Of a DNA stretch of 64,000 nucleotides, positions 1 through 64,000 are shown in pieces. The DNA comes from Bacteroidales bacterium. GTDB lineage: Bacteria; Bacteroidota; Bacteroidia; Bacteroidales; UBA932. Made by a program: the position numbers and the translations under genes. Every line of letters starts with the position of its first letter. Position 1 is the stretch's first letter. The stretch covers positions 1-64,000 of the forward strand of contig JAFTDJ010000025.1 of NCBI GenBank assembly GCA_017454265.1, in the 5' to 3' direction. The notes below the pieces were generated by a model. It made no database searches, was not told where the DNA came from, and saw nothing but the letters and a program-made list of their open reading frames with translations.

Positions 1-868
<868 letters not shown>

Positions 869-1831
869 CTATTGAAGAGTAACCCTAAGGTCGTATTTTT
901 TAAACGGCTCGAAGCCTAATGAGGAATTGGAGGTATTCCTAAAATCTATTTTCTGCTCCTTAGAGACAGCCCCGGTAAGAGTCAGGGTAAGCACCAGCCT
1001 CTTGTAATTCTGGGGAATTGCATATACGGTGAAGGAAGCCGTTTCATTCAATGCCATGGTTTTGGCAAAAGAAGGTATCATAGACTTGTAGGCAGGGGCC
1101 TCGGCAAGCCCGGCATAAGTAACGGAAGGGGTGTAATACCATCCGCTATAACTGGCGGTTAAATCTACATAATACTTGCCGTAAAGATTCATCTGCTGGG
1201 AACTGGAAGTCCAATATGGTTCATCCCACGCCAGCAGGTTCACGGAACTTATTCGCAGGCCCGCAGCCTTCTTGTTAGTAATGCTGAAACGGAATACAGA
1301 AAGGGCGGGGGTCGTCTGAAACCTTACCAGAGACACCGGCTCATCTGCATGAGACGCTCCTACCATATAAAACTTGGCGGGATCGCCATTAGACATGTTA
1401 CGGGTAACTTCACATTGGATACGGGCCTGCGGATCTGTCCCCGTACCGGGAGTAGACAGAGGCGTTATGGTCCCGGAAGCGGGATACACCACAAAGAAAT
1501 CGTGCGCGGCCTTCTCCTCCCACCTTAACGGCGCGGCAGATTTCCACAAATAATTGCCGGAAGAAATACTGCAATTATATTCCGCATTGCCGGATGCTCC
1601 GGACTCAGAATACTTTACAATCTTTACACGATCACCGTCTTCCCACTCCGGATAAACCCAGGAATCCCAGAACTTAAGTCCCAACTTGGTGTCGGGTCCG
1701 CTCTCCTCCGCTGCGGTACTGAAGCATATCTCTTCGCTGAGGAAACCGCCTGCGGCGTCCGGCAGCTTGGCGCATCCGGCAAAGCAGCAGAGAAGTACAA
1801 ATGCAACTATGTATCTGGTTAACGACTTCAT
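869..1831 (-). CDS. Fimbrillin-like lipoprotein (Mfa-like)
   Basis: 320-residue secreted lipoprotein. The signal peptide ends in a lipobox with Cys20 (CCFAGC). The rest has the Mfa_like_1/fimbrillin pattern: an N-terminal strand, a WEDGDRVKIVKY segment, HDFFVVYPASG, and a C-terminal half with FRFSITNKKAAGLRISSV and a terminal strand KYDLRVTL. It is the last gene of the operon starting at 12820, four bases after the 1836-5024 stop. It is probably an accessory or tip subunit of the type V pilus; that role is inferred from position and fold. No protein-specific function can be read from the sequence. Confidence 0.75.
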   Translation of the reverse strand: MKSLTRYIVAFVLLCCFAGCAKLPDAAGGFLSEEICFSTAAEESGPDTKLGLKFWDSWVYPEWEDGDRVKIVKYSESGASGNAEYNCSISSGNYLWKSAAPLRWEEKAAHDFFVVYPASGTITPLSTPGTGTDPQARIQCEVTRNMSNGDPAKFYMVGASHADEPVSLVRFQTTPALSVFRFSITNKKAAGLRISSVNLLAWDEPYWTSSSQQMNLYGKYYVDLTASYSGWYYTPSVTYAGLAEAPAYKSMIPSFAKTMALNETASFTVYAIPQNYKRLVLTLTLTGAVSKEQKIDFRNTSNSSLGFEPFKKYDLRVTLQ

Positions 1832-1835
1832 ACTC

Positions 1836-4800
1836 TTACAAATAAATGGTCCCGGCAGAGAACGAACTTCCGTAAGTCAAATAGCCGGCGTAGATAGTCA
1901 CTACCTCGAACGGTATGTTGTGCGCATCTTCGTAGCGATCCTTCACAGGACGCACCTGGCAGCCGTGGGCGCGGAGGAAGCCGGAATAAGGGATAGAACT
2001 CGGAGCTGCCGCAACAGTATAAACGGGAATGCACTGGGGATAGCCCTCGGTAGTGGAGGCATCGTTCAGGCTGCGCCTCATAGTGAAGTTGCGGGCGTAG
2101 AGCGCATCGTCGTAGAAGGGCGCCGCAGTCCAGTACAGGGCCTCGGAATACATTCCGCTTAACTCGCCTGCATTTGCCCCGAAGCCCACCCGGCGCCCAA
2201 GGGCCGGAAAGAAAGCAAGGCCGTTGTCTTTATCCCTGGGATCACAGTACAGATACATCCCCTGGCTGCCGAAAGGCTCACCTGCCTTGTACTGGTCTCC
2301 GATATAGAAACTCGCACGTAAACCGTTGATTACCAGAGTAGGATCGAAATTCCCCTCTCCATCTACCGTAGATGCGTCCACATTGGCATCCATACCCTGG
2401 AGATTGAATCCGGTAAACGCGTACTCATTCGGAATCTTAAAGCCGGGAGGGCACGGGTCATAAACCGTCTTGGCCACGTAATAACCGTCGAAATGCTCCG
2501 TAGACACCTTCGGATAATGCGTTACATTGGCATCCCAAAGATTGTCGAAACGCTCTCCGGACCAGGTAAAGGGGCCGCTGTAATCTATTGTGAATTGCGT
2601 ATAAGGATTGGCATAAGCCTCCGGAATATAATTGGACGGCCAATCCCAATAGTTCACCGATCCTACGGAATAAGTGGGGAGGGTCGCAGAACTGACGGTG
2701 GTACCGTCTTCAAACCATATTGTCTTGGCGTAATTCTGAGACTTCAAGCCACCGACGCTGAACATCGGATCCTTGCGCCCCCACTGGTAATGGACGGCGC
2801 TGGCTGTGGTGGCATCGCCAGCCTGCATCAGATGTATCACAGCCTCGGTGCCAGAAGAACGCTGGCGGAATTTCACCAGGCAGTAACGCGCAGGCTTGCC
2901 GGCCACGTAGCCCAGGTTCAAATCCAGCATATCGTTGTAAGACAGCTTGGAAGGAGGAGTAGTATTGGCGGGCTCAGAACCAACGGCTGCATACATGGGA
3001 TCAAGCCAGTAATACACTTTCTGCGTCGACAGCACTGACTTGGGTACGGCCCATATATGCCAGCTCCATATAATGTTGCCATATTCATCTTTCAGGGCAA
3101 TAACCGCATTCCCTCCGGCACGGTTGGACAGGTTGTCAACCTTGAAGTACATATAATGGTCTTCGCACCAGCTGTTGCGCTCTTCGGAGCCTTGCAGCAG
3201 AATCTTCTGGCCTTTGTCGTTAGCGGCCGACCCGTCGGGATCGAACTGCGGAACGTACACCATATTCTCTACATCCTGCCACAGCAGGTGTGGATAACGG
3301 TAATAATCCAGCCCCATGCCGTGGTCTCCGCCGTCCCGGGTAATCCAGGGCTCGCTCAGCCAAGTCCAGTTGGAAGCCAGAAACTGGCCCATTATATAGT
3401 CTGAATAGGTATTGCTGGGATAGTACGCCTTACTGTTTATATTCCCCAGCTGATATGCATTTCCCCACACCAGCGGAATCTTGTACCACCCGGGGCCCGA
3501 CACCACGTAGCAGTTGGCGGTCTCGTAAGGCGTATCGGAGGGCTTGCCCTGCATAGTGCGGCCAGGGTATGCGGCCTGCGTCATGAAATCGTAGTTGCTG
3601 AGGTCTATGGCAGTTTCCGGAGTGGAATTGCCAAGGTTCAGCCACACGTCGTCCGCCGCCAGGTCGTAGCTCTGCTCCACCGTGGCGTCGTAAGACACGG
3701 GGGCGGTGGAGAGGTCGACGGGATCGCCCGTAGGGGCCTTTCCTTCACCGGTATAGGCTTCCAGCGTCAGCCAGCCGGGCTTGGAAGAAGTCCATCCGCC
3801 GCCGGTATTGTACTCCACGACATCCCAAGGCCATGCCTCATACTCGTCCTTAGCCAAGGCGGTATTGTACTTTTTCCGGTAGCTGGAGACATGGTAATAA
3901 TCGCCGACGGAGCTGCCGTTGGAGTCGAACTGATCCAGTTCCTGAGCCACGTCAAAAACGTATTCGATGTCTACCAGGTTCATGTTTACCACCAACTTTC
4001 GCGGAGCCTTGAGCGTAACCCACGGAGCCCCGGAAAGCTGCTTGTTTTGGAGGTTCAGCTTGCGGTGGCGAATGTAGCCCGAGCCGTCTTCGAACTCCAC
4101 GTCTATCGACAGACGCGTCTGGTCAACAGGCAGCGCCAGCAGCGTGGCCACGACCGTATTGCCGTCCAGCGCTTCCGTCATGTTCAGGGCCATGGAAACG
4201 CTGCGCCCCTCGGAAGACTTGGAAACGGAGGCGATGTCTCCCGTAAGGCCGCTGTCCAGGCCCACTTCGGCAGTGAAATCCCCATAAAGGTCAGAGCCGG
4301 ACGCACCGGCATCGGAACTGAGCGTAAGGGTCTTGAGCTTATAATTCCGGGCCAGTGCATCGCCCGCCGTAATTACGAACTTGAACGCCGTAAAGAGGGG
4401 CTTATACAGGAGCACCACTTTTTTTGTGCCCACGCTCTTCCCTGCCACAAGCGCGCCGGCATACATATATGCATTGGTCATATCCGGCAGGTACTCGTAG
4501 GTTGTAACGCCGCCGGAAGTGGTTTCAGAACGGCTGATGGCAGTCTGGACAGACGGCACGCTGCCCTTGATCACTGCTGTTTTATCGCCGGAGCCGAGAA
4601 CGAAGTCGGCGTCCGCGGCAGGCACGGGATACAAGCCGAAGAAATAGTGGTCGTTCTGGGAAGCCTCCCAGTACAGGTCTTTTCCGCTCACGAGAGCCTC
4701 GGCCTCAGCCTCGCTCTTTTGCAGCCCTGCCTGATTGGTGCGGGCGTTCGCCACTACCAGGTAATCCGCCTTCTTGTCACCGGCCTTGGTGACGCCGAGG

Positions 4801-5024
4801 TTGGAGATGACCCGTATTCTGTCTGTCCCGGGAAGCCAGTTGATACGTTCGTATGCTCCCACGACCTCCCCGCTATAAGCGGTTTTGGTTCCAAGGTCCT
4901 GAAAAGTGGCGACTCCTATGTGAATGCGGTCGTCCTTGATGACATCACCTCCTTCCTCCAGCACTTTGCTGCAGGAAACGGAGGCCGCAAGAACGAGCAA
5001 CGCTATGTAAAACCTTCTATTCAT
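1836..5024 (-). CDS. Large fimbrillin-family lipoprotein, likely pilus tip adhesin
   Basis: About 1062 residues. The ATG at 5024 is chosen over an upstream start at 5066 because it directly precedes a signal peptide with Cys18 (AASVSC). Residues about 25-360 resemble a Mfa_like_1 fimbrillin domain. The large C-terminal part contains TANCYVVSGPGWYKIPLVWG, NAVIALKDEYGNIIWSWHIW and YDPCPPGFKIPNEYAF. The last is typical of FISUMP-like C-lectin-type folds. This architecture recurs in oversized Bacteroidales fimbrillins thought to sit at pilus tips. The start overlaps the previous gene by 8 bases. The adhesin role is an inference; the ligand is unknown. Confidence 0.75.
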   Translation of the reverse strand: MNRRFYIALLVLAASVSCSKVLEEGGDVIKDDRIHIGVATFQDLGTKTAYSGEVVGAYERINWLPGTDRIRVISNLGVTKAGDKKADYLVVANARTNQAGLQKSEAEAEALVSGKDLYWEASQNDHYFFGLYPVPAADADFVLGSGDKTAVIKGSVPSVQTAISRSETTSGGVTTYEYLPDMTNAYMYAGALVAGKSVGTKKVVLLYKPLFTAFKFVITAGDALARNYKLKTLTLSSDAGASGSDLYGDFTAEVGLDSGLTGDIASVSKSSEGRSVSMALNMTEALDGNTVVATLLALPVDQTRLSIDVEFEDGSGYIRHRKLNLQNKQLSGAPWVTLKAPRKLVVNMNLVDIEYVFDVAQELDQFDSNGSSVGDYYHVSSYRKKYNTALAKDEYEAWPWDVVEYNTGGGWTSSKPGWLTLEAYTGEGKAPTGDPVDLSTAPVSYDATVEQSYDLAADDVWLNLGNSTPETAIDLSNYDFMTQAAYPGRTMQGKPSDTPYETANCYVVSGPGWYKIPLVWGNAYQLGNINSKAYYPSNTYSDYIMGQFLASNWTWLSEPWITRDGGDHGMGLDYYRYPHLLWQDVENMVYVPQFDPDGSAANDKGQKILLQGSEERNSWCEDHYMYFKVDNLSNRAGGNAVIALKDEYGNIIWSWHIWAVPKSVLSTQKVYYWLDPMYAAVGSEPANTTPPSKLSYNDMLDLNLGYVAGKPARYCLVKFRQRSSGTEAVIHLMQAGDATTASAVHYQWGRKDPMFSVGGLKSQNYAKTIWFEDGTTVSSATLPTYSVGSVNYWDWPSNYIPEAYANPYTQFTIDYSGPFTWSGERFDNLWDANVTHYPKVSTEHFDGYYVAKTVYDPCPPGFKIPNEYAFTGFNLQGMDANVDASTVDGEGNFDPTLVINGLRASFYIGDQYKAGEPFGSQGMYLYCDPRDKDNGLAFFPALGRRVGFGANAGELSGMYSEALYWTAAPFYDDALYARNFTMRRSLNDASTTEGYPQCIPVYTVAAAPSSIPYSGFLRAHGCQVRPVKDRYEDAHNIPFEVVTIYAGYLTYGSSFSAGTIYL

Positions 5025-6600
5025 ACCAACCGCTGGTGTCTGTCCAACTCTCCACCTGCTGGCCATTAGTCTGCAGGGCGCCGGAAGGGTCTAAAAACAC
5101 AAAGTTCTGCTGAAACTGCTGCCAAGGCGACACGGTGATATACACGGACGCCTGGTAATCTCCCGGGGTGCGTACGGGAACGATGGGTTCGGAGGGGTCT
5201 GCCACAGGAGTTCCCACTCCTGACAAGCCAGTCACCGTAATGGTATAACGGTGGTTGCGCACTACTCCGTAATTGCCTGTATTGTACGAAGTTCCGCTCA
5301 ATGGATAGACGGAATTCAGATGTTCTACAGGAATCTTGTAATACAGCTGCCTGTCTTTGAAGCATTCTATCACAGAGCCGGGATAAGCAAGCTCGGCAGC
5401 CTGTGCCGCAGCAAGCGAGGCATAGAATACTCCGTTGTAGCGATAGATGTCGCCGGCCGTCGTGTAGCCCTCGGTATCGGTGCCGGAAGCCAGTGAGAAC
5501 TGAAGTTCAGCCTTCACGAGCACGTGGGTGATACGTGAATACAGGGTTGCCGACACGCCGTCTGTGAGAGGCAGATACTGCCCGTCTGCAGTGTTTTCGC
5601 GACAATAGAGGCTGCCGCTGTAATAACCGCCGCCGTCAAGGGCCAAAGTACCGCTCAGGTCGTTGAAGGACACATAACTCAGGGCGTCGCCGCCGCTGAT
5701 GCCGGCAGCCGAGACGGGATACGTCCCCGCGCCGTAATTGGGATCTTCCGCCCAATAGCTGCGGCACTTGGAAGGGTTGTACCAGGTCCATGAAAAATCC
5801 GCGGCCCAGGACGGGCGTACGCGCTTGAACAGGTACGCGTTCTTGTTGACCGCGTTCAGGCCCCATCCCAAAACCACCACCTTGGTGGAGATGTTGTTGA
5901 CGGTGGTTACCGCAGGAAGCTTATACTCAAGGGCGGGCATGCGCAGCGTAAGTTTTGCCGCCATTCGCTCCATATACACGGTAAAAGGAGCCGCGGCGGC
6001 CTTTGCAGCCGTTTCCTTGAGGCAGATTTCCGGTACTGCCACATCTGTAATCACCTGTGCGGAGTTGGACAGCCAGGTGCTGGAAGTCATCGGGAAAGGA
6101 TATACGTCCGGCACCGGCGTACCGTTATAATCTACGGAAACCGGAGCCACCCACCTGCAGGCGATATCAGAGGCGAGCTCCTTGGCCTGCGAGAGAGTCT
6201 TGCCCTCGAGCAGCGAGGCGTCCGGCAGGTTCGCAGTAATGAGCATCTTGTAAGGACGATGCGAGAGCTCCACCGTCTGGGTGCCCGCCTGCATCTCCAC
6301 CGAAGGGTCGGAAGCGGCGGCATAATCTATACCCGTAAGGTGGCGCGTCTCCAGGTACGCACCGTCGGCGCCGTAGAAGAATGCGTCTGCATAAGCGACA
6401 AGCATTTCCGGGAGCGAGGCATCCTCGAAGGCGTTGGGAGAGCCTTCACTGGCCCTGGTGGCGGCAGACTCGCCGTGAGTGCGCAGTACGAGGGACAGGT
6501 AGTACTTCCGTCCTCCGCACTGCTCAGGGTCGGCTTTCTCGTACACACATCCCGGCAGGATGAGTGCAGTCAAAAGCAATATGAGGCCCCATTTTCTCAC
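5017..6600 (-). CDS. FimA/Mfa1-type fimbrillin lipoprotein
   Basis: 527 residues with a lipobox at Cys18 (ILPGC), followed by VYEKADPEQC, a short Cys-pair motif also seen in the 22637-24175 protein. Conserved major-fimbrillin features include YMERMAAKLTLRMP mid-protein, YCRENTADGQ, and VRNHRYTITVTGLSGVGTPVADPSEP near the C-terminus, close to the conserved end of P. gingivalis-type FimA/Mfa1. An Arg in AATRASEG after the lipidated segment could be a trypsin-like maturation site, as known for FimA. The start is GTG at 6600 and forms GTGA with the previous stop, so translation is probably coupled. It could be a major or minor shaft subunit. Confidence 0.8.
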   Translation of the reverse strand: MRKWGLILLLTALILPGCVYEKADPEQCGGRKYYLSLVLRTHGESAATRASEGSPNAFEDASLPEMLVAYADAFFYGADGAYLETRHLTGIDYAAASDPSVEMQAGTQTVELSHRPYKMLITANLPDASLLEGKTLSQAKELASDIACRWVAPVSVDYNGTPVPDVYPFPMTSSTWLSNSAQVITDVAVPEICLKETAAKAAAAPFTVYMERMAAKLTLRMPALEYKLPAVTTVNNISTKVVVLGWGLNAVNKNAYLFKRVRPSWAADFSWTWYNPSKCRSYWAEDPNYGAGTYPVSAAGISGGDALSYVSFNDLSGTLALDGGGYYSGSLYCRENTADGQYLPLTDGVSATLYSRITHVLVKAELQFSLASGTDTEGYTTAGDIYRYNGVFYASLAAAQAAELAYPGSVIECFKDRQLYYKIPVEHLNSVYPLSGTSYNTGNYGVVRNHRYTITVTGLSGVGTPVADPSEPIVPVRTPGDYQASVYITVSPWQQFQQNFVFLDPSGALQTNGQQVESWTDTSGWYE

Positions 6601-7877
6601 AGCTCAATTCCTGTTGCTATCCATTCGTAAGTATAGTTCCCTACAAGATTAAAATAAGTGCCCGCTGCCACCGGATCACCGTTTTTGTCCACTTTTGCCT
6701 CCTGCGTAATGAAGCGCAGCCATGGCATGGCGTAGTGGAAATCCCGCGGAAGCGTTGCATCCGACGGGTCGCTGACGGTAACCTTGTCCTTGGTGTAGAG
6801 GTAAGAACGCGTGGTGCCGTCTTCCCGAGCTTCAATGATAAGGCAGGGTTCCTTGCTGTCTCCTGCCAACGCAGCGACATTGAACTCAGGAACGTACGCC
6901 ACCCAGTGGCCGGTGCTGATTTCGCGGAAGGATACGGTCGCAAGCTCCACGGTACCGGCGTCAGTAACCGCATCGAAGGGAGTAAGCCCGCTTCCGAACA
7001 ATCCGGAAGGAACAAGGCTGATCTTGCTCCGGTAGTTCTGGACCCTGGCCGATACGATGGTCATATCCCTCTTTCCTACAGCCGTCTTGAAGTAAAGGTG
7101 AATGCGGCTCAAACGGCGCTCCAGCCGCAGCAGGTCTTCATCCGCCACGAAGCCCTTGCTGTAGTAGGCATCCACGGCGGCGGAGCTTGCAAAGCCCGTC
7201 TGCGTGAGCGGGGTTGACATTCCGCGGTAGAACTTAAGGCCCTTGGACGCTTTTGCCGCCGCAAGGTCGGTCTCTCCTTCAAGGGAGCCGAAAAGTTTCC
7301 AGCCGCACATAGGTATGCCCACCGTAGTGCCATAAGAGGCCGATGCGTCGTAATCCATGAGCTTGGAAGATGCGATGGATGCAACCACGTCCGACATCTT
7401 GCTGCCTTTGCTGCCTATTCCCGCATACAACGATGCGTCGTCCACGTTGGCCAGCACGAGCACCGCCATCGATGTCACCGCCGGAGCCGTAAACTCTATG
7501 CGCCGTATGCTGCCCATGACGGCCTGCTGGTCGGGTACCACGTTGCCGTCGAAGAGCTGCACGGCCTTGGAAGGGTCGAACGCAAGCTTGCCGCCGCCAT
7601 CAGTCGTATAGGCATCGGAGGCGTCGAAGACATAGACTCCAATATTGCCCACAAGCTGCTCGGAGGCAAAACGGTACACTTCGTCAACGGCTACAAAGTC
7701 GGCCTTCGTAGATGCCGGCGACTGCATCATACCGGCATAGTCTCCTATGCTCACGTCCATACACATACGTGCATCAAAGGCCCGGGAAACCGGGGCCTGC
7801 CGGTACACGTCCTTGGCGCAGCCCGCCAGCAAGACGGCGAGCAGAACCAGGAACAGTATATGGAACCTATTGTTCAT
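6597..7877 (-). CDS. Accessory fimbrillin-like lipoprotein
   Basis: 426 residues. The ATG at 7877 overlaps the preceding TGA by one base (TGATG). The signal peptide ends in Cys20 (VLLAGC). The sequence has the FimA-like layout: IGVYVFDASDAYTT, then a strand that monitors domain packing (SMAVLVLANVDD), LLRLERRLSRIHLYFKTA, and a C-terminal NLVGNYTYEWIATGIEL strand. No catalytic motif is visible. Its position between the Mfa2-like anchor and another fimbrillin suggests a minor or ancillary subunit, comparable in role to FimC-E or Mfa3-5. That comparison rests on synteny, not on sequence identity. Confidence 0.65.
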   Translation of the reverse strand: MNNRFHILFLVLLAVLLAGCAKDVYRQAPVSRAFDARMCMDVSIGDYAGMMQSPASTKADFVAVDEVYRFASEQLVGNIGVYVFDASDAYTTDGGGKLAFDPSKAVQLFDGNVVPDQQAVMGSIRRIEFTAPAVTSMAVLVLANVDDASLYAGIGSKGSKMSDVVASIASSKLMDYDASASYGTTVGIPMCGWKLFGSLEGETDLAAAKASKGLKFYRGMSTPLTQTGFASSAAVDAYYSKGFVADEDLLRLERRLSRIHLYFKTAVGKRDMTIVSARVQNYRSKISLVPSGLFGSGLTPFDAVTDAGTVELATVSFREISTGHWVAYVPEFNVAALAGDSKEPCLIIEAREDGTTRSYLYTKDKVTVSDPSDATLPRDFHYAMPWLRFITQEAKVDKNGDPVAAGTYFNLVGNYTYEWIATGIEL

Positions 7878-8890
7878 CAATCAAGTACAGTATCTTGCAG
7901 CACCACGTGCCAGCCGTTAATGAAGATGCCGGCGGCTATGCTCCAGCCGCGGGTATTGTCCAGGAAGAAGGTTATCTGGTAGTCGTCCTGACGGTCCAGG
8001 TACTCCTGGTCTCCCATTTGCCGGTTATAGTTGCCCTTTACGAGCAGGAAATAATCGACGATGGGGATGTTGATGACCTTCTCTCCGGTGACCTTGTCCA
8101 CCACCGCAAGCATTACCTTGTTCTTATCTTTCTTGAAAAGGCGGTTGGTGGTAAACTCGGCGATTGTCGCAGACAGGTAATTGTTGTTGTCGTCGTACTC
8201 CACTGTGCCCATACGCTTGTCCCATGGCAAGTAATCCACGGAGACTGGACTTGAGACCTCGTCTTTCCAGTCCAGGAGGGCGTTGTCGTCGGATATTATG
8301 AAGTCATACTCATCGGGGTTAAGCTGAGCGCCCATATTCAGGGCCTGCAGCATCACCCTTACGCTGTTGGTATTCTTGATGAGGTCTATGACGACATTGT
8401 TCGCAGCGCCTGCGGGAAGCACGTCGAGCTGCACTTTATCGGCATAACCGTAATACAGCGCGCCGGGATCCCGGTCCAGATAGTCCGAAGCCTTGGTAAG
8501 AGTGTTCAAGCGGCATATCAGTTCCTGCTTGGTCGCCGGAACGTTTACGGTGAAGCCGCTGTCTTCCAGCCCGCACCAGGCCACCAGATCGTACGTTCCG
8601 CTGGCGAGCCCCGGGATACTCAGGCTGTAGCTGCCGTCCAGATGCTTTCCCACGTCGGATGCCCTGGTCACCAAGGCCCCGCTCCGGGGATCAAAAACAA
8701 AGACAGTTACGGAGTGCACCTCGTTAGGAAATGCATCGGCGAACTTCATATTGTAGTCGTACTTGAAGCGCACCGAAACCCGACAGGCGTCCCCGCTGCC
8801 GGCGTCATCATAAATGAGCCGGCCGCAGGAGGCCAGTGCGAGCAAAGGAAAGACTGCCGCCGCCAGAACTATGGACTTGAAAAAATTCAT
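7877..8890 (-). CDS. FimB/Mfa2-family fimbrial anchor subunit
   Basis: 337 residues from the ATG at 8890, which shares one base with the preceding TAA (TAATG). A longer reading to 8962 lacks a sensible N-terminus. Lipobox Cys22 (LALASC) is followed by CRVSVRFKYDYNMKFADAF and VHSVTVFVFDPRSGALV, the typical opening of Mfa2/FimB proteins, and YDLVAWCGLED. In P. gingivalis this family anchors the pilus to the outer membrane and limits its length. It lies directly after the Mfa1-like gene, the usual mfa1-mfa2 order. The C-terminal INGWHVVLQD resembles the end of the neighbouring Mfa1 protein. Confidence 0.82.
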   Translation of the reverse strand: MNFFKSIVLAAAVFPLLALASCGRLIYDDAGSGDACRVSVRFKYDYNMKFADAFPNEVHSVTVFVFDPRSGALVTRASDVGKHLDGSYSLSIPGLASGTYDLVAWCGLEDSGFTVNVPATKQELICRLNTLTKASDYLDRDPGALYYGYADKVQLDVLPAGAANNVVIDLIKNTNSVRVMLQALNMGAQLNPDEYDFIISDDNALLDWKDEVSSPVSVDYLPWDKRMGTVEYDDNNNYLSATIAEFTTNRLFKKDKNKVMLAVVDKVTGEKVINIPIVDYFLLVKGNYNRQMGDQEYLDRQDDYQITFFLDNTRGWSIAAGIFINGWHVVLQDTVLD

Positions 8891-10656
8891 TATTCGCTCA
8901 GTACGGCGTTCTGGCTTACAACATGCCAGGCGTTGATGTTGATCTTGGCTGCGAGGAACCACTTCTGGGACTTGTCGCCGGGCACGATAGGCTCTGCGGG
9001 ATCGTAGATACCCTTGCCGAGGGTGCTCACGCCGGTAACGGTCACGCGGTAGTCGTGGTTACGCACCATACCGTGTACGCCATAGGCCTCACTGCTGGCG
9101 GCCAGGTGCTCGATGGGCACGCAGTAATACATCAGGCCGTCGGTGTAGCAGTTTGCACGCTCCACGATATCGGTAGTGAAGGCCTGCTTGTACTGGGCGT
9201 CGCTGATTAACTCGTAGGCGGTGGTAGCGGTATTGTAGAAGAACAGCCCGGTCTTGGGCAGGGTGGAGAATACGGATACGTACCCGTCTGATGCGCCGGT
9301 GGTCTCCTCAATTTCGTCGGAGGCGTTCACGATAGCCTTGGCAATCTTCACGTGAGCTGCATCAAGGGGCTTGTAAGACATGGTACCGGCATCGTAGTAG
9401 TACAGCTGGTTGGTAGCATTGATGTTGGCGAGGGCCACGGTGATGTAGTCTGCCTCGACGTAATGGACTCCGTTGTACTCGTAGAAGGTTTTTACGGCAC
9501 CGTCCATCTTTGCCTGGGCCACAACAAGCACGTGGGTGCCTACGCGGCGGAAGTTGGCCTTGAAAGCATCGCCGAAGGTGTTGGGGAAGCAGTAGTTGCG
9601 CACGAGTCCTCCGGAATACTGGTTGGCGCCGGTGTCGTTGTGATGGAACTTGGTGGCGGGAACGGCAGCCTCGGCGGCGCTGTTCGTGATCTGGTTGTAA
9701 GAGAAGTACCAGAGCGGGGAGTTGTCTTCGTCGCCCACGAATTCATTGGCAATGTTGGGGAAATCGACCAGGGCGGCGTCTGCAGTACGGTAATTGGGAT
9801 CCTGTTCCCAGAACATCCTGTGCTCACCGCTGGTGTTGCCCATCCATGCAGATCCGGCGGTTGCCCAAGCGGCATCTACGTTCTTGGTAAAGAAAGCAAA
9901 GCGGTTGGTTGCGTTGAGGCCCCAGTTCTGGAGAGTGATGTTGTAGGCGTGTGCTCCGTCGTTGAAGTTGTAGGCGTCGACTGCATCGTTATAAGTTACT
10001 GCAGACACCTTTGCGGCGATACGGTCCACGTAGATGGTCACTGGGTCGGCTACTGCAAGGGCTTCGCTGCTGGCGCAGTTGGCACCGGTGACGGTATATG
10101 CCTGAATATACTTGGAAGAGCTGCAATACACGGAGTTGCTCATCGTGAAATAGTACGTTCCCGCATTCTCGTAACCGAACTGGATGTGCTTGATACCGGT
10201 GCGGTCCTTGTTGGTGTAGGCGATGGCGTCGGGGAGCGTCTTTCCGCGAAGGGCGCTGCGGTCAGAGGCGGAAAGGTTGATGAAGCACAGTACTCCGTTG
10301 GGCTTGGTACCGTTGGTCTCAAGCACTACCACAGCATTGGAAGAGCCTTTTTCTACAGTGTTGCCGGATGCGGCGGAGCCGAATCCGAATCCGCTAAGGT
10401 CGGAAATGACCTTGCCCTCGCAGAGGAAAGCGTTGTTTACATAGAAGAAGAAATAGATGTTGTCCAGCTTGCTCTCTTCCTCTATTCCGTCGAACTCAGG
10501 GGAACCCACGGAACCCTTGGTCATGGAGTTGGGAGCGACCACGTTGAACGCCATGTAAGACCTCTGGGTCTTGTCAAGCTGGTCAGCACCCTCCTTGTTG
10601 CATCCCACCAGCGCTGCACCGGTGAGTACTGCAATGAGTAAATGTTTGATTTTCAT
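8890..10656 (-). CDS. Mfa1-like major fimbrial subunit
   Basis: 588-residue lipoprotein precursor with Cys19 (AALVGC). The N-terminal domain has YMAFNVVAPNSMTKG and DNIYFFFYVNNAFLCEGK. The body contains IYVDRIAAKVSAVTY, FWEQDPNYRTAD, THVLVVAQAKM and, near residue 540, VRNHDYRVTVTGVSTLGKG followed by YDPAEPIVPG. The final strand ININAWHVVSQNAVL is the kind of C-terminal strand that joins type V pilins. It is the first structural subunit after DUF3575 and DUF3868, so it is the best candidate for the shaft pilin of this operon. Several Cys pairs are present, which may relate to the thioredoxin-like gene at the operon head. Confidence 0.85.
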   Translation of the reverse strand: MKIKHLLIAVLTGAALVGCNKEGADQLDKTQRSYMAFNVVAPNSMTKGSVGSPEFDGIEEESKLDNIYFFFYVNNAFLCEGKVISDLSGFGFGSAASGNTVEKGSSNAVVVLETNGTKPNGVLCFINLSASDRSALRGKTLPDAIAYTNKDRTGIKHIQFGYENAGTYYFTMSNSVYCSSSKYIQAYTVTGANCASSEALAVADPVTIYVDRIAAKVSAVTYNDAVDAYNFNDGAHAYNITLQNWGLNATNRFAFFTKNVDAAWATAGSAWMGNTSGEHRMFWEQDPNYRTADAALVDFPNIANEFVGDEDNSPLWYFSYNQITNSAAEAAVPATKFHHNDTGANQYSGGLVRNYCFPNTFGDAFKANFRRVGTHVLVVAQAKMDGAVKTFYEYNGVHYVEADYITVALANINATNQLYYYDAGTMSYKPLDAAHVKIAKAIVNASDEIEETTGASDGYVSVFSTLPKTGLFFYNTATTAYELISDAQYKQAFTTDIVERANCYTDGLMYYCVPIEHLAASSEAYGVHGMVRNHDYRVTVTGVSTLGKGIYDPAEPIVPGDKSQKWFLAAKININAWHVVSQNAVLSE

Positions 10657-10675
10657 AATACTGAATTTGAATTAA

Positions 10676-11719
10676 TTATTGTTGTTTGATTTCGTATTCT
10701 ATGCGATAGTCCGTGCGCCGCAGATAAGGGAAACACTGCTCCTGAAGGGTGGAGAAGTCTTCCGGGTAACGGCTCTTTATCATCCACTCCTTGTCGTCGG
10801 GGCTGCGGTCCCCGTCCATTATTTCCAGGATTTCCGTACGGTGCGGGAGTGACGAAGCATCCACGAAGTTGCGGAAGCCTTCCCAGTTCTCCGGCTCCGA
10901 CTCCAGTTCGAAGAGTGTATCCGGCAGGCCATAGCTGCCTGCAATATAGTTCCTAACCGCCTCGGTGCGGCCTTTTGCCAGGGCGCTGTTGATATCCCTG
11001 GGGCCCTCGGGAGAAGCGTACCCCTTTATCCATATCTTGCGCAATTCCCAGCCAGGATTCTGCAGCACGGATTCTATGGTGGTAAGCATGGACTTGAGCT
11101 CCTGGCCGTTGGAATGATACTCCGGATTGACTGCGGTCTCATTGAGAGGATAATCCAGAAAAGCACGGCCTTCTACGGAGCGTATAAGCGCCGGGCGTTC
11201 CACCTGTCGCTCTATATACAGAGTATCCACCCGCACAACGACGGACGGCATCGCTCCTGCATCGTTCTTGACGTCATAAGCATACAGGGTGGAGGCTGAC
11301 GTCTGCACATTATTGCCGCAGCATCCATAAAGGCGCTCCCTCAGCTCCAAGGTGCAGGAATTCATCCACTCTTCCCAGGGGACGGATGTCTGGTAATAAT
11401 AATTATCTGGTATCTCGGAGCTCCTGAAACGGGTCTCCGCAGAACCGCTCATTGTGGTTCCCATACGCTCGTACTGCCAGAAACGGCCGCGGCTGTACAG
11501 GCCCACGGCGGGGAGTTCCAGCTCCTTTACGGCCGATTTGAGCACAGGAATGAGCAGCACAGCCTTGTTGGAAGAAACCTTGACACCGCTCAAGTCCATA
11601 TTCATGGACACGGCAACACTTTTACCATGCCTGGACACATCGGCGTTCTGTACCTTCACGCCGTCTGCCGCAGGGCTGGCCAAAACAGTCAATGCCAGAA
11701 ATAACAATATCGTCTTCAT
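10676..11719 (-). CDS. DUF3868 domain protein with OmpA-like C-terminus
   Basis: 347 residues with an N-terminal signal peptide (MKTILLFLALTVLASPA). The N-terminal two thirds match the DUF3868 pattern (VAVSMNMDLSGVKVSSNKAVLLIPVL). Residues about 230-300 resemble an OmpA-like peptidoglycan-contact fold: IWIKGYASPEGPRDINSALA followed by KGRTEAVRNYI. DUF3575-DUF3868 pairs usually precede mfa1/fimA genes in Bacteroidales and are thought to serve pilus assembly at the outer membrane; the exact role is not established. It lies 6 bases after the DUF3575 gene and 19 before the Mfa1-like gene, in the same transcript. Confidence 0.82.
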   Translation of the reverse strand: MKTILLFLALTVLASPAADGVKVQNADVSRHGKSVAVSMNMDLSGVKVSSNKAVLLIPVLKSAVKELELPAVGLYSRGRFWQYERMGTTMSGSAETRFRSSEIPDNYYYQTSVPWEEWMNSCTLELRERLYGCCGNNVQTSASTLYAYDVKNDAGAMPSVVVRVDTLYIERQVERPALIRSVEGRAFLDYPLNETAVNPEYHSNGQELKSMLTTIESVLQNPGWELRKIWIKGYASPEGPRDINSALAKGRTEAVRNYIAGSYGLPDTLFELESEPENWEGFRNFVDASSLPHRTEILEIMDGDRSPDDKEWMIKSRYPEDFSTLQEQCFPYLRRTDYRIEYEIKQQ

Positions 11720-11725
11720 AATCCA

Positions 11726-12319
11726 CTAGAAGATGTACACAAGAGTAACTGCCAGCTTGGTGGGGCCGAAATAATTGTGCGGAGTCCAGGTTCCGTCCTT
11801 TCCGCACTCGGTGCATCCGCGCCACTGGTTGTAAATATATCCGGCGCCGGCTTCGAGTTCCAGGTTCCAGTGCTTGCCCAGCACCACGGCGTAGCCGTAC
11901 GCCAGGCCTGCGCCAACGCCCCAGCCTTCGTAACGGGCGTTGCTCAGGACCGAAAAGTCGGAGCCCAGAAATTTTATCGAATTGGGCAGGAAGCCGAAAT
12001 TCCAAGGCCCGCCAAGGGCATGGACGCCGAAGAAGTGGCCGGCAAAACGCTCACACAGCCAGTAACGGAACTCAGGCTGTACCATCCAGTGCTTCCAGCG
12101 TTTTCCGTCATTCAGAATCCAGTTGTTGAAGTTTCCGGAGATGTCTAATGAGAATTTATCTCCGAGGCCGATTTCCACGCCTCCGTTAACGGTAACGGTG
12201 GCGTCGTACAGAAGATTCGTTTTGAGTGCCACCCGGTTTTGAGCGTGCACGTGCTGCGAAGCGCCGCAGAGGGCGGCAATGGCCGCAAGCACATACGCAA
12301 TGCGAAAAAGTTTATTCAT
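11726..12319 (-). CDS. DUF3575 outer-membrane protein
   Basis: 197 residues with a signal peptide (cleavage near VHAQ) and alternating aromatic-hydrophobic strands typical of a small beta-barrel. NRVALKTNLLYDATVTVNGG, the WMVQPEFRYWLCERFAGHFFG stretch (read in two parts: WMVQPEFRYW and LCERFAGHFFG) and the ending TKLAVTLVYIF match DUF3575. In Bacteroidales this family sits next to DUF3868 at the front of fimbrial operons. It probably forms an outer-membrane barrel that supports assembly; this is an inference from context. It starts 6 bases after the thioredoxin-like gene. Confidence 0.85.
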   Translation of the reverse strand: MNKLFRIAYVLAAIAALCGASQHVHAQNRVALKTNLLYDATVTVNGGVEIGLGDKFSLDISGNFNNWILNDGKRWKHWMVQPEFRYWLCERFAGHFFGVHALGGPWNFGFLPNSIKFLGSDFSVLSNARYEGWGVGAGLAYGYAVVLGKHWNLELEAGAGYIYNQWRGCTECGKDGTWTPHNYFGPTKLAVTLVYIF

Positions 12320-12325
12320 ATGTAT

Positions 12326-12820
12326 CTAAAGGCTGCCAAGCACTTTGTCGAGTTCCGCAAAGTCAGGGCAGGGATTGTCGTCATAGGCATATAACACTTT
12401 GCCGTCGGCGCCGGAAATAAAAATCCTGGGAATCCGAGACTGGGCAAAAAGCTTGTAAACCTTGTCGTCTTCCTGTGCTGAGAAAGGGACGCTCATTCCG
12501 TTCGCCGCCCACCACTGGCTCACATCTTCGCGGGCCTGCGCCCTCGATATGGCGACGAAACGGACCTTGGTTCCATAGTTTAAGTATGCAGTTTGAACAT
12601 GGGGCAGGGTGCGGCGACAGTCGGCACAGGTGGTGTTGAAGAACACTATCAGGCTGGGACTGCCGGCAAGTCCGGCGCTGCTGAGCACAGTCCCGTCGTC
12701 CATGATGACGGAGAAATCCGGAATACTGTCTCCCGGGCCCACCGCATCTGCCTTAGGTTCCTGAGCCGTACACGCTACAAACAAAAGCAGAGCCGCCAAA
12801 ACTGTCCAAAGCTTGTTCAT
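12326..12820 (-). CDS. TlpA-like thioredoxin-fold lipoprotein
   Basis: 164 residues from the ATG at 12820; the reading frame extends to 12859, but that start would lie upstream of the promoter. Lipobox Cys17 (LFVAC) places it in the periplasm facing an outer or inner membrane. A TlpA/AhpC-type thioredoxin fold follows: PDFSVIMDDG, SPSLIVFFNTTCADCRRTLP with the redox CxxC at 65-68, then IPRIFISGADGKVLYAYDD. It probably reduces or exchanges disulfides in exported proteins. It is the first gene of the pilus operon, 6 bases before DUF3575, so its substrates may be pilus subunits. That link is an inference. Confidence 0.85.
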   Translation of the reverse strand: MNKLWTVLAALLLFVACTAQEPKADAVGPGDSIPDFSVIMDDGTVLSSAGLAGSPSLIVFFNTTCADCRRTLPHVQTAYLNYGTKVRFVAISRAQAREDVSQWWAANGMSVPFSAQEDDKVYKLFAQSRIPRIFISGADGKVLYAYDDNPCPDFAELDKVLGSL

Positions 12821-12834
12821 CTTGCAAAATCTTT

Positions 12835-12842
12835 CAAATATA
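12835..12842 (-). promoter_or_regulatory. Putative -7 box of the first fimbrial operon
   Basis: TATATTTG on the minus strand matches TAnnTTTG and lies 14 bases before the ATG at 12820, giving a very short leader. No clear -33 TTG is present. A weaker candidate, GAGTTTTG at 12892-12885, lies 29 bases after the G tract and would give a longer leader. Confidence 0.55.
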
Positions 12843-12921
12843 CGAAAATAATCCCGCAAATTAAAAACTTTTTGAAAAAAATTTCAAAACTCATTTCGTC
12901 CGTATCCGTTTCACCATTCTA

Positions 12922-12930
12922 CCCCCCCCC
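12922..12930. repeat. Homopolymer tract (9 C on plus, 9 G on coding strand)
   Basis: A pure run of nine C lies 101 bases upstream of the first gene of the pilus operon, between that operon and the sulfatase gene. On the coding strand it is followed by TAGAAT. A similar longer run precedes the second pilus operon. Such tracts slip during replication and can switch transcription. Confidence 0.9.
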
Positions 12931-12977
12931 GCATGGAAAATCGCCCCTATCAATTTATTATCAGCCACATACGCAAG

Positions 12978-13005
12978 CTGACCCGGTAAATAATCACCAG
13001 GTCAG
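12978..13005 (-). terminator. Hairpin after the sulfatase gene
   Basis: CTGACCCGGT and ACCAGGTCAG form a 10-bp stem with one mismatch and an 8-base loop, 26 bases after the sulfatase stop. There is no U-tract, so it may be a processing or weak termination signal of the second pilus operon rather than a classical intrinsic terminator. Confidence 0.45.
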
Positions 13006-13030
13006 ACTAAGTACGTTGCCATGAAACAGA

Positions 13031-14608
13031 CTATATCTCGTTCGGAAGAGGCGCGGGATTGCCTGTCTGCACCACCACCGGCATGGGAGCATTCCAGCGC
13101 GACAGGCGCTCGGAGAGCGTGTCGGCAAGCCGCCGCACAATATCCGGGTTCTCGGCGGCAACATCGTGCTCCTCGCCTATGTCTTCCTTGAGGTTGTAGA
13201 GCTCCAGCACACCTTCCGCTATGCGGTACACGAGCTTCCAGTCCCCGACGCGTACGGCACTGAGGAAATCGATGTCCTTAAGATCGTACGGCTTCCATTT
13301 ATGGGGATAGTGGAACACCAGCGGGCGCTCCGGGTCGGGGCCCTCGCCCACGCCTGTAACGAGAGGGAGTATACTCTGTCCGTCAAGCTCCTGCACAGTC
13401 TCGTATCCGCGCACCCCGGCGATGTCCAGGATGGTAGGGAACATATCCTCGCAGATCACCGGCACGTTGCACTTGCCCACCTTCGTCTTGCCGGGGTAGT
13501 AAATCATCAGGGGTACGCGTATGCCGCCCTCGTAGCAGGAGCCCTTGCCTTCGCGGAGGGGCTTGTTCTGGGTATGCAGCACGCCGCCCTTCTGCTTATT
13601 CTCCGAATTGCCGCCGTTGTCGGTCATAAAAATGACTACGGTATTGTCTGCAATCCCCTTCTCCTCGAGAAAGTCCAGCACTTGCCCCAGGCTCGCGTCC
13701 ACGCCCTCGACGAGGGATGCGTAGGCCGCCTGCCCCTCGTCCATGCCGGCGTCGCGGTACTTCTGCGCAAAACGCTCGTCCGGCTGGATGGGAGTGTGCG
13801 TGGCATAGCTCGCAAGATAGAGGTAGAACGGCTGCTTGTGGCTTATGGGGTAGTCCAGGGCCTTGAAGGCCTCCCGGGTGAGAGCCTCGGTAAGATGAGT
13901 CTGCGTCCCATAGTACTCCACCAGGTTCTGCACGGCGAAGTCGTTCCAGCGCTCCTTGGTGTTGCCGTAGTTCTGCAGGCCGCTGTAGTCGCGCGGCATA
14001 CCCGCCATGGTACCGGCGATATTGACGCAGAATCCGTGGTTGTAGGCGTTGACGCCCGGAGTGCCGGCAGCGGCCCAGTGGGCCTTGCCAACGTGCACCG
14101 TAAAGTAGCCGGCGTCTTTGAGATACTGTACCATGGAGTTGGCGTACTGGGTGTAAGGCACGCCGGGTACGGGGCTGATGCCGTTCATGTTCCAGTCGGG
14201 ACGGGAAAGCACATCGCCCTCCATCGCATCGCCGCTGCCCTTGTGTTCGGCCATCCAGAAACCTCCTCCGGTGGCGTCGGAAGGGGTATCCTTCACCGCA
14301 GACGTCCAGTTGGTGATGCGGGTGTGCGCAGCGTTCATGCCCGTCATGATGCTGGTGCGGGTGGGAGTGGATACGGCGCAGGCGTAGGCGTTGCCGAACA
14401 CGGTGCTTCGCTCGCTGAGGCGCTGCATGTTGGGGGTGTTGAAGCGCAGGTTGTTGGGGTACAGCTCGTCTCCGTACTGCACGCTGCTGTCCACCCAGCC
14501 GAAGTCATCGACCAGAAAGAACACGATGTTGGGTTGCTGTGGAGCCTTGGGGGCACAGGAGGCCAGGGGCAGCAGGGCTGCAAGGCCGGCTAATGGTTTC
14601 TTATTCAT
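13031..14608 (-). CDS. Serine-type sulfatase lipoprotein
   Basis: 525-residue S1-family (alkaline-phosphatase fold) sulfatase that removes sulfate from sulfated glycans. Metal-site residues appear in NIVFFLVDDFGW (Asp34-Asp35). The active-site motif is S80-T-P-T-R84 in AVSTPTRTSIMTG, so formylglycine would be made from Ser by an anaerobic maturase (anSME) encoded elsewhere. FMTDNGGNSENK and the lysine/histidine segments further on also fit. The signal peptide ends in a lipobox at Cys18 (LASC). The ATG at 14608 overlaps the UpxY-like stop (ATGA). It is the last gene of the second fimbrial operon. Substrates could be mucin or other host glycans; the substrate cannot be read from the sequence. 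Confidence 0.9.
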   Translation of the reverse strand: MNKKPLAGLAALLPLASCAPKAPQQPNIVFFLVDDFGWVDSSVQYGDELYPNNLRFNTPNMQRLSERSTVFGNAYACAVSTPTRTSIMTGMNAAHTRITNWTSAVKDTPSDATGGGFWMAEHKGSGDAMEGDVLSRPDWNMNGISPVPGVPYTQYANSMVQYLKDAGYFTVHVGKAHWAAAGTPGVNAYNHGFCVNIAGTMAGMPRDYSGLQNYGNTKERWNDFAVQNLVEYYGTQTHLTEALTREAFKALDYPISHKQPFYLYLASYATHTPIQPDERFAQKYRDAGMDEGQAAYASLVEGVDASLGQVLDFLEEKGIADNTVVIFMTDNGGNSENKQKGGVLHTQNKPLREGKGSCYEGGIRVPLMIYYPGKTKVGKCNVPVICEDMFPTILDIAGVRGYETVQELDGQSILPLVTGVGEGPDPERPLVFHYPHKWKPYDLKDIDFLSAVRVGDWKLVYRIAEGVLELYNLKEDIGEEHDVAAENPDIVRRLADTLSERLSRWNAPMPVVVQTGNPAPLPNEI

Positions 14609-15111
14609 ATCTTTTCCAGTAATTCTTTCGGTATGTACGAAGTAGCCATGGCCGCAATTCCGGAAATGGTGACGACCAGGCGCCTGTCTTTCTTTATTCT
14701 AACAACGTGCCCTTCCGCACCCTTGAACGGACCGTCCAGGACGCGCACCTTGTCGCCCTTATGGTACTTTTCCATATCGTCACCAAGCAGCTCAAGGCCG
14801 GCCTCCTTCGCCGAGGACACAATCTTGAACACTTCCATTTCCTTATCCGGAATCACGGAAGGACGCTTCTTCTCCTTGTCCCAATAGACGTAGAAGCGGT
14901 GCAGGTCGTTGTCGTATTCGAAGCGGCGCATGGCCTCCAGCTTGTCCAGGGTGGTGTGCACGAACACATAGGAGGGCAGCACCTTCTGGGCATAATACTC
15001 CACGCCCTTTTCTTCCAGCAACTCCTTTACCTGCTCGAGACGGTTCCAGTAGGCCCGCAGCGCATACCAATGGAAGTCCTGCTCCCGGGATTTGTCAGTT
15101 ATAATAGACAT
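14605..15111 (-). CDS. UpxY/NusG-family transcription antiterminator
   Basis: 168 residues. The NusG N-terminal (NGN) domain covers about residues 12-100 (DFHWYALRAYWNRLEQVKEL, VLPSYVFVHTT). The KOW segment lies at about 115-145 (YHKGDKVRVLDGPFKGAEGH). This is the UpxY-type NusG paralogue of Bacteroidota, known to allow RNA polymerase to read through long capsule operons. Here no glycosyltransferases are nearby; it is embedded late in a fimbrial operon, overlapping the preceding gene by 17 bases and the sulfatase by 4. It could act on this very operon (16.5 kb long) or in trans on another locus. Confidence 0.88.
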   Translation of the reverse strand: MSIITDKSREQDFHWYALRAYWNRLEQVKELLEEKGVEYYAQKVLPSYVFVHTTLDKLEAMRRFEYDNDLHRFYVYWDKEKKRPSVIPDKEMEVFKIVSSAKEAGLELLGDDMEKYHKGDKVRVLDGPFKGAEGHVVRIKKDRRLVVTISGIAAMATSYIPKELLEKI

Positions 15112-16942
15112 TCCAGTTGTTTGGTATTGAACCTATCATACCTGATGTTCCGCCGTGGAAAGGATAAAGGTAAAGCATTGCCGGGTTCGCATAAAAATTG
15201 CACTTATTGTTATTTTGCACTCCGTCAAGCCATTTATTGAAAACGGTCCACAAATTTATCACAGTCCAGTTTTCCACATTGGAGGAAGCGGGACTTGCGG
15301 AATCACTGTATGAAGTATCAGGCCTCGTTATAACGCACTGGTCGGAAGTGAGCTTCAAACGGCATCGTACATAATTCAGCTTGGAGCACTTTCTGAATAT
15401 GGCAAAATAACAGCCTGGCTGAGGGTCGACGGCCATCAGGTCGGGGCCCCTTTCCAGCACGCTGCATTCTGCAAACATACGCAAATAGCAGCCGTTGGCA
15501 AGCGTAGTCGAGGGCAACAGGTCGGCAGGTACGCCCGTAAGGCTCTTGCAGCCTTCGAACATCTTGCTGTAGCAGGCGAGCGCAAGGTCCGTCCTGGGCA
15601 GGAAGCCACTGGGTATTGCGGTAATTCCGGTTCCGAAGAACATGCTCTCGAAGCACTGGGCGGTAAGGGCGGCGTCGTTATTCAAGGCCAGATTCTCAAG
15701 GCCGGTGATATTCGTGCATCCATAGAACATCTCCATATAGCAGCCCCGGCTCATGGTGGAGGCGGAAAGCCTGAGCTTCTTTTCCGGATGAAGCTTGAGC
15801 CACTTTGCATTATAGAAGGCTCTCTGGAAGGCGTAAGACGCCGTAATCTCAGACTTCGCCTTATACTTGTCGTCACACATGAGGAACATTATGTCGCCAT
15901 AAACATAACTGTTCTTGTCTGCAGAGACGAGCGAAGAGTTGCCGGTAATCTGGTAATTGGTCCCCTTCCCCCTGAAATATATAACGTCTCCGGCATTCGG
16001 CAGCGTTACGGCACTGGAATAATTCGCCCAGTCGTAGCCGTCCAGGCTATACTGTATACCATTGCCTGAGCCCTTGCTGAACGTTACTTTGGTACCGGCA
16101 GAAATCGCTTCTACTGCGAAGTAATCCTGCATGAAAGTAGTACGCTGGAAAGTGTAGTAGTTATTGGCCTTGAGGGTCTGGTCTGCCATCTTGAGAACCA
16201 GGTCTTCCTGCCCTTCCTGGGCAAGAACCACCCGCGCATCCTCCAAGACGATCCCGGATGGAAATGCGGCCACAAATGTAGATTCTACATCCCCGTCAAC
16301 CTCCTCCGCGTTGAAGGAATAGGATCCAATCCGGGTGTTTTCCTGGGTATTAAGTATAGTCGCCGTGAGGGCCGTTCCGGAGGGAGTTATCTGTTCATCG
16401 AACATAAAACTCATCACCATAAACGAGCTCTGCTGGGAAAGGGTATACCGGAGGTCTCCGAATTTTCCGGAACCCGTGAAATGACTGAGCCTGCGAACGG
16501 CTTCCTGCAAAGAATCAGCCTTCTTGTCTGCATAGTCCGTGCCGCCGACCTTACCGTCCGTAATGGTGTGCACCGCGTCATCAGGCCCCACGAGGACCAG
16601 CGAGACGGGAGTGCTCGCAACAGGTGTAAAGTCCTCTGCACAAGTCAGTTCTCCTTCGAAGAGGGCCTCCGACCGACCGATGTCGGCAGCACGGGACAGC
16701 GACAAGAAGCCATACAGCTCGCCGCCTTCACTTTCCATATACACCCTGTCTCCCCTCTCGAAGGAGTACTTCATATCCTCACCGAGAGAGGCCCGTGTAG
16801 TGCTCCCGCCGTCGATGGTTGCGCTGTAATGAATCGTCTTGGTGCGGGGCACGTCAATGGAAATGCCTATCTTCTCCGTGCAGGAGAAGAGCAGGACGAG
16901 CAGAGGAAGGGCCGGAATATATTTGAACAAAGACTTCATCAT
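15095..16942 (-). CDS. Fimbrillin-like lipoprotein with BspA-type repeats
   Basis: 615 residues with lipobox Cys21 (LLFSC). The N-terminal half (about 30-270) looks fimbrillin-like: IHYSATIDGGSTTRASLGED, FERGDRVYMES. A short domain at about 275-320 (TKVTFSKGSGNGIQYSLDGY) follows. From about 385 to 540 come repeats of the form CYxxMFxGCxxLTxxPxxLLPxTTLAxxCY, typical of BspA-like leucine-rich repeats that bind host surfaces. The first of two ATG codons overlaps the upstream stop (ATGA). It is probably a pilus-linked or cell-surface adhesin; the binding partner is unknown. Confidence 0.8.
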   Translation of the reverse strand: MMKSLFKYIPALPLLVLLFSCTEKIGISIDVPRTKTIHYSATIDGGSTTRASLGEDMKYSFERGDRVYMESEGGELYGFLSLSRAADIGRSEALFEGELTCAEDFTPVASTPVSLVLVGPDDAVHTITDGKVGGTDYADKKADSLQEAVRRLSHFTGSGKFGDLRYTLSQQSSFMVMSFMFDEQITPSGTALTATILNTQENTRIGSYSFNAEEVDGDVESTFVAAFPSGIVLEDARVVLAQEGQEDLVLKMADQTLKANNYYTFQRTTFMQDYFAVEAISAGTKVTFSKGSGNGIQYSLDGYDWANYSSAVTLPNAGDVIYFRGKGTNYQITGNSSLVSADKNSYVYGDIMFLMCDDKYKAKSEITASYAFQRAFYNAKWLKLHPEKKLRLSASTMSRGCYMEMFYGCTNITGLENLALNNDAALTAQCFESMFFGTGITAIPSGFLPRTDLALACYSKMFEGCKSLTGVPADLLPSTTLANGCYLRMFAECSVLERGPDLMAVDPQPGCYFAIFRKCSKLNYVRCRLKLTSDQCVITRPDTSYSDSASPASSNVENWTVINLWTVFNKWLDGVQNNNKCNFYANPAMLYLYPFHGGTSGMIGSIPNNWNVYYN

Positions 16943-19900
16943 AAGTTACCTCCGTCGTTAAGTCCGCCGCCCAGGCCTATGTCTCCGCCTCCGGCGTTTC
17001 CGGAATCGTTACGTATTCCATGGAAACCACGAAGGACGATACGTGTAATCACTATATCACGGTTCGACGGAGCGTCCATAACCAGCTTGCCGCCCGTTTC
17101 GCTCCACGGAAGGTTCCACATATACTCGTAGTTGTTGCCCAGGTAGCCATAGTAAATGCTTCCGTCCGGCTCGGGGCTGACGGAACGGGGCCGCTGCGGC
17201 GTAGTGCCGTATACGTAGTAGAACACCTGCGCGTAGTAAAGGTAAACGTCGCTGTTGGAAGACGTGATGTCCGCCTCCAGCTCGTAATGCCCGCCCGCCG
17301 GCAGCACTATGCCGTTGGAACTGTCGTGCTTCTGGACATCCTTGTCGGCAACCAGTTCAAGCGTAAAGAGACCGTTGGGAGCGTTGGATACGGTAATATT
17401 TTTCTGAAACAGCCCTCCGTTGCTCACGAAGGTTGTCCAATCTGCGGAACTGGAAATATCCAGGGAATAGATGGAGCCGAAGAAACGGGGCGCGGAAACG
17501 GTTTCCTCCACGTATCCCGCGCAGGAAATCGTGACGGATACGGCATCGTACCCGGCAGTCGTGGTAAACCATTTCTCGCGGTAATAGTCCTGTGCGGTAC
17601 TGGAGACGTTTCCGGTATCGTCCCAGGGATTTACGGATTTGACGCCGTTGTAAGCCGGCACGGACATCCTGAGTTTCTTGTTCCCCTCAAGATACTTGTA
17701 GCTGTCGGGGTCCGTGTAGTAGCCCACAAGAAGAGGCCTGTCGGCATAGGAAGTGACGTACCCGTACGCAACGTGCGAGAAGCTGTTCCCGGTACCCTGA
17801 TGCTGATTGCCGTTGGGAACAGACATATCCATGATGCTCAGATTCCTGAAACGCCAGGGCTTGATTGTCACAGGCTCGTAACGGCCGTCCGCGGAACGAA
17901 GCCCTACGGACACCTCTCCGTCGTCGGTAGTGGTCTTAAGGGTGAAAGTCATCGCCTGGTCAGAAGGGTCGTAGTAATACTCGCCGGTCTGGGGGTCGGT
18001 CTGGATACCGGAGCCTTCTGCAGGTTCCAGGCCGGTAAGATCCAGATATACCCTGTCGTAAGAATCCCTGGCAGACATCTGCTCCGCAGCCACGGTAACC
18101 TCCCTGCCGGATTCCCGGGGGACGGAAGACGTGAAGCGGGGTTTCCTGAACGATGCGTAATTTGTGAAAGAAGCCTGGCCGGGATAGAAGAACTCATTGG
18201 CCACATAAATCTCGGTCGCACTATCCTCGCAATTGGTCTTGAAATAGCTGGAGAAAGTACGCCAGAGGCTCTCGTCCTCATAATCGAGCCGGGCTTGCAG
18301 ATTATTGTATTCTTCCCACTCCAGGGTGCGCTGGAAATGGAAGGTCTGGTAGTCGCCAACGATGGATTTCTCAGAAATCACCGGCAGGTTGCTGTCATCC
18401 ACTGATGTGTCGGGAGTGAGGGACAGATTTTTGGCCTCTATAATGAAGTACAGTGGGAACATGGACTCCACCAGACCGTCCGGAATTGCGACGTCCACCC
18501 TCTGGCTTTCGCCCCTTACCATCAGTACCCGCTCGCTTTCGCAGCTCACGCGCATCGGCTGGGTAGGCAGCAGGGAAATAACTATGTCGCGATACAGGGG
18601 AGATTCTTCTACGTTGTCGGGGTCCGTCTTGCACAGGATGCGCAAGGTCTGGGTTCGCACAGCAGCCTCACCGGGACTTGCAATGCCGAAAGAAATCGGC
18701 CGCCAGCCATAGTTCTCCGCATCCGAGGTCTCGGTAACAGGATTTCCGATTTCCAGGTCCTTGATGATGCCTCCGTTCTCCGGAATCAACTCGTAGTAAA
18801 CAGATTCAGGCCTCAGGTTCGGCTCCGGGTCGTCTCCGTTGATATCGTCGAAGAACTTTACGTACAGCTGTTCCGACTTTTCTTCTGCGCGTATGAAGGT
18901 CTTGCTCATCCAGTGCTGAATGGCCATACGGCGGGTTCCGTCGGAGATGTCGGGGAGACCGGAAGCGTTGATGTCGGCAGAAACGTCGGCACTTCCCGCA
19001 GCTGCGGCGGCGGCATCGGGGGTATCGTAGCCGCGCGCGGATATCTTGTCTATCTGGATTTCGTATTTGAAGTTGCGCAGCACCGGGTAATACTCGCTTC
19101 CCGCCATAAGGTCCACCTTGTAGTAACACATCAGCCCCTCCGAAGGGACGGTGTCGTCGGCGGGGTTTTTATACAGACCGTAAACAATCACATAGGTGGG
19201 CTCGAGCTTGGAGTTGGGGACAGGCCGCTCATACAGATAAACGGTATGGTCCTCGGAATCTTCAGGGGCGTCGGGGTCGTAACGCTTCACGCCTCCGGTG
19301 CAATTCTCAAAATCGTCCGTGCCGGGAATGTCATGATTGAATTCCACGTCCGAGGGCAAATTTCCCTCGTAATTGTATCCGCTGCCGCGAAGCTGGTCGA
19401 AGCTGAGGTCTTTATAATTGGTAATGAAGCCCTTGTCCCCTCCGTATGGCACCAGTGTGCCGTACTTGGGCATATTTACTACCGCAAAACTGTAGGGGGT
19501 AAAATTAGACTCTCCCGCGGGCTTCGACTTGAGCTCTATCTTGGCCCAGTTCCTGATGAGAGGGATATTGGAGAAGGCCGAAAGAAGCTCATTGCTGGGA
19601 AGATATGGATCTCCGGACTGCCGTTTGGTGTTTATGTCTGGATAAACATAGTCGCCGTCACCGTCCCGGAGAGCGGTAACGTTCGTCAGGGTCACCATCT
19701 GCCAGAAACCGGTTTCCTTTTCGCCGAGCAAAGACGGCAGCACCTCATAATCCCTGCCGAAAGGAATGCTGGAAGGCCCGTTGCCTATGAAATGCACCCT
19801 GCGGGAAGAGTTTGACAAGGCAATCGAGAAGCTGAAGGTATAGAGGGGGACGGTCTTGTGCAACACGGTCTCGCCGTCGGCGGCAAGGTAAGAATAATCG

Positions 19901-20163
19901 TATGTGCCGCTGTCGCTTACCAGCTCTGCTTCCTGGTACTCTTTCAGGTAACCTGAGCCGCCGAAAATTGCCACGTGCATGGTTTCCAGCGCGGGAGACT
20001 CGCCAAGGGCCTTTGTGGCCGGGAACTCTCCGGCAACGCTGAACGTGACCTGCACGCGCCCTTCCGGTTCGCCGGACGGCGCCTCCACCGGCTCAAGATC
20101 CCTGTCCGGAGAGCAGGACAGGGCCGCCAGCAAAGCAAATCCTATGAGCATCCACTTTCTCAT
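16939..20163 (-). CDS. Very large DUF4906-like surface lipoprotein
   Basis: 1074 residues. The ATG at 20163 forms ATGA with the upstream stop; a longer start at 20181 is less likely. Lipobox Cys17 (AALSC) follows MRKWMLIGFAL. The N-terminal part resembles fimbrial DUF4906 proteins: VQVTFSVAGEFPATKALGES, METMHVAIFGGSGYLKEYQ-like segment about residues 60-80. No enzyme motif is seen in the long remainder, which is rich in beta-strand-like stretches and tyrosines, as expected for an elongated adhesin. It lies between another large lipoprotein and the BspA-type protein. The tip or adhesin role is an inference from size, lipidation and operon. Confidence 0.65.
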   Translation of the reverse strand: MRKWMLIGFALLAALSCSPDRDLEPVEAPSGEPEGRVQVTFSVAGEFPATKALGESPALETMHVAIFGGSGYLKEYQEAELVSDSGTYDYSYLAADGETVLHKTVPLYTFSFSIALSNSSRRVHFIGNGPSSIPFGRDYEVLPSLLGEKETGFWQMVTLTNVTALRDGDGDYVYPDINTKRQSGDPYLPSNELLSAFSNIPLIRNWAKIELKSKPAGESNFTPYSFAVVNMPKYGTLVPYGGDKGFITNYKDLSFDQLRGSGYNYEGNLPSDVEFNHDIPGTDDFENCTGGVKRYDPDAPEDSEDHTVYLYERPVPNSKLEPTYVIVYGLYKNPADDTVPSEGLMCYYKVDLMAGSEYYPVLRNFKYEIQIDKISARGYDTPDAAAAAAGSADVSADINASGLPDISDGTRRMAIQHWMSKTFIRAEEKSEQLYVKFFDDINGDDPEPNLRPESVYYELIPENGGIIKDLEIGNPVTETSDAENYGWRPISFGIASPGEAAVRTQTLRILCKTDPDNVEESPLYRDIVISLLPTQPMRVSCESERVLMVRGESQRVDVAIPDGLVESMFPLYFIIEAKNLSLTPDTSVDDSNLPVISEKSIVGDYQTFHFQRTLEWEEYNNLQARLDYEDESLWRTFSSYFKTNCEDSATEIYVANEFFYPGQASFTNYASFRKPRFTSSVPRESGREVTVAAEQMSARDSYDRVYLDLTGLEPAEGSGIQTDPQTGEYYYDPSDQAMTFTLKTTTDDGEVSVGLRSADGRYEPVTIKPWRFRNLSIMDMSVPNGNQHQGTGNSFSHVAYGYVTSYADRPLLVGYYTDPDSYKYLEGNKKLRMSVPAYNGVKSVNPWDDTGNVSSTAQDYYREKWFTTTAGYDAVSVTISCAGYVEETVSAPRFFGSIYSLDISSSADWTTFVSNGGLFQKNITVSNAPNGLFTLELVADKDVQKHDSSNGIVLPAGGHYELEADITSSNSDVYLYYAQVFYYVYGTTPQRPRSVSPEPDGSIYYGYLGNNYEYMWNLPWSETGGKLVMDAPSNRDIVITRIVLRGFHGIRNDSGNAGGGDIGLGGGLNDGGNL

Positions 20164-22640
20164 CTTTGTGCATCCCCCCATGTAAACTGTGAAGGTACAC
20201 CGTTCCCGTCGAGCACACGCTCGTCGCCCCAGTACCAGCTGTCGTAAACACAGCGGAGCATGGCCACGGTAACGTACGGCACCCTGGTCACAGTCTTGTT
20301 TGCCTTATTCACATTCACGGCACCGTTGGCAGACCAGTAATTGCCGCTGAACTGCCACTCGAACACTTCGTGCGCGGAGAGGTTGGATATGAAGCGGACC
20401 TCCCCCTCGGTAGGCAGGCGCCAGCGCCCTGCAGGGAATCCGTTCTCCTGAAAAGAAGCGCAACGCATACGCGCCTGCTCCAGAGGCGTACCCCCGTACT
20501 CGCTTCCGCTCAGCTTCGTAGAAATACGATATGCCGGAGCGAGCATATTCACCGTCCGGTCTGAGGCTTCCGTGGGATAATACCACTGCAGAGAACGCTC
20601 TCCCCCCTCGATGGCCGGAGCGGTGGCGAAGTATTCGTCCATACCGGTACGCAGATTGTCCACCGTGCTCTGACGGGGGTCTCCGAGCACGAATTCGGAG
20701 TCCTCGGGCAGCACGGAAACGTCTATCCTGTACATGTCCGTACCGCCGCTGGAGTAGTGTACAACCCTCCAGATATGGTCCAGCCGCCATGCTTCTTTTT
20801 CGTCCGCAGGAACAAGCTTAAGGTCCGCATCATACCTGGTACGTGTGTACTGGTCGTCGTTCACGAACACATAGCCCCAGTGATCAGGGGTCGTATCGCC
20901 GGTCACGCCGGTCCAGGTGTCTGGATTAGGAGTCGCATGCAGATAGAGCCCCGGGTTCTGGACTATCTTAACGTGCTTGTCGTACTTCTCCATCCATGCT
21001 TCGCGGCTGTCGGCATGACCTACGTCGAAAACTATGGTATATGTAGAATAATCAAAGAGATCCGTGGTGTAATCATTGTTGAGCGTGTGGGAATAGCGTA
21101 TGACTCCCCCTAAATCCTGAAGCCAGTCTTTACCCTCATCGGCGGTGCCTGCGTTAAGCGCGATGCGCTGCTCCTCGGAAAACTCGAGATAGTAGCTTCC
21201 CTCGGGATATATGTCGTCGTAAGTATCATCGTCTGAATAACTTACCCGCTTCACATCGCCTTTGTATTTACTGTTGTAGCCCACGGAAGGACTCTCGCCA
21301 TAATAAGGGCGGGTAACGTGCACATTCTTGATGGCGATGGGGTTGCTGGTGGTATAACGGACGTCTATGCCCTGCTGGTTATAGAGATAGTACTCCTCCT
21401 TTTCTACGGAAAGGTAGCGGGCATTTCCTATATTGGCATGCTTCACCACCACGTTCTTGTCTTGCCAATACACTATGAACAATTCGGCGTTGAGGGCTAC
21501 GGCAGCCTCGTCGGTATCAGCGCCCAGCACGCCCACGCCCACATCGTAGTGATACCAGTTGTTGCGGACAAAGCTGTTGGCAAATTCACCTCCGCGACGG
21601 TCTTGGGGAATGAGAATCTTGTAGTAGAACTCTTTCTGTACGGCGGATATGCCGTTGCCGGCCTTGCGGTCCCAGGGAAGTACGAGCTTAAGGTAAGGCT
21701 CCCGGGAGCCTTCCTCGGCAGAACCTGTCGTCCAATGATAGGGATAGGTGTACATAGGGAAAGTCTGGAAATACTCGCCCTCTTTGTCGAAGTACAGCTC
21801 CCCTGCGCTGTTGTAGAAATACAGGGGGTAGTCGCCGTACGTGAGGTAATCGGCGTCGGTCGGGGCATCCGTACCTTCGGAGCCGGCGGGAGCGCCGCCG
21901 AGCTGCACCTTGCGCACTCCGTCAACAAGGTATATGCGCATTTCCTGGGGACGCGGCGTCCATACCTCCATTATAGGGTTGCCCTCGCCGTCGAACCGGC
22001 CCGAATCCATTTCCACCTGCTCCTCCATTTTGATGCCCACGGTAATCTTGCTGGCATAACGGAGAAGGCCCACAAGACCCTGTGAAACCACTTTCTGGCT
22101 GCGGCCGGAAAGGGTAATCGTAGCGGAACCGCTCATCATAAACTGGTCCTGCCTGTGGTTGGTGTAGCTTACGTTCACGAACTCGGTAGAGACCACCTGA
22201 CGCTTGATATTGTCCAGCGACGTATCCTCCAGGCCGTCCAGAAGATCTTTGGGGCCGTTTGCAATGGCGAATACGCTCGCCTCCGTAGTCTCCGACTGCA
22301 CTGGGAAAATCTGGTAGTTCACCTGATTGGTGGTAAGTTCTATACGGAAGACGTCGTTTTCCCGCTTGCCGGATTCCTTGCGCACGTGATAGCTCGCATT
22401 CTCGAAAGTTGCGCCGCCGGGATAGAAGTAGAAATCCACCCACGAAATTACGTTTTCGTGGTAGCTGTTGTCTCCTGCCTGCACGCCGTCGCTGCCGGCC
22501 TTGGTGGGGTCGGTCGGCTCCATGCAGGCCACGCCCAACTCTATCACCGGGCCGTCCCATACCGTCTCCGGCACTTCCTTGCCACAAGAAGAAAGCACCA
22601 GGCAGCATATCAGCAGGCAGTATGAAAGGCGTTTTATCAC
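20160..22640 (-). CDS. Large fimbrial-operon lipoprotein
   Basis: 826 residues if translation starts at GTG 22640, which overlaps the previous stop as GTGA and directly begins the signal peptide MIKRLSYCLLICCLVLSSC (lipobox Cys19). An ATG at 22670 is possible but lies inside the upstream gene. FYYKILIPQDRRGGEFANSF and NNWYHYDVGVGVLGAD resemble shaft-entry segments seen in Bacteroidales fimbrial lipoproteins. The C-terminus has GRWRLPTEGEVRFISNLS and NYWSANGAVNV, similar to FISUMP/C-lectin-type modules. Likely a surface or tip protein of the same pilus; ligand unknown. Confidence 0.65.
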   Translation of the reverse strand: MIKRLSYCLLICCLVLSSCGKEVPETVWDGPVIELGVACMEPTDPTKAGSDGVQAGDNSYHENVISWVDFYFYPGGATFENASYHVRKESGKRENDVFRIELTTNQVNYQIFPVQSETTEASVFAIANGPKDLLDGLEDTSLDNIKRQVVSTEFVNVSYTNHRQDQFMMSGSATITLSGRSQKVVSQGLVGLLRYASKITVGIKMEEQVEMDSGRFDGEGNPIMEVWTPRPQEMRIYLVDGVRKVQLGGAPAGSEGTDAPTDADYLTYGDYPLYFYNSAGELYFDKEGEYFQTFPMYTYPYHWTTGSAEEGSREPYLKLVLPWDRKAGNGISAVQKEFYYKILIPQDRRGGEFANSFVRNNWYHYDVGVGVLGADTDEAAVALNAELFIVYWQDKNVVVKHANIGNARYLSVEKEEYYLYNQQGIDVRYTTSNPIAIKNVHVTRPYYGESPSVGYNSKYKGDVKRVSYSDDDTYDDIYPEGSYYLEFSEEQRIALNAGTADEGKDWLQDLGGVIRYSHTLNNDYTTDLFDYSTYTIVFDVGHADSREAWMEKYDKHVKIVQNPGLYLHATPNPDTWTGVTGDTTPDHWGYVFVNDDQYTRTRYDADLKLVPADEKEAWRLDHIWRVVHYSSGGTDMYRIDVSVLPEDSEFVLGDPRQSTVDNLRTGMDEYFATAPAIEGGERSLQWYYPTEASDRTVNMLAPAYRISTKLSGSEYGGTPLEQARMRCASFQENGFPAGRWRLPTEGEVRFISNLSAHEVFEWQFSGNYWSANGAVNVNKANKTVTRVPYVTVAMLRCVYDSWYWGDERVLDGNGVPSQFTWGDAQR

Positions 22641-24175
22641 AAGTAGAAATGGTATATCTGGTCTATGCACTCAGACGCACCGGAAATCTCGCGGTCGTCG
22701 GGGGTGTAGGCCTTGAAGGAGAGGGTTATGGTCTTGTCTTTGGTATCACCGGTATAGGAACGGTTGCGGTCTATGCTTATATCTATGCGTCCGCCCAGAT
22801 GTGAAGGGTCTATGGTAACCTCCGCAGGAGTAACCGAGAAGGCCGCGAGATCCGACGCCGAGCCTTCGGGAATAATTTCCAGCTTTCCTCCCTGTGGAGT
22901 CGTCACATACAGGAAGCCTTTCGCCGGCCTCTGGGTATCCAGGAACACGTTGAACTCGTTCTTTCCCAGAGGGACGATGGTGGCCGAGTTGTCCTCGACT
23001 GTAAACTTCTGGGTAACCTGGAGGGAGGATGTGTCGAACTCGATGGTATATTTGTTCATATCCCAGGGCAGCACGCTCACTGCAAGCTGAAGCGTACGGT
23101 TGCTTATGAAGTAGCCGTACAGCGTCCAGGTGTGGTTGCGGGCAAAATCTCCCGGAGCCGCCATGGAAAACGGCATTGTCTTGTTCTCCGTAACGTCGGG
23201 GTCTCCGTCAAGTCCCTTGGTGGTGATGGAATAATACACCGTACCGGTAAGCGCCTTGTCGCTCTCCCGCAGATAGTATGTGCCGCAATCGGTAAGGCTT
23301 CCGTTCAATATGCCGTAGTTTATCAGCCTCTCATAGGTGGGGCCGTCCTGGCCTGCATAGGAATACAGTTCCGGGGAATCGCTGGACGCCAGCTCGGCGC
23401 CCTCCGGCCACGGGGTCTCCATCGGGGCGGAAATATAATCGTCCGGAACCACATGACAGGCGTCCGGAGAAAAGACATACTCGTTCTGCGGAATCTGGTC
23501 TCCGTCCAGGACCACCTTCTGTATGGCAAATACCTCTTCCGTATTACCTTCCGTGTACATCTGGCTGAAGATGTAGCGAAGCTTGGACACAGCATGTCCC
23601 ACGGAAACGGTAGATACCGTGAGCGAAGGCTCCTCGCCGCTGATTTCACGGTTCAGTCCCACTCCGCTCATGGGAAGTCCCTTGGCAGGCACGGATGTAA
23701 CCGGGCTCACGGTGCTGAAAAGGGCGTCACCGCCAAAAACCGCAGCGCTCAGCTCGTCCCAGAGAGCCTCGTCCCGGTTGGCGCTCTGAGCAAGCGTGGA
23801 GCCAATGGAACCGCCGTTTACCAGCACGAACACATCTACCCTGGGGCGGGTGAGCAGGAACTGGCGGGTCACGGGCAAGGCGTACTTGCGCACACCGCCT
23901 CCGGAAGGAAGGTTGGCCTCGTCGTCGGTGATAAGAGGATCCGTTATGAGTTCCTTGGTCTCGTGGTTGAAAACCCAGATAGACAGGTCGTAGATGCCGT
24001 TTTCCGCTTCCGAAGCAGGAACCTCTCCCTCAATCGCCCTGGTGGCGTCTGATGCCTGCGGGAACTCGATGGCAAGATTCAGTTTGGGGCAGCCGTCCGT
24101 ATCAGGCTTCTCGTAGATACAGGAAGCCGTCAGCATAAGCGCCGCAATAAGCCATATGATTCTCTTGCCCACCAT
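22637..24175 (-). CDS. Fimbrillin-like lipoprotein with FimB/Mfa-type N-terminus
   Basis: 512 residues with lipobox Cys19 (MLTASC) and then IYEKPDTDGCPKLNLAIEF, the Cys-pair motif also found at 5017-6600 and common in FimB/Mfa2-type proteins. IYDLSIWVFNHETKELI and RPRVDVFVLVNGG fit the Mfa2-like first domain. A second domain starts near residue 200 (VSVGHAVSKLRYIFSQMY), and the C-terminal 170 residues form strand-rich repeats (QKFTVEDNSATIVPLGKNEF). It is probably a minor subunit linking the shaft to the larger lipoproteins that follow. Start and stop overlaps on both sides support one transcript. Confidence 0.65.
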   Translation of the reverse strand: MVGKRIIWLIAALMLTASCIYEKPDTDGCPKLNLAIEFPQASDATRAIEGEVPASEAENGIYDLSIWVFNHETKELITDPLITDDEANLPSGGGVRKYALPVTRQFLLTRPRVDVFVLVNGGSIGSTLAQSANRDEALWDELSAAVFGGDALFSTVSPVTSVPAKGLPMSGVGLNREISGEEPSLTVSTVSVGHAVSKLRYIFSQMYTEGNTEEVFAIQKVVLDGDQIPQNEYVFSPDACHVVPDDYISAPMETPWPEGAELASSDSPELYSYAGQDGPTYERLINYGILNGSLTDCGTYYLRESDKALTGTVYYSITTKGLDGDPDVTENKTMPFSMAAPGDFARNHTWTLYGYFISNRTLQLAVSVLPWDMNKYTIEFDTSSLQVTQKFTVEDNSATIVPLGKNEFNVFLDTQRPAKGFLYVTTPQGGKLEIIPEGSASDLAAFSVTPAEVTIDPSHLGGRIDISIDRNRSYTGDTKDKTITLSFKAYTPDDREISGASECIDQIYHFYL

Positions 24176-24176
24176 T

Positions 24177-26045
24177 CTATTCCAGCATTATAGTTGTAGG
24201 AGAAGACAGAAGCCAGTTCATCTGAGCCTGAACGCCGACTACAAGCTGCGGAAGGCCCAGGTCGGGAACGGCGTTATAGGCGCCGTCGAGCGAATTGATT
24301 ACGCAGGTAACAGTCGTTACATGGTCCTTGACCACAACGCTGTCGAAAGCACGGGGAGGCTCCGGCAAAGTGAGTTTTCCCACCATATAGAACTTGCGGC
24401 CCGGAAGAATACGGCCGTCGGCACCGTAAAAGGTTTTTCCGCTGTCGTTCCTGAATTCAAGAGTAAAATAAACCTCCCTGTCTGCAGGCGTCTGGAACGA
24501 AAGTGAACGTATTGGAGCTGATGTGTCTGCAGTCAGGTAAACACCCGGAATCTGGTTGTCGTACAGATAGTACTCACCGTCTTCTGAAAAGACCGGAGTA
24601 AAGTCGTAGGTCTGGGCATACTGCCCGCCAAGGATGATTCCCGTAACCGGCAGGTTTTCCCCGATGGCGTCCACAGTAGTCTCGGGCAGACCGTCGTTGT
24701 CTTGCAGTTTGGCCTTGCCGGCCTTTATGGTGGCTCTTATCAAGCCGACGGAGAACTGGACTGGTTCCACCAGGGCCACAGCTTTTGTCTTGCTCGACAC
24801 CGTGGTGCCCTGCGTGAAGCGGGAAAGGATGTCGGACCAGTTTACCGAACTGCTTCCGATGAAACTCTGAAGCACATCCTCGTCTTCAGAGGTACGTATG
24901 CCTGAATTTATATAATAGCACAAGGAAGGAGGGAAACAGTAGCGGTTCATGGGAGCCATGCCTTCAACGCCGTTCATCAGCGGAACCACAAAGCCGGCGG
25001 GAGTCCAGCGAAGGACGGCACAGCCTGACGGAAGTCCTAAATTCTCAGGGTAAGACCGCACGGCCTGATCTGCAAAGTACACTTCAAGGGCGTCGTCTTC
25101 TATTTCCAGCAAGCCGTCGGCCTTGAGCGCGGCAAAGCGTCCAAGTACATCTTCCTTGAGCTGGTTGTACAAATCTTTGTAAAGGAGCAGGGTACCGTCG
25201 GCCTTACGGGCTTCGTATGCCACCCCGGCCTCAACTACCTCGTACTCGTTTACATTGTGACTCTCGTAATTCCGGAGCATGCCGTACAAACTGGACAAAA
25301 GGGATTCCACAAGGGGTGCGGAACCGGGAATCATGGCGCCGTCGTTGGTAATCTGCCTGTAGGCCTCACGCAGGTTGCTGTCGCCCACGCTTTCGTTCCA
25401 GTTCAGGCTCACCGTAGTGGACAGCCCGGCGCCGTAGAACGCTTCCACCTCCGTGGGCGCTCCAAGCATTATACCGTTCAGCACGCCGGCAATCTTCTGC
25501 GCCGGTTCCGGCACGTCGTCACCTTTCATCATGACATCCGGGGCGAATCCCAATTCGGCAGCAGAGAGCTTGGTAACTGTCTGGAAGCCTCCGCTCCTCA
25601 ATACGGAGCCGTTTATCTGTTTGAGCACCGTAGCGTCAATCTGGGCGCCGTCTGCATTTACCGCCCGCCCGTACAGCAGCACATCGGAGCATTTCTTGGG
25701 AATGTAAACACCGGTGGAAGCATAGAGGACGGAGCCGCTGTCGTCGCTGCCTGCGCCGGAGACTATGCCCGGCAGACGGATAATTCCGGTGAGGGACGGA
25801 TCAGAAGAAACAGCCTCCGAAGAAGAGAAGGGGACGAGACAAAGGTCCGTTATACCGCGGAACACAGGCTCAACATCCAGCTCGGTGAGCAGATCCACGT
25901 CCGCCTTGGTGGCGGCTCCGGAGCCCACAGACAGCGACAGCCTCACAGACTGTATTCCGTCTCCGGCGTCGTCGGTGTCCTGCCATACCGAGCAGGACGC
26001 CAGGAGCGCCAGAAGCAAAACCGTATGATACGCCCTGTACTTCAT
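24177..26045 (-). CDS. Fimbrillin-like lipoprotein, paralogue of the 27092 gene
   Basis: 622 residues from the ATG at 26045 (overlapping the previous TGA by one base); a GTG at 26048 is an alternative. Lipobox Cys18 (LLASC). The C-terminal part shares a module with the 27092-29527 protein: VTGIILGGQ, EVYFTLEFRNDSGKTFYG, RKFYMVGKL, then a VTTVTCVINSLDGAYNAVPD segment and QLVVGVQAQMNW. NAVIP-type pilin endings are absent; the last residues are TTIMLE. The two paralogues flank the Mfa2/FimB-like gene, so one may form the shaft and the other a cap or junction. The exact role is not known. Confidence 0.7.
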   Translation of the reverse strand: MKYRAYHTVLLLALLASCSVWQDTDDAGDGIQSVRLSLSVGSGAATKADVDLLTELDVEPVFRGITDLCLVPFSSSEAVSSDPSLTGIIRLPGIVSGAGSDDSGSVLYASTGVYIPKKCSDVLLYGRAVNADGAQIDATVLKQINGSVLRSGGFQTVTKLSAAELGFAPDVMMKGDDVPEPAQKIAGVLNGIMLGAPTEVEAFYGAGLSTTVSLNWNESVGDSNLREAYRQITNDGAMIPGSAPLVESLLSSLYGMLRNYESHNVNEYEVVEAGVAYEARKADGTLLLYKDLYNQLKEDVLGRFAALKADGLLEIEDDALEVYFADQAVRSYPENLGLPSGCAVLRWTPAGFVVPLMNGVEGMAPMNRYCFPPSLCYYINSGIRTSEDEDVLQSFIGSSSVNWSDILSRFTQGTTVSSKTKAVALVEPVQFSVGLIRATIKAGKAKLQDNDGLPETTVDAIGENLPVTGIILGGQYAQTYDFTPVFSEDGEYYLYDNQIPGVYLTADTSAPIRSLSFQTPADREVYFTLEFRNDSGKTFYGADGRILPGRKFYMVGKLTLPEPPRAFDSVVVKDHVTTVTCVINSLDGAYNAVPDLGLPQLVVGVQAQMNWLLSSPTTIMLE

Positions 26046-27085
26046 CACATTACAATTTCGTGTTCCATGCCGGGGGTCCAGTCGAGGGTGACGTTCACCA
26101 CAACGCTGTGGTCCTCGGTATCTATGGAGCCGTCGTCGAAGACATGCACCTTGATAATCCTGAGCTGCCCCGGGGTGATGGGCTTGCGCACGCCGAGCTC
26201 GTTCCGGGTCACCGCTCCGTCATGGGTGGTGGCATAAACAAGGAACCACCACATTGCCTTGTCGGGGCTCTCCTCCACGTCGGGGTCGGGGGTCTGGATT
26301 ATGAGCCTGGTCTGCGGTTCCGGCACGTGTGAAGGGAAATTCACACAGGCGTAGCACACCTCCGTCCCCGTGCCTTCCTCCGGCACCATGTGCGTAGTGC
26401 GGAATACGGGGGAGGAGTTGAAGCTGTAAGTGCTGTCTGCCATGTCGAAGTCGGTGGCAAAGCCGGTGGCATACACCCGGAGGTCTTTAATGCGGCTGCC
26501 CAGCGTGTCGAGCACCAGGGCCTCGGCGCAGTTGGCCATATACAGGCTCACGTCGAACTGCTGGTCCTCTCCTTCCTTGATATGCATTGGGAGACGTGCC
26601 GTAAAAATGCCGGTGGTGTGGGGGTCCAGAGTGTCGGCCACCGCCTGGTGAAGCCGGGCGGAATGGCAAAACCCGTCGTCCTCTATGCGGATGGAGGAAT
26701 CTACGGTGATGTTAGCCACCGCCAGATGCATGTAGTCGCGCACAGGGATGTAGAGGGTATAGCTGGACTCCCTGGCATCCATGATATGGTATTCGTGGTG
26801 CAGGCGCACCGAGTCGGCGGCGACGTCGTAGAACGAGAGGTCCACGTCGTGGGCGAAATCTGTAAAGACGTCTTTGAGGTAGGCCTGGAGGGCCGTGGAC
26901 ACGGAGATGTCTGCGGCAAGGCTGAGCTCGGTCTGCAGCTGGGTACTCATGTTGGTAACCAGCTGCAGGCTGTAGTTCAGGGTGTGGTCCTTTCCGCAGT
27001 CGCTCATGTCCTCGTCCACCAGTGCGCATCCGGCCAGGGTGGCGGACACGAACAGGAGGCCTGCCAGTGCAAAGCGCCCAGACAT
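26045..27085 (-). CDS. FimB/Mfa2-family fimbrial anchor protein
   Basis: 346-residue lipoprotein with Cys20 (ATLAGC) followed by ALVDEDMSDCGKDHTLNYSL, matching the first residues of FimB/Mfa2 family proteins. The body has VDLSFYDVAADSVRLHHEYH, YTLYIPVRDYMHLAVANI and ITPGQLRIIKVHVFDDGS, the usual two beta-sandwich layout. It follows the first fimbrillin of the second operon (6-base gap) and precedes its paralogue. In P. gingivalis such proteins anchor the fimbria in the outer membrane. This is the second Mfa2-like gene in the window and supports the existence of two separate pilus systems. Confidence 0.78.
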   Translation of the reverse strand: MSGRFALAGLLFVSATLAGCALVDEDMSDCGKDHTLNYSLQLVTNMSTQLQTELSLAADISVSTALQAYLKDVFTDFAHDVDLSFYDVAADSVRLHHEYHIMDARESSYTLYIPVRDYMHLAVANITVDSSIRIEDDGFCHSARLHQAVADTLDPHTTGIFTARLPMHIKEGEDQQFDVSLYMANCAEALVLDTLGSRIKDLRVYATGFATDFDMADSTYSFNSSPVFRTTHMVPEEGTGTEVCYACVNFPSHVPEPQTRLIIQTPDPDVEESPDKAMWWFLVYATTHDGAVTRNELGVRKPITPGQLRIIKVHVFDDGSIDTEDHSVVVNVTLDWTPGMEHEIVM

Positions 27086-27091
27086 TTCGCT

Positions 27092-29527
27092 CTATTCGGT
27101 GCCTATGTTCACGTTGAACTCAAGTCCGGACTTCCAGGACATGTCTATCACAAGGCCCAGGGTAATCTGGCTGGAACGGAGGTCAGGCATGGTCACATAA
27201 GCATGCTTCAAGGCGTCCTTGCCCAGAATAATGTCGGCGGTTGTCACGTAATTCTGCATGAACACGCGCGGAGCGTCAACGGTGCTTCCGTCCTGGGTCT
27301 TGTAAGGAGGATAATTGTAATTGCTCATGCCTGCAAGGTTGAATCCGTCGGGCTTTCTGGCCGTCTTCATGTCAAGCTTGCCGATAAGATAGAAAGTACC
27401 TCCGTTACGGACGAGGTTCAGCTCTCCCCAGAAGTCCTTGCCGGTATTGTTGAGGATTTCCACGGCCACATACACGTCAGACTGCTTATCCGCAGCAAGG
27501 GTGGCGTCGTAGTTGTCCCAGGCAAACGTATAGATAGGGTCGTTCTGACGGCCGATTATGTAATCGTTGTCACGAATAACCTTGTCGTATATCATCTTGT
27601 CGAACTTGTTGTTGTTGAACAGGATGGCTCCGCCCTGGTCGTCGGTGTAGAGCTGCTGTTCTTCGTCCCATTTCCAGACAACGTTTATGTCGTCTGCTGC
27701 GCGGGTGTAGTCCCAGCACACCGTATTAGGCTGGCCGCCGATGATGATACCTGTAACTTCAAAGCCTCCGCTGATGGCTCGGGTATTAACTTCAATTTCA
27801 TTGTCCGCCTCACCGTCATGGATGTAGGAATTGTTGTCGTACAGCTTGGTGACGCCGGTAGCATAGCGCACATTGGTCTTAAGAAGGGCGGTTCCGTAAT
27901 TGATATGGTTCTTCATGGCAACGCTGCGGGTGGTGGAAACAACCTTTCCTTCCTCCCAATCGTTCCATTGGCTTTCACTATCCCAGGCGCTTACAGAAGC
28001 CGGGAACGTCTCCACGGCATTGTTGGAAACCCGGATAGGGGAATTGCCATAATACATAAGCTCGGGCGGATAGCGGTAATTAGCGATGGGGAAAGTCGCT
28101 TCGCCCATTCCGTATGCCGGAATATCCGTAACGTAGGAAAATCTGTCTACGCTTTTTTTAGCGGCATCAATGTCATTCACTACAGTACATCCAAGGCAGG
28201 CGGCACCATAAGGAAGGCCGATGTTCACCGGGAAACCGGGATTGTCTCCTATGGCGAAGAAACTTTCGTCAAACAAATCGATCTTACTTTTGTTTGCAGC
28301 CCAATCCGACGGGCCTCCGGCCAGTTCGGCTACGGTCAGGAACCTGGTCAGATCTACGGAAGTGACATCATAAACATCTCCGTTTTTCTTGGGCATGAAG
28401 TACAGGACGCCGCTCTGATACAGGAACATCTGGTCCATCCTGCGAATGATTTCCTGCGCCATAAGCTTGGCAACATGCTCCTCCCAGCCAGTAGGGTCGG
28501 TATTGGCTATCCTGAGCAGGACGGTGTAAAGGTCGTCCATGGTACGGATGAGCGATGCCGCGGAGCCGGCACGAAGTTCCTTGTACTGGTCTCTTGATAC
28601 AATAGTGGTGAGCACGGAATATGCTTCTCCGAGGCTCTCGCCGAGCGGAGACAGATCCATGTCGGGCTCAGGAATCCCGGAAGGGTCGAGGCCTTTCTTG
28701 TAAGCATAATCGTACATCTGTCCGAACTGCTTCCAGGATATCTGTCCGCGATGGAAGGTGTAGGTTGTGGCACGGTCTACACTACGCGTAGCTCCGTTTA
28801 CGACACCCGCGGTATCGGTGGGAGTGTTGGCATCTATAGGCCACCAAAAGCGGTAGCTCCTGTCCACGCTGCCTGTAGGATTATTCCAGAATGACGTTTC
28901 CTTTACCAAGCCTGCGGACACAAGGTTGTTGAGGCAGCGGGTAAAAAGGAAGGCGGCACCATCGAACGCATCCTGTGAAGTAAGGCGGCTCACCAGTGAG
29001 AACTGGATGGTGCTGATGTCGTTTACATCCCCTGTGGTAGTCACGGCTCCCTGAAGGTCGTTGGAGGCGTCTTTCTTGGCTTTGCCGTACAGCACCATGG
29101 CGTTGGTGTTGAGCGGGAGGGCCAGCGAAACGGAACGGGAGGAAGAACTGGAAGTTACGTCACCGGCGTTCATCAGGTTGCCCAGGTCGAAGTCACGGGT
29201 AGCGGGGAATTTTACCACATTGCCTTCGGCGTCACGCTCGGAGGGCATATAGTAAAAGTTCTTTTCCCCAAGGTTATAGGCAAGAAGGTGCACGGCTTCC
29301 ATTCCGAGGAATGTAGGGTTGTCTCCTGCCTGCGCAAACTCGGGCGTAGTCTTCGTGGACGCGTCGTTTGTAGCGGGGGTGGAGAGGTTGAGCACAAAGT
29401 CAGCCTTCACCGTATTGGCATCGGCATCGTAGGTGGGATTCACGGTAGCCACCGGTTCCCTTTTGCAGGAGCTCAGGGCAAGTACCGCCATGGCGCAATA
29501 AACAAAAGCACTGAGATGTTTTCTCAT
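27092..29527 (-). CDS. Large fimbrillin-like lipoprotein, first gene of second pilus operon
   Basis: 811 residues with lipobox Cys21 (LALSSC). N-terminal fimbrillin features: VKADFVLNLSTPATNDASTK, GMEAVHLLAYNLGEKNFYYM. The C-terminal module (VTGIIIGGQ, DVYVAVEILNNTGKDFWG, GTFYLIGKLDM, VFMQNYVTTADIILGKDALK, MPDLRSSQITLGLVIDMSW) recurs in the 24177-26045 protein. As the first gene behind the promoter and G tract it would be the most strongly expressed, as is usual for a shaft pilin. It is larger than P. gingivalis FimA or Mfa1. The pilin role is inferred from position and motifs. Confidence 0.75.
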   Translation of the reverse strand: MRKHLSAFVYCAMAVLALSSCKREPVATVNPTYDADANTVKADFVLNLSTPATNDASTKTTPEFAQAGDNPTFLGMEAVHLLAYNLGEKNFYYMPSERDAEGNVVKFPATRDFDLGNLMNAGDVTSSSSSRSVSLALPLNTNAMVLYGKAKKDASNDLQGAVTTTGDVNDISTIQFSLVSRLTSQDAFDGAAFLFTRCLNNLVSAGLVKETSFWNNPTGSVDRSYRFWWPIDANTPTDTAGVVNGATRSVDRATTYTFHRGQISWKQFGQMYDYAYKKGLDPSGIPEPDMDLSPLGESLGEAYSVLTTIVSRDQYKELRAGSAASLIRTMDDLYTVLLRIANTDPTGWEEHVAKLMAQEIIRRMDQMFLYQSGVLYFMPKKNGDVYDVTSVDLTRFLTVAELAGGPSDWAANKSKIDLFDESFFAIGDNPGFPVNIGLPYGAACLGCTVVNDIDAAKKSVDRFSYVTDIPAYGMGEATFPIANYRYPPELMYYGNSPIRVSNNAVETFPASVSAWDSESQWNDWEEGKVVSTTRSVAMKNHINYGTALLKTNVRYATGVTKLYDNNSYIHDGEADNEIEVNTRAISGGFEVTGIIIGGQPNTVCWDYTRAADDINVVWKWDEEQQLYTDDQGGAILFNNNKFDKMIYDKVIRDNDYIIGRQNDPIYTFAWDNYDATLAADKQSDVYVAVEILNNTGKDFWGELNLVRNGGTFYLIGKLDMKTARKPDGFNLAGMSNYNYPPYKTQDGSTVDAPRVFMQNYVTTADIILGKDALKHAYVTMPDLRSSQITLGLVIDMSWKSGLEFNVNIGTE

Positions 29528-29577
29528 AATCCAAAAACTTATAATTACAATTTTTATAATTTTCTGTGTTCAAAGAG

Positions 29578-29585
29578 CAAAGGTA
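29578..29585 (-). promoter_or_regulatory. -7 box of the second fimbrial operon
   Basis: TACCTTTG on the minus strand matches TAnnTTTG, 50 bases upstream of the ATG at 29527. No TTG exists at the expected -33 position; the 12-G tract ends 25 bases upstream of this box, right where upstream promoter contacts would begin. Transcription may therefore depend on an activator whose spacing the tract sets. Confidence 0.6.
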
Positions 29586-29610
29586 AGCATTTTTTTAAAT
29601 AAGTATACTA

Positions 29611-29622
29611 CCCCCCCCCCCC
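29611..29622. repeat. Homopolymer tract (12 C on plus, 12 G on coding strand)
   Basis: A pure run of twelve C on the plus strand, read as G upstream of the second pilus operon. On the coding strand it is followed by TAGTAT, similar to TAGAAT after the tract at 12922-12930. Runs of this length are unstable in replication, and read-to-read length variation is expected. Confidence 0.92.
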
Positions 29623-29652
29623 ACTCTTTTTAGGGGCGAAAGGGTAAAAAAA

Positions 29653-30861
29653 CTATTTGCTGAGCCTTGCGCGAAACTCCGCCGTCGCGGTAAAGAAAAC
29701 GTCTCCGCTGGAGTTGAGGGCGGTCTCCACTGAGTCCTGTACGACTCCGATTATGAAGCCGATAGCCACTGCCTGCATGGCCAGGTCGTTGCCTATGCCG
29801 AGGAAAGAACAGGCCATGGGAATGAGCAGGAGCGAGCCGCCTGCAACTCCGGAGGCGCCGCAGGCGCCGAGGGCGGCCACAACGCACAGCAGAAGGGCGG
29901 TGAAGAAGCTCACTTCTATGCCCAGGGTATGGGCCATGGCCATAGTCATGACGGTTATGGTGACGGCGCCGCCGTTCATATTGATGGTTGCGCCCAAGGG
30001 TATGCTCACGGAATAGAAATCCTCATCCAGTCCCAATTCTTCACAAAGCTCGAGGTTTATGGGGATATTTGCGGCGGAAGAGCGGGTGAAGAATGCGTTA
30101 AGTCCGCTCTTTTTCAGGCAGGTAAAGAGCAGCGGATAAGGGTTCCGCTTCGTTGCCAGGAAGGAAATGAGCGGGTTGCACACAAAGGTGTTGAAGAGCA
30201 TGCAGCCGACCAGGAGCAGCAGCAGTTTGCCGTACACCGTAAATATCTCCAGGCCGCTTTCAGATACCGCCGAGAACACGAGTCCGAGGATACCGAAGGG
30301 GGCGAACTGGATAATCCATTTCACGCATAGCGAGGCCACCTCGGCAAGGTCGGACACCACCCTGACGGTCCCCTCTCCGGCAAGCAGCTTGAGCCCTATG
30401 CCGAAGAGCACGGCCCAGAACAATATGCCTATGTAATTGGCGCCTGCCACCGCCTGCACCGGGTTCATCACCATATTGGTGAGAAGGTTGGTAAACACGT
30501 CGGTGAGGGCGCCCGGGGCGCTTCCCTGCGCTCCCGCCTGCAAATCGAGGCGCACCGGGAACAGGAAACTGCCTATCACGGCTACGAGTGCGGCCATAAG
30601 GGTGGTTACAATATAGAGGAATATGACTGTCCGGAAGCGCGGTCCGAGCCCTCCGCCGGCCTTGGCTATGGAAGAGGCCACAAGCAGCGCAACGAGCACG
30701 GGCGCGATGGCCTTGAGCGCGCTCACGAATATTTTTCCGAGTATGCCGACGCCCGTCCATTGCGGCGCCAGCAAACCCAGCACGGCGCCAATCAGCAGGC
30801 CGCCGAGTATTCGGAGCACGAGGCTGCTGCCGGTCCATGCGTTAAGTATCTTGGAAGGCAT
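29653..30861 (-). CDS. sstT: Serine/threonine:Na+ symporter (DAACS family)
   Basis: 402-residue inner-membrane transporter for Ser/Thr, of the dicarboxylate/amino acid:cation symporter family. The SstT-like core is FTRSSAANIPINLELCEELG followed by SVSIPLGATINMNGGAVTIT, the re-entrant hairpin and TM7 region. About eight hydrophobic segments are visible, and the length fits SstT (about 410). The ATG at 30861 (MPSKILNAW) is chosen because the longer reading to 30903 runs into a tRNA gene. That ATG lies only 4 bases after the tRNA-Leu end, so the two are probably co-transcribed and the mature message has almost no leader. Confidence 0.93.
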   Translation of the reverse strand: MPSKILNAWTGSSLVLRILGGLLIGAVLGLLAPQWTGVGILGKIFVSALKAIAPVLVALLVASSIAKAGGGLGPRFRTVIFLYIVTTLMAALVAVIGSFLFPVRLDLQAGAQGSAPGALTDVFTNLLTNMVMNPVQAVAGANYIGILFWAVLFGIGLKLLAGEGTVRVVSDLAEVASLCVKWIIQFAPFGILGLVFSAVSESGLEIFTVYGKLLLLLVGCMLFNTFVCNPLISFLATKRNPYPLLFTCLKKSGLNAFFTRSSAANIPINLELCEELGLDEDFYSVSIPLGATINMNGGAVTITVMTMAMAHTLGIEVSFFTALLLCVVAALGACGASGVAGGSLLLIPMACSFLGIGNDLAMQAVAIGFIIGVVQDSVETALNSSGDVFFTATAEFRARLSK

Positions 30862-30865
30862 ATCG

Positions 30866-30946
30866 TGCGGGCGGTGGGACTCGAACCCACACGCACAGGG
30901 CACAAGATCCTAAGTCTTGCTTGTCTACCAATTTCAACACGCCCGC
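30866..30946 (-). tRNA. tRNA-Leu, anticodon UAG
   Basis: Minus strand. The acceptor stem GCGGGCG pairs with CGCCCGC, the anticodon stem CAAGA/TCTTG encloses the loop CTTAGGA (anticodon TAG, reads CUA), and the T arm is GTGGG-TTCGAGT-CCCAC. The variable region of about 12 bases is the long type expected for Leu. The discriminator is A and CCA is not encoded. The sstT ATG follows 4 bases later. Confidence 0.95.
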
Positions 30947-30956
30947 AAGCCGCCTG

Positions 30957-30964
30957 CAAATATA
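30957..30964 (-). promoter_or_regulatory. -7 box of the tRNA-Leu/sstT unit
   Basis: TATATTTG on the minus strand ends 10 bases upstream of the tRNA 5' end, so transcription would begin within a few bases of the mature tRNA. Confidence 0.6.
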
Positions 30965-31005
30965 CAAAACTTTCGAATAATGGCAGGAAGATTATAGATG
31001 TTCCG

Positions 31006-32217
31006 CTAGAACGGGTCTATCTGGGAATCTTTGAGACCGAGGAAATAAAGGATGCCGTCCAGCCCTATGGTAGAGAGGTTCTGGTCTGCAGTGGCCTTGA
31101 CCTTGGGCTTGGCGTGATAAGCTATTCCCAGACCGGCAAGGCCGAGCATGGGAAGGTCGTTTGCTCCGTCTCCCACTGCCACGGACTGTTCCAGGTTGAT
31201 GCCTTCCATCTGGCATAGAAACTTGAGAAGCTCAGCCTTACGGGCGCCGTCCACAATCTCTCCGAGGAAACGTCCTGTCAGCTTTCCGTCCTCAATCTCC
31301 AGATCGTTTGCATAAACGTAGTCGAATCCGAAGCGCTGCTTGAGGTAATTCCCGAAGTAAGTGAACCCGCCGGACAGGATAGCGGTCTTGTATCCCACCA
31401 TCTTAAGGATACGCATCATGCGTTCAAGCCCTTCGTTGAAAGGAAGATTCCTGGCGATATCCTCCATCACAGACACGTCCAGTCCCTCCAGCAGCGCCAC
31501 ACGCCTGCGAAAACTCTCCTTGAAATCTATCTCACCGCGCATTGCCGAGGCCGTGATGGCCTTCACCTGCTCTCCGACTCCCCTTCGTTCAGCCAGCTCG
31601 TCGATGCACTCGGTGCCTATGAGGGTGGAGTCCATATCAAAGCAGATAAGCCGGCGCGAACGGCGGTATATGTCGTCTTTCTGGAAGGAAATGTCCAGGC
31701 CGGAGCCGGAACGGGACATCAGGTCTTTCTGGAATGCCAGGCGCTCGTCTGCTTTCAGCTGACCGCGGATAGACAGCTCTATGCAATACTTTCCCGTAGG
31801 CCCCTCCAGCGGCATGCGGCCGGTAAGCCGCTTGATAGCGTCTATATTAAGGCCGAAGCGCGTTATCAAAGCAGAGACCTCGGCGATTTCGGACGCAGTC
31901 ACTTCCCTGCCAAGCAGTGTGACGATATACCGGTTCCGCCCCTGTCTGGCCACCCAGGCATCGTACTGTTCCCTGTCTATAGGCGTAAAACGTATCTGGA
32001 CGCCCAGGCGCGTCGCCTCGAACAGCAGGTCCTTCATAATGAAGCCCGACTGCTCCGTGGTAGTACGGAACAGGATGCCCAGGGCCAGGGACTTGTGGAT
32101 ATTTGACTGGCCTATATCCAGAATGAACGCATCGTAACGTGCCAGAATACCGGTAAGCGCCGTAGTCAGGCCGGGCTTGTCTTCCCCGGAAATGTTAACT
32201 TGAATAATCTCTACCAT
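31006..32217 (-). CDS. serB: Phosphoserine phosphatase with ACT domains
   Basis: 403 residues; last step of serine synthesis (phosphoserine to serine), cytosolic HAD enzyme. Two ACT-like regulatory domains lie at about 4-75 and 97-175. The HAD nucleophile motif is DMDST at 194-198, then LSGGFTYFG and VGDGANDLPML near 355 (motifs II and IV). The double-ACT layout is common in Bacteroidota and Actinobacteria SerB and suggests serine feedback. It is the third gene of a fumarase-AsmA-serB unit, 3 bases after the AsmA-family stop, and it lies next to the Ser/Thr transporter sstT, giving a serine-related neighbourhood. Confidence 0.96.
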   Translation of the reverse strand: MVEIIQVNISGEDKPGLTTALTGILARYDAFILDIGQSNIHKSLALGILFRTTTEQSGFIMKDLLFEATRLGVQIRFTPIDREQYDAWVARQGRNRYIVTLLGREVTASEIAEVSALITRFGLNIDAIKRLTGRMPLEGPTGKYCIELSIRGQLKADERLAFQKDLMSRSGSGLDISFQKDDIYRRSRRLICFDMDSTLIGTECIDELAERRGVGEQVKAITASAMRGEIDFKESFRRRVALLEGLDVSVMEDIARNLPFNEGLERMMRILKMVGYKTAILSGGFTYFGNYLKQRFGFDYVYANDLEIEDGKLTGRFLGEIVDGARKAELLKFLCQMEGINLEQSVAVGDGANDLPMLGLAGLGIAYHAKPKVKATADQNLSTIGLDGILYFLGLKDSQIDPF

Positions 32218-32220
32218 ATC

Positions 32221-35200
32221 TTAGAAATCCGAAAGCAAGGCTTCTATGCTGTCCCTGAGCTCGGCCTCCTGCGCCGCAATCTCGTCTTCCAGAAGCATTG
32301 CATCCAATTGTTTGTAGTCTGAGCCAGGCAGGGGTTCATCTGCCGAAGCTGTCTTCCTGAGCCCGAGCTTTTCCGGCTCAAGTTCAGCCATAGCCCTTTC
32401 ATTATATTTCTTAACCCCCTCGACGCCAAGGGAATAGATATTCGCTATAGACTTCGCCAGATTGAAGTTCACAGAATCCAGCTGCCTGGTATATACCGGA
32501 AGTTTGCCGCTACGGTACCTGGGAAGGCAGAAACCGAAGTTCCAGTCGTCCAGCCGGCCCCTGATATAAATGCCGAAGGGGATGAGAAAAGGTGACTTGA
32601 GCACGGAAATATGGTAATCCATGCTCTTGTCGAAGCCCTGCACGCCCTGAAGCGCCAGCGTGTAGCGGTCCACGCCGAGCTGGAAAGGATAAATCACCGC
32701 CTGGTTGTCTTTTATTACGGCCGACACGGACATATCGTCTATTTTCCCTATGTTCTTGTTCTTGAAGAGCAGCATCCTGGTAATGCGTCTCAGCTCGCCG
32801 GCGTCCTCTATAAACAAGTCCCTGCCGCCGATATCCAGTACTCCCTGAAGCGAGGGAGTAAGCAGGTTCATCTTGTCGTCAAAACCCGCCGTAGCGGACA
32901 ATTTGCAGTCCAGCCTCCCCTTGAAAGACTTGAGGGCGGGGATAAGATCATCCACAAACGGCATCAACGCTATTACATCTTCGGCCTTGATGTCTCCCAG
33001 GTCCAGGTTCACGCCGGCGCTGATGTCGTTCCTGGATTTTGTGGCGTAAAAGGCATTCATGCCTATGCGCGCTATGCCGGCGTCCGAGTACATATCAAGG
33101 ATCTGCAGCGTATTGTCGCGTACTGAAGCCTTGGCGTTGAAGGGTATTAATTTGAAATCCTGATAGTCCAGACGCCCGACAGACATATCCAAAGCCGCGT
33201 CAACGTTTCCGGGTACCACTATAAGGTCCGAGGTGTGTATGGCTTTTGCGTCGGGAATGGAATCCAGTACGAAGCTTTCATCGTCCTCGGCAGTTTCAGC
33301 CTCCACCCGAAGCTTGCCGCCATAATCGATAGCGGTAAGCAACTCGTTGACGTTCAAGCGAGCGGAGTTCAGTTTGAGGCGGGCGTTTATGAAACTGCGT
33401 CTTTGTGAGAACATACGCATCACGCCCTTGATACTGCCGCTGGCGCTCAGGTCGGAGGTGCCGCAGCGGAGCTGCAGGCTGTCCAGCCGGAAGTCGCGTC
33501 CGTCGTACTCTCCGCTGAATCCGCCCAGGCGGGTACGGAGAGGCAGCGCCGGACTGGCCACGAAGCCGCGGCCAAGACGCACCCCGACCGTAGGAATCCA
33601 CTCCTTGAGGTACGCAGTGAGCGTAGAATCCAGGTTAATCCTTATATCCCGTTCCTTGAATGCACGCGCCGAATCGCGCCGGATGTAGTCCAGGCGCCTT
33701 TGCACCAGCGTTGTGTCGCTGCGCAGCCGGGCACGGAAGGCGGCCGTATCACGGGGCGCACGTTTTACTGCGGAGGCGACTATCTTGGCGCCGCCCACTC
33801 CGGCACGGGTGTCGGAAGACTTGAGGAAGAGGCGTTCGTTGTTGCTGACTATGTCTATACGGGGCACGCTCGCCCCCCGCTGCTCCACCTTATGCACGCG
33901 GGCCAGGGTGCTGGAGCCCCTCAGTCGCGCCAGGAGCAACGATCCGCTTACAAAGGTACTGTCCATATCCAGGCCTGCCGCAATACCTTCCGCCCCCGAG
34001 CTTACCCTTAGCAAAGGATTGAAGGCCAATATATTGAGAGAATCGGTCCGGATACTGAGCCGTTCCCCGCCGAGCTGCCCCTTTATGCTGGCGTCCCTGA
34101 ATTTGTAGCGGTCCAGCTGCGAATGAAGGGCGTCCACGTCAAGGTTCAGAGCCACGTCCCCTTCGGCAGAGATTCCGGAGCCTTTGAAAATGCTGTGAGA
34201 GAGTACGTCCAGAGCTGCGTCGGCATCCAGCTTTATGCGGTAATGGGGATCGCCGCCCCGCAGTTTGTCCAGCCTGCCGTCCGCTTTCAGGCTGAGACCG
34301 GGAATCCTGGCCGTCAGCTTATCCACGTCGGCATCGATTACAAGATGGGAGTCCGAACTGGCGTCCCCGCGAAGGCCGAGAGTGCCCGCCACCCGTAAGG
34401 GAGCAAAGGAAACATGGCAGTCCGGAATGTTCACCTTGGCACGCATAAGCGGCAGCAGGCCATGACGGAACGCCCCCTGCGACTCTGCTTCCAGGGTTAT
34501 GCGCCCGTCGGAGACAAGTTCCCTCAGCGAGGGCACGAAAGGGTGGACAAAACCCGGCAGGAGTTTGTCAAGAGGGGCATTTTTAAGATTTGCCCGTGCA
34601 TCCAGAACCGTAGAATCCCCCCAGAATTCCATCCTGCCATGAATACTGAGGGGGATGGAATCAACGACGGCCTTAAGCTTGCTGACGTCCAGCAGCAAAC
34701 GGGTACTGTCCTGATCGACTGCTCCTGAGAGTTCCAGATCCACCGGGCCGCGAAGGCACCAGGCGCCGTGCGCGGAACTCACGGCAGCAAATGATTCAGT
34801 AAAATGCAGCCTGTCAAGCTCTACGTGGGGGACTCCGCCGGTGCCGCCGCCGGAACTGCGGAATACCCTCCAACTTGCGAGGGTGTCTCCATAATTATGG
34901 GCGAAAAGGCGCAGACGGTCTGCATCCAGGGATTTCACGATAAAGCGTCCCTTCAGGAGCGGCTTGCGGGCAGCCCGGGCAATGAGCGTCCTGCAGCTCA
35001 GCAAAGTATCTGCCCTGCTCCCCCGCCCGTCTGCCTGAAGGGGCATCAGAACGTGTGAGCCGTACAGTTCGTGGGGGTAGGTGATCGCCAGGGAATCCAC
35101 CTCCAGGGTCAGGTCGGGCCAGTGCTTGACCAGCGAAACCCTGCAGCGTGAGAACGAGACATCGGCATCCAGGAACTCCGGCGCAATCTTTTCTATCAGC

Positions 35201-35313
35201 CTGTCGGAAAGCGAAGTGCGCAGTACTACCCACACTGCCGCCGCCAGGAGCAGCAACAGCCCCGATACGACGGCAACAGCCCGAAGCAGCAAGCCCTTGC
35301 GCTTTCCCGCCAT
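32221..35313 (-). CDS. AsmA-family inner-membrane/periplasmic protein
   Basis: 1030 residues. One N-terminal membrane segment (about 8-30, LLLRAVAVVSGLLLLLAAAV) anchors a long periplasmic part. The AsmA-type N-terminal domain reads SLSDRLIEKIAPEFLDADVS, VSLVKHWPDLTLEVDSLAIT, and the C-terminal region has LLFKNKNIGKIDDMSVSAVI and DYHISVLKSPFLIPFGIYI. AsmA/TamB-like proteins are thought to bridge the envelope and move phospholipids to the outer membrane; this member's cargo is not known. Gaps of 5 bases from fumarase and 3 bases to serB suggest co-transcription. Confidence 0.85.
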   Translation of the reverse strand: MAGKRKGLLLRAVAVVSGLLLLLAAAVWVVLRTSLSDRLIEKIAPEFLDADVSFSRCRVSLVKHWPDLTLEVDSLAITYPHELYGSHVLMPLQADGRGSRADTLLSCRTLIARAARKPLLKGRFIVKSLDADRLRLFAHNYGDTLASWRVFRSSGGGTGGVPHVELDRLHFTESFAAVSSAHGAWCLRGPVDLELSGAVDQDSTRLLLDVSKLKAVVDSIPLSIHGRMEFWGDSTVLDARANLKNAPLDKLLPGFVHPFVPSLRELVSDGRITLEAESQGAFRHGLLPLMRAKVNIPDCHVSFAPLRVAGTLGLRGDASSDSHLVIDADVDKLTARIPGLSLKADGRLDKLRGGDPHYRIKLDADAALDVLSHSIFKGSGISAEGDVALNLDVDALHSQLDRYKFRDASIKGQLGGERLSIRTDSLNILAFNPLLRVSSGAEGIAAGLDMDSTFVSGSLLLARLRGSSTLARVHKVEQRGASVPRIDIVSNNERLFLKSSDTRAGVGGAKIVASAVKRAPRDTAAFRARLRSDTTLVQRRLDYIRRDSARAFKERDIRINLDSTLTAYLKEWIPTVGVRLGRGFVASPALPLRTRLGGFSGEYDGRDFRLDSLQLRCGTSDLSASGSIKGVMRMFSQRRSFINARLKLNSARLNVNELLTAIDYGGKLRVEAETAEDDESFVLDSIPDAKAIHTSDLIVVPGNVDAALDMSVGRLDYQDFKLIPFNAKASVRDNTLQILDMYSDAGIARIGMNAFYATKSRNDISAGVNLDLGDIKAEDVIALMPFVDDLIPALKSFKGRLDCKLSATAGFDDKMNLLTPSLQGVLDIGGRDLFIEDAGELRRITRMLLFKNKNIGKIDDMSVSAVIKDNQAVIYPFQLGVDRYTLALQGVQGFDKSMDYHISVLKSPFLIPFGIYIRGRLDDWNFGFCLPRYRSGKLPVYTRQLDSVNFNLAKSIANIYSLGVEGVKKYNERAMAELEPEKLGLRKTASADEPLPGSDYKQLDAMLLEDEIAAQEAELRDSIEALLSDF

Positions 35314-35318
35314 GGCTC

Positions 35319-36965
35319 CTACAGACCTATGGTCTTGAAGAAATCGTTGCCTTTGTCGTCAACCAGGATAAAGGCCGGGAAGTCTTCTACGCGTATCTTC
35401 CATATGGCTTCCATGCCAAGTTCGGGATACTCGACGCACTCTATGCTGCGGATGCTGCTCTGGGAGAGGACGGCTGCCACTCCGCCGATGGTGCCGAGGT
35501 AAAAGCCTCCGTGCTTTCTGCAGGCGTCGGTCACCTGCTGTGTGCGGTTACCCTTGGCTATCATCACAAGAGATGCACCATTTGCCTGGAACTCATCTAC
35601 ATACGGGTCCATACGGTTGGCGGTGGTAGGGCCCATTGAGCCGCAGGGGTAGCCCTCAGGAGTCTTTGCGGGACCGGCGTACAGGACGGGATGGTCCTTG
35701 AAGTACTGCGGCAGGCCTTCACCTGCATCCAGACGAGCCTTGAGCTTGGCGTGGGCGATGTCGCGTGCGACGATGATGGTTCCGTTGAGGCTGACGCGGG
35801 TGCTGACGGGATACTTGGTCAGTTCGGCGCGCACGGCGTCGATGCCCTTGTCGAGGTCTATGACGATGCCCTTCGGGCCCTCGCCGGGACGGCGGAGTTC
35901 TTCAGGGATGAGCTCGGTGGGATTGGTGTCCATCTTCTCTATCCATACTCCGTCTGCATTGATCTTGCTCTTGATATTGCGGTCTGCACTGCAGCTTACG
36001 CCCATTCCGATGGGACAGCTGGCACCGTGGCGCGGCAGCCTGATGACGCGGATGTCGTGGGCCAGGTACTTGCCGCCGAACTGGGCGCCAAGGCCGATTT
36101 TCTGCGATTCCTTGAGGAGTTTTTCTTCCAAGTCCAAGTCGCGGAAGGCACGGCCGGTTTCGTCTCCGGTAGTGGGCAGGCTGTCGTAGAACTTAATGCT
36201 GGCAAGCTTTACGGTGAGAAGGTTCTTCTCTGCGCTGGTACCGCCGATTACGAAGGCGATATGGTAGGGCGGACAAGCAGCCGTGCCCAGGCTCTTCATC
36301 TTTTCTACGAGGAACGGAAGAAGCGTGCCCTCATTCTGGATGGTGGCCTTGGTCATAGGATAGAAGTAGGTCTTGTTGGCGCTTCCGCCTCCCTTTGCAA
36401 CCATGACGAAGCGGTATTCGTCGCCCTGAGTGGCCTCAATGTCTATCTGGGCGGGAAGGTTGCATTTGGTGTTTACCTCGTTGTACATATCCAGCGGAGC
36501 GTTCTGGCTGTAGCGGAGATTCTCCTGGGTGTAGCAGTTGAACACGCCTCGGCTCAGGGCCTCTTCGTCTTCGAAATCGGTCCACACTCTCTGGCCTTTT
36601 TCGCCGTGGATGATGGCGGTGCCGGTATCCTGGCAGAAAGGGAGCACGCCCTTTACGGAAGTCTCGGCGTTGCGCAGGAACTGCAGGGCAACGTATGTGT
36701 CGTTCTCGGAGGCTTCGGGATCGTGCAGGATTTTAGCCACCTGCTCGTTGTGGGCGCGGCGAAGCATGAACTGGCAGTCGTGGAAAGACTGCTGGGCAAC
36801 GAGGGTGAGGGCCTCTGGACTCACCTCGAGGACGGTCTTGCCGCCGCAGCCGCAATGGCCGCCCAGCTTGACGCTCTTCACAAGTTTTTCTGATCCGGGA
36901 ATCTTGTAATACTCAGTGGTGTCGGGGCCGAGCTGGAACATCGGCGCGTACTTGAAATCAGGCAT
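35319..36965 (-). CDS. fumA: Class I (Fe-S) fumarate hydratase
   Basis: 548 residues; interconverts fumarate and malate with an oxygen-sensitive [4Fe-4S] cluster, as expected for an anaerobe that uses the reductive branch to succinate. The protein starts [20 protein letters not shown]. Candidate cluster Cys residues lie in [21 protein letters not shown] and [15 protein letters not shown]. The alpha/beta parts typical of FumA/FumB are fused in one chain, with [15 protein letters not shown] in the C-terminal domain, and the length matches E. coli FumA (548). It leads the fum-asmA-serB group. A 26-base gap separates it from the AbiEii-like gene upstream. Confidence 0.95.
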
Positions 36966-36991
36966 TTTGTTGTATTGCTTTATTAATTGTC

Positions 36992-37435
36992 TTACAGTTT
37001 GGCAACCTCTTGCCGGAGGAGAAAAAAGAGGTCGATGAAGTCCTTTTTCGTGCCGCGGCCAACAACTGCAGCGATTTTCATCGCAGCAATATCCTTTATA
37101 CCTGCAAGGGTAATAGCATCCTCTTCAACAGGCTTGTCAATCCATTCATACTTGTAATTGACGATGTCCACCTTAATACCGTCAATCAGATAAATATTGA
37201 TGTTTTTGGATTCTTTGACCACAGTGAGCGAATGGTCATATGACAGAGTATCCCGCAGCTCTTCTGAACTGGCATTGATGGATCCGAAAAAATCCAAGTC
37301 TACAGACTTGCGATGCCCTAATTGCAGGGCAAGAGCCGTCCCTCCCACGAGACGTGATTCTTTCAAGATGGGCAAATCCTGCAGCTGTTTCAGAAGTTGC
37401 AGTGTTCCGGGTTCGATTGTCTGGTACTGAAACAT
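36992..37435 (-). CDS. Compact AbiEii-like nucleotidyltransferase (putative toxin)
   Basis: 147 residues with the nucleotidyltransferase-fold signature [20 protein letters not shown] (GG at 31-32, D46xD48), typical of AbiEii/AbiGii toxins. Known AbiEii toxins are roughly twice this size; here the C-terminal helical part is cut to [15 protein letters not shown], which retains the conserved KKDFIDLF segment. AbiEii of streptococci transfers nucleotides and arrests growth. The start overlaps the end of the DUF6922 gene by 46 bases, the arrangement of a toxin-antitoxin operon. Toxicity is an inference from family membership. Confidence 0.8.
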
Positions 37436-37695
37436 CTGAATTGTTCAATGGGTGTATTTGACACTGTGCTGATGAAAGAAAGGGCGCGAGGCTCCAGCGA
37501 ACGCAGGTTCTTTGTAACCTCTACTATTTTATCCATGCCATAGTAGTCCAAAATAAGACGCCAATCCCCAATCTGGCCATATTCCAACACCCTGCGAATC
37601 ACATACGGTGAATGGGCCGACAGGTCGATGCTGTTCCTGTCTACATCCCAAAAGATATAGTCAGAAAAGCGTTGTATGCATTCTTTCATAGACAT
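37390..37695 (-). CDS. DUF6922-like small protein, putative antitoxin
   Basis: 101 residues. FSDYIFWDVDRNSIDLSAHS, VIRRVLEYGQIGDWRLILDYY, and [16 protein letters not shown] near the end match small Bacteroidota proteins encoded just upstream of AbiEii-like genes (DUF6922). It is much smaller than the classical AbiEi antitoxin and lacks its obvious winged-helix. The -7 box at 37701-37708 would start transcription near 37694, so the second Met (ATG at 37689) may be the true start. The 46-base overlap with the toxin gene ties the two together. The antitoxin role is inferred from this arrangement. Confidence 0.7.
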   Translation of the reverse strand: MSMKECIQRFSDYIFWDVDRNSIDLSAHSPYVIRRVLEYGQIGDWRLILDYYGMDKIVEVTKNLRSLEPRALSFISTVSNTPIEQFRCFSTRQSNPEHCNF

Positions 37696-37700
37696 CGGTA

Positions 37701-37708
37701 CAAAAGTA
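37701..37708 (-). promoter_or_regulatory. -7 box of the DUF6922/AbiEii-like pair
   Basis: TACTTTTG on the minus strand fits TAnnTTTG and ends 5 bases upstream of the first candidate ATG of the DUF6922-like gene. No clear -33 element is visible. Confidence 0.5.
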
Positions 37709-37776
37709 ATAAAAAAAGCGGGAAAATCGAAACGCTCCGGGTCTAGTTTGGCGCGTTTGGAAAGTTAAGGCATCAG

Positions 37777-38166
37777 GTGACTGGGTGTTATTTCAAGTCA
37801 ATCACTTTCAGAATAAACAAAAATGAGTATTGGCTCAAATACTCTCGTTATATTACGTTGCAGGCATTGCGTGCAATGGACGAGCAATCGGTCACTCAAG
37901 CGGAACTTGCCAAGCGTATGGGCTGTACTCAGCAGTATGTTTCCAACTTGTTGAAAGGAAGTTCAAACATGACGCTTGAAACCATTGCCCGCCTGGAAAA
38001 CGCCTTGGGCATCGACCTTGTCAAATCGGCCCTGTCCTACGTTAGCGGGTATAGCCCCATTCCTTCTTCACATCAGCACTATTTAAGCGACTCTGCCGGG
38101 GAAGGAACCAGTCCGGACGTTAAAACCAGTCACCTTGTAGATGGGCATAAGACGCAGAAGAAATAA
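37777..38166 (+). CDS. XRE-family helix-turn-helix regulator
   Basis: Up to 129 residues. The HTH lies at about 38-85: VTQAELAKRMGCTQQYVSNL and LLKGSSNMTLETIARLENAL. LKYSRYITLQALRAM before it matches the N-terminal helix of HigA-like or stand-alone XRE regulators of Bacteroidota. The only in-frame start is GTG at 37777, so the exact N-terminus is unsure; translation could begin further in. It is divergent from the AbiEii-like pair and may regulate it or the neighbouring ATPase. No toxin partner is encoded next to it on the plus strand. Confidence 0.75.
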   Translation: MTGCYFKSITFRINKNEYWLKYSRYITLQALRAMDEQSVTQAELAKRMGCTQQYVSNLLKGSSNMTLETIARLENALGIDLVKSALSYVSGYSPIPSSHQHYLSDSAGEGTSPDVKTSHLVDGHKTQKK

Positions 38167-38276
38167 GTCTCTCGTAAGAAAAGAAAAAAAACGGATTCAT
38201 CACCAGCACACAGGTCTGGGAGAGGAGCTACCGGGGCTGCACTACAAAAGTATGAAAAATACACTAAAAGTCAGAT

Positions 38277-38316
38277 CTGTATCAAACGGTGAGTATGATT
38301 CTTAAAATCTGTCATT
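38277..38316 (+). repeat. Left copy of a perfect 40-bp direct repeat
   Basis: Begins CTGTATCAAACGG and ends TTAAAATCTGTCATT. It is identical over 40 bases to 39581-39620, with mismatches on both sides of the match. The two copies flank a single ATPase gene. The 110 bases between the XRE stop and this copy hold nothing else recognised. Confidence 0.97.
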
Positions 38317-38341
38317 ATGATGATGTATTACAATTGTTTAC

Positions 38342-39469
38342 TTATAATGTAAATAATCTTTTGAGCCAAAGCTTCAGGACAGGATCTCCTAGGATGATCC
38401 CTTCTGGTGTGAACTCGACCAGTTCTTTATCAATCATGGATTGTTTTAGCCGGGTAATATTGGAAGCCGAGCCCAAATTGTATTGGTCACGAACGGACGC
38501 TTCCCCAAACCCGCTTGATACGCCATCCATTATGGCACGCAGGAAGTTCAACTGGTACGTGGTGAGGGATTGGGTCTGCTCTATAAACGCATTGCTGTTC
38601 TGGGCCAGTAAATCATCCACTGCCCGGCCGAAAGACTCCTCGGTAACGTCGTCACCGGAAAGTAGCAGTACAGAATAGGCCAGCTGTTGGACATATGAAG
38701 CCTGGTAGTCAACAGTCTCGCAGATCCGCTTAACGAATACCTCGTCAATCTGTTTTCCAAAGGTTTTGAAACGGCCTTGAATATACGGAGTCCACGTCTG
38801 CAGCGGAATGGGTTCCAAATTGAGCACTTCCCCGAATTTGTAGAAGGGATAACTCTTTTTCAGAAACAGTTTGGTCATCATATGCAGTTTGCTGCCATAT
38901 AGGCAGTATGAAACATGCTTTTGATGTTGCCAGACCCCGCGGAGTCTTTTTTGAACTTCAAGCGAGTTCGGGAACTCCCCCACCTGTTGGAACTCGTCAA
39001 TGCATATGACGAGCTCACATTTCTTTCGCTCGGCAATTATCTCCGGGAGTGAGAGAACCTCTTGAGGAGAATGTGTTTTGGGTGTAATTCCCAGTGAGAC
39101 AGAATATTCTGCTCCAGGTTCAGGAGAAACGGACAGTTTCGGAATAAGCCTTTCAATAAATCCTTTGGCCAATTCATACCATTCCTCTACTTTTGATGCG
39201 GTTTGTTTGAGAATAACGGAAGAGAAGGTGTTGTAAAAATCATATTCGCTGCGGCAAGCGAAAATATCCATCTGGATAATGATACGCTCATTAATATTTG
39301 CGCGGCCGGCAACACGTTTGACAAGTGAAGTCTTCCCCCATCTTCTTGGAGACATTAAAACCGTATTTACGCCATATTTGAAATTAGATTCCAAACGGGC
39401 GGATTCTTTCTCCCGCCCGATGAAATATGTGTCTTCTGCCGGTACTCCGAAAACAAATGGTTGCTCCAT
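38342..39469 (-). CDS. AAA family ATPase (ATPase_2-like)
   Basis: 375 residues from the ATG at 39469; a longer reading to 39487 begins inside the promoter. Walker A is the variant SPRRWGKTS at 40-48, Walker B is LVICIDEFQQ at 153-162, and the C-terminal part (about 280-375) has winged-helix-like segments (SNITRLKQSMIDKELVEFT). This is the ATPase_2/archaeal ATPase type, widely scattered in Bacteroidota and archaea with no firmly known function. The gene stands alone between perfect 40-bp repeats and under three palindromic repeats, and it is somewhat richer in AT than its neighbours, which suggests transfer. It could be a selfish or defence-related element. Confidence 0.85.
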   Translation of the reverse strand: MEQPFVFGVPAEDTYFIGREKESARLESNFKYGVNTVLMSPRRWGKTSLVKRVAGRANINERIIIQMDIFACRSEYDFYNTFSSVILKQTASKVEEWYELAKGFIERLIPKLSVSPEPGAEYSVSLGITPKTHSPQEVLSLPEIIAERKKCELVICIDEFQQVGEFPNSLEVQKRLRGVWQHQKHVSYCLYGSKLHMMTKLFLKKSYPFYKFGEVLNLEPIPLQTWTPYIQGRFKTFGKQIDEVFVKRICETVDYQASYVQQLAYSVLLLSGDDVTEESFGRAVDDLLAQNSNAFIEQTQSLTTYQLNFLRAIMDGVSSGFGEASVRDQYNLGSASNITRLKQSMIDKELVEFTPEGIILGDPVLKLWLKRLFTL

Positions 39470-39484
39470 ACAGCGTTGTTTTCG

Positions 39485-39492
39485 CAAATATA
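39485..39492 (-). promoter_or_regulatory. -7 box of the ATPase gene
   Basis: TATATTTG on the minus strand ends 15 bases before the ATG at 39469. The palindromic repeats at 39510-39553 cover the -33 side, where a bound protein would block or aid polymerase. Confidence 0.65.
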
Positions 39493-39509
39493 AAACAATA
39501 TTTTTACAT

Positions 39510-39553
39510 ACACAAGTTTGTATTACACAATATTGTGTTACACAAGCTTGTGT
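39510..39553. repeat. Three 15-bp-period palindromic repeats (putative operators)
   Basis: ACACAAGTTTGTAT (39510-39523), ACACAATATTGTGT (39525-39538) and ACACAAGCTTGTGT (39540-39553) start exactly 15 bases apart. The second and third are perfect palindromes; the first is imperfect. They lie 18 bases upstream of the ATPase -7 box, in the place of operator or iteron sites. A period of 15 bases does not keep sites on one helix face, so each dimer would sit about 150 degrees apart. Confidence 0.85.
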
Positions 39554-39580
39554 GTCATTGACAAAGCTTTATTGAGGCTG

Positions 39581-39620
39581 CTGTATCAAACGGTGAGTAT
39601 GATTCTTAAAATCTGTCATT
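39581..39620 (+). repeat. Right copy of the perfect 40-bp direct repeat
   Basis: Identical to 38277-38316 over 40 bases. Together the copies bound a unit of about 1.34 kb that holds only the ATPase gene and its promoter repeats. No recombinase is encoded inside. Confidence 0.97.
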
Positions 39621-39668
39621 CACGACACAGTTAATTGTTGTAATAATAAACGCAGAAATGAGCGCATA

Positions 39669-40736
39669 TTATTGATTCATTAAAAACTCTTTCATGAAAG
39701 CGTTGATATCGCCGTCCAGGACGCCCTGTGTGTCGGCAGTTTCCCATCCGGTGCGCAGGTCCTTGACCATTTTGTAAGGGTGCAGCACGTAAGAGCGTAT
39801 CTGGCTGCCCCATTCTATGCGCTTCTTCTGGCCTTCCAGCTCCGCCTGCTTCTCCTGACGCTTCTTGAGCTCTATGTCGTAGAGGCGGGACTTGAGTATG
39901 AGCAGGGCCCGCTGGCGGTTGTCCTGCTGGCTGCGGGTCTCGGTGTTTTCCACCGTGATGCCGGTGGGAATATGGCGCACACGAACTCCGGTCTCCACTT
40001 TGTTGACGTTCTGCCCGCCGTGTCCGCCGCTGCGGAACGTATCCCACTCGATATCGGAAGGGTTGATTTCTATGTTTATGGTGTCGTCTACCAAGGGATA
40101 CACAAAGACGCTGCTGAAAGTTGTCTGGCGTTTGCCCTGTGCGTTGAAGGGCGAAATGCGCACCAGCCGGTGGACTCCGGACTCGGCCTTCAGGTAACCG
40201 TAGGCGTAATCACCCTCATACTGTATGGTGCAGGACTTGATTCCGGCCTCGTCTCCCTCTATGAGTTCGGTAACCGTCATTTTGTAGCCGTTGCGCTCGC
40301 CCCAACGCTGGTACATGCGCATGAGCATGGCGCTCCAGTCGTTCGCCTCGGTACCGCCGGCGCCGGAATTTATCGTGAGCACGGCTCCAAGGTTGTCCCC
40401 TTCGGCGCCCAGCATATTCTTAAGTTCCAGGTCTTCGAGGGCGCTTTTAGCATCAGCGTACGCGACATCGGTGTCGGGGCCTTCAGGGTCCAGCTCCAGC
40501 AGCACGTCAAGGTCCTCGACCTGCGAGTGCAGTTTGTCGTAGGCAGTTACCCACGCCTTGACGGAGTTCAGCTTTTTAAGAAAGAGTTCCGCCTCCTTGG
40601 GGTCGTCCCAGAAACCCGGAGCCTGGCTCTTGGCCTCTCCCTCGGCCACTTCTTCCCTCTTCGTGTCTATCTTGAGGTATTTCCGGAGGGCCTCCGTACG
40701 CTGCCCCAACTCCTTCACTTGTTCCTGAGTAATCAT
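39669..40736 (-). CDS. prfB: Peptide chain release factor 2, no programmed frameshift
   Basis: 355 residues; recognises UAA/UGA and triggers peptide release on the ribosome. The stop-codon recognition tripeptide is SPF at 195-197 (LVRISPFNAQG), and the catalytic GGQ lies at 240-242 (SGGHGGQNVNKVETG). Unlike E. coli and many other bacteria, the N-terminal part (LRKYLKIDTKREEV) is one continuous frame: the codons around residue 21 are TAC CTC AAG ATA, without CTT-TGA. Autoregulation by +1 frameshifting is therefore absent. It has its own promoter (40758-40765). Confidence 0.97.
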   Translation of the reverse strand: MITQEQVKELGQRTEALRKYLKIDTKREEVAEGEAKSQAPGFWDDPKEAELFLKKLNSVKAWVTAYDKLHSQVEDLDVLLELDPEGPDTDVAYADAKSALEDLELKNMLGAEGDNLGAVLTINSGAGGTEANDWSAMLMRMYQRWGERNGYKMTVTELIEGDEAGIKSCTIQYEGDYAYGYLKAESGVHRLVRISPFNAQGKRQTTFSSVFVYPLVDDTINIEINPSDIEWDTFRSGGHGGQNVNKVETGVRVRHIPTGITVENTETRSQQDNRQRALLILKSRLYDIELKKRQEKQAELEGQKKRIEWGSQIRSYVLHPYKMVKDLRTGWETADTQGVLDGDINAFMKEFLMNQ

Positions 40737-40757
40737 TTTGCTTCAGTGTTAAGATTA

Positions 40758-40765
40758 CAAATATA
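40758..40765 (-). promoter_or_regulatory. -7 box of prfB
   Basis: TATATTTG on the minus strand, 21 bases upstream of the prfB ATG; no clear -33 TTG. Confidence 0.55.
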
Positions 40766-40835
40766 GCAAAAAAGTTTTAGCGTACTATACGCATTCCGCA
40801 TCTATCTATTATTCATGCACTTGCGTATTCCAGGC

Positions 40836-40852
40836 GGGGGGATTTTGCCCCC
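40836..40852 (-). terminator. GC hairpin after the cytidylate-kinase-like gene
   Basis: On the minus strand GGGGG and CCCCCC flank a loop of about 6 bases, 53 bases after the stop at 40906. There is no T-run, so it may only be a weak terminator at the end of the nrnA-to-kinase group. The rest of 40766-40905 shows nothing else. Confidence 0.35.
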
Positions 40853-40905
40853 ACTCGACGGAAATAACATCCTGATAACCAAGGTCTTACAAAAAAGGAA
40901 GCAGC

Positions 40906-41520
40906 TCAGATTTTACCGCAGCCACGGCCGAAGCTGACGATAAGCTCCGCGGTGAAGTCTATGCCCAGGATTGAGGAGTCGACGCAGAGGTCGTAGTTGG
41001 CGGCCACGCCCCAGTTGTTTCCGAAGGTGATGAGGTTGTAGTAGTCCCGGCGGGACTTGTCCATCTTGTGGATAAGGGTTTCGGCCTCCTCCGGGCTGAT
41101 TGAGCGGCGCTCTGCAATCCTGGCTTTCCTGGCTTTCAGGGGCGCGCAGATGAAAACGTCCAGTGTGTCCATATCCCTCAGCACATAGTCGGATGCCCGT
41201 CCCACGAAGATGGCGCTGCCCCTCTGGGCTATGTCCAGAATCGCCTCGCTCTGGATGCGGAACAACTCGTTGTCGTCCAGTACATTGCTGGAGTTATGCC
41301 AGAAGCGCGCTCCGTCCAGGAGATTGCCAAGGCCAAAGAAACGCCTGCGCTCGTCGGATTTCTGCAGGACTTCCGGGCTCAAACCGCTTTTCTTAGCGGC
41401 GCTTTCCAGCAATTCGTGGTCGTAAACAGGAATGCCGAGGAGATTGCTGATGGCACTTGCCACGCTCTTGCCGCCGCTGCCGAACTGCCGGCCGACAGTT
41501 ATCAGAGTATGCTTTTCCAT
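40906..41520 (-). CDS. Cytidylate kinase-like family protein
   Basis: 204 residues with an N-terminal P-loop-like motif, ITVGRQFGSGGKSVASAISN (GSGGKS at 14-19), then IPVYDHELLESAAKKSGL, FVGRASDYVLRD, and FICAPLKARKARIAERRSIS followed by MDKSRRDYYN. This is the cytidylate-kinase-like family common in Bacteroidota and Firmicutes; whether it phosphorylates CMP or another substrate is not established. The true Cmk is likely elsewhere. It is the last gene of the nrnA-FKBP-MATE-kinase group, 3 bases after the MATE gene. Confidence 0.85.
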   Translation of the reverse strand: MEKHTLITVGRQFGSGGKSVASAISNLLGIPVYDHELLESAAKKSGLSPEVLQKSDERRRFFGLGNLLDGARFWHNSSNVLDDNELFRIQSEAILDIAQRGSAIFVGRASDYVLRDMDTLDVFICAPLKARKARIAERRSISPEEAETLIHKMDKSRRDYYNLITFGNNWGVAANYDLCVDSSILGIDFTAELIVSFGRGCGKI

Positions 41521-41523
41521 AGG

Positions 41524-42918
41524 CTATACAGCACCGCCCAGCGACGATGCGTCGTCACCGTCGTTGAGGCGTTTGAATTTATTGAAAATGTTTATGATAA
41601 GTATGGCGGACACGATAACGTTGAGCGTGTCGGAAATCGGAAAACTGATCCAGACGCCCGTTTCCTGCATCCACAGGGGAAGGGTATAGATAAGGGGAAG
41701 GAGGAAAATGAGCTGACGCGAAAGCGACAGGAATATGGACTTTTTGACCATACCCAGGCATTGGAAGAAATTGCCGGACGCCATGCCGAAGCCGACCAGG
41801 GCGAAGCCCGAATTCATAACCCTGAGGCCCTTTGAAGCAAGGCCGACCCGCTCGTTGTCGTTGGTGAAAAGGCGTACAGCCACCTCCGGGATGAACATAG
41901 ATATGAGAAAGCAGAGCGAAGTCACCAGCACCTCCCACTTTGCCGTGAGCCAGAACACCTCGCGCACGCGCTTGTACTGGCGGGCGCCGTAATTATAGCC
42001 GGCTATAGGCTGGAGACCCTGATTGAAACCCATACACACCATCGCGAACAGCATGGTAAAGCGGTTCACTATGCCGTAGGCCCCGATTGCGAGGTCGCCG
42101 CCGTACTTTCGCAACTGCTGGTTCACGAACAGTGCCACAAGACTGGCGGCAATGTTCATCAGGAAAGGTCCCACTCCTATGGCAAGAGACTGCCAGGCAA
42201 TCTTTCCGTTAAGCTGGAAAACGGGCCTGGTGAAGTGGAGGAAATGCCTTTTGTCTGCCAGGAAATTGAAAGTATATATGAGCGCCAGAATCTGGCAGAT
42301 GACCGTTGCAAGGGCCGCTCCTTTAATGCCCATCCCGAAGCCGAAAATGAAGATGGGGTCCAGGACGGCGTTGGAAATAACAGTGAACAGCGTCAGTCCC
42401 ATAGCGGTCTTCGGGTGCCCGGATGAGCGTATGATGCCGTTGAAGCCGTGCAGCAGATGCGTGAAAGTGTTGCCGAGGAGAATGATGGTCATATAATCCC
42501 TGGCGTAGGGGATGGTATTCTCGCTGGCTCCAAAGAAATAGAGTATCGGGTCCAGGAACGCCAGGGCGACCACCGTAAACAGCAGGCCTACGGCCACATT
42601 AAGGGTGAGGGTATTGGAAAGCACCTTGCCCGCAGCCTCGTAGTTTTTCTGCCCAAGCAGGATGGAAATCAGAGTCATTGCGCCCACTCCCACGAGAGTG
42701 CCCAGCGCAATGCTTATGTTCATCAGCGGGAAGGTGACTGCAAGTCCGGAAATAGCGTACGACCCTACGTCGGAAATGTGCCCGATGTAGATGCTGTCCA
42801 CCATATTGTACAAAGAAGCCGCCGTCTGGGCGATTATGCCCGGAACGGCGAACTTGCGAAGGAGCGTGCCGATGCGTTCGGTTCCAAGCTCCAGCGGAGC
42901 GGCTGAGCCTTCTGCCAT
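41524..42918 (-). CDS. MATE family efflux transporter
   Basis: 464 residues with about twelve hydrophobic segments, an inner-membrane Na+ or H+ driven multidrug/toxin exporter. LLRKFAVPGIIAQTAASLYN, VDSIYIGHISDVGSYAISGL at the N-terminus and FMNIAASLVALFVNQQLRKY, MVCMGFNQGLQPIAGYNYGA in the second half show the two MATE repeats; the latter motif is typical of Bacteroidota MATE proteins. The substrate is unknown. It is flanked by gaps of 3 bases, so it is co-transcribed with the FKBP and kinase-like genes. Confidence 0.93.
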   Translation of the reverse strand: MAEGSAAPLELGTERIGTLLRKFAVPGIIAQTAASLYNMVDSIYIGHISDVGSYAISGLAVTFPLMNISIALGTLVGVGAMTLISILLGQKNYEAAGKVLSNTLTLNVAVGLLFTVVALAFLDPILYFFGASENTIPYARDYMTIILLGNTFTHLLHGFNGIIRSSGHPKTAMGLTLFTVISNAVLDPIFIFGFGMGIKGAALATVICQILALIYTFNFLADKRHFLHFTRPVFQLNGKIAWQSLAIGVGPFLMNIAASLVALFVNQQLRKYGGDLAIGAYGIVNRFTMLFAMVCMGFNQGLQPIAGYNYGARQYKRVREVFWLTAKWEVLVTSLCFLISMFIPEVAVRLFTNDNERVGLASKGLRVMNSGFALVGFGMASGNFFQCLGMVKKSIFLSLSRQLIFLLPLIYTLPLWMQETGVWISFPISDTLNVIVSAILIINIFNKFKRLNDGDDASSLGGAV

Positions 42919-42921
42919 TTG

Positions 42922-43971
42922 CTACGGTTTAGCTACTAATTCCACGTCGAAACGGAGCGGCGCATATGAAGGAATCACAAGGCCTGAGCCTTTGTATCCA
43001 TACCCCAGGGACTGAATGAAAATTCCGGTACCCTTCTCGCCAGCCTTCATCTTGCTCAAAGTTCGGGCAAAACCAGGGATGACTGTAGTGCTTTCGCTGC
43101 CCATGGTAATCTTGGACCAGGTATCGGAGTAGGTGATGGACACAGGCTCGTAGGTCTTGTCCCTTGAGAGACCGTAGCGTATGGCGGTGTCCCGAATAGT
43201 GGTATCGAACACCTGTCCGTTCAGCAATCTGCCGGTATAGTTGATATAAACCGTGCTGTCCTTGATTTCTTCTTCACTCGTGGGGGCGCCGGTCCGCATG
43301 TACCAGAAACCGAAGGTGCCGGAAGAGTCGGCGGCGGCCTTTGCGGGGTCTGTGCCGTAAACCGAAGGGAAACGGGCCACCAGATACCGCCCCACGGAAT
43401 CTGCGCTCCACTGCTGGATTCCCAGGAAGAAATCATCCAGCCTGATGTCTGCGATTACCGTTGTGCCTATGTCGTCGGACTTCTGTGCAAGATACTCTGC
43501 CTCAGTGTTGTAGGTATTGTATGTCTGGAGCCATCCGGGGATGATTACCGTCCTGCGCCCGCCCCTCTTCATGCCTTTGAGAACTTCCTTTATTCCGGCT
43601 GTGAGGCCGTTGGCATACCAGGTCTCCGTACCGTAATAGCAGGATTCGTCGTAACCGCCTGTCTGCTGGGCAATCCTCGCATAGGAAGATGCGCTGATTT
43701 CGTTGTACTCGTCTTTGAAGGTGTAATCGACCCTCACGTAGAGAGAGTCTTCGAAGCTCTCCAGTGCGGCTCCGCTGCCTTCTTCCTCTTCCAGTATCCA
43801 GGAGCCCAGGGAGGTCTGTTTCCAGACATATTCGGGATGGTCCTGCTTGTTGACGTGCACCCACGCCTCGAAATGCCGCTTTGCCGCGTCATTATTGCCT
43901 ACCTTGGCTGTTTTGCCGCAGGCTGCACACAGGCAGACGGCCGCGGCCGCTATGATGATAAACTTTTTCAT
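42922..43971 (-). CDS. Double FKBP-type peptidyl-prolyl isomerase lipoprotein
   Basis: 349 residues. Lipobox near Cys18 (LCAAC) predicts a lipoprotein. Two FKBP-like domains are visible: about 75-175 (DSLYVRVDYTFKDEYNEISA, IKEVLKGMKRGGRRTVIIPG) and about 250-347 (STVYINYTGRLLNGQVFDTT, KMKAGEKGTGIFIQSLGYGY). The second is the better conserved; the first lacks several active-site aromatic residues. It probably helps fold envelope proteins. It lies one base from nrnA and 3 from MATE in one operon. Confidence 0.87.
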   Translation of the reverse strand: MKKFIIIAAAAVCLCAACGKTAKVGNNDAAKRHFEAWVHVNKQDHPEYVWKQTSLGSWILEEEEGSGAALESFEDSLYVRVDYTFKDEYNEISASSYARIAQQTGGYDESCYYGTETWYANGLTAGIKEVLKGMKRGGRRTVIIPGWLQTYNTYNTEAEYLAQKSDDIGTTVIADIRLDDFFLGIQQWSADSVGRYLVARFPSVYGTDPAKAAADSSGTFGFWYMRTGAPTSEEEIKDSTVYINYTGRLLNGQVFDTTIRDTAIRYGLSRDKTYEPVSITYSDTWSKITMGSESTTVIPGFARTLSKMKAGEKGTGIFIQSLGYGYKGSGLVIPSYAPLRFDVELVAKP

Positions 43972-43972
43972 T

Positions 43973-45016
43973 TCAGTTCTTGGCGGTATCCTGTTGCTGC
44001 AGGAACCGTGCCGTTATGTCGCATATGTATTTCTCCGCTGAATCGGGCGAAGGGATATCGTCGGGGATGAGAATCTTGCCTCCTGAGGCTTGTTCGTGCC
44101 CGCCTCCGTGGAAGTCAGCCTTTGCCAGCAAGCGGGCGGAAGTACCCCTTCGGGAGCGTATGGAAACCCGGAACAGGGGGCCGTCCTCACGGGCCAGGAC
44201 GCTCAAGCGTATGCCTTTGATTGCAAGGGGCATGTTCACAAAGCCCTCGGTCTCTCCGTCCTGCAGGCCGTGGCGGTCGTAGAAAGCCTGCGGCAACACC
44301 GTTACCGCGGCGCCGCAGGGCAGCAGCTTCATTCGTTCCGACAGCATATCGCCCATAGCCGCCAGCCGGTTGGGCCTTTCGCTGTGGTACAGCTTGTCTA
44401 TAATATCGTCCCTGTCCACCCCTGCGGCCAGCAGTTCGGAGGCCATCCTGAGCGTACCCGGGAATACGGAGTTCGCGAAGTTGTTGGTGTCCGTGGTCAT
44501 ACCTGCCATGAGCGCCCGGGCGGACGGGGCGGGAATTCTGCCGGCGTCGCCGTTTATGTCGGGCATAGCCAGCAGGATACGGTACAACAGTTCACAGGTG
44601 GATGACACCCGCGTATCGCTGAAGCACAGGTCGAAAGAGTCCGGCTCGGGATCTTCGTGATGGTCTATGAGCACCTTGCGCCCCGGGTATGCCCGTATCA
44701 GGTCTTCAAGCTCTTCCGTCCTGGATATGGTATTGAAATCCAAGCATATAAGCAAATCGGTACGTTGCAGCCTGAGCGCAGCATCGCCGCGGTCGGTGGT
44801 GTTTGTTGTGCCGTCCAGGATGAACGCGGCAGATTCGGGCAAAGGCCCCGGAAGAAGAACTTCAGCGTCTTTGCCGCGGCAGGCGCTGAGGTATCCGGCC
44901 ATAGCTGCGCTGCTCCCCGCCGCATCCCCGTCGGGACGGCCGTGGCTGACGGTAGTGATTATTGCCGCCTCATCTATCCAGGAGCTCAGCAGAGCTGTCT
45001 TTTTGTCCTCGTTCAC
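43973..45016 (-). CDS. nrnA: DHH-family phosphoesterase (NrnA-like)
   Basis: 347 residues; NrnA-type enzymes degrade nano-RNA and pAp with Mn2+. SHGRPDGDAAGSSAAMAGYL carries the DGD metal motif near residue 30, LICLDFN the next Asp, VLIDHHEDP the DHH motif near 118, TTDTNNFANS, and FHGGGHEQASGG the DHHA1 C-terminal motif. The start codon is GTG at 45016. The -7 box at 45021-45028 would start transcription almost on top of it, so the message may be leaderless. First gene of the four-gene group reading left. Confidence 0.92.
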   Translation of the reverse strand: MNEDKKTALLSSWIDEAAIITTVSHGRPDGDAAGSSAAMAGYLSACRGKDAEVLLPGPLPESAAFILDGTTNTTDRGDAALRLQRTDLLICLDFNTISRTEELEDLIRAYPGRKVLIDHHEDPEPDSFDLCFSDTRVSSTCELLYRILLAMPDINGDAGRIPAPSARALMAGMTTDTNNFANSVFPGTLRMASELLAAGVDRDDIIDKLYHSERPNRLAAMGDMLSERMKLLPCGAAVTVLPQAFYDRHGLQDGETEGFVNMPLAIKGIRLSVLAREDGPLFRVSIRSRRGTSARLLAKADFHGGGHEQASGGKILIPDDIPSPDSAEKYICDITARFLQQQDTAKN

Positions 45017-45020
45017 GATG

Positions 45021-45028
45021 CAAATTTA
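45021..45028 (-). promoter_or_regulatory. -7 box of nrnA operon
   Basis: TAAATTTG on the minus strand ends 4 bases upstream of the GTG start, implying a leaderless or near-leaderless message unless a promoter further upstream is used. Confidence 0.45.
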
Positions 45029-45037
45029 ACAATAATA

Positions 45038-45068
45038 TTGCATTTCATAAATCATTTTTATAACTTTG
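45038..45068 (+). promoter_or_regulatory. Bacteroidota-type promoter of the 45101 gene
   Basis: TTG (45038-45040), 20 bases, then TAACTTTG (45061-45068), an exact match to the -33/-7 layout, 32 bases upstream of the ATG at 45101. Confidence 0.75.
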
Positions 45069-45100
45069 TCCGACTTTGCAAACAAATTAGAACACATACA

Positions 45101-45793
45101 ATGAACAAAGCACTTAAGATTATTTTGGAGGTTCTCCTTCTGATTGGAATCGTGGGACTGGTCTATGCTATTTACAGCAGCATTATGAAGCCTGTGAATT
45201 TCAACAAGCAGAAAGAAAAACGCGAGGCTGTGGCAATCCAGCGCCTGAAGGATATCCGCACACTTCAGGTAGCCTACAAGAGCGTGAACGGCAAGTTCGT
45301 TTCCACTATCGACTCCCTCAAGAACTTCTACGAGAACGGCAAGATGGCAGTCGTGATGCAGGTCGGTTCCGCCGACGACTCCATTGCATGGGCTCACACC
45401 GAGAAGGTCAAGAAGGCCAACCGCAAGATTACTCCCGAGCAGCTTCTTGCCATGTACGAGGCAGGCGACAAGAACCTCGTGTTCTCCGTCGTCACGCAGA
45501 TTCCCGTCAAGGACACCCTGTTCCTGCGCCGTGATGACTTCTGCGTAGATTCCCTCGCCACCATCCCCTTCTCCGGCGGCGCCCCCGTGGAGATGGACGC
45601 CGAAACCCGTATGGTATCCGGCGTACCCGTCCCGCTTTTCGAGGCCAAGATGCCGTACAAGCTCCTTCTCAAGGGAATGGACAACCAGCTGAGAATCAAC
45701 CTCGATGCCGAACGCCGCGACCAGAACAAGTACGAAGGTCTGCAGGTGGGCAGTCTCCTGGCGCCCAACAACAACGCAGGCAACTGGGAGTAG
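45101..45793 (+). CDS. Conserved membrane-anchored protein of unknown function
   Basis: 230 residues from the ATG at 45101, just after a consensus promoter; the frame stays open far upstream but has no support there. One N-terminal membrane segment (about 8-27, ILEVLLLIGIVGLVYAIYSS) is followed by a charged region with REAVAIQRLKDIRTLQVAYK, reminiscent of pilin-like or DUF-type periplasmic proteins. No catalytic motif is visible. It precedes a DUF3822 gene and rsmD. The stop TAG is followed three bases later by the DUF3822 GTG in the same frame. Function not recognised. Confidence 0.8.
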   Translation: MNKALKIILEVLLLIGIVGLVYAIYSSIMKPVNFNKQKEKREAVAIQRLKDIRTLQVAYKSVNGKFVSTIDSLKNFYENGKMAVVMQVGSADDSIAWAHTEKVKKANRKITPEQLLAMYEAGDKNLVFSVVTQIPVKDTLFLRRDDFCVDSLATIPFSGGAPVEMDAETRMVSGVPVPLFEAKMPYKLLLKGMDNQLRINLDAERRDQNKYEGLQVGSLLAPNNNAGNWE

Positions 45794-45796
45794 CCG

Positions 45797-46249
45797 GTGT
45801 TCACTCTTGTCCCTGCAAACTTCTTCAAGCCTGAAGCGGCGCGCGATGCGCTTGCCGATGTTGCCGTGCTGAACAGGGACGACGAAGTTAAATACAAAGA
45901 GATTCCAGCTTATTCGGCTGTTTTGATTTACAGTGTCTCCGGGGGCGCAGATGCGCTGCCGGAGATATTTTATATCCTGCAGGAACTGCCTTCCTGCAAT
46001 GAGTACAACAAACTGCTGTGCTCCTGGAAAGATGGAGAAATCTTCCTGGCAATCGCCCAGGGCAAGAGCCTGCTCATCGCGAACTCCTACAAAGCAGCGG
46101 ATTTCACGACCGCCCAATACTATATTTTCCTGGCGATGAAGTCGTTGCAGCTTAATCCCGAAGTTACGACAATACGCTTCCGACATCCCCTTTCTGCAGA
46201 AAACGAAATGGCTCTATATCGCTATTTCAAGGCCGTGGAGTGCCTATGA
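45797..46249 (+). CDS. Short DUF3822-like protein
   Basis: 150 residues from a GTG at 45797. FTLVPANFFKPEAARDALAD, IPAYSAVLIYSVSGG and SAENEMALYRYF fit DUF3822, an actin-like-fold family next to rsmD in many Bacteroidota. Family members are usually about 250 residues or more, and the N-terminal part seems to be missing; only 3 bases separate it from the preceding stop, so there is no room for it. It may be a genuine short form or a truncated remnant. The rsmD start overlaps its stop (ATGA). Confidence 0.7.
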   Translation: MFTLVPANFFKPEAARDALADVAVLNRDDEVKYKEIPAYSAVLIYSVSGGADALPEIFYILQELPSCNEYNKLLCSWKDGEIFLAIAQGKSLLIANSYKAADFTTAQYYIFLAMKSLQLNPEVTTIRFRHPLSAENEMALYRYFKAVECL

Positions 46250-46785
46250 GAATCATAGGCGGCACACTCAAGGGAAAAACCATATACCCTCCGATGGGCT
46301 ACAAAGCCCGCCCGACGACTGATTTTGCACGGGAGGGGCTTTTCAACATCCTGGACAATGAATACGAATTCGAAGACCTTAAGGTGCTTGATTTGTTCGG
46401 AGGTACAGGAGCCGTTTCTTTTGAGTTCGCTTCCCGGGGGGCGGGACGCGTATGGTGCGTTGAGATGGCAAGGGAAAACGCTTCCTTCATCAAACGCGAG
46501 ACTTCCCGACTGGGGCTGGGCAACGTTACCGTAGTGCGCGACAATGTATTCGACTTCCTTCCTATCTGCAAAGAGAAATTTGACATTATCTTTGCGGATC
46601 CTCCTTACGCCATTGAAGGACTGGACGGAATCCCGGACAAAGTTCTCGCACAAGATATTCTCCATCCCGGATGCTACTTCATCCTCGAGCACGGCGGAGA
46701 GCATTCATTCAAGGAACACCCATGCTTTGTGAAGGAACGCAGCTACGGCCGCGTGCACTTTTCCTTCTTCGTCCGCAAAGCCTGA
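46246..46785 (+). CDS. rsmD: 16S rRNA (guanine966-N2)-methyltransferase
   Basis: 179 residues; methylates G966 of 16S rRNA with S-adenosylmethionine. MRIIGGTLKGKTI is the family's usual start; DLFGGTGAVSFEFASRGA forms the SAM-binding motif I near residue 50, and FADPPY is the N-methyltransferase catalytic motif near 122. The ATG at 46246 is chosen over an upstream GTG because it forms ATGA with the DUF3822 stop and begins at the conserved residues. Length is normal for the family. Confidence 0.95.
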   Translation: MRIIGGTLKGKTIYPPMGYKARPTTDFAREGLFNILDNEYEFEDLKVLDLFGGTGAVSFEFASRGAGRVWCVEMARENASFIKRETSRLGLGNVTVVRDNVFDFLPICKEKFDIIFADPPYAIEGLDGIPDKVLAQDILHPGCYFILEHGGEHSFKEHPCFVKERSYGRVHFSFFVRKA

Positions 46786-46833
46786 CGGCAGGCAGGAGGC
46801 GGCAGTCGGCGGGTCAAAGGCGACAGTGGCGGC

Positions 46834-47802
46834 TCAGAGCCCCAGGGACTTGGCTTCGTCCCAGAGGGCGTCAAGCTGGGCGAGGGTGCAGTCGCTGAAC
46901 TTAAGGCCGCGCTTGAGGGTGTGCTCCTCAATGTAGTCGAAGCGACGGCGGAATTTGCTGCAGGCGCCGTTCAGGGCCGCTTCTGCGTCTACGCCGTAGA
47001 GGCGTGCGGCATTGAGGACGGCAAAGAGGAGGTCACCGAATTCTTCGGTGGCGGCGGGGAGATTTCTCGACTCGCCATGCTCGCTCGAAATGACAGAAGG
47101 CTCACCCGGAATGACAGAAGACTCGCCCGGAATGACAGAAGGCTCGGCGATGACTTCGCGGACCTCCCGGAGCTCTTCGAGGACTTTGTCCCAGACATCC
47201 TCGCGCTTCTCCCAGTCGAAGCCGCAACCGCGAGCCTTTTCCTGCATGGCGAGAGCCTTGAGCAGGGCCGGCATGGCATCGGGTATCCCCGCCATCACGG
47301 TACGGTTGCCACCCTTTTCTTTAGCTTTCACAAGCTCCCAAGTGTCGGCAATTTCCTTGGCAGTTGTCTGCGTACCTGCCTGAGGGCCAAAAACATGCGG
47401 ATGACGGAACACCATCTTGTCACAGACATTGTTGATGCTGTCCGCAATGTCAAACTCTCCCCGTTCCTGCCCCATTCTGGCATAAAAAACCATATGGTAA
47501 AGCAGGTCTCCTATCTCCTTGCACTCCGCCGCCGCATCTCCTTTGAGAATGGCGTCGCTCAGCTCGTACACTTCCTCCTCCGTCAGCCTCCTGATCGATT
47601 CGGGCGTCTGTTCGGCGTTCCACGGGCACTTTTCCCGCAGCTCGTCCATTATGTCCAGCAACCGCCCGAAAGCGGCGAGCTTCCGGGCTCTGCTATGCAT
47701 CGCCCTATGCTCGCCGCTGGCTACTTTTGACTGAAGGGCGTACCCCTCAGACTCCCCTGGTCGGCCTTCGGCCTCCTCACGTTTCTTCGAACGTACGGGC
47801 AT
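46834..47802 (-). CDS. mazG: MazG-family NTP pyrophosphohydrolase with repeat insertion
   Basis: 322 residues (or 288 from the ATG at 47700). Hydrolyses nucleoside triphosphates to monophosphates; cell cleaning role. The first MazG domain begins MDELREKCPWNAEQTPESIR and has EEVYELSDAI and EIGDLLYHMVFYA. The second has LEELREVREVI and EEFGDLLFAVLNAARLYGVD. Between the last two helices sits an unusual stretch with three copies of a SVIPGE-like heptad, absent from other MazG proteins. The first 34 residues (REEAEGRPGESEGYALQSKV) also look like translated repeat DNA, so the start at 47700 may be the original one. Confidence 0.92.
   Translation of the reverse strand: MPVRSKKREEAEGRPGESEGYALQSKVASGEHRAMHSRARKLAAFGRLLDIMDELREKCPWNAEQTPESIRRLTEEEVYELSDAILKGDAAAECKEIGDLLYHMVFYARMGQERGEFDIADSINNVCDKMVFRHPHVFGPQAGTQTTAKEIADTWELVKAKEKGGNRTVMAGIPDAMPALLKALAMQEKARGCGFDWEKREDVWDKVLEELREVREVIAEPSVIPGESSVIPGEPSVISSEHGESRNLPAATEEFGDLLFAVLNAARLYGVDAEAALNGACSKFRRRFDYIEEHTLKRGLKFSDCTLAQLDALWDEAKSLGL
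47089..47150 (-). repeat. Three 21-bp tandem repeats inside mazG
   Basis: AATGACAGAAGGCTCACCCGG-type units begin at 47089, 47110 and 47131 (the second differs by two bases, the third diverges at its end). They are in frame with mazG and encode a heptad SVIPGEx. The flanking stretch 47061-47088 (encoding SSEHGESRNLP) is similar to dispersed intergenic repeat sequence seen in other bacteria. Confidence 0.88.
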
Positions 47803-47808
47803 AAAAGT

Positions 47809-48720
47809 CTATTTACTTACAAACATCACCGCCTCGGCGATGGAATTCAGCTTTGTATCTACGCTGTCGGCACGGCTCGCAAGGATACAAGGAGCGGTGG
47901 TGCCGACGAGCATACCGGCCTGGCGGACGCCTGTACAGAGTTTGCTGTTAGTTTTCCAGAATACATTGGCAGATTCGATATTCGGGAAGAGAAGGCAGTC
48001 GGCATCGCCTGCGACCTCGCTGCGAAGCTTTTTGATGGCAACGGATTCGGGGTCGATGCATACATCCAGGGCCAAGGGGCCGTCACCTATACAACCCGGA
48101 ATCTGTCCGCGGTCACACATCTTGGCAAGCATTGCTCCTTCAATGCAGGCGGGCATTGAATCCAGCATCTGCTCTGAAGCGGCGACGAACGCAATCTTAG
48201 GCTTCTCTATACCGAAAGACTTGGCAACCCCCACAAGGAATCCTGCAATCTTCACTTTCTGACGGAAATCCGGCAGAGGCACGACAGCCATATCGGAGAA
48301 GAAGATAAGTTTGGGATACTGGGGATTCTCCACCACGCTTACGTGGCTCAAAAGGCCCTTGGGAGGCAGCAGTCCGGTCTCTTTGTTGAGTATGGCGCGC
48401 AAGAACTTGTCGGTGGAGCAAAGGCCCTTCATGAGCACGTCACCCTCGCCGTCGTGCACCATCTGCACAGCCTGGGCCACAGCTTTGAGTTCCACCGGAT
48501 TGTTGACCACGGTAAACTTGTCCATGTCCAGTCCAAGCTTTTTGCATACCTCTTCTATCTTGGCTGCATCGCCAACAAGAGTAGCTTGTACGAAACCTTT
48601 TTCAACAGCTTTGTAAGCGGCCTCAATGGAATGCTCATCAACACCCCAGGCCACTACCATGCGCTTACAAATACCCTTAGTCTTGAGAGTCTCGAATACG
48701 TCGTTGAAATTCTTTATCAT
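47809..48720 (-). CDS. Phosphotransbutyrylase-like phosphate acyltransferase
   Basis: 303 residues from ATG 48720 (an ATG at 48735 overlaps ackA). Transfers an acyl group between CoA and phosphate. GEGDVLMKGLCSTDKFLRAI and LLSHVSVVENPQYPKLIFFS fit the Pta/Ptb family, and the size (about 300) matches phosphotransbutyrylase or short phosphotransacetylase rather than the long Pta. The directly upstream ackA gene, 4 bases away, suggests it makes acetyl-phosphate (or another acyl phosphate) for substrate-level ATP formation. The acyl specificity cannot be told from the sequence. Confidence 0.82.
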   Translation of the reverse strand: MIKNFNDVFETLKTKGICKRMVVAWGVDEHSIEAAYKAVEKGFVQATLVGDAAKIEEVCKKLGLDMDKFTVVNNPVELKAVAQAVQMVHDGEGDVLMKGLCSTDKFLRAILNKETGLLPPKGLLSHVSVVENPQYPKLIFFSDMAVVPLPDFRQKVKIAGFLVGVAKSFGIEKPKIAFVAASEQMLDSMPACIEGAMLAKMCDRGQIPGCIGDGPLALDVCIDPESVAIKKLRSEVAGDADCLLFPNIESANVFWKTNSKLCTGVRQAGMLVGTTAPCILASRADSVDTKLNSIAEAVMFVSK

Positions 48721-48724
48721 GATA

Positions 48725-49939
48725 CTATTCTTCAATTGTTGATACTATTCTCATCGTGTCGCGGGCAATCACGAGCTCCTCGTCAGTGGGGATAAGGGCA
48801 ACCTTTACCGTAGAGTCCGGAGTGGAGATAATGGTCTCGTCGTGAGCGTTTTCGTTCACCTCAGCATCTACCTTCACGCCCATATATCCGAGTTGCTCGC
48901 ATACGCGGCGGCGCAGGCGGGGGTTATGTTCGCCTATGCCTGCGGTGAAGATGATAAGGTCAACTCCGTTCATCTCGGCAATGTAACCGCCCACCAGCTT
49001 CACTATATCAAATGTCAGCTTCTTGAGGACGATTTTTGCCTTGCGATCACCCTGCAGCGCAAGGGTATTCATATCGCGCGCATCGGAACTGACTCCGCTC
49101 AAGCCCAGGAAACCGCTCTTCTTGTTCATAATTTCGGTCATCTGGTCAGGCGTCAGGTTTTCCTTCTTCATAATGTAAGGAACGATGTTGGCGTCGATGA
49201 TACCGCAACGGGTACCCATTATCATTCCCTCGAGCGGCGTGAACCCCATGGAAGTATCTATGCATTTGCCGTCTTTGATTGCAGTTACAGAGCTGCCGTT
49301 ACCAATGTGGCAAGTGATTATCTTCGAATGCCCGAGATCGAGCCCCGCAAGCTTCGCCCCCCTCTGGGACACATACTGATGGCTGGTTCCGTGGGCACCG
49401 TACCGGCGTACGTGATACTTTTCGTAATACTCGTATGGAAGTGCGTACATATATGCATACGGCTCCATTGTCTGATGGAAAGCGGTATCGAAGGTCACCA
49501 CCTGGGGAACGTCGGGCAGTACGTGCGTAACTGCGTGGATTCCCAGCAAGTGCGCAGGATTGTGCAGAGGTGCAAAGTCACAGCAGATTCCGATCTTCTC
49601 AAGCACATCGTCATCTACCAGTGCGCTTCCGCTGAAGAAATCGGCGCCTTGCACGATGCGGTGACCAACAGCTTCAATGTCGTCAAATGACTTCAGCACG
49701 CCGGACTCCGGGTCCACGAGAGCATCAAGCACAAGCTTCATTCCCACTTTATGATCAGGGATGGGGAGGTCTTTCCTGAAACCCTCCTTGCCTGTGGGTT
49801 TATGCGTAATAGTTCCTTCCGGCAGGCCGATTTTCTCTACCAGTCCTTTAGCGAGAATATCATAAACCTCATCGCTCTTCATATCCAGAAGCTGATACTT
49901 CACGGAAGAGCTGCCGCAATTGATTACCAGAATTATCAT
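48725..49939 (-). CDS. ackA: Acetate kinase
   Basis: 404 residues; converts acetyl phosphate and ADP to acetate and ATP. The acetokinase starts MIILVINCGSSSVKYQLLD. FDTAFHQTMEPYAYMYALP, RYGAHGTSHQYVSQRGA, and HIGNGSSVTAIKDGKCIDTS are conserved ASKHA motifs including the catalytic His/Arg set; EGMIMGTRCGIIDANIV and FTAGIGEHNPRLRRRVC are the later ones. Length is normal (about 400). The ATG at 49939 follows a promoter at 49969-49976. Co-transcribed with the Ptb-like gene for acetate (or other acid) fermentation. Confidence 0.96.
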   Translation of the reverse strand: MIILVINCGSSSVKYQLLDMKSDEVYDILAKGLVEKIGLPEGTITHKPTGKEGFRKDLPIPDHKVGMKLVLDALVDPESGVLKSFDDIEAVGHRIVQGADFFSGSALVDDDVLEKIGICCDFAPLHNPAHLLGIHAVTHVLPDVPQVVTFDTAFHQTMEPYAYMYALPYEYYEKYHVRRYGAHGTSHQYVSQRGAKLAGLDLGHSKIITCHIGNGSSVTAIKDGKCIDTSMGFTPLEGMIMGTRCGIIDANIVPYIMKKENLTPDQMTEIMNKKSGFLGLSGVSSDARDMNTLALQGDRKAKIVLKKLTFDIVKLVGGYIAEMNGVDLIIFTAGIGEHNPRLRRRVCEQLGYMGVKVDAEVNENAHDETIISTPDSTVKVALIPTDEELVIARDTMRIVSTIEE

Positions 49940-49968
49940 AATGAAAGTGAATTAATGGATTCAGTTTA

Positions 49969-49976
49969 CAAAAATA
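49969..49976 (-). promoter_or_regulatory. -7 box of ackA
   Basis: TATTTTTG on the minus strand fits TAnnTTTG, 29 bases upstream of the ackA ATG. The rest of 49940-50017 also serves comEC, for which no clear box is seen (TAAATTG at 49991-49997 is a weak plus-strand candidate). Confidence 0.5.
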
Positions 49977-50017
49977 ATAAAAATATTGGCTAAATTGCAG
50001 CGCTTAAACAAGAAACT

Positions 50018-51076
50018 GTGAAAAACTACAGCGGAATCATTTTCCTGTCTTTCCCTTTCGCGGCAGGGGTTACGGCAGCGGCGCTCGCAGCCCATCCTTT
50101 CGGATGTGCACTGTGCAGCAGCGCGGCCGTTGTTGTCTCGCTCCTTCTCATCATCCACAATCCGGGCAGAAGCGAGCCGGGTATGGCTCTATTGTTCTTC
50201 TGCACCGGAGTATTTTGCTGGAGCAGTTTTTCCCTCTGCCCGCCGTTGCCTTCATTCAAGAACGTGCATGCCGGTGCCATCACTGAGATTCTGGACAGCA
50301 TCCCGTTTGACGGCAAGCACAGTGGGGCCATTATAAAAGCGCTGCTCACGGGAGACCGCAGCAGCTTGCCAAGGGCGACGGTTTCGGCCTTCAGGCGAAG
50401 CGGGGCATCTCACATCCTTGCACTCTCCGGGTTGCATCTGGGAGTAATTTATGTATTCATAGGCAAAATACTGTCGCTGCTCGGCAATTCAAGAGGCGCC
50501 AGGATGCTTCGCGGGACTCTGGCAGTCGCCCTCTGCGGCGTTTACACCGCGGTTACCGGAGCTTCCGCCTCAACCGTCAGGGCATTTCTGTTCATATTGA
50601 TTAACGAGACCGGGCGTTCATTGAGCGGAAGGGCAAGAAGTCCGCTGGGCACCTTCTGCACTGCGCTCACAATCCAGCTCGCAATAAATCCCTCGCTCAT
50701 CTCATCGGCCGGCTTTCAGATGTCTTACCTGGCAATGCTGGGAATAACGGTCCTGTATCCGGCGTTGGAATCGTGGTATCCCGGAAGCTCCGGGAAGGAT
50801 CCGCTGCGCGCCATTTGGAAAAGTGCTGCAATGTCGGTATCCTGCCAGGCCTTCACTGCTCCGGCGGCCTGGATACACTTTCACAGCTTTCCTCCTTATT
50901 TCCTGATTACCAACCTGATAGCCCTGCCGCTTACAGAACTGGTCATAGTTCTTGCCGCGATAGCCGCGTTGCTGGAGTTCGCAGGAATCTGTCCGCCGGT
51001 ACTGGCTTATACCTGCGGGAAACTGGTTCAAATAATGGAATTCTGCCTGGAGACTATCGCGTCGCTTCCTTATTGA
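50018..51076 (+). CDS. comEC: Compact ComEC/Rec2-family membrane protein
   Basis: 352 residues from a GTG at 50018. The competence domain is clear: HSGAIIKALLTGDRSSLPRA, ASHILALSGLHLGVIYVFIG (the family's most conserved segment, about 130-150), GASASTVRAFLFILINETGR and PFLITNLIALPLTE-like ending. Typical ComEC proteins have 650-750 residues with an OB-fold insert and a C-terminal metallo-beta-lactamase domain; both are missing here. It could still form the DNA channel of competence. Its 3' end overlaps the convergent RSH gene by 23 bases. Confidence 0.85.
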   Translation: MKNYSGIIFLSFPFAAGVTAAALAAHPFGCALCSSAAVVVSLLLIIHNPGRSEPGMALLFFCTGVFCWSSFSLCPPLPSFKNVHAGAITEILDSIPFDGKHSGAIIKALLTGDRSSLPRATVSAFRRSGASHILALSGLHLGVIYVFIGKILSLLGNSRGARMLRGTLAVALCGVYTAVTGASASTVRAFLFILINETGRSLSGRARSPLGTFCTALTIQLAINPSLISSAGFQMSYLAMLGITVLYPALESWYPGSSGKDPLRAIWKSAAMSVSCQAFTAPAAWIHFHSFPPYFLITNLIALPLTELVIVLAAIAALLEFAGICPPVLAYTCGKLVQIMEFCLETIASLPY

Positions 51077-52940
51077 CTGAAAGCCGGCGGACCTCATCCA
51101 CTCCCGGGATTGTCGAGATGCTCTCCATAGTGAGATGAAGTTCATCAGCGGAGTGAACAGGAAACTCGATTATACAGGTTACTATTTCATCTTCAGTATA
51201 GGTGGAAAGCTGGGTCATGGAAAGATGCTGGCGTTCCACAAAGCAGTCGATGATATCCCGCAGCAAATGGTAACGATCTATTGCGACTATCTTTATCTTG
51301 ACGGGGTAGGTACGTGACGGATCCGGGTCGAAGGCCACAGAAACAAGACTGTTTCCGTTCTCGGAAGCCAGTTTTATGGCCTGCGGACAATGGCGGCTGT
51401 GTATCGTAATCTCACCTTTGACATCCTTGAATCCTATCACTTCCTCACCGGGAAGGGGCTCGCACTCAGGGCAGAGGGTATATTCCTGCACAGACCCCGC
51501 CCTAAGCAGGTCGTGAAGGCGTTTGCGGGCCTTGTATGTCTTGGCATAGTTGAGCCACTCGCGTTTAGGCACCACGTCCTCAGAGGTGCCTATTTCAACG
51601 CAGTCGCCCCTGTGGAGTTCTGTTTTAATAGGACTAAGGGCTCCGTTGATGCGGGCGAACTTGGCGTGCTCGCCTATCTCTGAATGCACTTCGAAGGCGA
51701 AATCGAGGGCCGTTGCGCCCTTGGGCAGGATGATACCTTTTCCGCCCGGAGTGAATGCCAGGATGTCTTCATTGTACAGTGAAGAACTTACGCTGTCCAT
51801 GAAGATATATCCGTCACCGCTCTCGGCAATGTTCTGCAGGACAGCCTTGAAGCGCTCCAGCCAGCTTTCGTCCCGCTCTACCACGCAGCCCAGGCGGGCG
51901 TTGCGGTGCATACGCTCCGAGGCTATATGCAGTTCCTCCCATACTCCGGCTTTATTGAGCATCTGAACGTGAAAGCTCTGGTACCCGTTGTCTTTGGGGT
52001 TGTCTATATAGTTTACAACGCTGCCGGGACGCTCTTTGAAATAAGACGAAAGGCAGGAATAGATGAACAATGTAGTATCTTTCTCGGCATTCTGGGATCT
52101 GTTCCATTCCTGTATAGGCTCATAGATGATGCGTACAAAATGCTTGAACTCCACGTGCGAAAAGTCGCAGTGCTTCTCCCGCATATCACGCCAGATGCTG
52201 TAAGGACGGCGGTAGCGTATCTCGGTCCGCGCGGGGATACCGATCGACTTGAAGATATCGTTGATCTGGTCCGTAAACTCCTTCAGCGTGCCGGCAGTCC
52301 GTATACGGTCATCTTCCAACTGGCGCTCTATCTGCTCGAACTCCCTTGGGCAACGGAAGCGGAAAGACAGGTTCTCCATTTCCGTCTTCACATAGTACAG
52401 GCCCAGGCGGCCGGCGAGCGGGGCATAAAAGAAATCCGTCTCTCCTGCAATCTTCATCTGCTTGTCCGGACGCATACTGTCCAGGGTGCGCATATTGTGA
52501 AGACGGTCACTCAGTTTGACAAGGAGGGCACGGATGTCGAAATGAACGGATTCCAGTATCTGACGGTAATTATCTACCTGCTTGGTGTGCTCGTAGTTAT
52601 GCTTCTTCCGCTTGGTTACGACATCTACCAGGAATGCAACGTCATCCCCAAAACGGGCGCGTATGTCGTCGAGAGTAAAATGCGTGTCTTCCACCACACC
52701 GTGGAGGAAGGCTGCAATCACGGTGTTGGCATCCAGCTCCAGTTCTTCCGCAGCAATGGTAGCCACGGCTATAGGGTGCACGATATAAGGCTCGCCTGTG
52801 TTGCGCTTCTGGCCTTCGTGAGCTTCAAGCGCAAGCTCGAATGCATCCTTGATACGCTGCAGGTCCTCTGCAGACACTCTTGGCGCCATCACGTCGAAAA
52901 CGTGCGCGGCAGCTTTCAGTATCGTGTCGTTTTTTTCCAT
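51054..52940 (-). CDS. RelA/SpoT-homologue (RSH) with degenerate catalytic sites
   Basis: 628 residues with the long-RSH order: HD hydrolase domain (about 25-170), synthetase domain (about 230-350), TGS (about 390-450) and C-terminal ACT (about 550-620). The hydrolase has His55, His80, Glu84, Asp85 and Asp145, but the HD Asp is Gly81 (LHGVVEDT). In the synthetase, the Mg-binding Asp region reads VEFKHFVRIIY with Phe265 in its place, and the G-loop reads SVVNYIDNPKDNGYQSFH instead of FKDYI. By comparison with canonical RSH enzymes, both activities are doubtful. It may be a regulatory or ribosome-binding paralogue. Start adjoins the 52941 gene stop. Confidence 0.85.
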   Translation of the reverse strand: MEKNDTILKAAAHVFDVMAPRVSAEDLQRIKDAFELALEAHEGQKRNTGEPYIVHPIAVATIAAEELELDANTVIAAFLHGVVEDTHFTLDDIRARFGDDVAFLVDVVTKRKKHNYEHTKQVDNYRQILESVHFDIRALLVKLSDRLHNMRTLDSMRPDKQMKIAGETDFFYAPLAGRLGLYYVKTEMENLSFRFRCPREFEQIERQLEDDRIRTAGTLKEFTDQINDIFKSIGIPARTEIRYRRPYSIWRDMREKHCDFSHVEFKHFVRIIYEPIQEWNRSQNAEKDTTLFIYSCLSSYFKERPGSVVNYIDNPKDNGYQSFHVQMLNKAGVWEELHIASERMHRNARLGCVVERDESWLERFKAVLQNIAESGDGYIFMDSVSSSLYNEDILAFTPGGKGIILPKGATALDFAFEVHSEIGEHAKFARINGALSPIKTELHRGDCVEIGTSEDVVPKREWLNYAKTYKARKRLHDLLRAGSVQEYTLCPECEPLPGEEVIGFKDVKGEITIHSRHCPQAIKLASENGNSLVSVAFDPDPSRTYPVKIKIVAIDRYHLLRDIIDCFVERQHLSMTQLSTYTEDEIVTCIIEFPVHSADELHLTMESISTIPGVDEVRRLSVNKEATR

Positions 52941-53948
52941 CTACTTGATACAACGCACGTTGGCAGCAAAGGAATCCTTGCTTGCAGTGCCTACGAAAAC
53001 GTTGTCGTACTCTTTGTAAATATAGCGGTAAACTCCCTTTCCTCCGTACTCGTCGGAAGTCCAGAAAGCAGCGTAGTCAAGGTCGCCGGTAAACTCATAT
53101 TGATCTCCCGTAATGTTGGCGTAACCAACAGGAATGGCGCTGATGGCTTCGTCTTTTATATTGACGGCCCTGTAGTAGTCCCACATCACCGTGCCGTTGA
53201 AATAGGCCTTTACCATAAGTTTCCCGGCTCCGGAAGGAGACGTCTCCATGGGCTTCAGGCTGTCTGGAGCGCCTACGGTCTTGAGAAGGTTCACCCAGTC
53301 CGACTCGGACGGGAGCCTCCAGCCTTCAGGGCAAGCCGTCTGTGCTTCTTCCCAAGTGTAGTACCCTCCGAAGATGTTCTGCATGGCAGGACTGTTAGCA
53401 AACGAATGTCCGAAGACTTCACGGCCATTGTCGTCCCTGCGTATCGTGCGGAGGTTGTTGCGCATCCACTCCTGGCCGGCTATCTTTTGCACGTAATACT
53501 CCTGGCCGTCTATCCACACCCTGTAATCATCGAGGTGCCTTCCGAGTCCGGTAAGCGTTTTAGTCTCGCTCACAATCACGAAAGTAATCGTCCCGGACTT
53601 GACATAGTACTTGTCTGAAGACTCAATCGGGTAGGCGGTGCAGGTGAGGATAAAGGTGCCGGTGGTGTCGGGAACTTCATAACTGTAGGTTGCGCCGGCT
53701 CTGAGGGTATCCTTGATTCCGGTAATCGGGGCGGTGAAATAGTAGCCTATCCCCGTTCCGTCCGGAGCCGTAACGCCGCCGGGCGAAAAGGTGAATGTAT
53801 CCCCGGACTTGACATAGGAATCCATATTGTGATCCACCTTCATAGTACCGGTGAGCGACTCCTTGGTTTCCTCTTTCTTCTTACAGGAGAAACAGACCAT
53901 CAGGGCAAGGGCCGCAGTTAATATGCTGATGTAGTGGAGTTTCATCAT
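52941..53948 (-). CDS. FISUMP-domain lipoprotein
   Basis: 335 residues (the second ATG, 53945, is equally possible). Lipobox near Cys22 (VCFSCKKK). Residues about 40-125 form a PKD/Ig-like strand domain (TFILTCTAYPIESSDKYYVK). Residues about 150-335 match the Fibrobacter succinogenes major paralogous (FISUMP) domain, a C-lectin-type fold: YYVQKIAGQEWMRNNLRTI, ACPEGWRLPSESDWVNLLK, and AAFWTSDEYGGKGVYRYIY near the end. Such proteins are surface-exposed in Bacteroidales; the ligand is not known. It is immediately followed by the RSH gene, without a gap. Confidence 0.82.
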   Translation of the reverse strand: MMKLHYISILTAALALMVCFSCKKKEETKESLTGTMKVDHNMDSYVKSGDTFTFSPGGVTAPDGTGIGYYFTAPITGIKDTLRAGATYSYEVPDTTGTFILTCTAYPIESSDKYYVKSGTITFVIVSETKTLTGLGRHLDDYRVWIDGQEYYVQKIAGQEWMRNNLRTIRRDDNGREVFGHSFANSPAMQNIFGGYYTWEEAQTACPEGWRLPSESDWVNLLKTVGAPDSLKPMETSPSGAGKLMVKAYFNGTVMWDYYRAVNIKDEAISAIPVGYANITGDQYEFTGDLDYAAFWTSDEYGGKGVYRYIYKEYDNVFVGTASKDSFAANVRCIK

Positions 53949-53996
53949 TCTTTATTTACAATTTGCAAATATGCATAATTTTACGCGAATTTCCGC

Positions 53997-54004
53997 TACC
54001 TTTG
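53997..54004 (+). promoter_or_regulatory. -7 box of apbE
   Basis: TACCTTTG on the plus strand, 19 bases upstream of the ATG at 54024; the same box sequence as for the second fimbrial operon. No -33 TTG at the right spacing. Confidence 0.55.
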
Positions 54005-54023
54005 TACAAATAGTTTGCCGAAA

Positions 54024-54959
54024 ATGAAGTTCAAAACCATACTTGCAGCCATTTCAGCGATTGTATTCAGCTCATGCTCCGGTCATTATGAGACCGTAAG
54101 CGGGTACGCCCAGGGAGGTGTTTACAGCGTGAAATACAATTCAAAGGGCGTAAAAACGACTCGAAACGAGGTCCATAAAAGTATAGAAGGAATACTGGAA
54201 GCCGTCGATACCACCCTGTCCGGATACAACAAGAAATCCCTGCTGAGCCGCAGGAATGCAGGCGAGGATGTAGAGCTAAACGAGATGTTCCTGGACATCA
54301 TGGAAAAGGCGGAATACTACAAATCGCTGAGCGAAGGCGCCTTCGATGCCGCGGCCGGCCCGCTGTTCGACATATGGGGGTTCGGATTCACTTCCGACAC
54401 TCTGCCGTCTGACGAACGCATAGCAGAGGCCGTCGAACGTTGCAAAAAACAGGAAGTGCTCAATTTCAACGCTATAGCTCAAGGTTACAGTTGCGACCTG
54501 ATTGCCGGATACCTTCACTCGATAGGCGTAAAGGATATGCTGGTAAACATTGGTGAGATCTATTGCGAAGGCCTGAATCCCTCCGGAAAAGGGTGGACCA
54601 TAGGAATAGACCTTCCCTTGGACGGCAACAATAACCCGGGGGAGCAACTCGCCGGCACCTGGCAGTCCGACGGAGGCGCACACGGCGTGGTAACCTCAGG
54701 GAACTATCGCAAATTCTATATCCGGGACGGAAAGAAGTACGCCCATTCCATTGACCCCAGGACCGGACGTCCGGTGGAACACAACCTGTTGAGCGCCACT
54801 GTTATAGCGCCAACAGCCACAGAGGCGGACGCACTGGCCACCTTCTTCATGGTCATAGGCATGGAAAAGGCCGCCGCCTGGTTGGAATCTCACGAAGGGA
54901 CAGAGGCCTGCCTCATCGGTGCAGACAGCACCTGGAAATCACCTGGCTTCCAGCCGTAA
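54024..54959 (+). CDS. apbE: FAD:protein FMN transferase (ApbE) lipoprotein
   Basis: 311 residues from ATG 54024 (MKFKTILAAI). Transfers FMN to Thr of flavoproteins such as NqrB/C or RnfG/D; periplasmic, with a lipobox near Cys17 (VFSSC). DTTLSGYNKKSLLSRRNAGE, YKSLSEGAFDAAAGPLFDIW, and HGVVTSGNYRKFYIRDGKKY, HSIDPRTGRPVEHNLLSATV and EADALATFFMVIGME (Mg-binding) follow the family pattern. One oddity: the usual VNIGGEI-type loop reads LVNIGEIYCEG, with one Gly fewer. No Nqr/Rnf genes are in the window. Convergent with the ABC gene, overlapping by 21 bases. Confidence 0.9.
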   Translation: MKFKTILAAISAIVFSSCSGHYETVSGYAQGGVYSVKYNSKGVKTTRNEVHKSIEGILEAVDTTLSGYNKKSLLSRRNAGEDVELNEMFLDIMEKAEYYKSLSEGAFDAAAGPLFDIWGFGFTSDTLPSDERIAEAVERCKKQEVLNFNAIAQGYSCDLIAGYLHSIGVKDMLVNIGEIYCEGLNPSGKGWTIGIDLPLDGNNNPGEQLAGTWQSDGGAHGVVTSGNYRKFYIRDGKKYAHSIDPRTGRPVEHNLLSATVIAPTATEADALATFFMVIGMEKAAAWLESHEGTEACLIGADSTWKSPGFQP

Positions 54960-56585
54960 CACCCTGTCGGCGTACGTTGTGGCCGCAGGACGGTGGGTAA
55001 TGCACAGAATCGTCTTGCTCCCGTGATACTTTGCACCCAGGCGGGACAGCATCTCAAGCTCGGTGTCAGCATCAAGGGCGGATGTAGCCTCATCCAGCAC
55101 AAGGATGCCCCCGGGGCGAAGCAGGGCACGCGCAATAGCGATCCGCTGGGCCTGGCCCTCGCTCAATCCGCCGCCCGTCTCTGCGCAGACGGTATCAAGC
55201 CCGTCCTGCAGCTCATAGACGAAGTCGGCGGCAGCCAGATGCAACGCTTCTTCAAGGCGCCCTTCGCTTGCAGACGGGTCCGCCATCAGCAGGTTTTCCC
55301 TGATAGTACCGCTCATAAGGCTGTTACCCTGAGGCACATACATGAAATTGCAGCGGGTGCGTACTCCGGATGTCACTTCCTGTCCCCCGTCATGCTCATA
55401 CAGCAGAACCCGTCCGCTGTCCGGCTGCAGAAGCGCCATAATAATGCGCACCAAGGTAGATTTCCCAGCCCCCGTCGAGCCCACGATGGCGGTCATCGTA
55501 CCGGGTTTGAAATCGAAATCCAGCCCCTTTACCACAGCATCGCGTGCTCCTTCGTAGGTGAAGCTGAGGTTTTCCACCCGCACCCCGGGAGCTCCTGCAA
55601 GTACTATGTCGCCGTCCTCTTCTTCCTGAGCGGCGTTTTCCAGGTCGAGCAGACGGTCTTCCGAGGAAAGGGCCCTTATGAATGAAGGGATCTGGGTAGC
55701 CAGGGCGGCAACGGGCCTCTGCACCTGACCTACCAGCTGCAGGAAGGCCACCATGGTACCGTAGGTAATGGTCCCGTCCTTCAAACCGAATACGCCCCAA
55801 AGGAATACCAGCGCATATCCGGCGGCGAATCCAAGGTGCATGAAGCCCCTCGATACCGCATTGTAGTTGAGCCTCTCTATGGTTTTGTCGTACACGACGC
55901 CCTGCATCCCGGAAAGTTTCTCCATTACCTTTCCGGCAGCTCCAAGCATACGCACCAGAACCCTTCTCTGGATATTCTCCTGCATATGTTCCTGGACTTT
56001 GGCATCGGCAGCGCGAATCTCCCCGGTAAGAGCTCGTAACTTCCTAAAAAACAACCGGCTGCACACAACGGCCACAGGCATTATCAGGAGCAGTATCCAG
56101 GCCAGGCCGGGCTGAAGAATGAAGATGTACACGGAAGCGCCGAGAAGCTGGACCACCGTTACCACAACCTCGGGAAGGGTGACACAGATAAAATCCGTGA
56201 CCACACGTATATCTTCCTCCAGGCGGTTCACGGTATCTCCACTGTGGAGTTTATCCCGTCCGTTCCAGGTACTGTAAATCACCTTCCTGAATATGCCGGC
56301 CCGCATTCCGTTCTGGGCCTTGACGACTATTACGCCCTGCCAGTAACTGGCGCCTACGCGCGAAATCACCTGCAGCAGCATTATGCCCAGCAGAAGCAGC
56401 ACAAACGCACCGAGGTCTCCGGGCACATCTCCGGTGGCAACATCCACCACTTTCTTGGAAGCCCACACGAACGCCAGGGATGCGGATACCCCCACCAGCC
56501 CGATCAGGCCGCTGAGAAGCACGCGGAAACGATGCGGACGGAGCGTCCGCATCAGGCCCCTGAAGCACTCGCGGAAAGGCCTCAT
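54939..56585 (-). CDS. ABC exporter, fused permease and ATPase
   Basis: 548 residues with six membrane helices in about 20-300 and an ATPase domain from about 330. Walker A is IVGSTGAGKSTLVRIIM (near 366), the signature is LSEGQAQRIAIARALLRPGG, Walker B ILVLDEATSALDADTE, and the H-loop is CITHRPAA. It is a homodimeric type IV exporter of the kind that carries peptides, lipids or drugs. It has no N-terminal C39 peptidase. The start shares one base with the PqqD-like stop (TAATG), making it the last gene of the kinase-peptidase-PqqD-exporter operon; its cargo is likely the product of that module. Confidence 0.93.
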   Translation of the reverse strand: MRPFRECFRGLMRTLRPHRFRVLLSGLIGLVGVSASLAFVWASKKVVDVATGDVPGDLGAFVLLLLGIMLLQVISRVGASYWQGVIVVKAQNGMRAGIFRKVIYSTWNGRDKLHSGDTVNRLEEDIRVVTDFICVTLPEVVVTVVQLLGASVYIFILQPGLAWILLLIMPVAVVCSRLFFRKLRALTGEIRAADAKVQEHMQENIQRRVLVRMLGAAGKVMEKLSGMQGVVYDKTIERLNYNAVSRGFMHLGFAAGYALVFLWGVFGLKDGTITYGTMVAFLQLVGQVQRPVAALATQIPSFIRALSSEDRLLDLENAAQEEEDGDIVLAGAPGVRVENLSFTYEGARDAVVKGLDFDFKPGTMTAIVGSTGAGKSTLVRIIMALLQPDSGRVLLYEHDGGQEVTSGVRTRCNFMYVPQGNSLMSGTIRENLLMADPSASEGRLEEALHLAAADFVYELQDGLDTVCAETGGGLSEGQAQRIAIARALLRPGGILVLDEATSALDADTELEMLSRLGAKYHGSKTILCITHRPAATTYADRVLRLEAR

Positions 56586-56854
56586 TATTCAGCTGCGATT
56601 CCGGCCTCTATCCACTTCTGAGCTATAACCTCAGAGTCTTTAAGCGCGGTTTCCGGGTCAACCTCGTAACGCTCTACCAGCAGATCCGCAAGAGTCTGGG
56701 CGTCGAATTCCTTCCCCTGCACCGAGCTCCACAGATAAGCTGCAGACTCGTTGAGGGATATCATTTTGTTGAAGTTTACGTTCGTGATGTTCTCCGCGGT
56801 AATAATATACTCTTTGGCAAGAGAGCGGAGGATAAATCCTTCTACTGTTTTCAT
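56585..56854 (-). CDS. PqqD-like RiPP recognition element protein
   Basis: 89 residues. MKTVEGFILRSLAKEYIITA and the core ISLNESAAYLWSSVQGKEFD, followed by TLADLLVERYEVDPETALKD and a C-terminal helix, fit the PqqD winged-helix fold, which in RiPP pathways binds leader peptides and passes them to modifying enzymes. The ATG at 56854 forms ATGA with the S24/S26 peptidase stop, and its stop overlaps the ABC start. No radical-SAM enzyme is next to it, unlike PQQ loci. The leader-binding role is inferred from the family. Confidence 0.87.
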   Translation of the reverse strand: MKTVEGFILRSLAKEYIITAENITNVNFNKMISLNESAAYLWSSVQGKEFDAQTLADLLVERYEVDPETALKDSEVIAQKWIEAGIAAE

Positions 56855-57309
56855 AAAAATTTAACTCTTCTGTATATTCCTAAAAAATAGCGTCTTACGA
56901 TACGCGGAGCAGATACCCAGAGGCGGCTTGCCCGCTTAAAACCCGCTTTGGTGCAGTCGAAGCGGATTCTGTCGCCACAAAGTATCGCCTCCACCGTACC
57001 ACGGATGTCCCCAAGCGTACAGGACTCGGTGGCGTCCAGGTTCCCGTCTCCCTTGAGCGTTACATTATCACCGTCCAGCGCGAGCACCCTGTGAAGCACG
57101 TAACGCTTAGTGGGCAGCAGGCTCAGCACTATGTCGCCCACCTCGACGGAAGGGCGCCGTAGCAGCCTTACGCTGTCCCTCTCGCCTCGTATGAACGGAG
57201 ACATGCTGGAGCCTTTGGTCATTATCACTACAGAGTGCCCTTCATCCAGCAGACGGGACACCTCTCCAAGCATTACGGAGTTGGGCAGTATGACTTTTCT
57301 GGTGTTCAT
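56851..57309 (-). CDS. S24/S26-like signal peptidase
   Basis: 152 residues from ATG 57309 (ATGA with the previous stop). The catalytic Ser35 is in IMTKGSSMSPFIRGERDSV. His73 in RYVLHRVLALDG takes the place of the bacterial Lys, and Asp88 lies in LKGDGNLDA, so the likely catalytic set is Ser-His(-Asp), as in SipW/eukaryotic-type signal peptidases. No clear membrane segment is present; the C-terminus is basic (IVRRYFLGIYRRVKFL). It may trim a precursor handled by the neighbouring PqqD-like protein and exporter. The substrate is unknown. Confidence 0.82.
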   Translation of the reverse strand: MNTRKVILPNSVMLGEVSRLLDEGHSVVIMTKGSSMSPFIRGERDSVRLLRRPSVEVGDIVLSLLPTKRYVLHRVLALDGDNVTLKGDGNLDATESCTLGDIRGTVEAILCGDRIRFDCTKAGFKRASRLWVSAPRIVRRYFLGIYRRVKFL

Positions 57310-58196
57310 TTGAGCACTTCTGCGGCACAAACCCTTGCAGCTTCTTCATCCGGCCGGCATTCAAGCACATAGCAGGGCACCGTCGTCACCGCACGTTCCA
57401 GGGTGGAGTGCAGGCCGTCAGCAATGCCCCTGTCGGCCTTGAACCCGGAACAGGACGAGTAAAGAAGGGCGTATGACTTAAGCAGGTTGAGCGGGCTTAT
57501 CTTGTTTTCCGGGGCCCGCTGGATGCGGACAAAAGCGCCCACGGGAGCCTCTATATTACGGTAGCAGGGCGTCTTTCCGCTCCAGGGAGTACCGTAGGCT
57601 ATCACCCTTCCGTCGGGCCAGGCCCGCACAACCGGATTGTCGTCGTTCATCAGCTCGCTGCCAGGTATATGTTTGAGCCACAAGCTGCTATGAGTACTCT
57701 TCCCGGTGCCGCTCTTCGCCAGGAACAGGAAAGCCTTCCCGGAATTGCTCACCATGGACGCGTGCAGCTCGAGAGTGTCGAGAGGTGCGGACCGGAAAGC
57801 ATAAAGCAGCATCATGGAGTTGTTTATGCCGAACACGGCATCCGAAACCCGCCTGTTGTCCAGAAACAGGAATCCCCGGCTGAAATCTCCGGAGGCGCGC
57901 AGGTGCGAAGAGAAAGGGATGTCCCTGTCGGGAGTCATATCGAAAGACCATCCTTCGTCGGTCTTGAAGAGCTTGATTACGGTCTCCCCAGGCTCAGTAG
58001 GAGCGTCGTACATTATCTTGCGCGAAGGCTCCGGCTCGAACTGCCCGCCCAGGACCAGCGTCAGGTGGAAAAGCACGCCGCCGGCATCTCCTTCCACTTC
58101 GAAGGGATCGTACTGGCCGAGCCTGGACCATAAAGAACAGGAATCAGGCATTTCCAGCGAAAAAAGGTGCTCGGCGACTTTGAAATACTTGGTCAT
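57306..58196 (-). CDS. HPr-kinase-like (HprK-related) protein
   Basis: 296 residues from ATG 58196; a longer reading to 58208 overlaps the -7 box. A P-loop, FLFLAKSGTGKSTHSSLWLK (Walker A at 160-168), and ELMNDDNPVVRAWPDG (acidic pair at 185-186) resemble the C-terminal kinase domain of HPr kinase/phosphorylase, but the N-terminal 120 residues do not match HprK. Proteins of this sort accompany PqqD-like and peptide-export genes (HprK-related kinases in RiPP loci) and may phosphorylate a peptide. First gene of a four-gene coupled operon. Its real substrate is unknown. Confidence 0.82.
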   Translation of the reverse strand: MTKYFKVAEHLFSLEMPDSCSLWSRLGQYDPFEVEGDAGGVLFHLTLVLGGQFEPEPSRKIMYDAPTEPGETVIKLFKTDEGWSFDMTPDRDIPFSSHLRASGDFSRGFLFLDNRRVSDAVFGINNSMMLLYAFRSAPLDTLELHASMVSNSGKAFLFLAKSGTGKSTHSSLWLKHIPGSELMNDDNPVVRAWPDGRVIAYGTPWSGKTPCYRNIEAPVGAFVRIQRAPENKISPLNLLKSYALLYSSCSGFKADRGIADGLHSTLERAVTTVPCYVLECRPDEEAARVCAAEVLK

Positions 58197-58205
58197 ATCA
58201 AACCA

Positions 58206-58213
58206 CAAATATA
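58206..58213 (-). promoter_or_regulatory. -7 box of the HprK-like/peptidase/PqqD/ABC operon
   Basis: TATATTTG on the minus strand, 9 bases upstream of the ATG at 58196, giving a leader of only a few bases. It faces the DUF4290 promoter across about 50 bases. Confidence 0.55.
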
Positions 58214-58260
58214 CGAATTTATATTGAGAGATTTGTTTTTTTAGTTTCGTTAGAAAACCG

Positions 58261-58268
58261 TATATTTG
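58261..58268 (+). promoter_or_regulatory. -7 box of the DUF4290-ftsK operon
   Basis: TATATTTG on the plus strand, 24 bases upstream of the ATG at 58293. No obvious -33 TTG at the standard spacing. Confidence 0.6.
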
Positions 58269-58292
58269 CTTTTTAGATTAAATCAATCAAAA

Positions 58293-58964
58293 ATGGAAGA
58301 AAGTACTAACAATATCGGGCTGGATTACAACACTGAGCGAGAGAGGCTTGAGATGCCCGAATACGGACGCAACGTGCTCAAGATGGTGGAAAAGATGAAA
58401 CAGATTCCGGACCGCGACAAGAGAAGCGAGCAGGCCCGTGCCATCGTGAAGGTCATGGAGCTTCTGAATCCCCATGTGCGGCAGCTGGAAAACTATGACC
58501 ATAAGCTTTGGGATCATCTTTATATGATTGCAGGATTCGACCTGGATGTGGACTCCCCCTATCCTTCGCCTGCAGCCGAAGAATTCAGCACCCGCCCGGT
58601 GCCCATTCCGATGAAGGAAGAAAAAATCAAGGCGACCCACTACGGACGGAACATAGAAAAGATCATCAACCTGCTCTGCGACGAGCCCGAAAGCGAAATA
58701 AAGAACGAGATGATACGCTCCCTGGCCATCTATATGAGGCAGCAATATCTCATCTGGAACAAGGACAGCGTGTCCGACGAAACCATATTCAACGACATTG
58801 AGAAGCTTTCCGACTACCGTCTCAAGGTCCCGGAGGGCATAAAGCTGCAGCAGATCAGCAACGATGCCAACTTCTCACGCCCCGGCCTGAACATAAACGT
58901 GGGGCAGGGCGGCGGAAAGAACCGTAACGGACACCGCAAGAACAACAAGGGCAAAAGGAAATAA
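58293..58964 (+). CDS. DUF4290 protein
   Basis: 223 residues from ATG 58293; the frame continues upstream only into the promoter. MEESTNNIGLDYNTERERLE and LEMPEYGRNVLKMVEKMKQI, then THYGRNIEKIINLLCDEPES are the two conserved blocks of DUF4290, a Bacteroidota family of unknown function usually found near cell-wall or division genes. The C-terminus is basic and glycine-rich (GQGGGKNRNGHRKNNKGKRK), which suggests nucleic-acid contact. It directly precedes ftsK. Confidence 0.88.
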   Translation: MEESTNNIGLDYNTERERLEMPEYGRNVLKMVEKMKQIPDRDKRSEQARAIVKVMELLNPHVRQLENYDHKLWDHLYMIAGFDLDVDSPYPSPAAEEFSTRPVPIPMKEEKIKATHYGRNIEKIINLLCDEPESEIKNEMIRSLAIYMRQQYLIWNKDSVSDETIFNDIEKLSDYRLKVPEGIKLQQISNDANFSRPGLNINVGQGGGKNRNGHRKNNKGKRK

Positions 58965-61364
58965 ATGAAAGCACCTGCATTCATACGAAACTGGGACGAA
59001 AGCCAGAAGGCCTCCGCAATAAAGCTTCTGGGCTTCTGCGTTGCCGCAGTCACAATATTCATATTCATAGCTATTGTGTCGTATCTGCTGCATTGGAAGC
59101 AGGACATGAGTTTTGTAACCGGCCAGGAGGTCGCCAACGCGGCCGGGTCGCTGGGATACCGCACCGGAAAATTCTTCGTATGCGATTTCCTCGGTCTTGG
59201 AAGCATAGCACTGCTGCTCATCCTGGTAATTATTTCCGTAAAGCTCATAACGGGAAAATGGATCCTCTCTTTCGCAAGGACCCTGCTCCTGACCCTTACC
59301 GGTGCTTTCGCAGCCTCGCTTCTGCTGGCTTATGCAGGTAAGCTCGCGGGGCTGGGCACGGCCTTCGGCGGCGGTCTCGGAGGAGCCTGCGGATCGTATA
59401 TCATAGACTGGGGATGGAGAGTCATCGGCGCCATAGCCACGGCTATCGTAGTGCTCCTGGTAATCGCCCTCTGGCTTTTCTTTACATCCGGTCGCTTCAA
59501 CCGCTTCCTCGCCGGCCTGTGGAGCCGCAAGCCCCTGGAAGAGACAGAAGAGGAACGGGCCGAAGATGAGCGCCGCAAACAGGAGGAGCAGAGAGAGCGG
59601 GAGGAACTCCGGCGCAGACGCGAAGAGGAAAGAGAAGAAGAACGCCGGAGAAAACAGGCAGAGAAAGAAGCGCGGCGGCAGAAAAAGGAAGAAGAAACCG
59701 CCGTTACACCCTCTGATACTGACGACACAGACGACATAGTAGTAGAAGATACCAGCGAGTTCAACACCGAAATCGAGAAGGAGCTCAAGCCCATTGACAA
59801 CCGCCTCGACCCGCCGGACGGACTGCCAAAATTCAACTTCCCCCCTTCGCTGGAACTGCTTCAGTCCTACGAGAACGGGCGCAACGAGGTGTCCAAGGAG
59901 GAACTGGTGCGGAACCGCAACAAGATACGGGCGGCGCTTGCCAACTACAAGATTCAGGTGAACGACGTAACCGCAATTGTAGGACCCACGGTAACCTTGT
60001 ACAAGGTTTACCCCGCCCCCGGAGTCAAGATAGCAGACATCAAAAAGCTCCAGGACGACATAGCCATGTCCCTCAGGGCCAAGGGTGTACGCGTAATCAC
60101 TCTGGAGGACTCGGTGGGCATAGAGGTGGCAAACGACTTCTCTTCTATCGTCCCCCTGAAGGCCCTCCTCAACGACGACGCATTCCGGCAGAGCAAGGCC
60201 GAGCTTCCGGTAGCGATAGGTTACACCATCACCGAAAAGGTAAAAGTGTTCGACCTCGCGGATGCGCCTCACCTTCTGATTGCGGGCGCCACAAAACAAG
60301 GTAAGTCTGTAGGACTCAACGTGATAGTGAGCTCCCTGCTGTACAGCCGTCACCCCTCCGAACTGAAGTTCGTATTCATCGACCCCAAGATGGTGGAATT
60401 CTCCGCCTACGCCAAACTGCTGCACCACTATCTGGCAGTCCTGCCCAGCGCCGCCAGCGAGGAGGATGAAATGAACAACGCCATAGTCAAGAAGCCGAAG
60501 GACGCGGAGAAGATCCTGCGCTCCGTGTGCATTGAGATGGACGAACGTTACGAGCTGCTGTCCAAGTCGGGCGTGAACAAGATTACTCTCTACAACGACA
60601 AGTTCCGCCAGCACCACCTTCGCAGCGACCAGGGGCACCGTTTCCTGCCGTATCTCGTCGTCGTCGTTGACGAGTACGCAGACCTCACGATGACCAGCGG
60701 CGGAGGCCCGGACGCCAAGGCCGCAGGAAAGAGCATCACCAACTCCATCATACGACTCGCCCAGAAAGGCCGCGCCGCAGGTATCCACGTGATCCTTGCC
60801 ACCCAGAGGCCTTCCGTGGATGTGATTTCCGGCCTCATCAAGAGCAACTTCCCTATGCGAATCGCATTTCGCGTAGCATCCAGGGTGGACTCCACCACAA
60901 TCCTCGATGCACCGGGAGCCGAAAAGCTGATAGGTAAAGGCGATATGCTGTTCTCTGCCGGCATAGACACCGAACGCATACAGTGCGGCTATGTAAGCGG
61001 AGAAGAAATAGACAGCATCAACAAGTTCATCAGCGACCAGAACGGTTACGGCAAGAGCTACAACACCCCTTATTACCTACCGGACGTAGAGGAGTCCTCC
61101 GAGAGCGGAGGCGGTGGCGGAGGCGACATGTCGGATGTCGACGAACGCTTCCGCGAGGCGGCCGAGCTGGTGGTTACCACACAAAAAGCATCGACTTCCT
61201 ATCTTCAGACGCGTCTCGGTATGGGATTTGCGAAAGCTGCCCGTGTAATGGGACAGCTTGAGACGGCGGGAGTGGTAGGACCACAGGAAGGCGCAAAACC
61301 CCGACAGGTCCTCGTACCCGACCTCAACAGCCTCCAGAGCATACTTGACAGCCTTGGAAAATGA
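58965..61364 (+). CDS. ftsK: DNA translocase FtsK
   Basis: 799 residues; pumps chromosome termini through the closing septum. About four N-terminal membrane helices lie at 20-185 (FCVAAVTIFIFIAIVSYLLH first). A charged Glu/Arg linker follows at about 195-240. The motor has Walker A GATKQGKSVGLN near 440 (the usual GSGKS written KQGKS, typical of Bacteroidota), Walker B LVVVVDEYADLTM near 562, and FPMRIAFRVASRVDSTTILD. The C-terminal gamma domain for KOPS recognition is at about 725-799 (FREAAELVVTTQKASTSYLQ). Start abuts the DUF4290 stop. Confidence 0.96.
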   Translation: MKAPAFIRNWDESQKASAIKLLGFCVAAVTIFIFIAIVSYLLHWKQDMSFVTGQEVANAAGSLGYRTGKFFVCDFLGLGSIALLLILVIISVKLITGKWILSFARTLLLTLTGAFAASLLLAYAGKLAGLGTAFGGGLGGACGSYIIDWGWRVIGAIATAIVVLLVIALWLFFTSGRFNRFLAGLWSRKPLEETEEERAEDERRKQEEQREREELRRRREEEREEERRRKQAEKEARRQKKEEETAVTPSDTDDTDDIVVEDTSEFNTEIEKELKPIDNRLDPPDGLPKFNFPPSLELLQSYENGRNEVSKEELVRNRNKIRAALANYKIQVNDVTAIVGPTVTLYKVYPAPGVKIADIKKLQDDIAMSLRAKGVRVITLEDSVGIEVANDFSSIVPLKALLNDDAFRQSKAELPVAIGYTITEKVKVFDLADAPHLLIAGATKQGKSVGLNVIVSSLLYSRHPSELKFVFIDPKMVEFSAYAKLLHHYLAVLPSAASEEDEMNNAIVKKPKDAEKILRSVCIEMDERYELLSKSGVNKITLYNDKFRQHHLRSDQGHRFLPYLVVVVDEYADLTMTSGGGPDAKAAGKSITNSIIRLAQKGRAAGIHVILATQRPSVDVISGLIKSNFPMRIAFRVASRVDSTTILDAPGAEKLIGKGDMLFSAGIDTERIQCGYVSGEEIDSINKFISDQNGYGKSYNTPYYLPDVEESSESGGGGGGDMSDVDERFREAAELVVTTQKASTSYLQTRLGMGFAKAARVMGQLETAGVVGPQEGAKPRQVLVPDLNSLQSILDSLGK

Positions 61365-61870
61365 TGAAAAAGTTTGTGTTCATACTGTTCGCAGTCCTGA
61401 GTCTCCCCGTATTGGCGCAGGATGGGGCGGAATACGTAAAAACGCTTGTAGAAAACAACCGCGTGAGCTTCAGCTACACCCTGTCGCCCAAGGGGCACAA
61501 AAAGGTGAAGATGGAGGGGAAGGCAGTAATCGATGGAGATTGCTACCGGCTCCACGGCAATGAGCTGGAGATTGTATGCGACGGGCAGACCAAGTGGACA
61601 ATAGACGTCGCCGCAAAGGAAGTGTACATAGAGACTGCGGAAAGCACCCGTGACTTTATAGCCAACATGCCGGGGTGGATAGGCAATGTAAAAGACTTGA
61701 AAGTGTCCGGCTCTACCATAAGCGGCACCTACGAAGATGCTTCCCAGGGCCAGGCCATGACTTTCAAGTTCAGTTCCATAAGCAGCTCGCCCCTCAGCGG
61801 CAGTACGGAAGGGTTTTCGTACGATGCAGCCTCCCTGGGCGGCGACTGGGTTGTCACAGACCTGCGATGA
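61361..61870 (+). CDS. LolA-like periplasmic lipoprotein carrier
   Basis: 169 residues with a signal peptide (cleavage near LPVLAQDGA). SFSYTLSPKGHKKVKMEGKA and YRLHGNELEIVCDGQTKWTI fit the half-open beta-barrel of LolA-like proteins, which carry lipoproteins to the outer membrane. It is somewhat shorter than E. coli LolA (203). The Arg used for lipoprotein binding in LolA is not obvious. The first of two ATGs overlaps the ftsK stop (ATGA), as in many Bacteroidota where a lolA-like gene follows ftsK. Its stop overlaps the mnmA start. Confidence 0.82.
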   Translation: MMKKFVFILFAVLSLPVLAQDGAEYVKTLVENNRVSFSYTLSPKGHKKVKMEGKAVIDGDCYRLHGNELEIVCDGQTKWTIDVAAKEVYIETAESTRDFIANMPGWIGNVKDLKVSGSTISGTYEDASQGQAMTFKFSSISSSPLSGSTEGFSYDAASLGGDWVVTDLR

Positions 61871-63186
61871 AGGTTTGCGTCGGTCTTTCAGGAGGTGTCG
61901 ACTCCAGCGTCGCGGCCCTTTTGCTGAAGAGACAGGGCTACGACGTTTTCGCTATGTTCATGCAGAACTGGCACGACACCGAAGGCACGCTGCATGGAGA
62001 CTGCGAATGGGAAGAAGACAAATATGTGGCCGAGCTGGTTGCCAGGAAGATAGGCATACCTTTCTACTTCGTGGACCTTTCGGCTGAGTACCGCCGGCGG
62101 GTGGTGGATTACATGTTCGACGAGTATTCGAAGGGCCGTACGCCCAATCCGGACGTGCTGTGCAACAGGGAAATCAAATTTGACGCATTCCTCAAGAAAG
62201 CCCGCGAACTTGGGGCGGATATGGTAGCGACCGGGCACTACTGCCGCAAGGAAGAGATTGCAGGTGCGGACGGTACCCGCCAGTGGAAACTTCTGGAGGG
62301 GATAGACCCTGGTAAAGACCAGAGTTATTTCCTGTGCCAGCTCAATCAGGAACAGCTTTCCCGGGCCCTCTTCCCCATCGGCGGCCTGCTGAAATCGGAA
62401 GTCCGCGCCCTCGCGGCGGAAGCGGACCTGCCATCGGCCGACAAGAAAGACTCGCAGGGCATCTGCTTCGTGGGCAAGGTGGATCTTCCGGTCTTCCTGC
62501 AACAGAAGCTCAAGCCGGTGGAGGGAGACGTTGTAGAGGTGTTCGATGCATATTACGCCGACTCCGCAAAATACCGCCGCGATTTGGAGTTTCTCGGAAA
62601 TGCCGCCCGTAACGGGTGGGACAGCCTTGGCGAAGAAGAACTGCAGGAGCTGGCTACACCGATGGATTACAGCGATATACGCTTTGAGACGGAAACCTAC
62701 CGCAGCGGAAAGCACCATACAAGGAAAACGCGCTACAAGGCCAATCCGTGGGGCGTTGTCGCAGGCCGTCACGAGGGAGCCCAGTTCTATACAAACGGGC
62801 AGCGAAAGGGGCTGGCCATAGGCGGTCACGCCAATCCCCTCTTCGTGATAGCCACCGACATTGCGGAGAACCGCATATACGTAGGCGAAGGGGAAAACCA
62901 TAAAGGGCTGTTCCGAAGTGTGCTCCGAATAGCGCCGGACGAGCTGCACTGGATGCGGCCGCAGCTGGCCCTGCCGCCCGGCGGAAGCTTTCGCTGCCGC
63001 TGCAGGATACGCTACCGCCAGCCCCTGCAGGATTGCACGCTGCTGATGCGGGAGGGCGGCCTTTTCGTCTGTTTTGACGTTCCCCAGCGCAGCATCACAC
63101 CCGGGCAGTTTGCAGCTTTTTACGCCCTTCAGGATCCTTCAGACCCATACGACGCCCCGGAGCTTCTGGGAAGCGGCGTCATTTGA
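61867..63186 (+). CDS. mnmA: tRNA-specific 2-thiouridylase MnmA
   Basis: 439 residues from ATG 61867, which overlaps the previous TGA. Makes s2U34 in Glu, Gln and Lys tRNAs. The PP-loop is GLSGGVDSSVAALLL at 6-20; catalytic Cys99 lies in NPDVLCNREIKFDAF and Cys200 in SQGICFVGK. FYTNGQRKGLAIGGHANPLF is the C-terminal domain motif. It is about 70 residues longer than E. coli MnmA, owing to an insert after KLKPVEGDVVEVFDAYYADS that reads YRRDLEFLGNAARNGWDSLG. Co-transcribed with ftsK and lolA. Confidence 0.95.
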   Translation: MKVCVGLSGGVDSSVAALLLKRQGYDVFAMFMQNWHDTEGTLHGDCEWEEDKYVAELVARKIGIPFYFVDLSAEYRRRVVDYMFDEYSKGRTPNPDVLCNREIKFDAFLKKARELGADMVATGHYCRKEEIAGADGTRQWKLLEGIDPGKDQSYFLCQLNQEQLSRALFPIGGLLKSEVRALAAEADLPSADKKDSQGICFVGKVDLPVFLQQKLKPVEGDVVEVFDAYYADSAKYRRDLEFLGNAARNGWDSLGEEELQELATPMDYSDIRFETETYRSGKHHTRKTRYKANPWGVVAGRHEGAQFYTNGQRKGLAIGGHANPLFVIATDIAENRIYVGEGENHKGLFRSVLRIAPDELHWMRPQLALPPGGSFRCRCRIRYRQPLQDCTLLMREGGLFVCFDVPQRSITPGQFAAFYALQDPSDPYDAPELLGSGVI

Positions 63187-63221
63187 CAACAGCGCCTTCC
63201 GCGGCGGCGAGAGAAAGAATA

Positions 63222-64000
63222 ATGAGAAGACTGACGATAATAATTGCAACTGCGCTGCTGGGTATTCCGGTGGCGGGGCAAAGCATCTACCGGCAGCCCT
63301 CGGATGCCAGTCACCCGACCGCACCGCAGGTTCCGGCCTATGCCGTTTTCGCGGGAGACACTATCCGCTTCGATACGGCCGAGAAATACGAGCGTATGGA
63401 CCGTGAACTCCTTGCGTTCACCTATATGCAGAGCAACTCCACCCTTATGCTGAAGCGCTCCGGACGGTGGTTTCCCTTCATCGAGGCCATGCTGAAGGAT
63501 AACGGCATACCGGACGACTTCAAATACCTGTGCGCCATAGAGAGCAACCTGGACCCGAAGGCGGTTTCCGTGACGGGGGCCACGGGGCTGTGGCAGTTCA
63601 CCAAGGTAACCGCGCGGGAATTCGGGATGGAAGTGAGCGCCGAGGTGGATGAACGCTACAACGAAGAGAAGGAGACTATCGGAGCCTGCGCCTACCTCAA
63701 ACGCGCTTACGCAAAGTTCGGAGACTGGACGGCCGTGGCAGCCAGCTACAACTGCGGCATCGCGGGCGTCTCCAAACGCATGGAAGCGCAGAAGCAGAGC
63801 TCTTTCTTCGACCTGCTGCTGCCGGAAGAAACGTCGCGATATGTTTACCGCATACTCGTGGCCAAGATGTTCTTCGAAAATCCCGAGGCGTTCGGATTCA
63901 ATGTACCGGACCGTTATAAGCCCATGGAGATCAGCCGGAGCGTTCTGGTATCCGGAGAGATACCCAGTCTCGTAGATTTTGCCGCGCAGTACGGGGTGAG
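63222..64000 (+). CDS. Lytic transglycosylase (SLT), 3' end outside the window
   Basis: 259 residues visible. A signal peptide (MRRLTIIIATALLGIPVAGQ) leads to an SLT domain: catalytic Glu107 in LCAIESNLDPKAVSVTGATG, then LWQFTKVTAREFGMEV and VAASYNCGIAGVSKRM. This is the MltD/Slt-like fold that cuts peptidoglycan between MurNAc and GlcNAc. In Bacteroidales similar proteins have C-terminal LysM repeats, which would be beyond the window. The ATG at 63222 is 35 bases after mnmA. Confidence 0.92.
   Translation, partial: MRRLTIIIATALLGIPVAGQSIYRQPSDASHPTAPQVPAYAVFAGDTIRFDTAEKYERMDRELLAFTYMQSNSTLMLKRSGRWFPFIEAMLKDNGIPDDFKYLCAIESNLDPKAVSVTGATGLWQFTKVTAREFGMEVSAEVDERYNEEKETIGACAYLKRAYAKFGDWTAVAASYNCGIAGVSKRMEAQKQSSFFDLLLPEETSRYVYRILVAKMFFENPEAFGFNVPDRYKPMEISRSVLVSGEIPSLVDFAAQYGV

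Follow-up and report, generated by a model that had tools for sequence, protein, structure and literature searches.

A 12-guanine tract as a candidate slippage-prone element in the predicted promoter of a type V pilus operon of a Bacteroidales bacterium

A run of twelve G residues lies in the predicted promoter of an operon that, judged by its gene content, is a type V pilus operon, in a 64,000-nucleotide stretch of DNA (the window) from a Bacteroidales bacterium. We interpret this run as a slippage-prone, or contingency, element of the promoter, a reading to which we give a probability of about 0.58. In the proposed mechanism, replication slippage would add G residues to the tract or remove them. 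The promoter has a -7 box and lacks a TTG at -33, and the tract abuts the place where its -33 region would be. A change in tract length would therefore alter the distance, and with it the helical phase, between the -7 box and a contact made by RNA polymerase or an activator upstream of the tract. The altered spacing would then change the transcription of the pilus unit, from 29527 to at least 15095, in the manner of the Bordetella fim or Treponema tpr promoters, and the affected unit might extend through upxY and the sulfatase gene. What we infer is that the tract slips in this strain, where transcription starts, that a contact is made upstream and that tract length affects expression. The switching reading is plausible, and a scan of the genus lends it indirect support beyond that offered by a single site.

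The tract and its predicted promoter

A preliminary description of this DNA had proposed a 12-G tract, a -7 box 25 bases past it, the lack of a -33 TTG and a pilus operon behind the tract, and the analysis bears out each of these. The run reads C12 on the plus strand and is thus G12 on the minus strand, that of the pilus genes, at exactly the position described (Table 1). The gap between the tract and the box TACCTTTG is exactly 25 bases, and no TTG occurs 18-23 bp upstream of this box. The tract is situated between the stop codon of sstT and the first pilus-type ATG, at 29527, 83 bp downstream of the tract, which is the position predicted for the promoter; behind it, FimD is recognized above the cut-off and the Mfa1-family matches are weak.

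Promoters of Bacteroidota are described with the consensus TAnnTTTG at -7 and TTTG at -33 (PMC7366714), the same -7 consensus being given in PMC12632263. The missing TTG is not unusual: the window contains 27 matches to TANNTTTG, against 22 expected, and 21 of these 27 likewise have no TTG at that distance, so that a single box is weak evidence. A 22-bp piece of this promoter containing the box, TTAAAAAAATGCTTACCTTTGC (A7-TGCT-TACCTTTG-C), is found identically in another genome (G544:C10:15386-15407, L264), where it has no G tract and lies 28 bp upstream of a 537-aa lipoprotein-type ORF. This recurrence suggests that the -7 box of the window may serve as a usable core promoter.

Table 1. Features of the tract region and of the two pilus operons in the window
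Feature	Position	Strand	Remark
G12 homopolymer tract	29611..29622	-	proposed slippage-prone contingency tract
AT-rich 25-bp stretch from tract to -7 box, without -33 TTG	29586..29610	-	
-7 box TACCTTTG of the proposed pilus promoter	29585-29578	-	consensus TAnnTTTG
Proposed start region and untranslated leader, up to first ATG	29528..29577	-	putative start site
sstT serine/threonine transporter, upstream of the tract	29653..30903	-	NF010151, above cut-off
811-aa lipoprotein (by reading), first gene of pilus operon II	27092..29527	-	
346-aa lipoprotein	26045..27085	-	anchor-like, from its position
623-aa lipoprotein	24177..26048	-	weak similarity to the 811-aa protein (E 5.9e-9)
512-aa lipoprotein, fourth gene	22637..24175	-	weak Mfa1-family match (E 2.5e-5, below cut-off)
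FimD fimbrial tip adhesin, 836 aa, fifth gene	20160..22670	-	NF052322, 263.9 bits (cut-off 170), E 3.7e-78
1080-aa lipoprotein, sixth gene	16939..20181	-	weak Mfa1-family match (E 1.3e-5, below cut-off)
615-aa lipoprotein, last pilus-type gene	15095..16942	-	overlaps upxY
UpxY-family antiterminator	14605..15111	-	NF033644, 121.7 bits (cut-off 100)
Sulfatase-like gene (named by reading)	13031..14608	-	overlaps upxY; possibly last gene of the unit
Second tract, G9	12922..12930	-	79 bp upstream of the operon I -7 box; role doubtful
-7 box TATATTTG of pilus operon I	12842-12835	-	

The pilus operons

Seven genes, separated by gaps of at most 6 bp or overlapping, follow the tract from 29527 to 15095. 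Among the components expected of a type V pilus, the tip protein FimD is the one identified above its cut-off, the stalk is represented by two Mfa1 matches below theirs, and the anchor is assigned from position alone. The 811-aa product of the first gene has no match in Pfam or NCBIfam, and no solved structural relative of it was found.

Pilus operon I encodes a redoxin lipoprotein, DUF3575, DUF3868, Mfa1 and Mfa2 proteins, among others. The idea that the two pilus operons each carry such a tract holds to the extent that a G9 run is present near operon I, but its 79-bp distance from the box makes the case weak; this distance falls outside the 6-36 bp that we scanned in the genus, and the run was not counted as a promoter tract.

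Long G tracts before -7 boxes in the genus

The pattern G9-H-N5-35-TANNTTTG, which describes G tracts of at least nine residues lying 6-36 bp before a -7 box, was searched for in 400 genomes of the genus. It gave 68 matches (67 tracts, 61 genomes), compared with 18 for the reversed pattern (binomial p 5e-8). C-tracts in the same position yielded 28 matches (26 tracts) against 15 in the control, and given these loci the orientation of the tract may matter less than its distance. Shorter G runs, of six or more, likewise precede boxes about twice as often as in the control (95 versus 46 in 61 genomes); the enrichments of long and short runs differ at p 0.046 only, for genome sets that are not the same. 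An order-wide scan of 295 genomes, G000 (the assembly that holds the window) and G122 included, gave 52 matches versus 20, with several per genome in some families.

The tracts fall into two arrangements. Of the 25 tracts at most 14 bp from the box, 18 have a TTG at 18-23 bp from that box, with TTTG at 21-22 bp in 12, which places those tracts inside the -33/-7 core spacer. The peak at 21-22 bp is partly a matter of ascertainment, because the requirement for nine G residues favours long spacers; despite this, the result suggests that boxes behind close tracts probably belong to real promoters. Among the 42 tracts lying 17 bp or more from the box, 15 have a TTG at 18-23 bp, mostly at 19-20 bp. 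The window tract is of this second, far kind, without a TTG, and its arrangement is nearest to that of the Bordetella fim promoters.

Several candidate accessory signals were considered. Counting words upstream of 66 non-redundant tracts returned mostly A/T-rich ones, with TCCGGA and CCGGAA in six each, and no convincing conserved activator site. The sequence GGGGCGA, seen near the window tract, the operon I tract and one further tract (L092), occurs within 70 bp of 2 of the 67 tracts and 12 times in the window, and we ascribe it to chance. An extended -7 element, with TG 3-4 nucleotides before the box as in the window, is found at 5 of the 27 far tracts lacking a TTG and at 3 of the 15 having one, that is, with no difference. 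A search for the relatives of one family conserved behind a tract (query L067) retrieved it in 4 of 151 genomes, which does not suffice for a series of tract lengths.

The first genes behind the tracts were compared with Pfam at 52 of the 67 loci, the 15 others having short or cut frames or being near-duplicates. The tracts often stand in front of genes for pili, capsules and other surface structures. In the tally of the 25 commonest of 61 families, DUF3575 accounts for 15 of the 52, followed by OmpA (5), CarbopepD_reg (4), Poly_export (3), NusG (3) and Polysacc_synt_2 (2). Single housekeeping families also occur among the first genes, and two loci (L094, L115) are housekeeping by reading. DUF3575 genes are here the first or an internal gene of pilus operons, and 35 copies were found in 13 genomes of the genus; assuming 1900 genes per genome, their share of the first genes is far above background. 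The enrichment statistic is nevertheless overstated, because the 15 include several mutual orthologues, and, more generally, some tract loci are orthologous and the first-gene counts not all independent. A count of lipobox or hydrophobic starts among first genes (45 of 60) has no background and was set aside.

Two loci illustrate the association with pilus genes. One (G470) has G10, the same 25-bp spacing as the window and the box TATATTTG, followed by DUF3575, DUF3868 and Mfa1 genes (NF038041, 143.7 bits, cut-off 130); at the other (G304), G9 lies 21 bp from the box and heads a DUF3575-DUF5119 pair and three Mfa_like_1 genes. Ten of the loci behind the 28 C-tract matches were inspected: one (L152) has its tract before a DUF3575-like gene (by reading), and others have theirs before lipoprotein-type genes. 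Conversely, among 30 stretches fetched around DUF3575 genes, only three contain any G or C run of at least seven: operon I of the window (L157), L167 and L184. The last (G007:C35) carries two G9 tracts about 180 bp apart (1285, 1470), one upstream of the -7 box, the other close to where a DUF3575 match starts.

Rarity of the run and history of the junction

The most serious alternative is that the G12 is a long run produced by chance in an AT-rich junction, which may well slip, with no effect on transcription. The rarity of such a run argues against this. G12 is unique in the 1,940,733-base assembly, where G tracts of nine or more number seven (one of 12, one of 11, one of 10 and four of 9). 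Within the window, G/C runs of length 4, 5 and 6 number 270, 50 and 8; there are none of 7 or 8, then one of 9 and one of 12. Extrapolating this roughly five-fold decay per base, about 3e-4 runs of at least 12 would be expected per 64 kb. A control counting G8 words in shuffled sequences, which preserves the GG dinucleotides of the tract, was not significant (7 matches versus 4.0 +/- 2.6, and 18 of 100 shuffles had as many). The link seen throughout the genus between long tracts, -7 boxes and surface genes also speaks against chance. Tract lengths in the genus (52 of 9, 11 of 10, two of 12 and one each of 13 and 14, out of 67), on the other hand, become about five times scarcer with each added base; ordinary runs behave likewise, which favours chance.

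The relatives of the operon are likewise on the side of chance. Of 101 genomes, 12, one of them G000, have matches to the 811-aa protein, as do six public loci, partly from the same genomes, whose titles name rumen, yak and reindeer sources. Lipoprotein-type genes similar to those of the window follow the 811-aa relative in five of the six public loci (L138-L142). A DUF3575-like gene (by reading) directly precedes it in L137-L139 and in one genome of the genus (G537, L257), and a shorter one lies about 730 bp before it in L140. This head gene is absent from the window, where the tract promoter occupies its place. No G/C run of eight or more precedes the head gene in the related operons L137-L140, L257 and L260, and L137 has a C6 about 100 bp before it; one set of seven related loci has no run of at least seven, and L016, L017 and L019 none of at least eight. 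Conservation of the tract was therefore rejected, as it was not found in the relatives examined.

The junction itself may be recent. A 701-bp query covering it had matches in 81 of 369 genomes of the genus, and none outside G000 spans it: the matches are to part of sstT, to short pieces of the pilus gene and to the 22 bp in G544. In another genome (G389, L240), sstT overlaps upxY, with nothing between them, and the sulfatase gene comes next; identities with the window are 75% for sstT, 62% for upxY and 94% for the sulfatase (first 334 residues). Relative to this genome, 14.5 kb of pilus operon with its promoter separates sstT from upxY in the window, which may reflect a gain in the window or a loss in G389. 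Taking both sides together, we regard a run due to chance as unlikely, and as the best placed of the alternatives to the contingency reading.

Other explanations of the tract

The tract could also be a fixed structural element of the promoter, a G-run of one length that replaces the -33 element or lies upstream of it and does not switch. In its favour, G9-10 stands 18-19 bp from the box in some other families of the order, often after TTAAC repeats and before TAA, and in the genus the tract is followed by TA in 37 of 67 cases, against 16% expected. The window tract, however, is 12 long, stands at another distance and has no TTAAC repeat, and related promoters vary in tract length (G9 in L080 and G10 in L081; G10 in L071 and G12 in L119), which makes a fixed element improbable here.

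Action at the RNA level seems more improbable still. Transcripts reading through from sstT, or starting upstream, would fold ACCCUUUCGCCCC against the G-run and so end or shield the message. In the predicted fold, the tract indeed pairs with the preceding C-rich sequence (z -2.09; 4 of 200 shuffles were as stable), but no U-run follows the hairpin, and among 30 tract promoters inspected by eye no common C-rich partner appeared. The tract as terminator of sstT was rejected, since no terminator was found at the site. Finally, homopolymer lengths are error-prone in assemblies, and 12 is the value given by an assembly of 70 contigs that is 75.65% complete; an artefact is nonetheless a very improbable explanation, as a run a few bases shorter would still be long for this genome.

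Related systems and implications

Slippage-prone homopolymers in promoters are documented in other bacteria. The C-stretches in the promoters of fim2, fim3 and fimX of Bordetella pertussis differ in length among strains and influence transcription; in an earlier model, they do so by altering how far the activator region stands from the -10 box (PMC1891110). The likeness to the window lies in a homopolymer within the promoter of fimbrial genes. There, however, a C-stretch lies beside a conserved fim box, whereas the window has a G tract and a Bacteroidota -33/-7 core. Poly-G tracts also occur in the surface-protein promoters of Treponema pallidum (tprE/G/J, tprL and tp0126); those of tprL, 7-11 long, vary in vivo, a reporter carrying 8 residues gave more signal than one carrying 10, and a CRP homologue binds the tprE/G/J promoters (PMC7864442). 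These cases were established by fragment analysis and reporters, while the window case is read from sequence.

The same source describes tracts that act on the core promoter of Neisseria meningitidis: in porA, the spacer is set by a poly-G lying between -35 and -10, and in opc a poly-C covers the -35 (PMC7864442). The tp0126 tract, between -35 and -10, resembles the close tracts of the present genus. With about eight residues as the minimum, the G12 of the window, which stands in a predicted promoter, counts as a promoter-region homopolymer of a surface-structure gene. It differs from porA, tp0126 and opc in its position beyond the -33/-7 spacer, at 25 bp from the box and with no TTG at 18-23 bp.

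Bacteroides also phase-vary their surface structures by invertible promoters, which is the point in common with the switching proposed here; that variation relies on invertase-driven inversion between inverted repeats and not on homopolymer length (PMC12632263). As far as the available part of this review of Bacteroidales goes, surface phase variation proceeds via DNA inversion, and neither 'slipped' nor 'homopolymer' is used. No description of promoter homopolymers in Bacteroidales was recognized in a limited literature search of titles and the starts of abstracts. This kind of mechanism is thus known in other bacteria, and its recurrent use in the present genus has perhaps been little noticed.

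We put forward, tentatively and with somewhat less confidence than for the window tract, a broader proposal: this rumen-type genus might widely use homopolymer slippage, alongside DNA inversion or instead of it, for pili, capsules and other surface operons. The tracts would lie within the -33/-7 spacer (at least nine long with spacers of 21-22), lie at or above the -33 region, or interrupt lipoprotein frames. If this is true, cells may vary the amount of pilus through tract length, histograms of tract length drawn from metagenome reads that already exist could reveal pilus and capsule switching in uncultured species of the rumen and gut, and surveys limited to invertible segments would miss it.

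Other tracts

The three longest G tracts of G000 (12, 11 and 10) are all at lipoprotein-type genes (by reading). The G11 (C3:36960-36970; L007 1501-1511) lies in a short reading frame before a lipoprotein-type ORF, which is cut by the end of the locus and has no Pfam or NCBIfam match. The G10 (C28:70718-70727; L011 1501-1510) is within a 427-codon lipoprotein-type frame; a stop occurs just past the tract, a second frame of 368 codons continues, and a DUF3575 match begins at C28:72379. Both frames are interrupted at the assembled length. The G11 may be a translational contingency tract, and it is plausible that G000 has more than one slippery surface locus, by a different arrangement, with G11 and G10 inside reading frames. 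At C37:2416-2424 (L148), the coding strand has a C9 followed 16 bp later by TAGCTTTG and, further downstream, by a lipoprotein-type ORF at least 438 codons long.

The sequence GnTAG[A/T]AT follows three G000 tracts, and a scan of the family gave 15 matches in 8 of 199 genomes, versus 1 in the control. It was rejected as one shared element: at C3 it is within the reading frame, and the other instances look coding. In the genomes of another genus (g54) it is apparently part of the poly-C reading frame on the other strand. The tracts of these genomes (G178, G132 and G190; L049-L051, L055, L056, L058 and L059), 9-17 long and C runs on the opposite strand, apparently belong to a short, conserved frame that follows a box resembling TACCTTTG, some of them near a sufS-like gene. 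By reading, they look like contingency tracts in a leader peptide.

Four further genomes (G812, G084, G717 and G720; L217-L230, L234-L235) have G9-10 before -7 boxes, many of these tracts with TTAAC repeats about 10-11 bp apart upstream and TAA after; in G812 there are eight, before mostly secreted-type proteins (by reading). In G006, the motif GGGGGGAG(A/T)AGTCCAAAAA is present upstream of -7 boxes in five copies (C4, C6, C8, C20 and C23).
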